Source: Haliclona indistincta
Lineage: Eukaryota; Porifera; Demospongiae; Haplosclerida; Chalinidae
Length of the DNA: 64,000 bases
Reading direction: 5' to 3'
NCBI GenBank assembly: GCA_964017065.1
Contig: OZ024783.1
Location: 14,320,040-14,384,039 of the forward strand
Positions 1 through 64,000 of the stretch are shown here, one piece after another (position 1 is the stretch's first letter; every line of letters begins with the position of its first letter). A program made the translations under genes and the position numbers. The notes beneath the pieces are model-generated. The model searched no databases. It was given only the letters and a program-made list of their open reading frames with translations, and was not told where the DNA came from.

Positions 1-394
1 CGCTGAATTGATACCACCGTTTTGCTACGAAAAACAAAGTTCAAAAGGCACCTGGCAGGTGATTTTCACGAATGTTCGTGGGTGTTTTGGTCTAGGCATG
101 CTCTGCTCGCATAAAGGCACTGTAGGCGCACTGAAGTAAGAAAAAAAATGAAGATGAGGAAACTCGATTTTCACCGTTTTCAGGTTCGTTGCTTTAGTAA
201 CAATTTCGCCAAGTAATCGCCAAGCAATCTCCTTGCTACTGTAACGCCATAGAGCTGATCTAAGTGTCTTTGGACATATAAAATGCACCATAATGTGAAA
301 TATCAGCGCTTGAAAGCTAATACATTGTATTGTAGCCTCCATCTTGTTTTCTGTTGATCCTTACATAGGGAGGCACTACCGTGCCTCCCTCAAT
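1..394 (+). repeat. Truncated hairpin-ended foldback element, family 1 (3' part)
   Basis: This is the 3' part of a repeat whose fuller copies lie at 19396-21122, 44197-45409 and 56179-57397. It ends in a perfect 10-bp hairpin (arms 367-376 and 381-390, loop TACC) preceded by the shared block about the CATCTTG motif and an ACATA box. The body contains the recurring line about AAACTCGATTTTCACCGTTT. The 5' palindrome is missing because the window begins inside the element. The matching open reading frames on either strand are not conserved between copies and are not genes. Confidence 0.8.
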
Positions 395-429
395 ATAATT
401 AAGCATTGCTTTTGCTTTTGTATAATAAT

Positions 430-575
430 ATGCACTGCTTTTTACCCTGTGTGCGTAGGCGCGGGAGGGTTAAGCGTTTGTGTCTGTCCATATGTGTATG
501 TGAGTGTGATCAAAAAACACAGCTGTTTACTGTCTTACCGCTCGTAAATCGCTACAAAATGACTCTCTAACGCTT
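430..575 (+). repeat. Dispersed repeat, related to 4890-5060
   Basis: The segment around TTTTTACCC, the G/T-rich TGTGTATGTGAGTGTG stretch and the CTTACCGCTCG block is repeated with divergence at 4890-5060. No ends, TIRs or coding sequence are visible. Confidence 0.5.
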
Positions 576-1236
576 GATTTTGCGATTCATATTCTTTGAA
601 TGATGCCTAAAAAGCCGGACGAGTCTTCTGTCGAGTGCTATGACCATTGTTTCTAATAGCTGCGCCGCAGATACTAGAACATTACGGTAACTGGGTGTGG
701 CTTATCTATGGACCGTACCTAGTACCTACTCGCCTAGTACCTGGAGGAAGCTGATCGAGCGCTAGCAGCGCGTGTTCGAAATGTTAAGAAGAACCAGGAA
801 CCCTACGCAGAAGGCTGTAGAAGCTGAGGAATTCCTACAGTGAGTATTGATTATAATCTCATGATTCATGAAATTGTCAATGTTGTGCATCTTTAATAGA
901 ACACATGTACACTGGCGTTTACAACTTTGCACAACTTAATTCTAAGCTCAGAGTCAAGGTGGATGACTGATCTCTACCTTGAACAAGCTGCAATAGTCTG
1001 CGTTTTGCAATTGCTCACATGAATTACATACTAATTAAAATACAGCACACCACTAGCACTGCGCACAGGGTACATGTTCTAAGAACTCTAGTTGTTTTTG
1101 TTTTCATGCAATGCAAAAAGAATTTTCTTGTTTGGAAACACGTAGGTTCATAGGTTTTATAGCATTCCAATAGATAAGTTAATTATAACTACTCAGGAAT
1201 TTAATAATTAAAATCTAACGTGTATGCATTCTACTC
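576..1236. other. No gene or recognisable element seen
   Basis: AT-rich sequence without long frames, splice-consistent exons or clear repeats on either strand. Confidence 0.5.
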
Positions 1237-1515
1237 TTGCCAAGAGTACTGATGTCGACAATGCCGAAGAGAAGTCGTGGTGTTGGTTGTCTTCCAGCTA
1301 ATAGGGCTGACCATTCAACTGAAGCTACTACCCAGTCAGTCTGTCCTATCTGTACCGAGCCTATCCAAGATGCTGGTGAGAAAAGCGACCAGCTGATCAT
1401 GGAGAATGTGGGAAAATGTGTTTCCAAGGTCCTTGAGCCGCTCAAATTTTCACGGCGGCTGTTGTGCTTTCATGAAATTTTCACTGAACCTATATCCTGG
1501 TGCCAATACGTGTAG
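1237..1515 (+). pseudogene. Possible zinc-finger (CPIC-type) fragment
   Basis: The plus-strand frame opens with basic residues and then reads SVCPICTEPIQDAGEKSD, a C-x2-C start typical of the small PHD/RING-like fingers found in mobile-element proteins of sponges and cnidarians. The second half of a finger is not present and the frame runs into unrelated residues. It is best read as a decayed fragment; coding function is not supported. Confidence 0.25.
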
Positions 1516-2487
1516 CACAGGGGGCATGCCGAAACGACTGGATTTTTACGGTTAATATTGTATTCTTTAATTTAGCTTATTTTCGGATTATTTTAGCACT
1601 TTTGGATAAAGTTATGGTGTCTGAAGCATTATGTATGATGCCAAATAGCGTCATTAGGGCTTAAAGTGGCGGTGCACGTAGTTAATATTCAACACCCACG
1701 CAATGTGTATTTTTCTAATAACTACTTTATAACTACAGCGATTTACATAACAGTATGGGGAAAATAATACATGAAGCGTCTGTATGCAGCATGCAGCAGC
1801 ATCTTGCCCACAGACGTACAGAGCGAATTTCTGTAATACTATCCAGATTCTTCTTAAAGAATTTTTTTCTGATCTAGGTTTGCTGTTTTGCCGCGTTAGC
1901 AAAGGAGTATCGAAAATCGCTCTGTACATTTGTGCACGCTGTAATTTGCAAGCTGTAAACGAAGTTCTTTCCGGAGCAAGCAAGCCAAACTGGAGATAGC
2001 AGCCACAGACCGGTCTTTACTGGGCGGGCTCACTGCTCCACATTAGCTAAATACTTCATGACTGAAACTTGCTATAATCGATGTTTATCGATAGACAAAA
2101 TAAAATGCATACTGGAGCACATCTGTACAAAATACCACTGCTGGAAAATAAAGCTACTTGCAAAGTTATGAATCTCATTAAATTGGTGCACAGCCACCTT
2201 AAAGGATTAAAGCTGTAGCATCCTTGAGCTTACGGTATGTACTATGTAAATAAATCATTATCACAGAAAATAAAACTGATAGGAGACATAATAGTACCAC
2301 ACAAACAAAGAAAGAAGATCCTTTAAATAGTGCGTGCAATGAGGCTTACATTGTCATAAGACGTTGTGAAGTATATTAGCTGAGCAAGACCCAAGAATGC
2401 CTATTAGAATCAGAAAATTATAAGAACTAAACAAGTCATTACAGATTAATTGAACAGAAAAATGTACAAATCTAGTAAATTGGCACT
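1516..2487. other. No gene seen
   Basis: Intergenic AT-rich sequence. Opposite-strand frames at 1654-1999 overlap each other without family features and were left out. Confidence 0.5.
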
Positions 2488-2780
2488 AATTATGCCAAGG
2501 TGGGTGGAGCCACGTAGGCATACAGTAGTCTGTTCGTTTGTGTGTTTGTGTGTGTGTGTTTGCAATGCGTATCTCAGCAACCGCTTGTTACTAAGCGCTG
2601 AAATTAGCAACACAGGTAGATCTCAGTATTTTATGAAAACCAAATTTGGCAGAATTGCGATTAAAGGCTTTGTTTTAGAGTTATGGCGTGATTTGCTCGC
2701 CTGGACTGTCGTTGCTTGCGTTCGGGCTTCCTTCAGAGACAATACTGTCCACAGCTGGCTACATCGCGCTTGACCTGTGA
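2488..2780 (-). repeat. Family-3 hairpin-ended element fragment, inverted
   Basis: On the minus strand this fragment ends in a decayed form of the terminal hairpin seen in the 48-52 kb array (TATGCC at 2491-2496, AGGCATA at 2517-2523). The body shows the inverse of the array's line about GCAAATCACGCCATAACTC and the GTGGACAG block. A short GT-rich stretch lies at 2535-2565. Confidence 0.6.
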
Positions 2781-2994
2781 CAGTGCAGCTCATACGATTC
2801 CATAAGCAGCAATGAAATTAGCGAGCGAAAGCGTCTTCAGTCAGACTCATCTAGCTTGTCGAGTGAGCCTGAGCGAGCTAGCATTGATACAGTCTATGCA
2901 GGTCTTCAGTAAACAGTTTATTACAACTGCAGCTTGTACAATGCATTTAAGCTACAATTACTCTATGCTGCTACATGTACAATCCATCTTGCAT

Positions 2995-3605
2995 GCAATC
3001 ATAGTTCTGCTGCTTGCATGCTTCCATGGTTCTGCTGCTTGCATGCTTCAGTTCTGCTGCTTGCATGCTTCCATGGTCCTGCTGCTTGCATGCTTCCATA
3101 GTTCTGCTGCCGGTTTGCATGCTTCCATGATACTGTTTTGATGCTTCCATAGATCTACTGCCACGCACGTACGTGCACTGCTGTCCTATGCATCTGCTAA
3201 TTGCATGCTAGCATACATGCTACTGACCGAGGCATCTGCGCACCTTTGGTGCTTTTAGCTGCATGTACTCTATGCTGCTGGTTCTGCAGCTTGCATACTT
3301 CAGTTTTGCTGCTTGCATGCTTCAGCTCTGCTGCTTGCATGCATGCTTCAGCTCTGCTGCTTGCATGCATGCTTCAGCTCTGCTGCTTGCATGCATGCTT
3401 CAGCTCTGCTGCTTGCATGCATGCTTCAGCTCTGCTGCTTGCATGCATGCTTCAGCTCTGCTGCTTGCATGCTAGTTCTGCTGCTTGCATGCTTCAGTTC
3501 TGCTGCTTGCATGCTTCAGTTCTGCTCCTTGCATGCTTCCATAGTTCTGCTGCTTCCATGCTACCATGGTTCTGCTGCTTGCATGCTTCCATGATATTGT
3601 TTTGA
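2995..3605 (+). repeat. Minisatellite, about 25-bp GCTTGCATGC unit
   Basis: More than fifteen units of a CTGCTGCTTGCATGCTTCAG-type sequence, with a near-perfect central block (3320-3470) in which the unit carries a doubled TGCATGCATGC palindrome. Because the unit is about 25-26 bp, several frames stay open (repeating Ala-Cys-Met-Leu-Gln), but this is a by-product of the repeat. A related CATGCTAGCATACATGC segment occurs twice just outside (3205 and 3655). Confidence 0.9.
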
Positions 3606-3699
3606 TGCTCTACTGCATGCATATATGTGCTGTCATATGCATCTGCTAATTGCATGCTAGCATACATGCTACTGACCGAGGCATCTGCACCTTTGGTGC

Positions 3700-3800
3700 T
3701 TTATTTTTCAAAGCACAAAATTCACTTAGTAAAGTTATTATCATTGCCGATCGGCAATGATATGTAGGGATGACCTCGAACTAAGATGGCGGCTACTCAT
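3700..3800 (-). repeat. Hairpin-ended element terminus (variant 3c)
   Basis: Read on the minus strand this is GCCGCCATCTT, a 12-base spacer, ATCCCTACATA, and then a perfect hairpin whose arms are TCATTGCCGA and TCGGCAATGA, followed by TAATA. It is the same tail layout as families 1 and 2 but with a different stem. A decayed plus-strand copy is at 35512-35552. Confidence 0.7.
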
Positions 3801-4021
3801 GTGTGAAAATGAGTTTTCGCACATATCTCCACTGTTATACTAGGGTCTCCACACAAAAAAATCAACTTCTACAAAATCAGCTTTTCGGCGACTTAGTATG
3901 TACACCAACTTATAAAAACCTCCTGGTGCAAATTTCGCACTCCAAAACTTCTTCGATCCTGCAGAAAACAGCTTTAAACTCTGACCGCAATCAGTTATTA
4001 ACTAGTCATTCTATCTTCTTA

Positions 4022-4221
4022 NNNNNNNNNNNNNNNNNNNNNNNNNNNNNNNNNNNNNNNNNNNNNNNNNNNNNNNNNNNNNNNNNNNNNNNNNNNNNNN
4101 NNNNNNNNNNNNNNNNNNNNNNNNNNNNNNNNNNNNNNNNNNNNNNNNNNNNNNNNNNNNNNNNNNNNNNNNNNNNNNNNNNNNNNNNNNNNNNNNNNNN
4201 NNNNNNNNNNNNNNNNNNNNN
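4022..4221. other. Assembly gap (200 N)
   Basis: A run of exactly 200 N. The left end of the following piggyBac-like MITE may lie inside it. Confidence 1.
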
Positions 4222-4828
4222 AACCTTTAGGGCCTATAGCAGATTTAGCCGTCATAATTGACTCCACCTACTGTAGACGTCATAAATAGTGTGAAAAGTG
4301 CTCTAGAAAGGTCAAATAAAGTTTAATTGATAAAGCTAACTTTACCTGAAAAAAACCACTGTTTTTCGCCGCACCCTCCCCACTAAAATATATAGAACGG
4401 GGGGATTTTTAAAGGGGGGTGTCCCCCCTTTAACCCGGGGTTGGAAGGGGCGGAGCCCCTCGCCGCTTTCGGCATTTTTGGGGCTTCAGGATGCCCGTAA
4501 ATGCATACTTGGGCATAGAATATGGTCTAAACTATGCTGTTTGCTCACCTGGACACCACCAGGTTTTTGTATCAGTCACCAGGGCTAAACGAAGACCAAA
4601 ATTGGCTGAAAAATGACGAGGTCGCAGCACTACTTAAGCGGCTTCTGTTCCGAATTGGAAGTGGCCAACTCAGAGTTTAGTACATGGTCGTAAACTTTGA
4701 CATGCCAGGAAAAAACAGTACTAGTTTGGAACAGCTAGCGTACTGCATGTTGTAGAAATCGCAAGACAAACTGTCAGTTTAGAGCAAGCCGAATTTTCGT
4801 CAAAATAATTCAGTCACTAAAGAGTTAA
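4222..4828 (+). mobile_element. piggyBac-like MITE copy 1 (left end in gap)
   Basis: Matches the better-bounded copy at 62212-62684 over most of its length, including the TGCCCGTAAATGCATACTTG line and the CACCAGGTTTTTGTATCAG line. The right end reads ACTAAAGAG then TTAA, a one-base variant of the family TIR. A GGGG-rich insert at 4395-4460 is better preserved here than in other copies. No coding sequence. Confidence 0.65.
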
Positions 4829-5886
4829 TGTATGGTGAGTAATTATTGTACATAAAATTGTCCCATGGATAGTGTTATCTGGTTGATCTATTATGGGTCC
4901 TTTTTACCCGTGCGCAGTATGCGCCAGGGTTATGCGTTTGTGTCCGTCGGTATGTATGTATATATAATATATATATATATTATGTGTGTGTGTCATCAAA
5001 AAAACACGCTCGTTTACGTCTCACCGCTCGAAATTCTCCACGAAAACACTCTCTACAGCTTCTTCACTGAATTTATAGTCCTATAAAGACGTTCTCTGTG
5101 CTGGCAAGCCTTGTTCGAGCGGCTAATCCATGGCTATCTAAAGCTACGTGTTCTTGTAAGAGCACTTACGGTATTGTGGGTGTGTCACCCAACCTCCTAT
5201 CAATGTTTAAGGTGGCGGTACACGTTTGCTCATTAATTATTCATGAGTTACAAGCAAAATATTATGCGAACACTGTATCAAGACGAAACGCGCTACAATG
5301 GCGCAAAGACAAGTAACAGAAGCGCCAAGGACTGTTCTTCTGCAGAAATCTTAAAGCTAAGTTCAGATGTAAAGTGGCTAGGCAGCAGCGACCACAAAGC
5401 ACATGGTTGAATTTTCGAGTTTCTGCGTCAACTTTTGTCCCAGCCTTGCCAGAGAAACACGAAAAAACACCACCAATCGATGGTTCTACATCCAGCGGAG
5501 GGCCATTCCTAGTCTGCAGATGTCCTGATAAGCTAACGCCGAGTAATGACACGATATGTTAAAACTCAAGGGCGATCCCGCGCCTTCTTCGAGCCATAAA
5601 TCTCAAACTACTTCTTTTTCGACAATATTTTTAGTCACTGGCCCTGCCCATGCCTTTGTAGAACCGAGAAAACCTGGTCACACGGTCCGCTGAATAGAGC
5701 TGATCGAAAACTTTGACCCAGAAAAAGTCCACCAGTATCGAGTCTCCAGTAAACCGCGAGCCAACCACAGCTGTATTAGTACATACATGACATGATGATA
5801 TTCATAGTGCGCATTAGGTATGTGTTCATTAGAACTCTAGTTATGTATGTGGGTGGATCATGGGGTGAATCCTTTATGAATAGAGA
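4829..5886. other. No gene; divergent repeats only
   Basis: Includes the 4890-5060 repeat shared with 430-575 and an AT dinucleotide tract at about 4957-4982. The opposite-strand frames at 5262-5562 overlap and show no family motif. Confidence 0.45.
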
Positions 5887-6035
5887 CTAATTGTACATAA
5901 AAAGGCTCCATACAAGAGAGGCTCTGTACATAAAAAAGCCCGATAATAATAAGGGACTAGAGTACATAAAAAGACCCATAATATTAGGGATCTTTTGTAC
6001 ATAAAAAATACCCATAATATTAGGGGACTTTCTTG
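5887..6035 (+). repeat. Short tandem repeat, GTACATAAAAA unit
   Basis: Four to five diverged units of roughly 40-45 bp, each holding GTACATAAAAA and a CCATAATATTAGGG-like half. Frames on the minus strand repeat FMY residues because of this and are not genes. Confidence 0.7.
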
Positions 6036-6310
6036 AAAAATGTACTCTTCTACCAACCCCTAGTTGTATAGTGCACCGTAGTAAGAGCGCTGATGAAGTA
6101 TTCTCACAGAGCAACACCGCTGAAGAGGACAGAGCAGCGTTGTCTCATAAATAAACATTCATAAACAATGGTTGATTGCATATTCACTGTATTATAACAA
6201 CATAACTTGCCGCACTGCAACAACAATGGTTCACTGTATTAACAAACAATTATTATTGCACCAAACACACGTTGTTTTGGCGCGAAAAGATCCACGTGTA
6301 GAGAGTAGAG

Positions 6311-7365
6311 ATGTCTTTGATTGGGATTGGACCGGTGATGTTTGGGCCGGGTACTCCCGGCATTATTACATATCTCCAGTCAAAGCACGTCCTGGCATCA
6401 ACAAAACAATGCCCTTGCAGCACAGCTATGATCCTCCAGACTAGAAGAGACATCTCTGATATGGCTGTCGGTGGCGCTGCCCATCATGCCGAAAGAGCAT
6501 AAGCCTCAGAGAAGTTTCTTCGACAAATCAAGGTTGCCACTGCAGAAGTGGCTGATACTGATCTACTGGTGTGCTAGGCAGTATCCAGTTTCTGATGCTG
6601 AGGAGGAAGCCCAAGTCTCTAACACCACAGCAATACAAGTAAGAAGGTGTATCAATGGCTAAGAGAAGTATGTAGCTACAGACTTGACCCTCAGATCAAG
6701 TTGGGTGGTCAGGGCATAGTCGTTGACATCGATGCACTGTTTCGCCATAAACCTAAGGTAAACCAAATAAGTTATAAAGTAAACACCGGGAAAACATATG
6801 CAAAGACATTTCAGTAGCGCTTTACTAATTTTAAATTTAGTACCATCGTGGAAGGGCTACTTCACAAGAGGTGTGGGTGTTCGGCATGTGTGATACCTCC
6901 AAAACACCGGCTACAGGATACATGCAAATTGTCCAAACAAGGGATGCAGCAACTTTGCTACCCATAATAAGGGATCATGTACAGTACATCCAGGTATAAT
7001 AATAACAAACATTATTACAGCATTGACTACTTCAAATACTTACCAGGTACAACAATATGGTCAGATATGTAGGCAGCATACAATAGGGTTGCACAGCTCC
7101 CAAATGTTGCAGGCCACAGCACTGTCAATCATTCGGTAGAGTTTATCGACCGCCGAACAGGTGTACACATGTCAGTGCACCAACCATATAGAGTCATATT
7201 GGAATAGGGTTAAGATTAAGTTCAAGCGGACGAAGGGTTGCCACCAGAGCCATTTGCCAAGATATTTGGATGAATTTATGTGGACTCAGAGAGATATGGA
7301 AGACTAATTCTGATGATTCACTTGATAACATCTTACGAGACATCGCACTGTGGTACCCAGTATAA
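6311..7365 (+). pseudogene. Merlin (IS1595/ISXO2-like) transposase relic
   Basis: The pieces spell a Merlin-superfamily DDE transposase in the right order. An N-terminal zinc-ribbon half is followed, after a frame change, by WRCPSCRKS. Then come FFDKSRLPLQKWLILIYW, YQWLREVC, and LGGQGIVVDIDALFRHKPK, which contains the first catalytic Asp. After a likely intron (6760-6840) the frame reads YHRGRATSQEVWVFGM and DAATLLPIIRDHV. After a second likely intron, IWSD carries the second catalytic Asp, followed by VNHS, TGVH and a YLDEFMW tail. At least two frame changes and a stop replacing the Trp after WSD show it is dead. Family assignment rests on motif order and spacing known for IS1595-type transposases. 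The flanking element at 7461 is separate and bounded by its own target duplication. Confidence 0.85.
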
Positions 7366-7460
7366 ACAAAATCACACTCACCATGCACACACCGCACACA
7401 CCTTACATGTTCATAAAATTAAATTCTGCCGCGTACCGAGCTGTACACTCTAGACTCTAC

Positions 7461-8278
7461 TAGTCTCGCGTAGCCAGACCTTTCTGTCCACTGTGGTTGA
7501 CAGTAGATTAGCTGCAATGTAAACTAGACCCGCCTACTCATGAATTCTATTATCTCAATAATGGCGACAGCAAGGCGACATACATAGCGCCATATCGTTG
7601 AGTACTCGCAGTAGCTGCCTTTCGCACACGCGACAGAAGAATGGACCAGTTGTTGGAGAAATTAGCGAGTCCAGAGATGATAGACTGTAGGATTTCTCTG
7701 ACAGCTGTTGCGGAAGAGCCATAAAGAAGCTTTCTAGACTTATAGACCGTTTGCAATTACGTAATTTTAAATTACGTAATCTCGTCGTCGGCCATGTTGG
7801 TGAACCAGTGAGCTACTACAGACTACAGTTGGAGATGAAATCTAGTAAAAGGGCGCTCTTGCTGGGCTATCTGTCGGCTATGGAGGATGTTGAAGATTGT
7901 TGCATCCGAAAATAGCGCACAACAACGGCAATGATTTTCCTAACCGGGCTAAACCCTCGTGGTTCACCAACATGGCCACCTACAGGGCGTTGCCGCGTAG
8001 CTCTGACGTCAAGACTCCACCTTCTGCAAACGGTCTATTGGCTGAGCCAACCAGAGGTTTGTCGCACACAGAGCACTGACAATCTTTCGTGGTCTCCATG
8101 ATAGGCTTAAGCAACGTAATAGAATTCATAAGTAGGCGGCCCGGGTCTAGTTTACATTGCAGCTAATCTACGGTCAACCCATAGCCAGTCAACCACAGTG
8201 GCGGGCGTGAAAACCCAGTTGGTATATTGTAGTCAACCAGACCCTTTCCGATAGAAAGGGTCTGGCTACGCGAGACTA
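7461..8278. mobile_element. Non-autonomous TIR element, 9-bp target duplication
   Basis: The ends are inverted repeats beginning TAGTCTCGCGTAGCCAGACC and continuing imperfectly for about 90 bp. They are flanked by the perfect direct repeat AGACTCTAC (7452-7460 and 8279-8287). A small internal inverted repeat about GGTTCACCAACATGG lies at 7795-7975, and a hairpin of the CCCTTTC type sits just inside the right end. No transposase. The 9-bp duplication fits MULE-like or Merlin-like mobilisation; which one is not decidable from this copy. Confidence 0.85.
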
Positions 8279-8299
8279 AGACTCTACATGGGTCTAGCA

Positions 8300-8932
8300 T
8301 AGCCTCGTCCCCAGGCTCTCCACTTATCTGTACGGAGAGCCTGGTCGCTAATCTCACGTGAGCGCAGCGAAGATAATGAGCGTGGGCTTGGACATACCGC
8401 ACACCCACGCCATTCGGTTGTTAGTCTCGTGCCGGAGCAGGTTTCGGTATCAGGTTACACACATCGCGGTATCTACAAAATGCTGAGGAACATCTGTCGG
8501 TGTAGCGCATCGGACGAGTGCGATGCTCTAACGAAGAGTCAAGAAGCCCTACAAAAGCACTTCAATTTCTCTGAGTTTAGACCTGGCCAAAGGGATGCTA
8601 TTCTTTCTGTCCAGCATGGTCGAGATGTGTTTGTCCAGATTGAATCGAATTTCACACGTTTTGGGGCAGGCCCGTCAGTCGCTGCTTCTTGGTATCGACT
8701 CTTCAGCCACTTCGATTCGTCTGATTCCATCTCTGTACTGTGCCGTAGCTAGTTCCGGTCGTAATTAGGTGGAGTTAGCAAAATACGTGGGCATGCAGGG
8801 CTAGTATGCCCACGCGCACTAATTACCTGTCTACTCTCCGTAGACAGGTAAGGCGCATCACGTGAGATTAGCGACCAGGCTCCCTGTCGGAACAAAATAG
8901 TGCCGAGAGGGTGGAGCCTGGGGACGAGGCTA
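8300..8932 (+). mobile_element. TIR element carrying a RecQ-like gene fragment (Pack-type)
   Basis: Inverted ends begin TAGCCTCGTCCCCAGGCTC and continue through an inner block with CTAATCTCACGTGA. They are bounded by the perfect 9-bp repeat GGTCTAGCA (8291-8299 and 8933-8941). Between the TIRs lies sequence of different character that translates to part of a helicase (see 8522-8638). TIR and target-site length resemble the element at 17484-18071, so the two probably share a mobilising transposase. Confidence 0.8.
8522..8638 (+). pseudogene. RecQ-helicase N-terminal fragment captured in a transposon
   Basis: The frame (open 8429-8752) reads LQKHFNFSEFRPGQRDAIL followed by HGRDVFVQ. This matches the start of RecQ-family helicase domains, where a Phe-x-x-FRPGQ 'Q motif' is followed about 12-20 residues later by GRDVFV and the Walker A loop. 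Here the Walker A glycines and lysine are absent: the sequence switches to unrelated residues at the expected point and stops at 8752. It is therefore a gene fragment, not an enzyme. It lies wholly inside the TIR element. Confidence 0.75.
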
Positions 8933-8941
8933 GGTCTAGCA

Positions 8942-9353
8942 GTCTTCTCGCCAAATGTTAGAGTCACGTGAATTTATTTTCCTATGACGTAATTTTGGTG
9001 GGCAACATAGCCGCGAAATCCAGCTAGCTGGTTGGTGTAAGGACGAGCCTTTGTACGCGTTTCTTTGTGAATTATACACCGTGTACGTTTGAAAAACTTG
9101 TTTACTAAGGTGAGTCGAAGCGTCTGTGTGTGTTTTGTGTATATGTCCGAGGAATACGCGTGTGATTTGGGCTATGTTTATCTTTGTATAGCGAAATGAC
9201 GTCTAGGTAGGGCGACATGTCTGGTTTGCTGGTACATTTGAAACGCGCTGGAACAACTCTAAATTCAAGTATGTCGTAGTATAACTATTACTTTAAATGT
9301 TGCATACGTTTAAAAGCTGCTGTGTTTGTCTGCAAATGTTTTCCTCACATAAA
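8942..9353. other. No gene seen
   Basis: Unique-looking sequence between the Pack-type element and the minus-strand pseudogene. No repeat or exon supported. Confidence 0.45.
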
Positions 9354-10881
9354 CTACATTGTAAATGTATAATTGATTTCTATAAACAAATTAATCTGAT
9401 AACAAGTCATCAAGTGTGTCCTCAGATGAACACACACCCATTTGTTCAGTGCCTTGATCAAAAAAGCAGTCCCCCCTTGACTTTCAACTAAGTCGGCTAC
9501 CAGTATATGCAGTGGCATTGAACATTGATTGTTAGCACAGAACATAAGAGAGCATAATAGAAAGTAGTTTCTCAGGCTTTTGTCATGTTTTTGTCTAGAA
9601 CTAGTTGTTTGCCTTCCATTTCTTTCTGAAGCTGACCTAGTAAGCATGTTCACAGCCTTCCACAATGTGGGATTTAATTGGTCAATTTCTTTTTCAATAT
9701 CGAGTGTGCTGTATTCATCAACAAAAGCTTCCTCTCTGCTCAAATAAATTATTTCTGACATTGCTCTAAAACATGATCATTCAAATCATCTAACGCAGCA
9801 TCTGAAATTAGTTTATGGGGTGGTACCTGTATAGTTGCAGCTGGTTTGACTGTTTTTCTGTATTGGCGAATCTCTGAAAGTGATTCCTGTAGTAATAGGA
9901 TAAAGTCGGTGTTTGGGTGGTACAGAATTGTGCCATATTTGCGGACTTTGCATGTGTATGCTAGATGATGTTGTAAAGCCACAGTTAAACGACTTAATAT
10001 CCACAGCGGTTTGATTCTTGTCTGCTCTTCTGTCACATCAGGTATGCCATTTGAAGCCACCAGTTCATCTAGCTTTTCCTGAAAAAAATCGTAAACCATG
10101 GGTAAGAGGATTGCCCTTTTTGTAGCAATATCTCACCGACATAAATGGCAGTGTAATCTATTGCCATTGATCGGGCTTGTTGTACTGTACTAGGTTGACC
10201 TGTGCTATTTTCCTTGATCTCTTCTAGTAGCAGCTGAAGGTCAGCCTGTCTACTAGTTAGTTCTTGCTCTTGCAAAATAATTAGTTGCGATTTATAGCAA
10301 GAGTAACATACCTTCTGCTCTGGTTGTAAGCTGATTTCGAAACCAATTGTGTCTCTTAGGTGCTCTGTAATGCGTTCTGCATTTGGACATGGCCTTGATT
10401 GAACATGCTTGAGACAAATCGCACAAACGGGACAGTTTGCCAAGTGAGCACGTTGTGCGTTATATACAGTATAATAGTGGCGGGTACAAAGTGGTGTGGG
10501 AAAAGGGATTGTATCTCCCTTTGTTTCGAGATTCGTAGCTTCAAAAACTACTTGTACTGTACTATAATCTTTTGAATTGTAATGTTCAAAGCACATTTCT
10601 TCACAACCCTTCACACAGCAACTAAATTCTTTCTTCATTTTCTCCCATCTAGGTATCTGAGTAGGACCTTGGGATCTCACTAACCTACGGACGTCATCAC
10701 GACATGGTCGACACACAAAATCATCTTCATTGACTCCATAATCAGCAAGAAATTCTTTATCCTGCGTTCTCTTTCATGTACTCACTTTACTGATGTGGCT
10801 GTGATGGTGTCGGCATAGAGCACACAACTGGCCTTCCGGCTCCTCTTCTTCTGTGAAGGATAATTGCCGTCTGGATGCCAT
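9354..10881 (-). pseudogene. Cysteine-rich repeat-family protein, broken copy
   Basis: The minus-strand ATG at 10881 starts MASRRQLSFTEEEEPEGQ, followed by CALC and then, after a 24-base GTGAGT...CAG interval, FVCRPC. Together these form a C-x2-C pair. Further Cys pairs follow (CCVKGC, CPVCAIC, CYSC). An intron of about 55 bases near 10083-10137 joins on to KLDELVASNG. After a frame change near 9750 the sequence continues with NPTLWKAVNMLTRS, NYFLLCSLMFC and LVESQGG, a block that I associate with multi-copy uncharacterised proteins of sponges and cnidarians. It is cut off after LNKW. The 24-base interval is too short for a normal spliceosomal intron and carries an in-frame stop. Function unknown; probably mobile-element derived. 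Confidence 0.55.
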
Positions 10882-11378
10882 ACTGTGTTGATATTATATT
10901 CACAATAATGATTGATGACATTATGAAGTAGATGTTTGTGCTATAAAACCACAAATATACCTTGTGCCAAGTTGTGTGGCTGCTTCCCTCGTTGGAAATA
11001 GTTCACGCAACGCAGATACAAACACGAGTACAACTCTCTAGTCGCGCGCGGGAACAAGTCTATATTTAGTAAAAAGCTGTGTCTACATCATTAGTTTTGT
11101 CAGCTGAAACAACAGAATAATAGCAGTGTCTGCAAATAAGTTCTGACGGCAAATGCTGCAAACAGAAACACGAAATGTTGTGCGTACAATACTTGGGAAA
11201 TGCAAAGAGACGACGGACATAGCTGAATGTAGTCTTGAAAAAAGCTAACAAATACAATGAATTATGTAAAAGTTATGCGCTGTTTTGTAGTACTGTGTAA
11301 GGAAATATTTCCACTTGAAAACGCTACGCGGTGGAAGATAAATTTGTATTGGTTTGATTGGACTTCCGGCTAGCAACA
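10882..11378. other. No gene seen
   Basis: AT-rich region upstream of the minus-strand pseudogene, ending at the left arm of a large inverted repeat. Confidence 0.45.
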
Positions 11379-11528
11379 GCGACGGTCACCCGATTCGCAT
11401 AAAATCACGCGGTGCTTATACGACTGAAATCATGTGGGATCATTCGCTAGCGACCGAGCTGATTCCAACCGTAAAGTGTTCGTGTCTAATACACCGCTAT
11501 GAGGCGGTACCATAGCTCATAACAATAT
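11379..11528 (-). repeat. Left arm of long-range inverted repeat
   Basis: About 150 bp that reappear in inverse orientation at 16781-16929 with few differences. The shared core includes TCGCTAGCGACCGAGCTGATT and the ACCGCTATGAGGCGGTACC line. The arms bound an interval of 5.25 kb. No clear target duplication was found. Confidence 0.8.
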
Positions 11529-11610
11529 CAAAAATAATTGTCAGTACAAATTACAGTGCGCATATTATGGTTGCTACTAGTCGGCTGCTACGACCTTGAA
11601 AAAGACCCAG

Positions 11611-12850
<1,240 letters not shown>

Positions 12851-12859
12851 TTCAAAATT

Positions 12860-14554
12860 GCTCATATGTACGTGCGTAAAATACTTTTATTAAATTATAC
12901 TGTCCTATTACTGACACTGTAGGAAATGCTACAGATACTCTTATTTCACTTATTACTGAGCTCCACCTTGGGTCTAACCACGCCCAGGCTATCAAATTGC
13001 AGTTCAGCTAAAGAGCACATCTAACGCTGAAACAGCAGCCACCAATCACATACATTTTTAAGTCCCACAGTATATAACCACTCTCTTGTGTATAAACCAA
13101 ACAATTTATATTCAAACCACTAATATCATTATTTCTAACAAGTTTTTTGTATTGTTGGTTCAAATAAAGATGAAATGATGTTTAAAAAAATATTTATGCT
13201 TCTGTTTCGAACAAAGTATTTTTCATTGTCCAGTAATCTCACTACTCGCACATTTCTGGAGAAAAATGATAAAGAGTGATCAGTTCGAACTCACTTTGTC
13301 AAGCTCTATTTTTGTCTGAGCTTCTATTCTTCTGATGTCTCATAAAGAGAGTTCATACCATTGACGTGTCCCTCTCAATAGGTACGCACAGTGTGTGCAG
13401 TGTTTTGTTTGCACTACAGCCACAAACATATTATATAACTGGTGCATACTTTAACGTCCACTTCATCGTTGACTATATCAATATCTACCACTTCACGAAT
13501 AGCTAGCTGTTCCTGTGACAACTTATGTACCTAATAAAAGAAAATGAAGCATTACTATGCTTGTGATGCATTTGTAGTTGTCCTTTATCATCTCCTATGT
13601 GGATAGTGGATTAGTTGTGATGGTGAACCTATCTCCAGCATCTACTGGTCTTGCTAGTCTACTAGTCTCTAATCTATATACTGGTCTCTAATCTACAGTG
13701 CAAGACATCATAAAGTTCCAAAATGTCAAAATATGTTTAAAGCTGATATCAATAGTGTAGATTGATAGTTAGTACTATGGTTATCTTATTTTTCAAAGTT
13801 AGATAAGAATATTATATAAGATAAAAGAGATAGAGGAATTAACATTCTGACCAATCAGATTGCAGCTCTTCCTTTGATCTGCCCCATCCGCATGAATATT
13901 AATGAGGCAAGGTGATAATCGTGTGGCTAGTTTTGGATTATGTGTCTCTAGATTTGATTAGGAAATTTTTCCGGAAGACTAGGGAGACTATGAAAGCTTA
14001 CAGAGAGGAACTAACACCAGGTCCTGAAATGATCAAGGCACTCAAGACATACAAAAGCCACCATAGAATCTCCGTCACTCAGTAAATAGTCATTGTTATA
14101 TAAATTTATATTTTTGTCTTTATAGAAATGTAGCACTTGTTTACCTCTGTCTTGTATTTAGGTTTCATTAGTTTTGCTTCATTGGTTGCTGATGTAATTT
14201 CTGTTGCTTGTTTTTGGAGGATTTTCAGTGAGGATGATCAGGGATAGTTTATTGGAACTTTGGCTTTATAGAAATTTACAAAGATGTGCACAGAAAGCAC
14301 AAAATTGTTTGCAAGCGAATTTGGCAATGCACAATAGAAAAAAATACAATTTTTCGAAATAATTAAAATTCATATGCATTATGTCACCAGAACGTCTGTT
14401 GCTATGGAAACGAACCACCAAAAAAGTTGAGAGTTGTTCAAAGCAAGAACGAGCTGTATGCCAAATTTGAAGTCTCTGCAATGCACAAATACGAAGATAT
14501 AAAAGTTTTAAAACGAGTGGGTAGATAATTAAATTTTGGGAAATTTATGATGTC
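12860..14554. other. No gene seen
   Basis: AT-rich. A lone two-unit copy of the downstream minisatellite lies at 13640-13700, beside the line GACATCATAAAGTTCC. That line is echoed in inverse near 14545, so the intervening 0.85 kb may be an insertion splitting the satellite. Confidence 0.4.
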
Positions 14555-14962
14555 TTGCACTATACTGGTCTTGCTAGTCTACTGGTCTTGCTAGTCTACT
14601 AGTCTTGCTAGTCTACTAGTCTTGCTAGTCTACTAGTCACTAATCTACTGGCTCTTACTAATCTGCTGGTCTTACTAATCTGCTGGTCTTGCTAATCTAC
14701 TATGGTCTTGCTAGTCTAGCCACTAATCTACTGGTTTTACTAATCTACTGGTCTTGCTAGTCTACTAGTCACTAATCTACTGGTCTTACTAATCTGCTGG
14801 TCTTACTAATCTGCTGGTCTTGCTAATCTACTATGGTCTTGCTAGTCTACTAGCCACTAATCTACTGGTTTTACTAATCTACTGGTCTTGCTAGTCTACT
14901 AGTCACTAATCTACTGGTCGCCTCTAATCTACTGGTCGCCTCTAATCTACTAATCGCCTCTA
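14555..14962 (+). repeat. Minisatellite of CTAGTCTACTGGTCTTGCTAG type
   Basis: Roughly 18-20-bp units (TACTGGTCTTGCTAGTC, with TACTAATCTGC variants) arranged in a higher-order pattern. A block of about 130 bp (14640-14760) is repeated at 14770-14900. It ends with three CGCCTCTAATCTACT units. Confidence 0.9.
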
Positions 14963-15237
14963 AAAGAATGACGACACTTTTGATAAACAGTAACCAACAA
15001 CTGTACGAGTCAGTGGCGTCACAAGGTTAGTGTTATTAGTCGTGTCGTCATTTTTTAAGGCGGAGTCCATTAAAACGTCACAAAACAGCAAGATGGCCGT
15101 CAAAAAGCAGCTATTTTGTGAGACCGAGCTTCGTTTGTCACGATGCTAAGACGGATACGCGCCAAATGAGTTCGTCGTAAATGCACTATGTTTAGCCTTT
15201 GTAATAAGCAAGTCTAGGTTCTTAACTAGCACAGACT

Positions 15238-15424
15238 CTGGAGATCCTGATCCTAACGTTGGGGCATATTGAAAACGCTGTTATACGCTCCCTGTTCCCA
15301 AAGTATAGCTGCCCGCGACTTCTCGTGCCACTCAGAGATGTGCATCCGGGGTGAGTGCTTGGCTGCAGCTTTAGCAGCTCTTAACTACCAGCCAATCTGG
15401 AGATCCTGATCCTAACGTTGTCTG
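15238..15424 (+). repeat. Direct repeat pair flanking a short spacer
   Basis: TCTGGAGATCCTGATCCTAA is present at about 15238 and again at about 15398, each followed by CGTTG. The purpose is unknown. The spacer holds no frame. Confidence 0.6.
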
Positions 15425-15723
15425 CTGAGTGGGTGTCTTTACTGCCATCTTGTATCACGTGACAGTCATATGACAAGAAGCCATATGGTGCATTCAACTC
15501 CCAAAGGATAGAACTTCGTCATGGTATGTGCATATGTGCATGAGATCAATGAGATTTGAGAAAATGAGCTAAATATCTAAAAATGAGTTTTCAAGCGTCT
15601 TCGTGTGGAACACTGTAGAATTAACGACATAGACAAGGGATATGAAATTCAGCCCGAACACTGAGTGCCGCACTAATGTGCAAAAATTCCCTAGTTACCA
15701 ATCCTGTACATGTACACGGGACG

Positions 15724-15876
15724 GGGTACAGGGCTTTGCATGTTGCTTGACCAAAGAGTTTTTGCTGGCGCATGCGCACAGTACGTTTTCTGTACAATTA
15801 GTATACAGAAACATGCTATGGGCATGCGCTAACAGGAAATTGTTTGGTCAAGCAACCTGCAAAACCCTGTATTTAT
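15724..15876. mobile_element. Foldback MITE, about 70-bp TIRs
   Basis: Nearly the whole 150-bp unit is an inverted repeat: TACAGGGCTTTGCATG... at the left and ...TGCAAAACCCTGTA at the right, with the inner line TTGCTTGACCAAA in both arms. The TA at both ends is consistent with a TA target as used by Tc1/mariner-type elements (inference). Confidence 0.75.
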
Positions 15877-16107
15877 CTATGTCCAAAGCCATCATGTGAT
15901 ATTTTGGATCTCTACCTGAACAATTCAATGCTAGATGAAGTCACTTAGCTGCTATGCGAGAGAGAGTGCAGGATAGACCATTGTGCCACTGAGCTGTGTA
16001 CATACAACAGAGCTTCACACGTAGTGACGGCACCTGCCTGGAGTGGAGAGGTAGAGGTCAGTAGCCATTAGCTAGTGTACTCCAGATAGCTCGCCTTATT
16101 CTTTATT

Positions 16108-16614
16108 CGCTGTGTCTCCGGTCCCGGCAACGGGATCGACCTTTCTATAGTTGCAGTCCCGGCACTGGTAATATAAAGGCTTGTTTGTAGCATGGATCAG
16201 CCAGCAGGTTCCGGTGGCTCAGCGGTTTAGTATTGTGGCTTGTAATACAGTGTTCTGGGTTCGATTCTCGCTCTATGCGTTTTTTTTTCTGCAGACTTAC
16301 ACTAAGCGTGTAAGTTTTTAGCTAAATGCTCGACGTTCCTTAGGCTTACCAAGGGCCGAAGGCCCTGTTAGGACGACCCTCCCGACGATCCTTAGGCGTA
16401 CCATGCAAGGGCCGAAGGCCCGGGTTAGGACGACCCTCCCGACGATCCTTAGGCTTACCAAGGGCCGAAGGCCCGGGTTAGGACACCCTCCCGAGTTTGC
16501 ACAGTTAGCGGCGAAGGTTTTTAGGGTCTTGGGTTTAGGGTTTAGTAGCTAGGACCTCCTAAATCCCGTTGCCGGGACTGCAACTATCTCGTTGCCGGGA
16601 CCGGAGACACAGCG
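16108..16614. mobile_element. MULE-like MITE with tRNA-like head and internal repeats
   Basis: Inverted ends read CGCTGTGTCTCCGGTCCCGG for about 27 bp, and a second inverted block (ATAGTTGCAGTCCCGGCA) lies just inside. The 9-bp direct repeat TTCTTTATT flanks the unit at 16099-16107 and 16615-16623. It carries a tRNA-like segment (16209-16275) and about three tandem 58-bp units (16330-16495) built round a GGGCCGAAGGCCC palindrome and CCTCCCGACGATCCTTAGG. No transposase. TIR plus 9-bp duplication fits Mutator-like elements. Confidence 0.85.
16209..16275 (+). other. tRNA-like sequence (pol III A and B boxes)
   Basis: TGGCTCAGCGG matches an A box, and GGGTTCGATTC about 45 bases later matches a B box; a T run follows at 16281. 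The acceptor stem does not pair and the T stem is only partly paired, so this is a SINE-like relic rather than a working tRNA. Confidence 0.5.
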
Positions 16615-16780
16615 TTCTTTATTTCATAGCAGCATTTCCTGCCCTATCTTGGAGCTGGGCGGACAACAACTTCCTTCCGTATTCTGGAGCTATTTCATGC
16701 CCTATTTTGGAGCTGGGACGACACCCGAACCCTATATCACTGCAGTCAGCTACTAGCTGGCTGATGTCAATAATCATTCA

Positions 16781-16929
16781 ATATTGTTATGAGCTATGGT
16801 ACCGCCTCATAGCGATGTATTAGACACGAACACTTTACGGTTGGAATCAGCTCGGTCGCTAGCGAATGATCCCACGTGATTTCAGTCGTATAAGCACCGT
16901 GTGATTTTATGCGAATCGCCTGCGACGGT
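16781..16929 (+). repeat. Right arm of long-range inverted repeat
   Basis: Inverse copy of 11379-11528. It ends about 160 bp before the start codon of Rab copy A, so it is part of, or abuts, that gene's promoter. Confidence 0.8.
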
Positions 16930-17037
16930 AGCCAGGTGGGCGTGGCCAAAATGCACGTGACGTGAGGGGAGCGCGTGACATTTGTACGGCTTCTCGAGTA
17001 AATCCTACAGATGGTCTGTTCTTTTCACGTGATCCGG

Positions 17038-17086
17038 ATAGAGCCTAAGACGGCGACTAATCTGTAGCTATACGGCCCCGGACAGC
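17038..17086 (+). promoter_or_regulatory. Leader of Rab copy A, shared with copy B
   Basis: GAGCCTAAGACGGCGACT followed by TAATCTGTAGCT lies directly before the ATG. Copy B has AGAGCCTAAGGCGGCGACT in the same place (33250-33268). Upstream, outside the shared part, is CACGTGACGTGA (16951-16962), an E-box/CRE-like motif. Conservation of the leader through an old duplication suggests 5' UTR or promoter function. Confidence 0.5.
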
Positions 17087-20000
17087 ATGACTCAGCCAGA
17101 TGATTTTCATTACAGGGTTGTCCTCACAGGAGACAGTTGTGTGGGCAAGACTAGTATACTCACGAGATTCACTGATGCTACCTTCAGCGAATCAGTCCTA
17201 GCAACAATTGGTGAGAGACTGTTGTCATTATCACAGACACACTATAATACTGATTAGCTGTACTGTAAATGGTTTTATAACTAATAATTATATACTGTCA
17301 GGTTTTGATTTTAGGCTCCGTATTGTTGATATTGATGGTAAGAAGATCAAGCTACTGATACGGGACACTGCTAGTCATGAACGCTTCAAACCAATGTTAA
17401 AGCCTTACTATAAGGATGCCTTGGTAAGCTGTGTTCCTCACAAAGACACAATTATAGATAGTTGCCCGGCCATGTACCACATTTAGTCTGGTCCCCAGTC
17501 CATTCCAAGGAAAGGTCTGGTGACTTGGCTTCACATCGCTAGGAACATTGGAATGTTGTGGGCGGGGCTAATATTGCCACGTACGTACATACGCTCTTGT
17601 GGGCGTGCAGCTTTTAGACAGCAGCTTTTTATGTCGACAACAACCAGCTACATCTGCAAAAGGCCATGCTTTTCTTCTCTAGAGAGAATTCAGAAGTTTG
17701 AACGCTAGGCAGAATAGCTCAGAAACAGTTTGATGGAGAAACTGAAGGTAACCCGCAGAGCAAAGAAACAGGCGATAACAACCTTCTGGACGAAATGTTG
17801 AACGCACTGCTGTGGTGGCCGCTACACCGGCAAAAAAGTGCCTTATTTAGCGCCCTGTACAATAGCACTGTCGACATCCATCTACCACAAAATTTAATTA
17901 ATGACGTCATAATTAAAAATTCCAGTACGCCGGAATGCTGGCGTACTGTTCCGAATGAGCTAAAGCCCAATCACCAGCCCCTACTTCTCGGTTATAATTT
18001 TCGCCCCACCCCGTTACGCCCATTAAAATAGCTTCTTGACAATTTGTTTTTGGGGCCTGGGGACGTGGCTAGTACCACATTATCATTACAAGTAATAAAA
18101 ACATTTCAACCAAAATGCAAGAGATTTAGGGTTGGAACATTAATTTTATTGAAAAAGTATGGAAACAAGATTTTGAAATGAAAAGGATTGTAACAATAGC
18201 AGTATAATGCTACCTCCCTATTAAATTAACCACAACTATCGAAAGCAGTTAATTTAGGGAGGTAGCATTATACTGCTATTGTTACAATCCTTTTCATTTC
18301 AAAATCTTGTTTCCATACTTTTTCAATAAAATTAATGTTCCAACCGGTTCTGGTTCCAACCCTAAATCTCTTGCATTTTGGTTGAAATGTTTTTATTACT
18401 TGTTTCTTTTCTTTTTTATTAATGACTTAGTTGGTACTTATGGTAATACAGTGTTATGAGCCTCTTCAACTATTTCAGCTGATCTGTACTGGCGATCGAC
18501 TCTGGCACTGCATGCATGCAACACGTACCATGCAACATTAGCTAAGCTTAAGCTAGCGTTCTTACAAGCCTGAACAGACAAATCCAGTGTAACAGTGATG
18601 ATTTGCTCGTTGTCTGCTGTGAACACTGCTAGTAGCAGCAGCTAGCACTCGCGTTCCAAGCAATTTGTACAAAGGTGCGCTTGTATTAGAATAATTACAT
18701 ACACGGGCGTGCGCGAGTAGGCGTAACCTAGTAACGGAGTTCGATGGAATGGAGTCTGTTATGGACCAAAAATCGCTGTTTTCCTGGAAATACTCGCTTC
18801 TGCTAGTGTTTTAGGCTTAAATAGATATCAGGTGCACTGCTCCCAACGACTAGTGTAGTTTCTGTGTAGGTTTTGTCTTGAATAGCTCACTAGCCACGGT
18901 GCTAGGCTTGCTGGAGAAGAAGAAAGAAGATGAACAAACGGGTGACCACGCGAATTCTGGTTTACCACCTTAGACCTGGTTTCTTTTACTTCTGAAGGTC
19001 TCTTTGTAATCGCAAAAATCGTGCAAAGAGCTTCAGAACGTTACATTAGCTTGAAACGCCCGTACGGTGAAGATATGGCAGTGCCGTACTTAGTGCCTCC
19101 AGGCTAGGCACCATCTTGTCATGCCCATAGCAGTTGGCCTTATAGTCTTTATTAGTAGACTCATTGTAAGCGCTTACCTCTTAGGATAGCCCCTAGGTAG
19201 TTAAAATACCCCTGATGTCGTCAACAGCCAAGATATACGTGAATTATTGCGTTTAGCCTAAGTGTAGCCGCCATCTTGTTTTCCGCCCAACCCTAAATAT
19301 GCCACGTCTACCGCGTGGCATAATAATGATTTATTAGAAAATGTGTGCATCCATTAGACTAAATGGGACTCAAAGTTCATGATGATAGCAACTCTAAAGA
19401 AAATTAAAAAGATTTCTATCGAAATCAAAGGGACGTAGGGATAAAGAAATCTACCAGCTGCATGGTTCACAATGTAAACCAACAAGAAACAAGCATGGAA
19501 TGGTAATACGATTGACTTGCTAACAGACCATAGATCCCTACATCAGTGGCTGCTGTGCACGTGGCAGACTATAGCTAGTTCAGCTAGTTGCTGTCGACTG
19601 ACACCTGACGTACATTCAGCTTGTTACAAAATATTGGTCTTATATACAGCCACTGATGTAGGGATCTATGGTCTGTTAGCAAGTCAATCGTGTTACCATT
19701 CCATGCTTGTTCCTTGTTGATTTACATTGTGAACCAGTGGTAGATTTTTTTATCCCTACATCCCTTTGATTTGTGTTCTTTTTCTTCAGTAAAGTGCAGT
19801 TCAATATCATGCACGTACTGAGCCTTCTTTGTTTTCACCATTGGTTTAGTTTTCCTGTTGTTGATGGCTTTCTTTATTATTAGTAATTTTAAACTTGTAG
19901 CTAAAAATTGTTATGCTGTACACATCAGCTCACCTATGCATTCATGCAGCCCCGCCCACACTTGTTTGTAGCAGTTATAATCATTATTTTAACAAACGCA

Positions 20001-23000
20001 GAATGGTGATCCTTTACCGTTCTTCGAAGACACTAGATAAATGAAGCACCATGGTGCAGATGCCTCGGTGGAATTGCATGCATACTGCACACTGCACACT
20101 GGGCATGCTTTAACAGCAATAGCAACTACAGCTATTCCACCAGCAGATAATGACTGTAAAAGATTTATGAAGTACAATGCAAGCTATTGATACAAGCTCG
20201 CAAAAATAACAGAAGCCAATAGTATGCTACTAATTAGTTGGGCGTGAACAAGCCATGCTTGTAGCAGTTTTTTGGTTTTTGCTGAATGTTATCCGGACCG
20301 CCATCCTGTAGTCCAGATCAAACCTACAATCTGCTAGCCAGTTAACCATGGACATATTCGACTTCGGAGAAGTCCAGATCGCCAGCAATGGTAAACAAAG
20401 TAAGCAAATCACGTCCGCCATAACTCACGAACAAAGCTTTAATTCAAATATCTAAGACCATCAAGTTCGAGCTATTAACGTGTTATGTCTATAATTATTG
20501 CACTTACCACCAGCTGATTCTTCGCCGTCTTTCAGAACTAGACCGGACACACAGACAGACACGCACGATTACTGTATGCCTCGTGGCTCCGCCCACCGAG
20601 GCAAAATGATGTGTTCTCCGTGATCCATATGGCGCGGAGATACTCAAGCTAGTGCTTGGTCATTTGCGTTAGCCACTGCCTGGTCACGTGTGTATTGCAC
20701 AATCACAATAATGGTGTCTAACACTTAGCTGACAATGGATCACAATCGAGAAATCGCGGAACTTATATCACAGTTTCGCTAAAAACAAAGTTTAAAAGGC
20801 ACCTGCCAGGAGAATTTCATGACTGTTCATGGGTGTTTGGTATCGGCACTGCTCGCGTAAAGGCGCTAGGTGAGTGGAAGAAAGAAATAGAGAAGAAAAA
20901 ACGAAGATGACGAAACTCGATTTTCACCGTTTCCAGGTTCGTCACTTTAGTAACAATCTCCTTGCTACTGTAAGATGAGAGACCAGATCTAGGTGTCTTT
21001 GGACGTATAAAATTCATTACCAGGAGAAATGTCAGCGTTTGAATGCTAATACATTGTATGTAGCCGCCATCTTGTTTTTCATTCATCCCTACATAGGGAG
21101 TCACTACCGTGCCTCCCTAATACTTTCTCGGATTTTAGTGTTGCTATAGCATGGTTTGAAAAGTAACATCACCAGCCATGCCTCCCTTGGTGGGCAGAAG
21201 AGTGAAAACTGGCTGGGAAATCGACTTTGCATCTATGGTCAATGGTCTATACTATTATTGCATCTCTGGAGCCACAAGCGAAATAGAGGTATTCAGAGAA
21301 TCTTGCTTTTGTTCCGACAGAGCTGTTTTTGACACAATTGGTGCAATCATGCACATAGCAATTTGTCACCACAGTTAGGTCAGTATTGTACCGGACTTGC
21401 ACCACCAAGCGAAAAGCAGGAGTAGTCGTTAATGACTTAATGTGTGGATGGTTTAATACACATGACTAGCAGTGAATTTGATTGGTCAGCAACTACTTCC
21501 GCTTTTCGCTTCATGGTGCAAGGTCTCTGCAAAGTCCGGTAGAACTGACAGCTTGCCCACCAAATAGTAGGCGTAACTTACACATAAATTACATTCCGCC
21601 CAATTTGCCGGTTGAATTAATAAGTTTTTAACTACTTTAGAAACCATGTATAGGCATGCATGCATGCATGTATGTATGTGTGTGTGTTGTGGTCATTAAA
21701 ATTCTTATTCTCAGGGTATTATGCTGCTGTATGACGTCACTGATGAGGGTTCATTTGACAATATTAGATCACGGATTAAGTATGTTGAAGAGGTGAGTTT
21801 AATTATGGCTCAATTTGAACACAGATGTTAATGAAATAGAAGTTTTGTGTACGTTTGTGTAATTTATGAAATTGCGACTGTGTGTAATTATAGTTAGTTT
21901 ATCCGATAAAACAATTGACATTGCCAGCTATAACGACATCTTGTTTCAATTTCTGTACACTGTCAAAGCTTAGGTCTGTATATTCACTTACATGTAGTTA
22001 ATGTATTGTGTTCAGTGGAAGATGAACTTCTTCAAACTAGATTTTCACTTGGTCGACCCAGGGAAGCAAACTTTAGTCTATTAGCTATCGTTTTAGCTAA
22101 ATTTAAAGTTGCAGTGGAGTTGAAAAAAGTCTGTTCCAAAATGCACTTCAAAGTCGCGACTATCACTCAATTGCCAATGTATTAGTTGACGTCAAAATGT
22201 GATTTTTATCGATTTTTGAGCGACTGTAACTAAAAAAGTAAACTCGATTTTGCATTGGCCAGCCCCAGGTCTAATAGAACAGGGTCTGATGATTTGAGTG
22301 GTGTGTTCAAATTGAAGTCCAAAGAAAAAAAAAGTCGGTTCCACTTTTGAGGTGAAGTTAGGTAAGAAACAAGTTTTGCCCGAAAAAATGAAGTACAACA
22401 GTTGCGTTTAGGACAGTTTGAGCATGGTTTATTCTGTTTAAACTGCATCACTAGTATCTCAGACTATCCTTAGACTGTCTAGAAACTAATACTAGCAATT
22501 CTAGTGTAGCGAAGGCTCAGGAGGGAGCCCAGAAGTCACTTCACTCGTGACCGCCATTCTCTATGAGCACTAATATTGTCGCGCTGCTTACTTTCTATTC
22601 TGAAAAGGACATTATTACATAAGCTTGAGCTTCTTAGCATAGCTTAGACTATAGCAAGAGTTCATTAAGAAAGAATATTTAGCCGTCAATATACCCCATT
22701 GGACGGCGAATGGGGTATATTGAAGGCTGCATACTCTTACTTGATGAACTCTTGACTATAGTATATACGCGCATGTGATTTTTAGCCTGTTATTTTGCGC
22801 ACGTGATTTTCGAATGAGCATAGCTAACCAGGGGGTACGACAAGCTAATTTATTCTGACGTATTGCTGACGTTGCTGCACGTATATATAGGCAAACCAAA
22901 ATACATTGTGACTTTCCTGGTCTGCTACGTCTTTAGAGGACAATTTGACCGGTAGGTATGTTGCGAAATAGATACTACTGCCCAAGAGCTTTCGTTTAAG

Positions 23001-26000
23001 CTACCTTACCCCACCCTTATCCCTTTTAGTTTTTGCAGTACAGAGAGATGAAGATTTAGAATTGATTGGCAAAAATATTCACCCAAGAAAGCACCAACGT
23101 GATCAAAACAGCTTTGCTATTATACTTGAGCATCAGTCGGTTAATAATGTAAAGAAATTGCGGCTATGGCGCACAAACTCTGGCTGCAATACGCACAAAT
23201 AATATTTATAATGTTGTCCAATCACTGTAACAGCAGTTAGCTGTTTTGAGTCGATTGTTCTGGATTGTTACTTGCCTTGATTTGGGTTGTAAAAAATGCA
23301 CACCTGAGTTCGATATCATGTACTATAGCGCGATGCCAAACTGTTTAAACTATCCTGCATACTTTCCAAAGCATTATTGTTCGTTATTGGGCGTGTCGTA
23401 TGTCAGCAATACGTCATATTAAATTAGCTTGTCATACCCCCCTGATAGCTAATGTTCCATCGTGAGGCGTGGCTCAATGGCGCTAGCATAGCATACAGCA
23501 CTCATTTCATTTAATTTCATTTCATATTGCTCTACAGTCACGAGAGGATGAGAGATAAAATTAATGGTGATATAATTATACTTGAGTGAATGACTGGCAG
23601 ACTGTACACAAAATATACAGCTACAAGGAGAAAAGAAGAAATTATGTGCTTACATGAGGATATGCGGAAAAAACTTAGTGGAACACACTTGTTACAAGGA
23701 CACAAGAAATGAAAAGAACAAGGGTTTGATGAATTAAAAGATCTTAAGAAAGTTAGATTGGAATAGATTTGGTAGTGTGAATTAGAGGAAGAGAATTCCA
23801 TAGTCTTGGAATTAGTGCTGGGCGATATCATATTTTCAATATTCGATATTTTGTTTACTCAAATATCACGATACAACTAAATATTGGTTATAATGTAGTA
23901 CTTGGTTGTACATGACATACCTGCATGGGTACTGATTATACAATTACAGGTTTTTAGCTAGGAACACCAGCATTTCCACCTTTGAAGGTTTGAGTGATGA
24001 CCTTTTTTTAGTGACAACATTGCCAGCAGTACTGAATAGTTGCTCTGAGGATGAGCTTCTTGCGCATAAGCAGAGATAGTGTTTTGCTAGCTTGGAGAGA
24101 TGTGGGTACTCATGTGCGTGCACTTTCCACCACTCTAGTGTATCTGTGGTTGAGTCTTGGTTAGGAGTAGACAAATACTTGTCTACCTCGTGGCTGACTC
24201 TGTCCTCTGCAGTAGCTGTTGAACTGTTCTCTGTGGTCTGCCGTTTTTTCAAAAAATCTCCAAGACTTCTCTTCTTTCTTGGAGGCTGTTCTGTTTCGTC
24301 CTGTCTCTCCTCATACTCTTCAATTTTCATTTCATCTGCTTCTTTCTTCACACGGCTCTTCACTTTATCTCTGTCTGCCTCAGCTACATTGTCCAGCTTA
24401 AATCGTGGATCCAAAATACTTGACACATCAAGAAGAAGTTCATTCAGTTTCTTGTCTGAATATCGTGCTGTCAATGGGGCAATCACTCTTCGCTTAATAT
24501 CACGGGTCATAGTGGTGCCATCTTCAATCCATCTGCAATTCTAGAATTGCAAAGGCTCAGAAGGGAGCCCAGAAGTCACTCCTGACCACCATTTGCTATG
24601 AGCTCTGATATCGACGCGCTGCTTACTATCTGTTCTGAAAAGAACATTGTTACAGGTAATACATAAGCTTCAGCTTCTTAGTATAGCTATACACAACCGT
24701 GTTGGAACTGTGGACGTCTACTGCTAGCGTTTGTAGAGCTGTGAACTGTGTTCTCGCTAGAAATTTAAATCCAAGGGGGGAATTCTAACATACCCAACTG
24801 CTATGTTATCTGGTATGTCATTAACACCTATCGCAATGACTACGATGTTGGCAGTTTGGTCAAATGGTTATAGAGGATTGGGGTGAGGAAGTAAGGAACG
24901 AGGGTTCGAATCCAGCTTTCAGCATGTTTTTTTTCCTTTACTAACCATTCGTTTAACATTTTTAGCAGTTATCCAAGGGGTTTTTGCTACAATCCAAGGG
25001 GGTAAACCCCCTCAAAAAAGGCCTAGCGAGAACACTGGATGTGAAGTTGCCTACCTGTAGGCTGTACCATGCTAGCGAACGGCGACAAGGCTTTGTAGTT
25101 CTGGGCGAAGGAAGCAGACGTTCGAGGTGCACCAATAGCCTTCGTGTTCTGTGCGTAAACGTAATTCAGAACTGTAGTGTTTTCCACTGTTGAGAATCTT
25201 CACCACTTTCTTGCCCATAGCAGCTCAGGGACCCATGGGATGGATTGGGCAGATCGCATATTTGTATTCTGCATTTGCAAGAGCTTTCGATTCATACTAA
25301 ATTCGTTAAATTCTGTCCAGAGATAGCGTAAAATCGACAACTAATTAAGATTCGCCATACATTTTGATTTGGAGTGAATTTACAAACCACAGACATTTTA
25401 CATGTCACATGACTGAATATTAATGCTTCCAACCTTCTCTGGTATGATCCAAGGTGACCTTCACGGAACGGAGTGGTTGTCAATAGCAACCCGTTTTAAA
25501 ATTATTTGTTTCACGCTTTTTAGGAATTTGCGCTTTGTCGAGAAAGCGCAGCGCTTTCTCCAGAAAGTGCAGTCACAGTAAGCGCAACGGATACTGCACT
25601 TTCTAAGGTCCAACTCCTGTTTTTACACGGCTCTTGTCACTCAAGAATCGCCACAAAATAGCTCTCTACTACTATAGGTGTTAGAAATTAAGTTAAGTGA
25701 GTCCTTTGTCGAGTGTAATCTGGGGCGGCATGGCAGCAACTCGTGCTAGCACTGGATTCGAGCCTGAGCTAGCACAATGAGCCCGAGCGAGCATTCTAAA
25801 GAGAGGCAACAACGACACATAAATTATTTCAGTGTGTTGGTTGTTTTTACTTCCGCGCAGCTAAACCTTCATGCAGCTGTGCCTACTGTATATTGAGTGC
25901 TAGCTGGCCATGTCCATGCATGGCAGACTTGTTGTCAGCCTACGGATGAGAGACAGGTAGCAGTCTAGGTAGCATTGCATAAGCCGGGCCCAGGCATGGA

Positions 26001-28140
26001 TCATGGCTACGGTCTTATAGGTACAACAGAGCAGCACAGGTAATAGTATAGTAGCTAAAGTGGAACCGTGCATGCCCGCTCAGGCTCACTGTGCTATCTC
26101 ACTAGCTCGATCGTCACACTGAGCTACACTAGCTCGAGTTGCTGCCATGGGCTATTACACTCGACAAAAACTATGTATATAATATAGAGCATTAATTCTT
26201 ATAACACCTATAGTAGTAGAGAGCTATTTGTGGCGATTCTTGAGTGTCAAGAGCCGTGTAACAACAGGAGTTAAACCTTAGAAAGCGCAGTATCCGTTGC
26301 GCTTTCTGTGACTGCGCTTTCTGGAGAAAGCGCAGCGCTTTCTAAAGAAAGCCCGCGCTTTCTAGGATTTCATAAAAAGCGATGCGCTTTCTCGAGAAAG
26401 CGCAAATTCCTAGAAAGCGCGGAACATATTCATCGTGTTACATTACAAGTAGATCGTATTCTGTGCATAAACGTAATTCCGTGTGATGTCCTTTATTTCT
26501 TGTGATGAGTAATGCAAGAGCAATAACAAGCTCTGCTGAACTATAACAAACCATCTTTTAGAAAGAAATGCACACAGAAGCTGCATGCAGAATATAATTC
26601 AGCTTATGCGGCATACGGTACATGTGTATTTTGATTCATAATCTTTCTCTTTCACTGTTTTTGTTCTCTCCTATGACTTTGTTCTACCTGTGTGGTATTA
26701 AAGAATGCTCCTGCCAAAGTTCAAAAAATGATAGTGGGCAATAAGTGTGATCTTGATGATAGACGAGTTATCAGCACTGAGAGAGGTCAATTGGTGAGTA
26801 CTAGTGAATTCTATATAATTATGTTAGTGCATGCTAACTTTAGCTCCTGCATGCAAAGAAGATAGTGCATCAACTGTACAAGGCGTGCAGACTTGTAAGG
26901 TACCATGCTGCATTTCTAAAATATACAAGTGAACGGCAGATTAGCTATCAATGTGAACCTTAAAGTAAGGAAATAGCTATAAAAAGATTTACATGATGTA
27001 TAGTAGAGGTAGTTGTTTCAGGTTACATACAATTTTGGTACTGTCATGCAGATAATTATAGCTAGTGTCCTTGCACTTATGAGAAAAATATAGCCAGAGC
27101 AGGTGGTGTACAACCTACTCACTGTGTATGTTACTTGTTTTGTCATCCATAGTTGGCTGATGAGCATCAAGCGATGTTCATGGAGACAAGTGCCAAATCT
27201 GGAAATAATGTAGAGTTGGTAAGTGATCATGACCTATGTCATGACTGATGACGCAATAGTTACATGTACAACATGTAACTATTGTGGACAGTATACATAT
27301 ACAGTACAGTGTACAATGTTTAGCTTAAAATTATCATTTTTAGATTTGGTTCAACAAAAATTAGTACACCGACTGATCGAACTCTTCAGTGGTTGCAAGT
27401 CTTCAATTGTTACTCTGTATTATGTTCGCTGAATAAAATAACGTTTCATTAATACAACTTGCTGGATAAAACTGTGCTAATAATCACTCTGGTGGAATAG
27501 CGAAAGAAGCTTTGATCTTTTACAAATGCTTGGCCTCTCTCCAAATAGGCAACTCTGTCACGTACATTAATTTTATAATCGGTGAAGTAGTTGTCTGTGC
27601 ATAGTTAGAGGGCATGTATGCTTCATGCACACGATCGGCTCTATCTGACCAATTCTGAGTTTCTTCTCTGCTACTGTAGCACTAGACACCATTTCAGCTC
27701 AAGATCAGTAGAACTCAAATACCGTCAACCAATAAACGTATTGTAGTACTATTATACTTATTGCTGTCTTGACGTGTTTAGCTGTTCTTTTTTTGTTGTC
27801 CGTAGTTCAATGCTAAAAGATACTATCTATCTACTGCTTGAAAAGTTCATACCGCAAACTTGGTATTTTTGCCCATTCTTATAATTATTTCGCAATTAAA
27901 ACAATTCAAGAATTGTAAAATAAATCCACAAAAACTATATTTATGCTCATTGAAGTCGGGAAATTCAGCTCCCACTATAAAATTTACTATGTGGATTTTG
28001 TGCAGTGAAAAATATATTTGTACTTTTGTCTGTTCAATTAATCTGTAATGCCGACTTGTTTAGTTCTTCTATTTTTCTGATTCTAAAAGGCATTCTTGCG
28101 TCTTGCTCGTCATATATACCGTGCAAGGTTTCATGACAAT
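17087..28140 (+). CDS. Rab-like GTPase module of a fusion gene (Rab copy A, six exons)
   Basis: Exons 17087-17210, 17302-17423, 21715-21792, 26704-26793, 27153-27218 and 28090-28140 encode residues 1-177. Visible motifs are the P-loop GDSCVGKTS (15-23), switch-I Thr in ATIGFDF, NKCD (121-124) and ETSAK (149-153), in the order of Rab8/10-type GTPases. The DxxGQ motif is altered to DTASHE (63-68), losing the invariant Gly and the catalytic Gln, and the preceding Trp is Arg. GTP hydrolysis is therefore doubtful; nucleotide binding may remain. Exon borders match copy B exactly. Exon 6 has no stop and no prenylation cysteine. It ends at GTAAGT in phase 0 and reads on into the ankyrin exons at 28603. 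The alternative is a short Rab made by reading into the intron. Confidence 0.85.
17484..18071. mobile_element. TIR element in intron 2, 10-bp target duplication
   Basis: The ends are TAGTCTGGTCCCCAG and the inverse of TAGCCACGTCCCCAG, flanked by GTACCACATT at 17474-17483 and 18072-18081. The TIR is close to that of the RecQ-carrying element at 8300-8932. Frames inside (17719-18031) are not recognised. Confidence 0.8.
18089..19325 (+). mobile_element. Hairpin-ended foldback element, family 2 copy 1
   Basis: The element begins with a palindrome (18089-18402) of two arms of about 140 bp, nearly perfect, round a 35-base loop. It starts CAAGTAATAAAAAC and ends with the inverse. The body carries no gene. 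The 3' end is the shared tail GTAGCCGCCATCTTG ... CAACCCTAAATA, then a 9-bp hairpin TATGCCACG/CGTGGCATA and ATA. The tail's CCAACCCTAAAT is the inverse of GATTTAGGGTTGG near the 5' end. Copy 2 spans 35555-42924. No clear target duplication. Confidence 0.8.
19396..21122 (+). mobile_element. Family 1 hairpin-ended foldback element, copy 1 (with nested insert)
   Basis: A palindrome (about 19396-19771, with a unique 90-base centre) opens the element. Its arms contain CTAACAGACCATAGATCCCT. The body matches copies at 44197 and 56179, and the tail ends in a near-perfect 10-bp hairpin (AGGGAGTCAC/GTGCCTCCCT) and AATA. A family-3 element (20045-20606) interrupts it. Confidence 0.8.
20045..20606 (+). 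mobile_element. Family 3 hairpin-ended element nested in family 1
   Basis: It starts AGCACCATGGTGCAGATGCC and ends at the CCACCGAGGCA hairpin arm. The uninterrupted copy at 44197 reads straight through this point, which defines the insertion. Confidence 0.75.
22494..22660 (+). repeat. Dispersed repeat (also at 24537-24720)
   Basis: Starts AAGGCTCAGGAGGGAGCCCA and shares about 160 bp, including CGCGCTGCTTACT, with 24537-24720. The two copies bracket the LINE and hAT relics, so those may be insertions into one older element. Confidence 0.6.
22653..22762. mobile_element. Hairpin MITE, about 105 bp
   Basis: A stem of about 48 imperfect base pairs (CAAGAGTTCATTAAG ... CTTGATGAACTCTTG), with CAATATACCCCATT and AATGGGGTATATTG at the inner arms and an 8-base loop. 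Confidence 0.8.
22955..23260 (+). repeat. Dispersed repeat (also at 54815-55065)
   Basis: Shares TATGTTGCGAAATRGATACC, GCAGTACAGAGAGATGAAGA and CTCTGGCTGCAATACGCAC with the second copy in the Rab C intron. No coding or TIR structure. Confidence 0.7.
23525..23812 (-). pseudogene. LINE 3'-end fragment
   Basis: Minus-strand frames give the RLWNSLPL line, usual at the C-terminus of non-LTR retrotransposon ORF2, then [13 protein letters not shown]. The fragment ends in an ATGAAATTAA-type tail. The same CPCN-K/R-CV tail occurs at 48302-48600. Confidence 0.6.
23813..24535 (-). pseudogene. hAT transposase C-terminal relic
   Basis: The minus-strand frame (24510-23944) contains the hAT C-terminal dimerisation region. 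It reads SILDPRFKL, then [20 protein letters not shown], then [20 protein letters not shown] and [16 protein letters not shown]. The spacing and the SxxxER/Q-FS motif are those of ZBED/hAT transposases. The N-terminal half with the zinc finger and most of the RNase-H fold is missing upstream of 24535, where unrelated repeat begins. The element's 3' end lies near 23813, with TAGTGCTGGGCGATAT, a sequence typical of hAT termini. It is dead by truncation. Confidence 0.88.
24852..24935 (+). other. tRNA-like sequence followed by T run
   Basis: TGGTCAAATGG (A-box like) and GGTTCGAATCC (perfect B box) are spaced as in a tRNA, with a T8 run at 24928. Stems do not pair well, so it is a tRNA-derived relic such as a SINE head. 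Confidence 0.45.
25505..26425. mobile_element. Foldback element with GCGCTTTCT-rich arms
   Basis: Arms of about 200 bp (25510-25715 and 26195-26425) are inverse copies, for example ACTCAAGAATCGCCACAAA against its inverse at 26229. The outer ends are packed with GCGCTTTCTCGAGAAAGCGC palindromes. The middle contains CGAGCGAGC-type repeats. No coding sequence or clear target duplication. Confidence 0.75.
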
Positions 28141-28602
28141 GTAAGTCTCATTTCACATTCAACTGTTAACTGTTTAATTACTTTGCTGATCTTACTATAT
28201 TCGGTTAATAGGCGAACATTTCAACTCAATTTTTTTTGTTTTAGGTTGAAGCGTTTCAGTTTATATTTTTAATCATCGATACTTCTCAATACCGTTTAGT
28301 AAAGGAATAATGCTTGCAAAATTAAAATTCCAAAGTATCCCTACATCAACGAAGAGAAGGATGCAGTCCGATGAAATCATTGACGGTTTTTAAATTTAAG
28401 CTATGGGAAGAGGATTCCACATTTGTTGCAGGTCATCGTAGTAATTTAGCCGCTGATGTAGGAATACGTGGGACTTTTACTTTTATGCAGGCATCATCCC
28501 TAATTTTTTTTATTTTTTACTTTACTTGTAACTATACACATACCACTTTATCATGATCATATGTGACAGTGTCGTGTAGCTTTATTGTACCATACATTAC
28601 AG

Positions 28603-29060
28603 AAAGGAAGAAATAATCTGATGCTAGCTGTTGCCGATAGCCACACAGAGACTGTAAAGTACCTAGTTGAGACTACACCAATCAAGATCAATGCCACTGA
28701 TTATGTAAGAATATTTTGACTGATCAAGCTGTTAAATGTGTAATACAAATAGGCTCATTGCAATTACGTTTGTGACAAATATTTTACTCGTTTTGTGTAA
28801 TGAAAGCGAATCCTATTAATATTATTTTTGTAGAAGTTTTGGACTGCCTGTCATTATGCTGTTGACAAAGATAATTTGGAAATTGTTAAGTTACTAGTAA
28901 CCCATGGAGCTAACATACACCATGGAAGTGAGGTAAGGTTGTACCTGCATGCTTGTGCTGCATGACATTGTTGATGTTTCATAGGGAAGAACTCCATTTG
29001 ATTTAGCAAAGTTGCAAGAACGTACAACTATTATAGAATACATGAACCAAGAGACAGCTG
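28603..29060 (+). CDS. Ankyrin-repeat module of the fusion gene (three exons)
   Basis: Exons 28603-28704, 28834-28932 and 28985-29060 encode residues 178-269. The first repeat reads NLMLAVADSHTETVKYLVE. The second contains CHYAVDKDNLEIVKLLV and THGANIH, a standard ankyrin helix-turn-helix and loop. A third partial repeat begins GRTPFDLAK. Incoming and outgoing splice phases are 0, 0, 0 and then 1, which joins without a frame change both to the Rab exon ending at 28140 and to the Roc exon starting at 29627. Ankyrin repeats commonly mediate protein binding; here they link two GTPase domains. No separate start codon with a good upstream exon was seen between 28141 and 28602. Confidence 0.82.
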
Positions 29061-29626
29061 GTGAGTTGTAATTTACATGTATAATCATTTATTTATGTTA
29101 AGGCCCGATTAGCAACCTGACCCGTTTTGAAGCCGGCCGCTGGTTTCGAAGCCAGTTAACCCAATTTACAACCACATTACTCAGTTGGCCCGTTTTAAAA
29201 CCATTATGTTTCAACACTTCAGGTTGCACACCTGCATGCTAGATCGACAGGACTTACATAGCTAATAGCAGGAGCACCATCACGGGTATAGCTGCAGCGA
29301 AGCAAGACTGAAGCTGAAAAGTGCCAGCTGCTATGTTTTAGTGCATCATGTGCTACTGTAATCAACATCAGCGTTGTTGTAGTGGTTTAGCAGCGCAGCA
29401 AGACTGGATGTTGTGTGCATGCTACAATCAAACTGCTCTAAAATCTCTAGAAACATCTACAGCTTCTCATTCTTCAGACATCTTTGGGTTTTCTGCAATA
29501 GTGATACTACATGTATGACAATTTGCACATGGAAGTATGACAACTCATATAAATCTGCTTTAGCTAATCTGCACACAAAAATTGAATATCTACTCTATAA
29601 TTATTATATTTTGCACCTTACTTTAG

Positions 29627-31681
29627 ATGCTACTAAACTGTACACTCAAGCAGTGGAAAGAGCAATGAGAGATGGTGTTACATGTGTCTTTATCATTAAA
29701 GTTCTCATCATTGGGGCACCTGGATCTGGCAAAACCAGCTTACGATATCTTCTGCTTGACTTACCACCGCCTCCCAAAAGGAACAGCACTCCTTTAGCCT
29801 CCCGGGCGGTCCGTGCCATATCAATACACCGAGTCAAAGCTGATGAAAGTGGAAATATTTGTACGTGGAAAGAGCTCGATGATAAATCATACCTTAGCTT
29901 CATCGCGGAGGAAGTGAAGGTTCTCGAACAGAATCCATCTCCTATGCTTATCACTGCCCAACCTTCTATTCCAATCACTAGTACAGTTCCTGAGAGCAGC
30001 ACATCTCAACCATTCAGTTCACAAGAAGTTTGTGAAAGAGATGGTTCAAATGAGAGTGATAGTGAAGGTGGTGCTACACCCCTTCCATCAATGGGCAGCA
30101 TGGTGCATACTCTTGTTGAGAATATGGTTTATAGTCCTCCAACAATTCCTAAGAGTGTTGAGCAGAAAAAGACCTTTGTCCACTTGATAGATTCTGGCGG
30201 ACAACCTTCATTTGTCAGCCTTGTACCTGCGTTCGTCAGAGGTAGCACAGTCAACATAGTAGTCTCAAAATACAATCGTGACATCAATGATAAGCTAGAG
30301 TATGAGTATGTAAAGGATGACAAGCATCTTCGTCAGCCAACGGAACTGGACCAAACACAACTCGAAAGCATTGAAGAGCTGATTCGCATTCTTTCGTCTA
30401 CTAAGCATTCTGAAAAAGGCTTAACATCAGAGTCTAAGTTTCTTCTGGTTGGTACTCATGCTGACAAGCATTGGTCTTTCTTTCAGCAATCACATGGTGG
30501 TAAGAATCGATGGTTGAAGAAGAGTCTTGGTGAGCTAAAGTCGATGTGCATTGAGATTAATGATGATGGAGATATTCTTCTGCCAATCAACACCTTAGTC
30601 ACAAAAGGACGTGATGAGTTGGCTTCTTCTTTAAGGCAGAAGATCATGGAAGCCTGCAGCAATGCCACTGTAAACATACCTACTAGATGGTATGTGTTCG
30701 AACTAGAATTGAGTGGTTTGGCAAAGAAGGAGGAACGAAGTGTTCTTGGTATAGCCGAGTGTATAGCATTAGGTGAGAATTTACAAATGAAAAGAGAAGA
30801 AGTATTGGCAGCATTGATGTTTATAGATGAAGCTGCTATTTGCATGTATTTCAAAATTGTTTCTCACCTGGTTTTTACTGATCCGCAATGTATTCTCAGT
30901 GAGGTCACTGAATTATTGAATCTTGGTATTGTTGACTTCAATCAGATCTCTTCTCTTTATCCTTTTCTCTCCAAGTTCATGGCATCTGTGCGAAGGCTAC
31001 GTGAACAAGGGCTGTTCAGTAAAGAGCTCGTTGATGTCCTATGCAGTAAGTATCGAGTGAATGTAGCTGGAAAGTGTGTCTACACAGTAGATGACTTCCT
31101 CGCAATCCTGAAGCACCTTCTAATTGTGGCCCCAGTTAGCATTGATGATGAAGCTGCTTTCTTCATTCCTTCTATACTTCCAAGTAGCAAGAAAACTGTT
31201 CCTGTTCTCGATGGTGAGCTGCCTCCTCTTGTTCTTCATTGTCACACAAAAGTGATGCCACTTGGGTTGTTCACTGCTCTTGTAGTTTCCTTGCTTTGTG
31301 ACCCCCTCTTTGCTCTACATGAAATTATTGGTCGCGATGTCATTAGTTTTCGATGCACGTCAGGAGGAGTAGTGATGCTGGTAGAGCATCATGCATGCCT
31401 GGTCATCCATTTCAATGGTGACCCATCTGTGGCTCCTCGTGTTAGAGCTGCCATACACCGCGCTATTGCCAAGGTCTGCAAGCAGCGACACCTTGACACC
31501 AGCAAGATAGTGTTTACTGATGGGTTCTGGTGTCCTTACAAGAAATGTGAAAGCACACCTCACCCGTGTGAGGTTAACGTGTCCACTGGTTGGCTCACCT
31601 GCTCAGTGAGACCAGCTCATGGTTCCGGTCGCTGTACCAATGAGAGGATGCTGGCATGGTTGGCAGCACATGATGGGAATG
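29627..31681 (+). CDS. Roc-COR GTPase module of the fusion gene (large exon)
   Basis: This 2,055-base exon encodes residues 270-954. A helical entry (KLYTQAVERAMRDG) leads to the P-loop GAPGSGKTS (299-307), DSGGQ (458-462, the DxxG motif in Roc style) and THADK (547-551, in place of NKxD), all in the spacing of a Roc GTPase with a long switch region. The downstream part, with VFTDPQCILSEVTELL and the AAFFIPSILP and LPPLVLHC lines, is COR-like. Roc-COR proteins are dimeric signalling GTPases. The chosen acceptor (TTTAG before 29627) restores frame with exon 9 (G|AT). The longer open frame back to 29413 is intron. Neither LRRs nor a kinase are visible. Confidence 0.85.
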
Positions 31682-31733
31682 GTGAGTCTATATAATTGAT
31701 GTTCTTCATTCATGATTATCATTATCATTGCAG

Positions 31734-32319
31734 CCTCATTCTCGGTTGACTCTTCCTCTACTGCAAAGTCTGTCAACTGTCAGTCTCTCTCTACCGGTGA
31801 GTTAATTTAGTATACACTGCTGCTGCACTGCTGTAGTGATATGTTACATGCATGCTATTGTGAGAAAGTACATGTATACTAATCTGTCTTACAGCTATTA
31901 ATTTTGTTTGGGCACCCATTTTATATGTAGATCAGAAAAACAACTGTTTTTGTATAATAGTCATTCACACTATTATAATCTTGCCCACCTTTTTTGATAC
32001 TGTTGCAGGTGCCAGTCAAGAGATTTCACTGTTCCAGTTCACAGAAAGTGTGGCTGCTGTAATTCCTGATAAATGGAGAAGAGTTGGTCTGGCACTTGGA
32101 CTCACTCAGGCTCAGCTGAATGCTATCGATGATCAGCATCGTGGAAAGTCACTCGAGTCGTTTGCTGAAGTGTTCAGTATGTGGCAGCACCTAGCAACTG
32201 CTGATAATAATCCAGTGAAGTGGAGCACTCTCGTACGTGTTCTCAAGTCTCGTACAGTAGGAGAAGAGACTCTCGCTGAGTCTATCAAGAGTAAATTTAT
32301 AGACAATTTGCAAACTTAA
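31734..32319 (+). CDS. C-terminal linker and Death domain of the fusion gene
   Basis: Exon 31734-31796 encodes a 21-residue Ser-rich linker. Exon 32009-32319 encodes residues 976-1078 and the stop. The latter reads FTESVAAVIPDKWRRVGLAL, then LTQAQLNAIDDQHRGKSLES, WQHLA and WSTLVRVLKS. This is the six-helix Death-fold pattern with its conserved Trp and a C-terminal LxxAL-like helix. Phases (1 and 1) fit the large exon. Death domains assemble signalling complexes, so the protein plausibly couples GTPase state to apoptosis- or immunity-like signalling (inference). The total coding length over twelve exons is 3,237 bases, a multiple of three. Confidence 0.85.
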
Positions 32320-32689
32320 CGTGAAACCTTGTTTTATCGCTGACACATCGACGGCATTGATGATTTTCCCTTATAATATCATTTTTGTGTGTAATAGCAT
32401 ATCTATGCAATGTAATTTTTTGTATAATAGCTATTTTTGGATTTTAAACCCAAGAATGGGTTTCTTGTAGCAATAATCTAGGAAGCTATAGCCTTTCTTA
32501 CTCACATGCATGTGACTACTAGAAGCTGATCTTGCTCCTCATTATAGCACTTCTCTGCTTAATCTACAATAATCCACAGCTACTCTAAAGTGATGTTACT
32601 TGACTTAATTTTATAGTTGCAGCTTTTCTTTGTTAAGCAGCTGTTTTGAGATAACGTACTTCAATTGCATTCCATGAGGAATAGACAGA
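32320..32689. other. 3' flank of the fusion gene
   Basis: AT-rich, with candidate polyadenylation context but no certain signal. No gene seen. Confidence 0.4.
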
Positions 32690-32800
32690 AGTGATAGTAG
32701 TTGAGTATCATGCATGCCTGGTCTTCCATTTTAACGATGAACAATCAGTAGTTCCTCTCACTAGAGCTACCATGTGTTATGGCAAGGTTGTGCTCTGTCG
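32690..32800 (+). pseudogene. Relic of the COR-like exon
   Basis: VVEYHACLVFHF at 32697-32732 corresponds to VEHHACLVIHFNG in the intact exon (31381-31418). It is followed by a decayed version of SVAPRVRAA. The DNA match includes CATCATGCATGCCTGGTC. No flanking domain remains. It lies 0.5 kb upstream of Rab copy B, where the end of a duplicated fusion gene would be expected. Confidence 0.75.
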
Positions 32801-33152
32801 GCCTGTATACTGACATTACTGTAAGGAGTGAGGGTATATACTTCATCTATTATAAGCGGGGCTGACATGTCAGGTCACGTGGTCCTTGTCGACAAGGCTG
32901 CATGCAGGTACTATAGTACCTGCATACTAGAAGGGTTACTGGCACCTTTAATACTAGGATTAATTTTAATACTATAATTATTACACATCACGTTCCATCT
33001 ATTTGCTATTCAATTTTTAGTAAGGTAGTATAGTACCTCATGAACACACTTGTAGATTCAGACGAGCCCCACCCACTAACATACTACGCGCGTGGGAGGA
33101 GGTTCAATGAATTTGGCTCGCAAGCTAGACAGGGGGCGAACGATTCTAGGAA

Positions 33153-33172
33153 GAGAGAGAGAGAGAGAGAGG
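33153..33172. repeat. (GA)n microsatellite
   Basis: About ten GA units, 0.1 kb before the start of Rab copy B. Confidence 0.9.
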
Positions 33173-33284
33173 CAGGATAGACTCGACCACTCATCTATTC
33201 CGTTCTCAAAAGCTGTGTTCTTAAACTGGAACAGTTCAGTACTCCGGGGCAGAGCCTAAGGCGGCGACTGATTTGTAGCTCAGC

Positions 33285-35479
<2,195 letters not shown>

Positions 35480-35511
35480 CACTGTTAACTGATTTTCACA
35501 TTATGATTAGC

Positions 35512-35554
35512 CGCCATCTTAGTTCGAGGTCATCCTACAGCAATGATAATATTA
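35512..35554 (+). repeat. Decayed hairpin terminus (variant 3c)
   Basis: AGCCGCCATCTTAGTTCGAG, then a shortened CATCCTACA and only one stem arm (GCAATGATAATA). It abuts the 5' palindrome of the next element. Confidence 0.6.
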
Positions 35555-35977
35555 CAAGTAATAAAAACATTTTAACCAAAATGCAAGAGATTTAGGGTTG
35601 GTACATTTATCGAAAAAGTATGGAAACAAGATTTTGAAATGAAAAGGATTGTAACAATAGCAGTGTAATGCTACCTCCCTATTAAATTAACAACAACTAT
35701 CGAAAGCAGTTAATTTAGGGAGGTAGCATTACACTGCTATTGTTACAATCCTTTTCATTTCAAAATCTTGTTTCCATACTTTTTCGATAAATGTACCAAC
35801 CCTAAATCTCTTGCATTTTGGTTAAAATGTTTTTATTACTTGTTTCTTTTCTTTTTTTATTAATGACTTAGTTGGCACTTATGCTAATACAGTGTAAAGA
35901 GCCTCTTGAACTATTTCAGCTGGCTGCATGCCGCTCAGTCGTGGCGATCGACTCTGCACTGCATGCATTCAACACCA

Positions 35978-36296
35978 TGGGCGTAGGAACAGGGGGGGCC
36001 ACAGGGGCCAGGGCCCCCCTTATTTTTGAGCTTACCTATAGAGTTGTTCAGAAAGTACCCAGCAAGTCTGTTGCATTGCCAATGAGTCTCAGTTTAATAC
36101 CTAGACCACTACACTATACACTGCCATGCAATCAGTGCAGCTAATAAAATTTCACGTAGCACGTTTGCATGTCGAAGATAGCCATAAAATCGCTGAAATA
36201 ACGACCCTTATGAATATTAATTAGCAAAATTTTTCGGCTCGCTCCGCTCGCCTAAATCTTGGGCCCCCCTGCTCAAAAAATCTTCCTACGCCACTG
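35978..36296. mobile_element. hAT-like MITE, GGCGTAGGAA TIR
   Basis: The left end GGGCGTAGGAACAGGGGGG and the right end (inverse TGGCGTAGGAAG, with GGGGGGCC just inside) form short TIRs of the CAGTGGCGTAG hAT type. The segment is absent from copy 1 of the host element. Confidence 0.65.
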
Positions 36297-36674
36297 ATTT
36301 GCTCGTTGTCTGCTGTGAACACTGCTAGTGGCAGCACGGCACTCGGTTACAAGCAATTTGTACTAAGGTGCGCTTGTATTAGAATAATTACATACACGGG
36401 CGTGCGCGAGTAGGCGTAACCTAGTAACGGAGTTCAAACAGAATGATGGAATGGAGTCTGTTATGGACCAAAAATCGCTGTTTTCCTGGAAATACTCGCT
36501 TCTGCTAGTGTTTTAGGCTTAAATAGATATCAGGTGCACTGCTCACAACGACTAGTGTAGTTTATGTGTAGGTTTTGTCTTGAATAGCTCACTCGCCACG
36601 GCCCTAGCTAGGCTGGCTGGAGAAGAAGAAGAAGAAGAAGAAAGAAGATGAACAAACGGGTGATCTTCTTCTTC

Positions 36675-39600
36675 TTAGTTTTTGTTGCCTCCTCGAATGA
36701 GAAGAGTACCACCATCTGGTGGGGAAAGAAGAGAATGTAACAATTTAGCACGGTAGCTGTACAGATCTGCCAAGAATCGGAGAATCAGTTCTTGATCTTC
36801 AAACCATTCCACTCCGATCACGTGATTGATCACTAGTGCAGAAGTGGGAGGGGACGAATAAATTTTAGGAAACCACGTATCGCGAACAGTCTGTAGTGCG
36901 GGACACTGGAACACAAAGTGCGCCAGATCTTCTGAAGAGTCAGTAGAGCATAGAAGACAAGAGGACGATCTAGGCGACTGGCCACGCGGAGTGTTAAAAA
37001 CTGCAGTGTGAGAGGCGAGGGAAGTTGCGTGAAGGATGAGTCTTATCCGAAGATTAGAAAGACGCGATAGTGATAGATTGTGTTTGACTTTATCAATAAT
37101 AGGAGCAGGATGACCATATCTGATAGCAGGAGGGAGGTTAACAATATGGGAGAGAGATGGCATGGTAGTTGACTCAATGGAATTACGGAATTCTTCAAAG
37201 ACTAGGGTTTTAGTCAAAGCTTTCCAAGCTTTCTTGGATGGGAGATCTGAAACGAGTTCCAAGACCGATGGAAGGGAAAACGAGTCTAAGTGAGCAGAGA
37301 AAGAGTTAATCAAGCTTTGAGAAGGAGGTGGATATTGACAAGGGCGTATAGAGAGAAGAGGGCATGCAACGCAATACTATCCGTGAAAACATCGAAATCT
37401 TTATTGTTACTAAGAATAGCACTTTCCGTTATCAATTATTGTTATGGTATACGGAGGGTAAACGGAAACTGACGTCACAACACAAGTAATGGCAGACCAA
37501 GCTGAAGAACACTGCACAATACCATGCTGCGTGCGCGGATCACAGCCACGCCAGTCAAAGAGGAGAAAGACCGTAACTTCGCCTCAGTCCGATACTGCTC
37601 GTCACCTGTTGCTGGTAAAATACCGTGCAGCCGATCAGCAGGAAGCATGAGGAAGCGACAGCGCCAGCGATAGACAGCAGTTTCGTTTTACTTGCGTCTC
37701 AGCCAATGCCATCAGTGATACGCGACATGGTTGGCAACCACCAGTATCCACAGCTTCATGTCGATTGTAGATTTTGTCAGCTAGTTTTCCATGGAGCACG
37801 CCTCGACACGCCTAGTCAAGTACGTTGTATGACGCGTCCACGTTTAATGAACTTCTCGTGATGTCACATCCGCGTGGGCGTAAAATCTATTGTTAGTAAC
37901 AATAAAGATTTCGATGTTTGTATGCGTTGCATGCCCTCTTCTCTCTATACGCCCTTGATATTGATTAGCTCGATAAATAAGAATATCGCGAGACACAGCA
38001 TAATCAGGAAGAGCTAGCACATTTCTTACAAAATTTAACTGTCTATGGGCAATGAGGTAGGAAATTGGGATAGTACCACAAAGGTAATGTACACCAAGGG
38101 ATGGTACATGAGATGGAACACCAAGAATAGTTCTTAAAATCTTAAGCTGAGATCTTTCCATCATTAATATCTCAGTCTTGGTAGGAGCCCATACTTCAAA
38201 ACCAAACGACAGAATTGACAAAGATATTGCCTTAAAAAGTTGCAGTGAAGTAGCAGTATTAACTCCGGTATGACGAGCACCAAGGGCAGATAGAGCGTAA
38301 TATGCGCTACGGGAAGAAGTGATTGATCTAGTAGTGCGGTTAACAGTTGAAGAGGATGTAGAAAGCAAGAGGCCTAAATGACGGGCAGAGGATAGAGTTG
38401 GAATAGAAGAGTTAGAAATAGACCACTCATAAGAAGGGAGTTTCTTTCTAGAAAATATTAGAACCGCTGATTTGGAGGGGTTAATTTTATATCCCCACTT
38501 ATTGGCATATTTATCAACAACTGATAACATACCTTGAAGATCTTCTTGAGAAGAGGCAATGAGTGCCATGTCATCAGCAAAAGTAGGAGAACCAGCATAG
38601 ACTGTACCAATACGAACCCCAAGGTCACTTGCTTCGAGAAGAAAAAGAAGCTCACTTGTGAAAACAGCATAAAGGAGTGGAGAGAGAACCGCCCCCTGAC
38701 GAACTCCCTGACGAACAAGGAATGGTCTGGAGACTCGATCATACCATAGAACAGAGGAGGTTGAAGAGCTATACCAGTTAAATAGGGTATGCCACAGGTC
38801 TCCCCTCACCCCCAGATGAAAGAGCTTATAGAAAAGTCCACTATGCCAGACCGTATCAAACGCCTTTTGAACGTCTACTAACGCAAGGAATGGAATATCC
38901 CTATTTAGCTTACACTCGGCAATAGCCTCATGAAGTATGAAGGAAGTATGCGCCGTGGAGTAACCGGGTCTAAATCCACCTTGTAGGGGATGGATTAAGT
39001 GTAATAGCTTGTCTTGTAAGGGAACGAGCAACAGCTTTTCAAAGAGCTTTGAAATAATCGAGGAAAGTGAAATTCCTCTATAATTAGCAGGGGAAACAGG
39101 ATCTTTGCCACCTCCTTTGAATATAGGAATCACCGTACTGCAGGTAAAGGAAGAGGGGACAACATGATATTTTAATATCCCGTTAAAAAGGGAAGCTAGA
39201 GCCTGAAATACAGAAGCAGGAGCATTTATAAGGTGCTCAACCGAAACTTGGTCAGGACCAGAAGCTTTGCGTCTAGGGAGAGAGAGAACAACAGCATTAA
39301 CATCTTCTGCCGTTATGACTACACAAGCTTCTGAGTTAGCAGGAGAGATAGCAATACTACTAATTTCGTTGTCAATGAAGGCCTTGTGACAGGGATCAAA
39401 GTATGTTGAGATAGGGGTATACAGGTCTTCAAAGTAGCTAGCCCAAGCACCAGGAATGGCATCTTCTTGGTATAATTGACCTCGGAACATAAGGGAACTC
39501 GAAGCAGTGGATTTGTGGCCAAGTTTACTTTTGATAATGCGAAAAAGATTAGGGTTAGCAATATCAAGGTTGTTGTAAAACTCATCTAATTCTGAGCGCT

Positions 39601-40864
39601 GGAGTTTCCTAAACTCTCTGCGAAATGCACGCTTAGCTTCTTTGTAGGCCTTCTTAAGGGGATGGTCAGGATGTGCGGGCCTACCGCCAGAGATCCAGTC
39701 CCTGTATTTTTGTTTAGACATCTTATGTGTAGATTTAAGACTAGGGGACCAATTTTGACCGAGAAAAGGACGGGGTTTACTGGACGGAATAACTTTTTTG
39801 GCAGAGGAGATGAGGGCAGACGATATGAAGTTAGAGAGGACCTCTATATCAGATGAAGAGGTAATGGAAAGAGGAGCAAGTTGCATAGCACTATCAAGCG
39901 AATCGGAATAGTCAAGAATAGTGGGGGAGGGGTCGGGATAGCTACTTGGCCACTTTAGAACAGAACGGACAAAAGGCATGGAGAACCCCGAACTGATGGC
40001 AGGAAGAGGAGAGAGAGAGATCACAACCTTAGCATGAACAGCCAAATGATCAGAGACATTTAGAGGGTGGGTTGGAATGACACGAGAGCTAACAATTTTG
40101 TTGGCAAATGACCTAGAGCATAATATGTGATCAATGGTTGAAAAAGACTTATGGGCTTCACTCTCATAAGTATACGCAGGGCCCTGTTTTTGAAAGGATA
40201 CATGAGAGGAGATATAATCCCAATTAGAAAGATAACGGAGTAGAATTTTCCCCTGCTCATTAGGAGGGGTAGAAGATGATCCAATGTCAGCATTTAGATC
40301 TCCTAAAAAAAGAATAGAGGAGTCAGGGAACAAGGAGAAAATAGAATCCAGGAGGTCAAGAGAGTCACGAAACGGGTCAGTAGCACCAGAGCGGGACGGC
40401 AAGTAGACCGAAAAGAGAAGAATATCTGATGGAAAGCACTTGAGTCTCACACCCAAAACCCTTTCAGTGCGAGGTGCAGGAATAGGAGAAATCACATGTT
40501 TTAGAGAATTATGCCATAGAATACCAACTCCCCCATGTCCTCTGATCAACCGAGGTTGGCAGAAGGTACGGTCTTCACAATCTGGAACGCATTCAAACAG
40601 AAAGGAATAATCAGGGTGGATCGAAGGAAAAGAGGAAGCTTCAAATGAATGAAGCCAATGCTCAGACAGACAAATGATGGCAACGTAACGGGAACAGAGA
40701 GTTTTTAAATACGGGAGATTAGGGGAAATACCCCTAAGATTAAAACATATCAAATCAAGAGTCAAGGGATTGGAATTAGAACAGGAATCAGAAGAATCTG
40801 TCGGGTTTCGATTCACTGAGGGGGCACATCCGGCAGGGACAGTGCCCCCTCGAGGGAGTTTAAG
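36675..40864 (-). CDS. LINE ORF2: endonuclease and reverse transcriptase, split by MITE
   Basis: Two segments (40864-37958 and 37331-36675) join in frame once the MITE and one target copy are removed. The first part is an APE-type endonuclease (CFNLRG, CLSEHW, FLGDLNAD, SDHLAVHA). Then come RT motifs: RKASGPDQ, IFKGGGKDPVSPANYRGISL, DVQKAFDTVWH, RQGVRQGAVLSPLL and TFADDMALIA (catalytic Asp pair near 38580). A CLLC...H...C knuckle is near the C-terminus. No ATG opens the frame: it is open from 40864, and overlaps ORF1 by about 50 bases, so re-initiation or a -1 frameshift at the CCCCCT run is needed. No RNase H was recognised. Confidence 0.93.
37339..37957. mobile_element. MITE inside LINE ORF2, 7-8-bp target duplication
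   Basis: TIRs begin CAAGGGCGTATAGAGAGAAG and run about 45 bp with an inner AATCTTTATTGTTACTA block. ATATTGA flanks both sides (37332-37338, 37958-37964; eight bases if the terminal G is counted as target). The length and duplication suggest a hAT-type mobiliser. No coding sequence. Confidence 0.88.
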
Positions 40865-42411
40865 TTAGAGGAACTCCCAGGAACTAATGACAAAGGAGGG
40901 GAGTCCTCTGGAGGAGGAATACCAGAGGAATGTGAGGCTACCACAGGAGGAGACATCAACACCTTTGAGGGTGCCAACAAACCAGAATTGGAGGTAAGGA
41001 TACGAGAGGGGGTAGAGGAGGAGTAAGTCACAGATGACAGAGCTGATATCGGGGCAGAGGCGTCAGACAGAGAAGAAGAAGCTGGAGCAGAGCTGGAGGA
41101 AATTGCAGAAGGCAAGACTGATAACGATGCCGGAGAGATACACAAAGGTGGAGTAGCTCCAGACATAGGGTTGGAAGAGAGAGGACCACCAATGTCATTG
41201 GAAAGGGAGCTCGAAGCCTCATCAGAAGAGGAGGGAATAACCGCAGTATTGGATGGACATGTAGGGAGACGAGCACTTTGAGTATTATCACTCAAGGACA
41301 CCATAGTAAGACCAATATCAGAACGAACATTTTTATCCCATATCCTTTTAAAAGAGGAGAAATCAAGCTCAATGTCAACCTGATATGAGATGGAAGAGGG
41401 GGAATGTTTGAAACAACCCTCTATGATTTGGAAGTTAGGATATTTCCACGAAAATAACCCTTTTATCATGTGACCTATGGCAAATTTATCACTAAGGCCG
41501 CACGGGTCCGTGATGCGCAAGGAGCAAGGAGAGTGCAAAGAAAAATCGTTGGTGTTAGGGGACTTATAAGGAGCACTAGGACGACGGGGAGCACCAGAGA
41601 ACCGTGAATTAGATTGAGAAAAAGTAACAGAGGGAGTAACAGGCTTGGATAGAGCTCCTAGTCTATCATTGATAACATCGATGTCTGATTTGATCTTTTT
41701 TATTGAATCAGAGTAATTGCTAGACGCATTGCTGAGGAGTTTGCTATTACAGGTCTTTATATGAGAGTTAATCTGAGATGAGAATAGCAACATTTGTTGA
41801 CGAAGATCTTTAACTTGTTCAGTTAGAGTGGAAATTAAGTCACCACAACAGCAATGGCTGGGCAAGCAATTTACAGTGGAGGGTGGAGATAGGATAGAAT
41901 TAGCTACCTTAGGAGTGGTGGAGGTAGGATCTTGGAGAACAGTCAATGGTAACTCCATCAATCGGCTGACAAGAAGGGCCTTAGATGATAGTCCAGTTAA
42001 GGGGATGTTCCTACATTTGAGTTCTTGTCGTAGGACAGGCACCTTCAGGCCCATGAGGTGTGATTTTAATTTTACCCCGTCTGTAAGCATCTCTACAGAA
42101 AGCAATGTCAACCCACTGGAACTAATTGAGGGGTTAGAAGGGAGAGAGGAAGCAGCATTAACTGGGCTAGAAGGGCCAACCGTATTGTCAGAGGAGACAG
42201 AGAATAAGAGTGGAGATATCCCCGCACTTGGGTGAGACTTTACGCTGTCAATGGAAGAGACAGAGGGGCCCTGGCTGCACACACGACGAAGACTGCGCAG
42301 GCGAGGTGGAGGAGACGGAAGAACATGTAGAGGAATCTTAGAAGCGAGGTCGTCAGTAGAACGGAACGCTCCATTCTCACTCTGGGGAGAAGCTGACGAG
42401 TATTCTGCCAT
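40813..42411 (-). CDS. LINE ORF1 protein with SAP-like motif
   Basis: 532 residues from the first ATG (42411) to a TGA at 40813. It is Ser/Pro-rich and low-complexity at both ends. Residues about 119-156 read LKSHLMGLKVPVLRQELKC followed by IPLTGLSSKALLVSRLMEL, the two-helix pattern of a SAP (DNA-binding) motif. A short helical segment (LTEQVKDLRQQMLLF) may multimerise. LINE ORF1 proteins bind element RNA; a SAP motif in place of RRM or CCHC domains is uncommon. The frame is fully open. Confidence 0.85.
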   Translation of the reverse strand: MAEYSSASPQSENGAFRSTDDLASKIPLHVLPSPPPRLRSLRRVCSQGPSVSSIDSVKSHPSAGISPLLFSVSSDNTVGPSSPVNAASSLPSNPSISSSGLTLLSVEMLTDGVKLKSHLMGLKVPVLRQELKCRNIPLTGLSSKALLVSRLMELPLTVLQDPTSTTPKVANSILSPPSTVNCLPSHCCCGDLISTLTEQVKDLRQQMLLFSSQINSHIKTCNSKLLSNASSNYSDSIKKIKSDIDVINDRLGALSKPVTPSVTFSQSNSRFSGAPRRPSAPYKSPNTNDFSLHSPCSLRITDPCGLSDKFAIGHMIKGLFSWKYPNFQIIEGCFKHSPSSISYQVDIELDFSSFKRIWDKNVRSDIGLTMVSLSDNTQSARLPTCPSNTAVIPSSSDEASSSLSNDIGGPLSSNPMSGATPPLCISPASLSVLPSAISSSSAPASSSLSDASAPISALSSVTYSSSTPSRILTSNSGLLAPSKVLMSPPVVASHSSGIPPPEDSPPLSLVPGSSSNLNSLEGALSLPDVPPQ

Positions 42412-42924
42412 TCTCCTGACACAAAAGTCTGTGTCTCGTGAGGCTGCTGCTGTCTTCACTGTGTCTCGACTGTGTCTTCACTGTGTCTCTGCTGTCTTCA
42501 CTGTGTCTGTGTCTCGTGCTGGCTGCTGCTGGCTGCTGCTGTGATCACGTGAACTCTGGTTTACCACCTTAGACCTGGTTTCTTTTGCTTCTGAAGGTCT
42601 CTTTATAATCGCACAAATCGTGCAAAGAGCTTCAGAACGTTCGATTAGCTTGAAACGCCCGTACGGCGAAGATATGGCAGTGCCGTACTTAGTGCCTCTA
42701 GACGAGACGCCATCTTTTCATGTCCAAAGCACCTGCTCTTATAGTCTTCATTATTAGACTCATTGTAAGCGCTTACCTCTTAGGATAGCCCCTAGGTAGT
42801 TAAAATACCCCTGATGTCGTCAACAGCCAAGATATACGTGAATTATTGCGTTTAGCCTAAGTGTAGCCGCCATCTTGTTTTCCGCCCAACCCTAAATATG
42901 CCACTGCTACCGCGTGGCATAATA

Positions 42925-43063
42925 CTGAGTGAATCTATGCATTCTTCAAAAATGAATAATTAATCATAATAATAATTATGTGAGCAGATTTTTTTTTAGT
43001 AGATTACATCATTTTACGAGAAAGAAATCTGAAATATAATGTGCATAGACCAGTTTACGGATG
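42925..43063. other. Short spacer
   Basis: AT-rich; nothing recognised. Confidence 0.4.
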
Positions 43064-43535
43064 CTATAATGAATGGAATGAAATAAAGCAGTGGTGTAGG
43101 GAATGATACAAAATAGCTAGGAGAAAAAAAAGTTGTTTGTTCAGGGGAGACCACAAGGTCTCAGCTCTAATGACATCCACAGGCAGAAGTGGTGTTGTTT
43201 TTGAAGGTCTTCCAACAGCTGACCGATGTCCTCGGAAGCATAAGATGGATGATCTCAAAAGGGAAAAAGACAGGACACATCTCAGCCAGGCCATTGTGGT
43301 ACTATAAGTTTGCCCATGCTTTTCAGAGAGGAGAGGCCATGCCTCGTTTGTAAAAGATCGAGGCTTCTTTGGCTATTCTACCAGTAGAGGAAAACACAAG
43401 TGGGGAAAACAAGCTGTGTTCCACATCACGGATACGCTGTAGGTAAAGCCTCTTCTTCTCTTTCTCATGGGATCTGTAAGTTGATGAGAGCCGAGGATTG
43501 TCGGTTTGAGGTTGCAATGGTAGTGCCAAGATGAT
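43064..43535 (-). pseudogene. Retroelement protein C-terminal fragment
   Basis: Two minus-strand frames read in order RIRDVEHSLFSPLVFSSTG, then FYKRGMA, then MAWLRCVLSFSLLRSSILC and FRGHRSA. From memory this is the C-terminal part of multi-copy retroelement polyproteins in cnidarians and sponges, which follows an FDVRVFNP endonuclease-like motif. The upstream part is missing. One frame change separates the pieces. Confidence 0.55.
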
Positions 43536-44196
43536 TTTTAGATTCGCCTATCGAGTCGTTTTTTGTTTTGTATTTCAATCAGCAGGTCAAGACGCGTTGA
43601 ATGGTGCTGGTTTGACGAGAATCGGTCAAGGATTTGCAGAGTTACAGAATAAAAATGATTATTAATTGGCGTTAATTTTCAATGGTTTTCTAGTAGAAAT
43701 TTGGTACGTAGATACAGTAAATACGTTAATATGGAAAGGTTGCTGACTAGAGTTCTCTTCGCGTTGAATGCGTTGTCGGGCATGCTGCGGTGCCAACGTG
43801 CTTCATTTTAAACTAAGTAGTATTACTGTCTTATTGAAATTTTTTAGCTATGATGGCTTCCCAACAGCGGCTTGAAAAATGCATGCACAACTTACAATTG
43901 CAGTTAAGAGTTACATTTCTAGTTTCTCTAGTTAAAAGTTAAGAGTTACATGTATTATCATAGTTAAAGTTTTAATAAAATTACAATCGTTCACATTGCG
44001 TTAGTGCATTTATGCTGGCTTCATTCGAACACGACAAACTGTTATAAATCGCGAGTAGTAATCCATTGTGAAATGTACTGGTTCGGATTGATGTATAGGC
44101 AATAAAGGGCGCTGAATCGTTCTATGATAGTCTTGGCATCGTACGTGTGTGGCTGTAGACGATCTGGTAAGTAAAAAGCGTTACTACATTACTTAA
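43536..44196. other. No gene seen
   Basis: AT-rich sequence with no supported exon. A short AGTTAAAAGTTAAGAGTTACAT duplication is near 43900-43950. Confidence 0.4.
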
Positions 44197-45409
44197 AAGA
44201 AAATTAAAAAGATTTCTATCGAAATCAGAAGGATGTAGGGTTGTGAAATCTACCACTGGTCAACAATGTAAACTAACAAGGAACAAGCATGGAATGGTAA
44301 CACGATTGACTTGCTAACAGACCATAGATCCCTACATCAGTGGCTGCTGTAGTTGACTATAGCTAGTTCAACTTGTTGCTGTTGACTGACACCTGACGTG
44401 CATTCAGCTTGTGACAGCTTATGTACAGCCACTGATGTAGGGATCTATGGTCTGTTAGCAAGTCAATCGTGTTACCATTCCATGCTTGTTCCTTGTTAGT
44501 TTACATTGTTGACCAGTGGTAGATTTCACAACCCTACATCCTTCTGATTTCGATAGAAATCTTTTTAATTTTCTTGTTTGTGTCCTTTTTTTCTTTTTCA
44601 GTGAAGTGCAGTTCAATATCATGCAATTACTGTGCCAACTTTGTTTCCACCATTGGTTTGGTTTTCCTGTTGTTGATGGGTTTTCTTTATTATTAACAAT
44701 TTTAAACTTGTAGCTAAATAATTCTTATGCTGTAGATATCAGCTCGCCTACGCATGCATGAATACAGTGCATACGAGCCCCGCCCACACTTGTTTACAGC
44801 GGTTATAATTGTCTGGCAAGGCAGAATGGTGATTCTACGCTTGCTAGCTTACCGTTCTTCGAAGACTCCAGACAAATATGTGTTCTCCGTGATCTATACG
44901 GCTTGGCGATACTCAAGCTTGTGCTTGGTCACGTGCGCTAACCACAGCTTGGTCACGTGCGTATTGCGCAATCATTATTAATGGCGTCTAACACTTAGCT
45001 GACAATGGATCACGATCGAGAAATCGCGGAATTTACATCGCCGTTTCGCTAAAAACTAAGTTCAAAAGGCACATGCCAGGAGAATTTCACGACTGTTCGT
45101 GGGTGTTTTGGTCTCGGCACTGCTCACGTAAAGGTGCTAGGCGAGTGGAAAGAAAGAAAGAAGAAAACGAAGATGACGAAACTCGATTTTCACCGTTTCC
45201 AGGTTCGTCACTTTAGTAACAATCTTGAGCAATCTCCTTGCTACTGTAAGATGGGGCAACGCCAGATAGCAGATTTAAGTGTCTTTGGACGTATAAAATT
45301 CATCACCAGGCGAAATATCTGCGTTTGAACGCTAATACATTGTATGTAGCCGCCATCTTGTTTTCTCGTTCAACCCTACATAGGGAGACACTACCGTGTC
45401 TCCCTAATA
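44197..45409 (+). mobile_element. Family 1 hairpin-ended element, copy 2 (uninterrupted)
   Basis: The cleanest copy. Palindrome 44197-44575 has arms of about 150 bp, from AAGAAAATTAAAAAGATTTC to its inverse, round a 75-base centre. The body is unbroken. The tail is GTAGCCGCCATCTTG ... CAACCCTACATA, followed by a perfect 10-bp hairpin AGGGAGACAC/GTGTCTCCCT and AATA at 45409. Confidence 0.85.
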
Positions 45410-46443
45410 GTACTATATTTTCACTACTATCATAAGCGAAAAGATCATGATCAGTTCATTGCGATTCGAATGGTACCTGGTTTGTCGACATTTGATCGGA
45501 TTTAGCCATAGCGCGATTCGTTTGAAGTTGCACACTGGGTTGTACCAAAATTCAAATGTAATTCCGCTTGAAAATATTTTCGCATGCGCGCTACATACAT
45601 GGGTTGTTACTAAAACCCGGGACGGGACGGGACTCAGGCGGGATGTCCCGTCCCGTCCCGCATACTAATATGCGGGACGCATAAGGGTGGGAGGGCGTGA
45701 CTCGTACCTTTTAGCACGTGCTTGCTCATAGAATTGGTGCCGTACGAGTGGAGAGGGCGTGACTCGTACCTTATAGCACGTTCTTGCTCATAGCCTGTAC
45801 ATCTCTTGCAGCAGTCCAGAAGAAATCGTATGCAAGATCAAGCAGTCAGCATCATTGGATAATGCACCACCAACTCTAACAAAAGACCCGGAGGCTGAAG
45901 AGAACAATTATGGAATGAACTGCGTGTACCTTCTCCTCCTATTGCCAGTGAACAGAAGTTTGAAAGAGTATTATCAAATTATAATAATCATTTTAATAGA
46001 AAACAGACGGTACTACTGATGACACTTTTCTTATGTCAAATCCATCAATAAAGTGTGATGGCTTAGGTTTGCATGTAAACATGCTTGTCAAGTCATTATT
46101 ATCTTTTCATTCACATAATAATTCACATAGGCAACAGTGAATGATAGCTGGCAGGATGAATCAATATCAAAGTGCAAATTGAAAGTAACTACTTTTAGGC
46201 ATTTACATGATAATTTGGTTTTTATTATTTTACTAGGTTGGTTCAACAGACAAAATGGTAAAAATTAATGGTAGGTAATTCAGATGATGACTTGCCTTCT
46301 ACTATTGAAATACAGTTCGGCAATGATCTACCGTGATGCAGTTAAAGACAAAGAGCTGGCTGTAACCTTTCCCATTCCCATTAGCACAGGCGAATAATAA
46401 CATCAAGATGAGCATCACAAAGAAGTACTCCATGCCTATATTT

Positions 46444-46578
46444 TGTCCATGCTTGCTACCAGACTCTTATGATGAGGAGATGGTGGAATGCAGTTGATGC
46501 AAGGAGTGGTACCATTTTAAATGTATTGGAAATCCTCAGAGGTTGTTACGAAAATGGTTCTGTTCTAGCTGCAAGTAG
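46444..46578 (+). pseudogene. PHD-finger relic
   Basis: The frame reads CPC, then EEMVEC-S-stop-CKEWYHFKCIG, then RKWFCSSCK and a stop. This is the Cys4-His-Cys3 pattern of a PHD finger, with a TGA inside the third metal-ligand pair. It lies near the 3' half of the TIR element, probably the C-terminus of its lost transposase or accessory protein. Confidence 0.65.
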
Positions 46579-46869
46579 CTAGACTATATTTTCCTTTTTG
46601 TCATGGCTCAGTTTTATTTTGTCATCACACAAGTGTACAACATGTACAATTTCGGTTTTATTTCAGTGCATGTACCTTTTCAAATAATACGCTATTGGGA
46701 AAATAACCCACAATAATTATTTTAATAATTATTACCCGGAAATAACATCCAGCAATGCAACATTAATTTCAGTATGCAGACATTACTGCACCTGTAGATA
46801 AATGCCTGCAACATAGAGGCCTTTCACGACAGTGACTAGGTACTAGGCTAGACTATACAGTAAAAATGA

Positions 46870-47424
46870 ACAGATTTCACGAAACCCTCGGCGTGTTGCA
46901 CATTGTAGAGTTAGCTCCTTAGTTATGGTTTGCAGAAGGAGCTTTGCAGCTAAAGCCAACCTGCTTGCTATTGAAACTGCACTGCTAACCAGAAGACAGC
47001 AAAGTGCTGACCACAATCGAGACAAGGTGTGTCAAGTGGGCGTGACCGTGAACACGAGTAGCTTGGTAGCCATTGCTCTTGGCTTTGATAGGCTTTTTCT
47101 TGAGATGTCTACGCACCCCCAGAGCTGTCCTAAGGTTTAGATGGAATCTACAAGTACCTAGGTAGCCAAATATGGGCGCTTTTGCCGTCAGAGAGGTCAA
47201 AGACGGCCGTCAAGGTGAGCCAGCCATAACTCGAGAACGAAAGCACTTTAGCAAAATCCACGAGTCACATTGCAAGCCATGGTCATGCTTAGCCTGTTCA
47301 TACCTTAGTTGACGCGTAGAAGCGATCGCTGATCTCTGTAGCAGAAGAGACAGACCGACCGAACGACAAAGCAAGTACCGTAACCCTCGCGCATGCGCCG
47401 AGGGTTAATGAAAGCCGGGATTGT
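46870..47424 (+). repeat. Family 3b hairpin-ended element
   Basis: The body is like the 48-52 kb array (CATAACTCGAGAACGAA, CATTGCAAG). The 5' line ACCCTCGGCG and the terminal hairpin TAACCCTCG/CGAGGGTTA use a different stem from family 3. Confidence 0.6.
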
Positions 47425-47518
47425 ATTTTCGTCCCGGTTTTAGTATGCGGGACGGGACGGGACATCCCGCCTGAGTCCCGTCCCGTCCCGGGTTTTAGTA
47501 ACCACCCATACAGGTAGC

Positions 47519-47744
47519 TACCGGATATGGATTGAAAACCCTGACGTCAAAGTAGCTTCTCTCTCTGCTCGGACCCCAAAACCCATCAGCAACATTGTCT
47601 AACCGAGCACCACTATCTCTGTTGGCCGTGACACCCAACAACTTCACTACAGTACACTATAAACAGAGAATTTGATACGCCTTAAACGTATCACGTGACT
47701 GAGATGAACAATCGCTAATTTAGATGCCGCAATGCTTCTGAAAA
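47519..47744. other. Short spacer, no gene
   Basis: Nothing recognised. Confidence 0.4.
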
Positions 47745-48048
47745 ACGCTGTACAGCGGTTTTTACGCTTCTTGCAAAATTGGATTCGTAGACCGTGAAGC
47801 GTGAACCATAGACCGTGACGCGCGGACCGTACACTAGTGAGTAGTGACAAAAATAAAACGGCATCCACGCTGCAGTGCTACTGAATCCCATCGATGCAGT
47901 GCATACTATGAGCCTCTTTGTATGCATTGCATCGATGTGGTTCAGCACTACAGCGTGTAGCGAGGCGTGTAGATATTGGTGTCAGTGTACGGTTCACGCT
48001 TCACGGTCTACGAATCCAATTTGCAAGAAGCGTAAAAACCGCTGTAAC
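47745..48048. mobile_element. Foldback element, about 60-bp outer and 50-bp inner inverted repeats
   Basis: The outer arms share GTAGACCGTGAAGCGTGAAC and its inverse (about 47748-47806 and 47988-48048). The inner arms share GCAGTGC...ATCGATGCAGTGCATAC and its inverse. Open frames on both strands mirror one another and are not genes. Confidence 0.75.
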
Positions 48049-48300
48049 TAGGCACCGAAGGTGCTTATGCCTCGGTGGAATGTTATGCATACATGCCTGT
48101 CTGACTAAATACGTTGAACTGAAATACACAAGCAGTTATGAAAGTCTGCTGTTGCTAGTTGAACACTATGTTAGTGGCTGACAACTTATAAAACTAGGCA
48201 CCGAAGGTGCTTATGCCTCGGTGGAATGTTATGCATACATGCCTGTCTGACTAAATATGTTGAACTGAAGAAAGTCTACTGTTGCTAGTTGAACACTTTG
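48049..48300 (+). repeat. Two direct copies of a family-3 5' segment
   Basis: The line ACTAGGCACCGAAGGTGCTT followed by ATGCCTCGGTGGAATG occurs at 48049 and 48195, with about 145 bp per unit. A piece of the unit end (GTGGCTGACAACTTATAAA) recurs at 48602 after a LINE fragment, implying the LINE split a third unit. Confidence 0.75.
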
Positions 48301-48301
48301 A

Positions 48302-48600
48302 TTTTATTATTATTATTATTATTATAACTTTACAGCCATATAAAAACATACTGATACAACAAATGAGAATTAGTGAAAGAAGAAAATGGCTGACAGTAAA
48401 CATTACATAAAGCAATGCTACTGGGAGGGTTTAGTTAATAATTAGAGGAAAAACCTAAACCGACACATCTGTTACATGGACAGAGGAAATGATATGTACA
48501 AGGAAGGTCAGAGATGAAATGAGTATAGAAATGAGACCAAAACTCCTCAATAATAATATTTTTAATAGAGATCACAGATAATGAAAGGTCAATTCGAGGT
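48302..48600 (-). pseudogene. LINE 3'-end fragment with (ATA)n tail
   Basis: The minus-strand frame reads FWSHFYTHF, then CTYHFLCPCNRCVGL. The ATA microsatellite at 48302-48325 is its 3' tail. It has the same C-terminal motif as 23525-23812. Confidence 0.65.
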
Positions 48601-48829
48601 AGTGGCTGACAACTTATAAAATCATTATGAAGTTCACAAATTAAAGTTTATCATGCTCAATTTTGCACCTCATGTGAGAGACATTAAATCTGACATGGTA
48701 GTCAATAATGGCAAGGAGTAGAGAAAAGAAAAGAATCAAAATGTTAGCATGTACAAGAAGTCATAATAATAATCATTATGATATTAAAAATCTCATACAC
48801 AGTAAACTGCAGCTATTATACATTTCTGT

Positions 48830-51800
48830 ACAGCAATCACAATGCAGTATAATAGTTATGCAATCAGAAGCCAATCAGTGCTGACCACTAATTCAACTGG
48901 GCGTGTCTATAAAGTTCAATTCGAGTGCAGAGCACGGCCCAGAACATACACGAGCGAGATAGCGTCCATAGCTTGCTTACACAATTTCTTTAGAAATACG
49001 CTGCTATCCTGTGACTTATCAGCTTCTAGGCAGTCAACTGTGGATAGTTTTGTCTACGGAGAACTCTAGATCATCAGCAACTACTGTAGCTCAAGCCGGC
49101 GAGCTCAAGCTCGAGCTGTAGGCCTTCGAGAGAATTTCGCTGGACCTACCAAGCTGTTTTGTAGTACAAACGAACTCACTAGCTGTAAGGCAGTCAGCTG
49201 TAAACTGTTTTGTCTTTAGAGGAGTCCAGATAGCCGGGAACAGCCATTGAGGTAAGCATCTCACGCCATAACTCACGAACGGAGCTTTAGAACCAACAAT
49301 TTATCAATACAGTTCCGAGCAAATAGCGATTTCTACCTGTGTTGCTGATATCAGCACTTAGTTTTTAGCGTGCGATGCGCTATGCCGGCAACGGACAGAA
49401 AAATAGCACCTAAGGTGCAGATGCCTCGGTGGAATGACACTATCCACCATTCCACAAACGCAGCAACTGCAGATGCATGTATACAGGATTTCTGTACAAC
49501 AATCAACAATGCAGTGCTTTAGTTATGCAATCAGAAGCCAATCAGTGCCAACCACAATTGAACTGGGCATGTCTACAGTGTTTAGCGAGATAGCTTCCAT
49601 AGCTTGCTTACACGATTTCTCTGGACCTGCGCTGCTATCCTGTAGTAAATTTCTAACCTATCAGCTTCTAGGCAGTCAGCTGTGAACAGCTTTGCCTTTG
49701 GAGAAGTCCAGATCGCCAGCAACGGTAAACAAAGTAGGCAAATCACTCCATAACTCGAGAACGAAGCTTTGTATCGAACTTTAGCTAGTTCACATCCGAG
49801 ATAATATCGATTTCTACCTGCATTGCAAGTTTCAGAGCTTACCTTTCAGCGTGCGCCGCAAAAATAGTGTAACAGACAGACTGACAGACAGACAACGCGA
49901 TTACAGTATGCCTCGTGGCTCCGCCCACCGAGGCATAATGACACACACACACACACACAACACGACTACTGTATGCCTCGTGGCTCCGCCCACCGAGGCA
50001 TAAATATCCACAACCACAACTATCCACCATTCCATAAACACAGCAACTGAAGATGCATGCATACAGGATTTCTGTACAGCAGTTGCTTTAGTTATGCAAT
50101 CAGAAGCCAATCAGTGCTAACCACAATTCAACTGGGCGTGTCTACAGTGTTTAGCGCAGCAGTCATACCACGAGCGAGATAACTTCCATAGCTTGCTTAC
50201 ACGATTTCTCTGGACCTGCGCTGATATCCTGTAGTAAAATTTGAACCTATCATATTCTAGGCAGTCAACTGTGGACAGCTTTGCCATTGGAGAAGTCCAG
50301 ATCGCCAGCAACGGTAAACAAAGTAAGCAAATCACGCCATAACTCGAGAACGAAGCTTCGTGTACAAATTTCAAATGTTGAAAAGCGAGATAATATCGAG
50401 TTCTACTTGCATTGCTAGTTTCAGGGCTCGGCGTTCAGCGTGCGCCGCAAAACTGAAGTAACAGACGGAAAAATAGCACCTAGGGTGCAGATGCCTCGGT
50501 GAAACGACACTATATTCACAAACACAACTGATCCACCATTCCACAAACACAGCAACTGCAGATGCATGTATACAGGATTTCTGTACAATGCAGTGCTTTA
50601 GTTATGCAATCAGAAGCCAATCAGTGTTAACCACAATTCAACTGGGCGTGTCTACAGTGTTTAGCACACGAGCGAGATAGCTTCCATAGCTTGCTTACAC
50701 AATTTCTCTGGACCTGCGATGCTATCCTGTAACAAAATTCTAACCTATAAGCTTCTAGGCAGTCAACTGTGGACAGCTTTGCCTTTGGAAGTAAGCAAAT
50801 CACGCCATATTGATAACTCGAGAAAGAAGCTTCGTATACAAGTTTCAAACGATGAAAAGCGAGATGTTATCGAATTATACCTGCATTGCAAGTTTCAGAG
50901 CTTACCTTTTTGCGTGCGTCGCAGAAATGGCGTAACAGACAGAAAAATAGCACCATAGGTGCTGATGCCTCGGTGGATTGATATTATATCCACAAACACA
51001 ACTATCCACCATTCCACAAAGACAGCAACTGCAGATGCATGCATACAGGATTTCTGTACAGCAGTCACAATGCAGTGCTTTAGTTATGCAATCAGAAGCC
51101 AATCATGCAGTGCTGACCACAATTCCACTGGGCGTGTCTACAATGTTCATTACAGCACACGCATACCACGAGCGAGATAGCTTCCATAGCTTGCTTACAC
51201 GATTTCTCTGGACCTGCGCGCTATCCTGTAGTAAAATTATAACCTAACAACTGCTAAGCAGTCAACTGTGGACAGCTTTGCCTTTGGAGAAGTCCAGATA
51301 GCCAGAAACGGGCATCGAGGTGAGCAAATCACGCCATAGCTCTGGAACTAAGCTTCGTGTAAAGCTTTCACACGATCAAAACCGAGATAATACCGAGTTC
51401 TACCTGCATTGCAAGTTTCAGAGCTTACCTTTTTGCGTGCGCCGCAGAAATGATGTAACAGACAGAATGACTGACAGACAGCACGATTACAGTATGCCTC
51501 GTAGCTCCGCCCTCGGCATAATGACAGACAGCACGATTACCGTATGCCTCGTGGCTCCGCCCTCGGCATAATGAAGCACCTAAGGTGCAGATGCCTCGGT
51601 GAAATGACACTATATCAGAAACACAACTATCCACCATTCCACAAACACAGCAACTGCAGATGCATGTATACAGGATTTCTGTACAGCAATCACAATGCAG
51701 TGCTTTAGTTATGCAATCAGAAGCCAATCAGTGCTAACCACAATTCAACTGGGCGTGTCTACAGTGTTTAGCACAGCACACGCATACGCGAGATAGCTTC

Positions 51801-52352
51801 CATAGCTTGCTTACACGATTTCTCTGGACCTGCGCTGCTATCCTGTAGTAAAATTTGAACCTATCAGCTTCTAGGCAGTCAAATGTGGACAGCTTTGCCT
51901 TTGGAGAAGTCCAGATCGCCAGCAACGGCAAACAAAGCAAATCACGCCATAACTCAAGAGCGAAGCTTCGTGTAAAGCTTTCACATGATTCAAAGCGAAA
52001 TAATATCGAGTTCTATCTGTATTGCAAGTTTCAGAGCTTACCTTTCAGCGTGTGCCACAAAAAATGGTGTAACAGACAGAACTAGAACAAAGCTTTACAT
52101 CGAACTTTCGCTAGTTCACAACCGAGATAATATCGAGTTCTACCTGCATTGCAAGTTTCAGAGCTTACCTTCCAGCGTGCGCCGCAAAAATGGTGTAACA
52201 GACAGAACGACAGACAACGCGATTACAGTATGCCTCGTGGCTCCGCGTACACCGAGGCATAATGACTGACTGACTGACTGACTGACTGACTGACTGACAA
52301 ACAAACAAACGAACTACTGTATGCCTCGTGGCTCCGCCCACCGAGGCATAAC
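48830..52352 (+). repeat. Tandem array of family 3 hairpin-ended elements
   Basis: Six to seven diverged units of about 480-560 bp. Each contains GTTATGCAATCAGAAGCCAA, the CTTCCATAGCTTGCTTACAC line, GTCCAGATCGCCAGCAACGG and CATTGCAAGTTTCAGAGCTTAC. Many begin GCACC-TAA-GGTGC then ATGCCTCGGTGG, and end TATGCCTCG ... CGAGGCATAA with a GC-rich loop. Short ACAGAC and TGAC runs precede the terminal hairpins; a (TGAC)n microsatellite is at 52262-52300. All frames here are by-products. Confidence 0.85.
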
Positions 52353-52430
52353 AAATCCCATAATAGCCGGATTCGAAATTCGTCCCATTATCCTATAGCT
52401 CGCGCCTAGACTAGGTCGAGTGCTGCTATC

Positions 52431-55400
52431 ATGGCATTCATGTTTGTTCACGAGTCAGATCTCATCCTTCTCCTGATGGGAGACGGTCAAGTGGGTAAGA
52501 GTTGCATAGGTCGCAGGTTCGTCGAAGATTGCTACTCAGACCACTACTCACAATCCATTTTTGGTGAGGTCGATCTAATCAGTGTCTCTTATACATACTA
52601 TAACTTGCAACATGCAGAAGAAGGAACACGGTCTGTTGTTATTAGCAATTGTGAGATCAAGCTAAAGATAACGGAACATCATGAGAGTGACATATTTAGA
52701 CCCGGCTGCAAGGAACCCCGCCCTAGCGTTTTGGAGTGGCCTTATCAGAGATCTGCAGTATGTGGTTTACTTAAATTAACCCAGTATTTGCATGGATACA
52801 TGAAATGTTTACCATCGGTGGAGATCATGCTTGTCACAAATCAGTGCACTTAGTGATAGAAGCATAAAATTTGGTTTGCAGCTCTTAAAATTTAATACCA
52901 TTTAGAAAATATTTAGGCATACATGTAGAGCCATCTCAAATTTGACCTCTGATGACTTTATGAATAATTATTAATTATCCAAAAACAGTTGCCCCTCCCC
53001 TTATGTCACTTAAGCTACTTGCAATATACTTGAGTTTGGTATCAAATGAAAGGTCTCACCATATGGAGTAATTTGATACCTAACACATGATCATACACAA
53101 TTTATTTCTAAGGATACTATTGAATTTATAGACAAAAGCACATGTTTCAATCAATAATACACAGTATACATAACTTGCAAACTGAATGCGACCGCTGTTA
53201 AAAACAAAGTAAAGAACATAAAAGTACGTACTTAGCCAATAACAAAGCACATGAATACGCACAAACTATGGTTGTGCGCAAACTATGGATCGGGACAATC
53301 CATGGATTGCGCTGCCCAAAGTATCCGATCCGTGCTTTGCGCAAGAATCCATGGATTGTCTGCTCAATCCATGGATCGCGCAAACGAGGGACTCGAAGTA
53401 TGGATCTCGGCCAAACCATTGATGCATGGACGCTCGTGAGAAGCGGTGGACTCTGGCAACGAAACCACTGACATTCGCCACTGAAGCACCTCCGGCAGCA
53501 ATGCTGTTCAACTTGATTGCCTATAGTATTCTAGCTAGTAAATATGTATACTGAGGCAGCAAGGTTGAGATATACATGAGATGAATATGGCTGTATGCAT
53601 GTGTCTTGAGTTCAGACTGTAATAGCTGGGCAGAGCATAAAGTGATCACACTAGCAATAGAGGCCTCTGTAGCATCTTCTATAGTAGCTGTGGAAGACTG
53701 CCTGATTCTTCCAGCTCCATACCGTTTTCTTGGGTGGTAAACTTCCTCAGTCTAAGAGCTGCACTGAAAAAATGGGTAGATCTAATCTAATAAGCGAAAT
53801 CCACAAGACTTCATCCCTAACTGGCTCGCCAATGATTTCCTTTCTCTTGCAACTGATTACCTTGGTCTCTTTCTTCTTCTTTTGCACGAACGGTTGACAC
53901 ATGTGTGCGGGTTGCGCAATCCATGGATCGCGCAAATCCGTGGATCAACACTTTGAGCAGCACAATCCATGGATTGTCCCGATCCATTGTTTGCGCATAA
54001 CATATCCAAATCGTTTTATCAAAATTACTTTTCGGTGCATCTAATTTTCGTCATTAGCTTGGGTACACAAATAGTACGCATTGATTAAACCAATGCGTGT
54101 AAAATTTCGCGTATTTAATTTTCGTCGCAAGGATGAACAACGATAATAATTATTATGACGCCAGATTTACGGTACATGTATAACTCAATTATGGAAACAA
54201 GATTATGAACTTACTAGGTAAGTAAACAAGATTTAAAATAAAAGGACTGTATTAATAGCAGTGTGATGCTACCTCCCTATTAAATTCACTGCTTTCTAGG
54301 CTTGCTGAAGAAAAAGAAGAAGAAGGCGAAGATGATGAAAGTCGATTTTCATTGTTTCCAGGTTTGTCACTTTAGTAACAATTTCGAGCAATCTCCTTGC
54401 TACTGTAAGATGGGGCAACGTCAGAGAGCAGAACTAAGTGTCTTTGTTCATATATATTTCACCAACAGGTGAAATATCAGCGTTTGAATGCTTTATTGTA
54501 GCCCTACTGCACATAGAGATGCACTACCGTGCGTTCCTAATAAAAAAAGCTAATATGATACATTAGCAGTTAAGGTAAAACTATCTAGACAACTGTAAAT
54601 GAGGTACAGAACCTAGAGCATCCATAACAGTGGCAGCATTTCCCAACTGTGTAGTCTGTACAACAAACGGGTCATGGCTTCCAAACAGTTGTATGCGATT
54701 TAATAAGGCAGCATTTACACGGTGACGATTTTTAGCAAAAACGCAGACTTTTGTTCCCGTTTAGGCTGATCGTTTAAACTGAGACCAAAGTGGAGACTTG
54801 GAAACAGAGACAATTCGAACGTAAGTATGTTGCGAAATGGATACCACTACCCAAGAGCTTTTGTTTAAGCCACCCATACCTCTTTTAGTTATTGCAGTAC
54901 AGAGAGATGAAGATAGAATTGGTTGGCAAATTATTCACCCAAGAAAGCACCAACATGATCAAAACAGCTTGCTATCATTTTTAGCATCATTCGATTAATA
55001 ATGTAAAGAAATTGGCGCACAATCTCTGGCTGCAATACGCACAAATTTTGTCCAATCCAGTTGATTCTAGCATATAAAAGCCATATCTTGGTGCAAAACA
55101 TGGCATTCTGATCGCTCTTCGTCTTCCCGTGTAGCCACCTAACCAGACGTATTTTGAAGCGTATTGTTTTGGTATACTAATACTAAAAAAACTAAAACAC
55201 CTTATACTAGAGGGCAATTGGTTTTAGTATACTTAACTAATACTAATACTAAAAGATCAATCATGGCTGTAATAAATTAACCATTTAACCCTCTAATTAT
55301 GACACCTTTAAGTGTCATAATTAGTACCACCCACATTGGACATCGTGTAGAGCGCCTCAGAAATCTCAAATTGAGCTAAAGTGTAGAATGGGAATTTTCC

Positions 55401-58400
55401 TTAAAAATATTTGTTTCTCGCGCCTATTCAACTAAAACATTACTGTGACCGAAGATTGACATAGGTTTGTTTCCCGTAGGCCGGAACCGAAAAGCGCGAA
55501 GTAAGCAGGCAAATGTTTTGCATTTTTGTGGCTTCAAGATGCCCGGAAACGCACACTTTGCATTGACCATGGTCTAAATTGTCCTGTTTGCTCACATGGA
55601 CACCACCAGGTTTTTGTATCATTCACCATGGCTAGACGAAGACAAAATCAGCTAAAAAATGACGAGGCGGCAACATTTAAGTGGCTTCAGTTCCGAAGTG
55701 GGAGTGGCCAACTTGGAGTTTAGCACATGGTCGTAAAATTTTATATGCCAGGAGAAGAGGGTGCTAGTTTGGAACAGCAATAGCGTACGGGATGGTGCAA
55801 GACAAACTACCAATTTAGACCAGGTCAAAATTTGGACGAAATCATTCAGCAATTAAAGGGTTAAACTAGAACTATAAGTAAAGTCTCACTGCAATCTAAA
55901 CCATAACTAAATTTTTCTTTCATTCAACCCCAGCCAGTAGAGCATGTTTTTTTGACAGCAGGAGAAGCTACAACTGGAAAGCGAAATCGACTAATAGATT
56001 TAAACTTAGAGCGTGAAGTATTTCTTAAGCCAAATAGTGACTGTCTACTTGTATAGAATGCTCCATTTTATACCAAAACTATAGTTCAATTTGGTGTACT
56101 AAACTAAAACCAAATTAATTGTGTTATAGTATACTATACTAATACTACAAATAAAACATATGAAAGTCATTATTACTACAAGAAAATAAAAAGATTTCTA
56201 ACGAAATCGAAAGGATGTAGGGATAAAGAAATCTGCTACTGGTCCACAATGTAAACCAACAAGGAGCAAGCATGGAATGGTAACACGATTGACTTGCTAA
56301 CAGACCATAGATCCCTACATCAGTGGCTGTACATAACATTTTGACTATACTATAATTATTTTGTCACAAGCTAAATTCAATTCAATGCATGTCAGGTGTC
56401 AGTCAATAGCAACTAGCAGAACTGCTGTAGTCAGCCACTGATGTAGGGATCTATGGTCTGTTAGCAAGTCAATCGTGTTACCATTCCATGCTTGCTCCTT
56501 GTTGGTTTACATTGTGGACCAGTAGCAGATTTCTTTATCCCTACATCCTTTTGATTTCGTTAGAAATCTTTTTATTTTCTTGTTTGTGTCCTTTTTTCTT
56601 TTACAGTGAGTTTCAAATTTTTGGTGCAGTTCGAATTCGGCAAGATAATGTATCTCTTTTTTGTTTCCATCATTGGTTTGGTTTGCTTTTCTTGATAATT
56701 GCTTTTTAACTTGTAGCTCCTAAATACTGAAACTAGCTCATGCATTCATTCATGCTGCAGCCTGGATGCACAACATATGAGCCCCGCCCACTCTGGTTTA
56801 GAATTTTCTGAATGGCTGTGGTACTATCTGGCAAGCAGCAGAACGGTGATACTACACGAGCTTACTCTGTGAGTTGTTCTTCGAAGACTCCAGACGCCAA
56901 TATGCGCTCTCCATACGGCGATACTCTACAAGTGTGTTTGGTCACGTGCGTATTACGTAATCACAATAATGGCGTCAAACACTCAGCTGACAACTGTTCG
57001 TGATCGTGAGCTCGTCAAATGTATATCGTCGTTTCGCTAAAAACTAAGTTCAAAAGGCACATGCCAGGAGAATTTCATGACTGTTCGTGGGTGTTTTGGT
57101 CTCGACACTGCTCGCGTAAAGGCGCTAGGCGAGTTGAAGAAAGAAAGAAAGAAAATGAAGATGACGAAAGTCGATTTTCACCGTTTCCAGGTTCGTCATT
57201 TTAGTAACAATTTCGAGCACTCTCCTTGCTACTGTAAGATGGGGCAACGCCAGATAGCAGATCTAAGTATCTATGGACGTATAAAATTCATCACCAGGCG
57301 AAATATCAGCGTTTGAACGCTAATACATTGTATGTAGCCGCCATCTTGTTTTCTCGTTCATCCCTACATAGGGAGACACTACCGTGTCTCCCTAATAACT
57401 AAAACTAAAACTAGAATAAATTTATCATGAGGAAAATACTAATACTAATACTAAAATGGAATCTGGCTACTAAAACAACACTAGACTGTCTGTAAAATCT
57501 TAATGACCTACAGAAATTTACCTGTAACGCCAAACGCGAGTTGCAGGTTACATGTTATATGTATCGTGAATCTAAAGGTCTCTTTAGTCTACGTGTAAAT
57601 GCCGCCTAAGACGTATAGCGTTGATGATAGTCTAGGCATACTCTGTTTCAGTTCACACAAAATCTGTGGTTTAGTATGTGTAAATGGTGCTATAATTGTA
57701 TATTCCCTTTCTCTTTAGGGCTTTATGGTGATTTATGATGTGACTGATATTGATTCATTCCACAACATTGAAGATCATATTACTGAGATAAAAAGGGTAA
57801 AAATTGTATATCTAATGAATGTACTTATAATTTTGAGAGCGGATTTGACAAAAAGGGCCACTTTGCTCCTGCAATTTTCAAATGCATTCAACTTGCTTCT
57901 ATTCTGCCAAATTTGGTTACATGATTTACATCCTCTTAAATTTGATATACAGCAAGCAGAATGATCAGATATTTCATTCATTTTTAACTGAGTAGCAGCC
58001 ATTTTAAACAGTCACGCGTTCAAAAATTACAGGAGTCAATGAGCCCTTATCTCAAATCCGCTCACAATTATTGATTTTTAATTCATACTACATGAGTGAC
58101 ACAATCTTATCTCTGTATTTTCACAAGCATAATATCGAACGGTCAATAAATTTCATACAGCATGAGCGCCGCCAAAAAAGTTATCAGAGCGCTTCGCAAC
58201 TTTGATTTTGCCCATATCACGAAGCTACAATGAGTTATGTCTTTCAAGCAACCTGCAGTTCTATAACAAAGTTCACACATTATTTTATGACACTGTATGC
58301 ATTTTTCAATATCAAGACCATGAGAATGCTTCCTGTTTCTTTTTCAATTCGTAATTCAATCACTACCTTGCTTTCGCTTGTTTCTTGTCTCATCATTTTT

Positions 58401-60226
58401 ATTTGTTCTCATGTAGTGCTGTTGCGTGCTTACTGTCACTTGTAAAATTCCTACAGAGTAGTGTGTTTCTTGTGGAGCACATTAATACAGTAGCAGATTC
58501 ATTCAAAATTGCTCAAACTAAGGGCTTATTAACCCTTCACAAGTGACGGGCGACTAATGTTGCCTAGCACGTTTGATGTCACAGGAAGTGGGGGTTAAAA
58601 TTCGAAGATAGTTGTTTAATTCGCCTATACACGAAATACGGCGGTTGAGGTGGGATGGGAGTCATTATTTCGTCAGTATATGGGGTGGGATGGCGGGCCC
58701 ACAGGCCCCTCCTAGCAGAGCTTTGGCGAGAAACCTAGCACCACTGGGTCTCTTGGGGCCTCTTGGCATAAAAAGCAGCTTAGTTTTGCCTCACACGTGC
58801 TGTTTTGAGCAAAAATGGGCGTTTTTCGCTCCAGCAAGAGTGATTCTAGCACACGTCAGTTGGTACATCATCAATTGCGCGTGGTTAATTGCACTTGTCA
58901 TTGACAACAAGCCCGCACATTGTGCAAGTTGATTTTGCATATTAACGGTGATCACAGCACTAGTTTGTCTGTGTAATGGTTATAAAGGTTAGTTAAATCC
59001 TCAGAAACAGGGCCAGAATTTCTGTCTGCACTTCGAGGGTTGAGCGGCAAGAGAGCATGCATGCAACTCCAACGTTAAATGGTAAAACAATTATTACTAA
59101 AAATAGTCATCTGCTGGTTGCTCATGAGACGTGTACGTGTACAAGACACGGACTTTTCCAAGAGTCAACAGATAAAAACAATGTCAAGCAACTGTGTTGT
59201 GCGAGTGCGTACGACAGAAATTGAAGCTAGCATGATTTTTCAGACTTCGCTAGAACTCCAGCGATGCACCACGAATGTCTGAGGTGCTACCTACTGTTTG
59301 CAGCTGCTCGGCATCTTCTTCATTGACCTAGACGTCGCGAGCAATGTTTACGACGTCATTGATAGTAGTGCTAGTACAGCTACAGTACTGCTGTTATCTT
59401 CTGTTCATCAGTGAGAAACAAAATTCAGCTGTTCAATTTTGAACTCCATTTTTCAGTACACATGATTCGCCCTTTGTAGTAGTTGCGCATGCCTTCTCGC
59501 TGCTTTGCGACTCTATATTCTCTTGCTCAAATGTATTGCTATACTGAAAAATAGACAAAAAGTGAGTTCCTTTCTCTTCTTTCTCTGGCACCATTATGCA
59601 ATTAATTTCCAGAACAAAACACCCAGTCATGAAATTCTACTGGACTATACCTTGTGAAGTTAGTTTTAAGATTCTTCATTGTCATCCTTTTGTTAGAAAC
59701 ATCATATAAATCCTTTTGGAAATCATTTTTAATTTTCTTTTAATTGGACTGGAATGATGTAAATACGCTTTTATTGCTAACTACATGTACCGTAGCTGCT
59801 TTTTGACTGCTTCATTTTTATTTATACACATGAACTTTCTGAAGTATGAAAAGCCAGTCATAATAGTGGGTAACAAATGCGATCTTGATATGGAACGACA
59901 AGTTAAAATTGAGCAAGGTCAACAGGTGAGTACACATTATTGTGGAACTTCTGTTAGCGGACACCCCTCGTCCCCCTATAATGGACACTTAGTTATTGAA
60001 TTCTAAATGTAGTCGACAAAATGTATTCCTTAATACTCTCTCTATAATGGACAATTTTGTTGGTCCCAATGGTGCCTGCCTTAGAGAGATTCCACTCTAG
60101 TTCATACATTAGTTCTTGTTCTATGATTACCAACAAATATATTTTATGTTGTTATTTTAGTACGCTGATACGATTGATGCCATGTTCATAGAGACAAGTG
60201 CCAAGAACAGTCATAATGTTGAGTTG
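52431..60226 (+). CDS. Rab-like protein, divergent copy C (five exons seen, 3' end not found)
   Basis: Exons 52431-52563, 52618-52757, 57719-57796, 59845-59925 and 60161-60226 keep frame and have the same borders as copies A and B. Motifs kept are the P-loop GDGQVGKSC (17-25), VIYDVTD, NKCDL and ETSAK. Motifs lost are the switch-I Thr (SIFG in place of TIG) and the whole DxxGQ box, which reads TEHHESD. It should therefore bind nucleotide, if at all, without a normal switch. Exon 2 is the weakest call: its 54-base intron is a multiple of three and could be retained. The last donor (60227, GTAAGT) is consensus; the next exon, and whether it leads into ankyrin exons as in copy A, lies further on or was not recognised. 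Intron 2 (5 kb) is filled with mobile elements. Confidence 0.8.
52864..53270. other. Rab C intron 2, unique part
   Basis: AT-rich; no element or exon recognised before the MITE at 53271. Confidence 0.4.
53271..54001. mobile_element. MITE with ATCCATGGAT-rich TIRs
   Basis: Ends of about 100 bp are inverse: TGCGCAAACTATGGATCGGG at the left and its close inverse at the right, each with repeated CAATCCATGGATTG palindromes and ATCGCGCAAA. No target duplication was identified. Confidence 0.75.
54190..54543 (+). repeat. Chimeric hairpin-ended element (family 2 head, family 1 tail)
   Basis: The left 110 bp match one arm of the family 2 palindrome (AATAGCAGTGTGATGCTACC). From about 54300 the sequence follows the family 1 body (CGATTTTCATTGTTTCCAGG) and a decayed family 1 hairpin ending CCTAATA. 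Confidence 0.65.
54815..55065 (+). repeat. Dispersed repeat (also at 22955-23260)
   Basis: Second copy of the repeat about GCAGTACAGAGAGATGAAGA and CTCTGGCTGCAATACGCAC. Confidence 0.7.
55289..55860 (+). mobile_element. piggyBac-like MITE copy 2
   Basis: TTAA at 55285-55288 and 55861-55864 brackets the sequence, which runs from CCCTCTAATTATGACACC to TTAAAGGG. The interior is shared with 62212-62684. Confidence 0.7.
56179..57397 (+). mobile_element. Family 1 hairpin-ended element, copy 3
   Basis: Palindrome 56179-56582 begins CAAGAAAATAAAAAGATTTC and ends with its inverse. The body and the 3' hairpin are as in copy 2, ending AATA at 57397. Confidence 0.85.
57800..59840. other. Rab C intron 3, no gene recognised
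   Basis: Holds a G-rich stretch (58640-58700, GGTGGGATGGGA) but no supported exon, TIR or repeat. Confidence 0.4.
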
Positions 60227-60778
60227 GTAAGTTACTACATGTAGCATTAATTTCATAACACTCATTAGAGCAATGTAAATGGGATTTTCAATCATAGTTG
60301 AGCAATGAATTTCATTTTATAAGCTGGGATTGATAGCTGATTAAGTAATAGTTAATGTATGACTCCGCATGTAACATTGGATTTGTATGCATGAGCTATT
60401 CCAAGTCCCACTAGCATTAGCATGGTCGTTGTGTATAAGGTGCGCACTACAGAGCTCTTCACCCTTTGTTAGGGCTGCTAGTATGCGCCTTACAATAGGC
60501 ATCGAATATAGCAAATTTCAGCAACGCGGTGTTAGCCGTCATAGTGCGAGGGCGTATATTTCGGTTGCCAAGGCGCTCTAAATCCTGTAGTTGCCAATGA
60601 TTTGTCGTCTAAGGTATTTTACTACAGCTACATGGCAACAATAAACAGGCGTATATAATTATTTTTGAAAACAATGGTTGATGACCGTCCCAAAGCGACT
60701 AAGTTCCTGCATTTCTTCTTGCTCGAAAACACATGCAGTGACCCAGCTGCATGCCACGCCCACAAATGCCGCTTTGCG

Positions 60779-61617
60779 TTACACGTGGCAATGGCTGGCC
60801 TTGAACTCCAATGAATGGTTAGAGATAGTTTCTAGTTTCAATCGCTCACTGTTTTGATCCAATCTCTCATCTTCATCCAATCGCTCACTGTCTTGATCCA
60901 ATCTCTCATCTTCATCCAATCGCTCACTGTCTTGATCCAATCTCTCATCTTCATCCAATAACTCACTGTCTTGATCCAATCTCTCCTCTTCATCCAATTG
61001 CTCACTGTCTCGATCCAATCTCTCATTTTCATCCAATCGCTCACTATCTTGATCCAATCGCTCGCTATCTCGATCCAATCTCTCATCTTCATCCAATTGC
61101 TCACTGTCTTGATCCAATCTCTCATCTTCATCAAAAATCAATCGCTCACTGTCTTGATCCAATCTCTTATCTTCTTCCAATCGCTCACCATTTACTTGCT
61201 GTTCCCTATTTTGGAATACTGCAGCCTCTTCTGTAGTGTCTCCTTGCTTTTCCCCTGAGAAATAACCCATGGCTTGCTGTTCTCCAGCCTTAGCCACAGA
61301 GCGCTTAGCATGTCTTAAGTAGCAACTACTGAGTTTTTTGGTGGCGTCAAAAATGACTGTGGGTACATAGTCCGGGTGTAGCGGACCTCTGACTGGTTTG
61401 CCTATGAAAAATATCAGGATAACTGTAGAAAAGTTGCATAAATGACTGCGTACCGGTCACAAAGTGATCATTGCAGACTTTAGAATGCCTGCTCAGCTTC
61501 CAGCTAGCGCGTGTGATGGCAGCAGTCCATTTATCTTTCAAATGCTTGTCACTTGGAAATGAAAAAAGCGTATCACTGGCTGTTAGCGAACCCAACAACA
61601 CAGCAAGAGTGCACCAT
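60779..61617 (-). CDS. THAP-domain protein with acidic tandem repeats
   Basis: Start ATG at 61617 (MVHSCC). Exon 1 ends at 61454 and a 52-base intron follows; exon 2 runs 61401-60779. Across the splice the frame reads FSFPSDKHLKDKW, VCNDHFVTGKPVRG and HPDYVPT, the pattern of a C2CH THAP zinc finger (DNA binding). The C-terminal half is about ten copies of a 13-residue RLDEDERLDQDSE unit, strongly acidic. Between MVHSCCVVG and DTLFSFP there is a +1 frame change with a TGA. The gene is therefore either broken, carries a sequencing error there, or uses a later start without the first Cys pair. THAP domains occur in P-element transposases and in host regulators; no transposase domain is present. 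Confidence 0.7.
60838..61170 (-). repeat. 39-bp minisatellite within the THAP gene
   Basis: About ten units containing CTCATCTTCATCCAATCGCT and TTGATCCAAT. The unit length is a multiple of three, so the frame is preserved. Confidence 0.9.
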
Positions 61618-61632
61618 CTTTATTATACACGA

Positions 61633-61733
61633 GGTATTGTGCTAATAAACCCGAGGGTTTATTAGCCTAAAGGGTTTATTAGCCTAAAGGGTTTATTGTG
61701 CTAATAAACCCGAGGGTTTATTAGCACAATGCC
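61633..61733. repeat. Nested palindrome of TAATAAACCCGAGGGTTTATTA
   Basis: Two perfect AATAAACCC-GAGGGTTTATT hairpins flank two AAAGGGTTTATTAGCCT units, and the whole is an imperfect palindrome bounded by ATTGTGC and GCACAAT. It lies just upstream of the THAP start codon. Confidence 0.75.
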
Positions 61734-61739
61734 AAGTGT

Positions 61740-62207
61740 AAAATAAAATGGTATACCTGTACCAGGTGGGCATGGAATAGGTGACTTGTATCATACCAAC
61801 CACTGACATAATTAACAATCGTTTATGAGGTCCCATTGGCATTAGTAAGAAAACTGTGTATAAAAAGTGAGCATACCTAGGCTTGCCTTACCTTCGGTAA
61901 GGGTACTGTACATGTTTACTGTGTGGAGCGAGTCATGTGACTCTATTAGTGGCTTTACCACTGGGGATTTTCCCTGTATGTACTCCTGTGTACATACACA
62001 GATATTCCCCATTGCAGGGAAATATATGATATATTTTCCTGGTGCCTTTGATCTTAGAGGCTACTATGGTACAAATGTGTAAAATACAATGTAAATTTTA
62101 GCTCGTACCTGGGTATAGTATATGTGGCAAAAATATTGCCATCCCCATGCTTCGTAGTAGTGATTAAAGCCTTGGTGATCGTATTGATAAGCATACTGCA
62201 CCAATTA
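61740..62207. other. No gene seen
   Basis: Contains a short inverted repeat (GCCTTACCTTCGGTAAGG, 61883-61900) and a GGGATTTTCCCTG stretch. No exon supported. Confidence 0.4.
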
Positions 62208-62211
62208 TTAA

Positions 62212-62684
62212 CCCTTTAAGGCCTATTGACGCCTTTAGGCATCATAATTGACTCCACCTACTTTAGACGTCATAAAAAGGGAGAATTTTAAAGGCGGTGT
62301 CCCCTGTTAACCCAGGGTTCGAAGCCCCTCACTACTTTTGGCATTTTTAAGGCTTCGGGATGCCCGTAAATGCATACTTGGGCATGGAATATGGTCTAAA
62401 CTATGCTGTTTGCTCACCTGGTCACCACCAGGTTTTTGTATCAGTCACCAGGGCCAAACGAATACCAAAATTGGCTGAAAAATGACGAGGTCGCAGCACT
62501 TAAGCGGCTTCAGTTCTGAGTGGCCAACTCAGAGTTTTAGTACATGGTCGTAAACTTTGACATGCCAGGAAAAAACAATGCTAGTTTGGAATAGCTAGAG
62601 TACTGTATGTTGTAGAAAATCGCAAGACAAACTGTCAGTTTAGAGCAGTCGAATTTTTGTCAAAACAATTCAGGGACTAAAGGG
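62212..62684 (+). mobile_element. piggyBac-like MITE copy 3 (best ends)
   Basis: The ends CCCTTTA and TAAAGGG are directly flanked by TTAA at 62208-62211 and 62685-62688, the hallmark of piggyBac targets. 473 bp, no coding sequence. Confidence 0.8.
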
Positions 62685-62904
62685 TTAAAAATGGTGGGCT
62701 TGGCTTTGACACAATAAATCGGAATTGGTATTAGCATGACAGTGCAATTTAATGTGTTTTCATCAAAAATTGCAAGTTTTGCTAGAAATACTCCAAAATG
62801 TTGGAAATCAATTCCAAGTGTTCTAAATATCATTTCAAATCAGTTTATTAAGAAATAGATAGTGAAGGATTTTAAGGTGATTAACACTTTAGTTCTTGTT
62901 GAAA

Positions 62905-63476
62905 ATTTGACTTGCTCTAAATTGGTAGATGTAGTTTGTCTTGCAATTTTCTATAACATGCAGTACACTAGCTGTACCAAGCTAGCACCGTTTTCTACTG
63001 ATACAATTATATATGAAAAATTTATGACCATCCACTTCAAGTTGGCCACTCCCACTTTGGAACTGGTTAAGTGCTTACGTTCGAAGGGGCAGAGCCACGG
63101 GCCTCCCTGCTTTCGACATTTTTAGGGCTTCAGGATGCCTGGAAATGCATACATTGGCATAGAATATAAATAATTATGGTCTATACTGCTCACACCAGGT
63201 TTTTGTATCAGTCACCAGGACTAAAAATAATGAAGACCAAAATTATTATAGCTGGAAAATGATGAGGTTGCAGCACTTAAGTGGCTTCAGTTCCGAAGTG
63301 GGAGTGGCCAACTCGGACTTTAGTACATGGTCGTAAAATTTGACATGCCATGAGAAAACAGTGCTGGTTTGGAACAGCTAGCGTACTGCATGTTATAGAA
63401 AATCGCAGGGCAAACTGTCAGTTTAGAGCTGGCAAGTCAAATTTTCGTCAAAATATTTCAGTAAGTAAAGGGTTAA
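62905..63476. mobile_element. piggyBac-like MITE copy 4, rearranged
   Basis: 62905-63060 is an inverse piece of the family (TTTGTCTTGCAATTTTCTA and GTTGGCCACTCCCACTTTGG). 63090-63472 is a forward piece ending GTAAAGGG and TTAA. The head-to-head join points to a rearrangement or two nested insertions. Confidence 0.65.
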
Positions 63477-64000
63477 GACACAAAAAGCAAAGAATTATTA
63501 GTGTGTAAAATTGTGCTGTCATCACTAAACTCGCTATTAGTTCATCATGTAATGGTGCTTAATTTAAACAGGAGCCCATCGAGACGACATGCACAAGGGA
63601 GCATGCAACTCTGTATACGCCAAAATCCAAACATGGGTGCACATTCTACAGTGCTTCCAGTCTAGACATTCCAAAATTGCACATTTCACTAACATGAAAT
63701 GTTTTTACTCATAAAAACTAAACGATAAGTTTTATAGCAGTCAAACTTGGTGAGAAGGCTGATACATCCTTCTAGAGTAAGTGTGCTTAATCTAAACTGC
63801 AAGCCTTACTTGATCTCAAAGATACAAATGGTGAAGTGGCAGTTGTCGGAAACACCCAATTAGCTTTTATTTTTAGACCATAAAATCTGTAAGAAGCTTA
63901 GTTAAGGAAAGATCTTTGGTGTGCAGGCGAACAACTAGTTCATCTACCAAATACTCTAGAGCCAATGCTTAACTATCACGCAAACTAAAGTTCGGTCCAA
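63477..64000. other. No gene seen
   Basis: Unique-looking AT-rich sequence to the window end. If Rab copy C continues, no sixth exon was recognised here. Confidence 0.4.

Follow-up and report, generated by a model that had tools for sequence, protein, structure and literature searches.

Does a single gene of the sponge Haliclona indistincta join a Rab-type GTPase to an ankyrin-Roc-COR-Death chain, and if so, what might such a protein do? The locus lies in a stretch of 64,000 nt (C1:14320040-14384039; hereafter, the window) from a genome assembled into 46 contigs (144 Mb). An original prediction had proposed twelve exons for this gene (here, the focal gene), with 3,237 coding bases and a sixth exon that lacks a stop, and each of these points held. 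All 11 introns were of the form GT...AG, and phases matched at 11 of 11 junctions. The 3,237 bases, stop included, contained no internal stops and corresponded to 1,078 residues, and exon 6 was open up to its donor (Table 1). A COR-like fragment (~32687-32801, + strand) directly 3' of the Death exon is 77% identical to positions 31368-31454 and is, judging by its sequence, a relic of another copy. The window also contains two perfect palindromes: the first (18130-18345) lies within the focal gene's intron 2, the second (35554-35843) after the stand-alone Rab gene S2. Their 100% complementary arms measure 91 and 128 nt, respectively, around a 34-nt loop. A LINE-like element occupies positions 37847-40861 and 40816-42477 on the minus strand, where an open reading frame (ORF) for a reverse transcriptase and endonuclease (RVT_1, 7.4e-29) stands beside a SAP-domain ORF.

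Table 1. Exons of the focal gene and related Rab features, in window positions
Feature	Position	Strand	Remarks
Exon 1	17087..17210	+	124 nt; ATG start, P-loop, part of switch I; donor GTGAGA
Exon 2	17302..17423	+	122 nt; switch II (DTASHERF)
Exon 3, Rab part	21715..21792	+	78 nt, phase 0
Exon 4, Rab part (NKCD motif)	26704..26793	+	90 nt, phase 0
Exon 5, Rab part (SAK motif)	27153..27218	+	66 nt, phase 0
Exon 6, last Rab exon	28090..28140	+	51 nt, stop-free, donor GTAAGT; same open exon in genes A, B, C
Exon 7, ankyrin	28603..28704	+	upstream in-frame stop, no intervening Met
Exon 8, ankyrin	28834..28932	+	
Exon 9, ankyrin	28985..29060	+	
Exon 10, Roc-COR tandem	29627..31681	+	Pfam, predicted fold
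Exon 11, short linker	31734..31796	+	63 nt
Exon 12, Death-like domain and stop	32009..32319	+	Pfam, homologous exons, structure model
S2, stand-alone Rab8-like gene, six exons	33285..35479	+	175 aa ending DRQFK-stop; no cysteine tail; adjoins focal gene on its 3' side
Exon 6 of truncated paralog C	2350..2400	-	its ankyrin, Roc-COR and Death exons just beyond the window
Gene D Rab exons	52452-52565, 57719-57796, 59836-59925, 60161-60226	+	open exon 6 and ankyrin-Roc-COR-Death exons outside the window

The predicted domain order (i.e., Rab, ankyrin, Roc, COR, and Death) was likewise recovered, with Roc-COR recognized through its fold and Death by a profile score below the cut-off. Pfam searches of the whole chain detected Ras at residues 10-170 (2e-53) and Ank_2 at residues 152-240 (2.6e-17). 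Among solved structures, those of Rab8A were closest to the Rab part, and Rab8A headed the 45 PDB sequences found at <=1e-40. Searched as a single exon, exon 10 matched Roc at 22.2 bits (cut-off, 27) and gave no Pfam match to COR, for which a fold comparison was used instead; the predicted fold confirmed a Roc followed by a COR and matched the Roc-COR of LRRK2. The Death score was 0.085 on the whole chain and 0.0014 on the exon alone (19.1 bits versus a cut-off of 22.6). Among the 16 corresponding exons, 10 matched Death at 0.01 (best, 5.5e-5), and the model of the focal Death region showed six helices at modest confidence (mean pLDDT, 68.5). No kinase was present among the 21 Pfam families obtained up to an E value of 1 for the whole chain, and the chain had no Pfam match to an EF-hand.

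The arrangement recurs in the genome. At least 56 Roc-COR loci were found: at least 14 in C1:14.13-14.85 Mb, at least 39 on C8, and at least one each on C4, C5, and C10. Seven of the 14 C1 genes (the focal gene and genes A to F) were read in detail, and in all seven the Rab exon 6 is stop-free and ends at a same-strand splice donor (GTAAG or GTGAGT). The exon is 51 nt long and nearly identical in the focal gene, A, B, and C. The focal gene, A, and B each consist of six Rab exons and, downstream on the same strand, exons for ankyrin, Roc-COR, and Death; of the seven genes read, these three alone are complete. Gene A could be spliced through Roc-COR without a stop, with the Death exon next in a compatible phase. 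Gene B could be spliced through exon 6 with matching GT-AG phases and has open Roc-COR and Death frames; its ankyrin exons, extra ones among them, were identified by eye. Gene C retains Rab exon 6 together with the ankyrin, Roc-COR, and Death parts, but a search of 14.9 kb found none of its Rab exons 1 to 5. A diverged Rab (exons 1, 3, 4, 5, and 6; exon 2 was not detected) precedes the ankyrin, Roc-COR, and Death parts of gene D. In genes E and F the Roc exon, like Rab exon 6, is in phase 0, and a search for ankyrin exons between the two found none; gene E has a Death exon and a 4-base disruption in exon 2, and Rab exons 4 and 5 of gene F were not found. An eighth Rab (IIE) has an open exon 6 and then ankyrin exons, downstream of which no Roc was seen.

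An isolated gene-model error was ruled out by the repeated order in A and B and by the parts kept in C, D, E, and F. On the sequence evidence, this is a recurrent tandem gene family and not one odd gene. The recurrence is partly inherited by duplication, and the genes of the cluster are therefore not independent cases. E/F and the stand-alone Rab gene S4 with its twin occur as mirror-image copies at C1 14.63-14.66 Mb (+) and 14.80-14.83 Mb (-), a pattern suggestive of an extensive inverted duplication or of an artifact of assembly.

The same cluster holds stand-alone Rab genes, and exon 6 carries a stop in each of the four that were read (S1 to S4). By pattern search, 7 places showed the stand-alone type of exon 6, and 4 showed the fused type. 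S2, S3, and S4 are close copies with the common ending DRQFK and a stop; S2 and S3 retain NKCD and SAK, and their switch II reads DTSGQ. Exon 2 of S1 is damaged. S1, S2, and S3 each have another Rab gene next on their own strand. The loci on C8 (at least 39) form a second large set of ankyrin-Roc-COR genes, approximately 60 to 65% identical to the focal Roc-COR. No Rab was seen ahead of its members in the ORFs of one 6-kb stretch, and none was among the matches listed within 200 kb of the at least 39 C8 Roc-COR loci, a listing from which the diverged Rab of gene D, too, was absent. From comparison of the paralogs, the Rab and ankyrin-Roc-COR-Death parts are very probably fused in a single transcript.

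In favor of the fusion, an in-frame stop lies ahead of the first ankyrin exon, without an intervening Met, in four of four genes (focal, A, B, and C), although a Met within that exon could serve as an alternative start. In the same four copies, reading from exon 6 into the intron meets a stop 8 to 43 codons on, so unspliced transcripts might yield short Rab-only products. Intron 6 probably conceals no terminal exon: by eye, the stretches that the copies have in common look like a shared repeat, and the intron resembles a palindromic element.

The fused Rab retains a Ras-fold G domain with a Rab-like sequence, and its nucleotide and catalytic motifs are not all intact. Residues G15, G20, K21, T40, and D63 were identical in 11 of 11 Rab sequences, and G66 and Q67 were kept in 8 and 9 of them, respectively, both being lost in the focal gene. 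The focal Rab keeps the P-loop, T40, NKCD, and SAK and carries W62R, G66S, and Q67H in switch II; gene A shows SKCD, and in gene B the later motifs read NRCD and SHK. All three complete fused Rabs (focal, A, and B) have thus lost part of some GTPase motif, with differences from copy to copy. C-terminal prenylation cysteines are absent, the focal chain continuing into the ankyrin part and S2 and S3 ending in DRQFK. Because of the three switch II changes and the missing cysteine tail, the focal Rab is unlikely to be a normal membrane-cycling Rab.

Rates of change differed along the chain. Between the focal gene and A, the values were 0.92 for Rab, 0.72 for ankyrin, and 0.22 for both Roc-COR and Death. 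One-ratio estimates were 1.04 for Rab exons 1 and 2 (11 sequences), 0.49 for Rab exons 3 to 5 (6 sequences), 0.28 for Roc-COR (5 sequences, 677 codons), and 0.38 for Death (5 sequences). An omega near 1 is also expected under relaxed constraint. For Rab exons 1 and 2, the value of M2a over M1a was 10.70 with all 11 sequences, 5.25 (p of approximately 0.07, not significant) without sequences K and F, and 14.13 when B and H were left out as well, these subsets having been chosen after the first result; it was 0 for exons 3 to 5 and for Roc-COR. Simulations covered the first and third sets, and in each, 0 of 60 reached the observed value (maxima, 5.03 and 7.81; refits, 10.15 and 14.04). The codon models were run with our own code without a gene-conversion term, and conversion among tandem copies could contribute to these values. 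In pairwise comparisons, dN exceeded dS in 3 of 24, and the reverse held in 6 of 24. The sites flagged in exons 1 and 2 were 4, 8, 38, 39, and 73, of which the last three are at switch I and II. With segment limits set by us, 15 of 18 positions were variable in switch I, 17 of 19 in switch II, and 3 of 8 in the P-loop (11 sequences). Rab exons 1 and 2 are fast-evolving and Roc-COR and Death are constrained, with positive selection significant in two of the three sequence sets.

Since the Rab front is variable and Roc-COR and Death are constant, the simplest reading is that of a sensor, a switch, and an output in one chain. A Rab would have been joined to an ankyrin-Roc-COR-Death gene, giving the tandem family. 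The Rab and ankyrin front would then form a variable sensor that mimics the face of a real Rab, Roc-COR would act as a nucleotide-controlled switch that alters the oligomeric state, and the Death domain would relay the signal onward. A microbial factor acting on Rabs, by binding or modification, might be the trigger; the fused Rab would then serve as a decoy or guard built into the chain. In conflict systems, according to the available portion of PMC8195603, fast-evolving N-terminal repeats are coupled to AP-GTPase (Roc) and COR, which serve as a switch. For the chain as a whole, in which we infer the transcript, sensing, switching, output, and trigger from sequence, belief and doubt are about equal. 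With the fusion granted, the sensor role itself could still go either way.

Three other accounts were weighed against this reading. The Rab and the ankyrin-Roc-COR-Death part might be two adjacent genes, head to tail and co-duplicated but not spliced together. Block duplication could yield the recurrence, and stand-alone Rabs do exist in the cluster, yet exon 6 is open with a donor in every Roc-COR gene read and closed by a stop in every stand-alone Rab read. The joins are in phase 0, genes E and F rebuild the junction straight to Roc in the same phase, and the truncated gene C retains exon 6 alongside its ankyrin part; we consider separate genes highly improbable. A real fusion in which the Rab part is a decaying relic under relaxed constraint, with no role, also seems quite unlikely. 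It would accommodate the omega near 1 in exons 1 and 2, the broken switch II of the focal gene, the disruption in E, and the loss of exons 1 to 5 in C. Decay fits poorly, however, with the open frames of the focal gene, A, and B, the constraint on exons 3 to 5 (0.49), the P-loop residues that contact the nucleotide and do not vary across the 11 sequences, or the omega of >1 in two of three sets, where none of the 60 simulations reached the observed value in either set tested.

The fused Rab might instead be a cis-acting partner, i.e., a Rab8-type GTPase tethered to a ROCO protein otherwise bound in trans, so that its GTP state addresses or activates Roc-COR. This idea arises because LRRK2 binds Rab8A in trans: the available text of PMC9576273 has Rab8A, Rab10, and Rab29 binding the LRRK2 Armadillo domain. 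The Rab8A match of the Rab part, the LRRK2 match of exon 10, and the P-loop and T40 fixed in 11 of 11 sequences agree with it. The chain, however, has no kinase, the focal Rab lacks G66 and Q67, A and B have SKCD and NRCD, and the cysteine tail is absent. The focal gene and A have Pro at the position of Rab8A Thr72, the LRRK2 site. A fixed contact also predicts conserved switch regions, yet these change fast, and we judge a cis-acting partner unlikely.

The sensor-switch-output reading can be extended by analogy. The family may be an animal counterpart of the plant integrated decoy, a doubtful but possible reading: a ROCO-Death receptor family would carry a Rab8-like bait whose switch surface diversifies under attack, and the constant Roc-COR and Death would signal any disturbance of Rab traffic. 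Should the Rab prove to be a decoy, an integrated-decoy receptor would be present in an early animal lineage. A Rab8-like domain in one chain with ROCO-Death, repeated in a fast-evolving cluster, offers a natural experiment on Rab control of Roc-COR. Rab-ROCO contact in trans is known from LRRK2 biology, a Parkinson's disease pathway.

The architecture had been predicted to be undescribed, and within the proteins and open-licence literature searched it is. When proteins of 0.55 to 1.75 times the focal length were searched with the Rab part, 5 of 374 candidates matched, none with ankyrin domains listed. The available portions of PMC8195603, PMC6337361, PMC11378527, PMC8303950, PMC9576273, and PMC7139218 do not describe a Rab joined to Roc-COR. 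A whole-chain protein search returned mostly single-exon pieces and one Halichondria panicea protein. That protein (LOC135346128) was the nearest full-length match with a name, the alignment covering 83% of the query with 25% of residues identical; it resembles the focal chain in its ankyrins and Death (precomputed Pfam) and differs in having no Ras-family domain listed and two Death-like stretches (by eye). DAPK1 has ankyrin repeats, Roc-COR, and a C-terminal Death domain in that order. Roc-COR, ankyrins, and Death form this known DAPK1 core, so that the Rab ahead of them is the sole novelty. The available text of PMC6337361 gives DAPK1 as kinase, Roc-COR, and Death; the front of DAPK1 is a kinase, whereas that of the focal chain is Rab8-like, with no kinase found. 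Compared with LRRK2 and LRRK1, the focal chain lacks a kinase, has the Rab in the same chain, and ends in a Death-like domain. The large Rabs (Rab44, Rab45/RASEF, and Rab46) are described in the accessible part of PMC8303950 as EF-hand, coiled coil, and C-terminal Rab; they too place a Rab in a long multidomain protein, but the focal Rab comes first (residues 10-170) and the chain has no EF-hand match. Brown algal ROCO genes, according to the available portion of PMC11378527, are expanded, have a diversifying N-terminal part, and are proposed immune receptors. As far as the accessible text of PMC11378527 and PMC8195603 goes, the brown algal and bacterial ROCO/AP-GTPase systems, both put forward as immune receptors, resemble the sponge family in being expanded, with a diversifying N terminus; their sensor consists of leucine-rich repeats, whereas here it would be a Rab.
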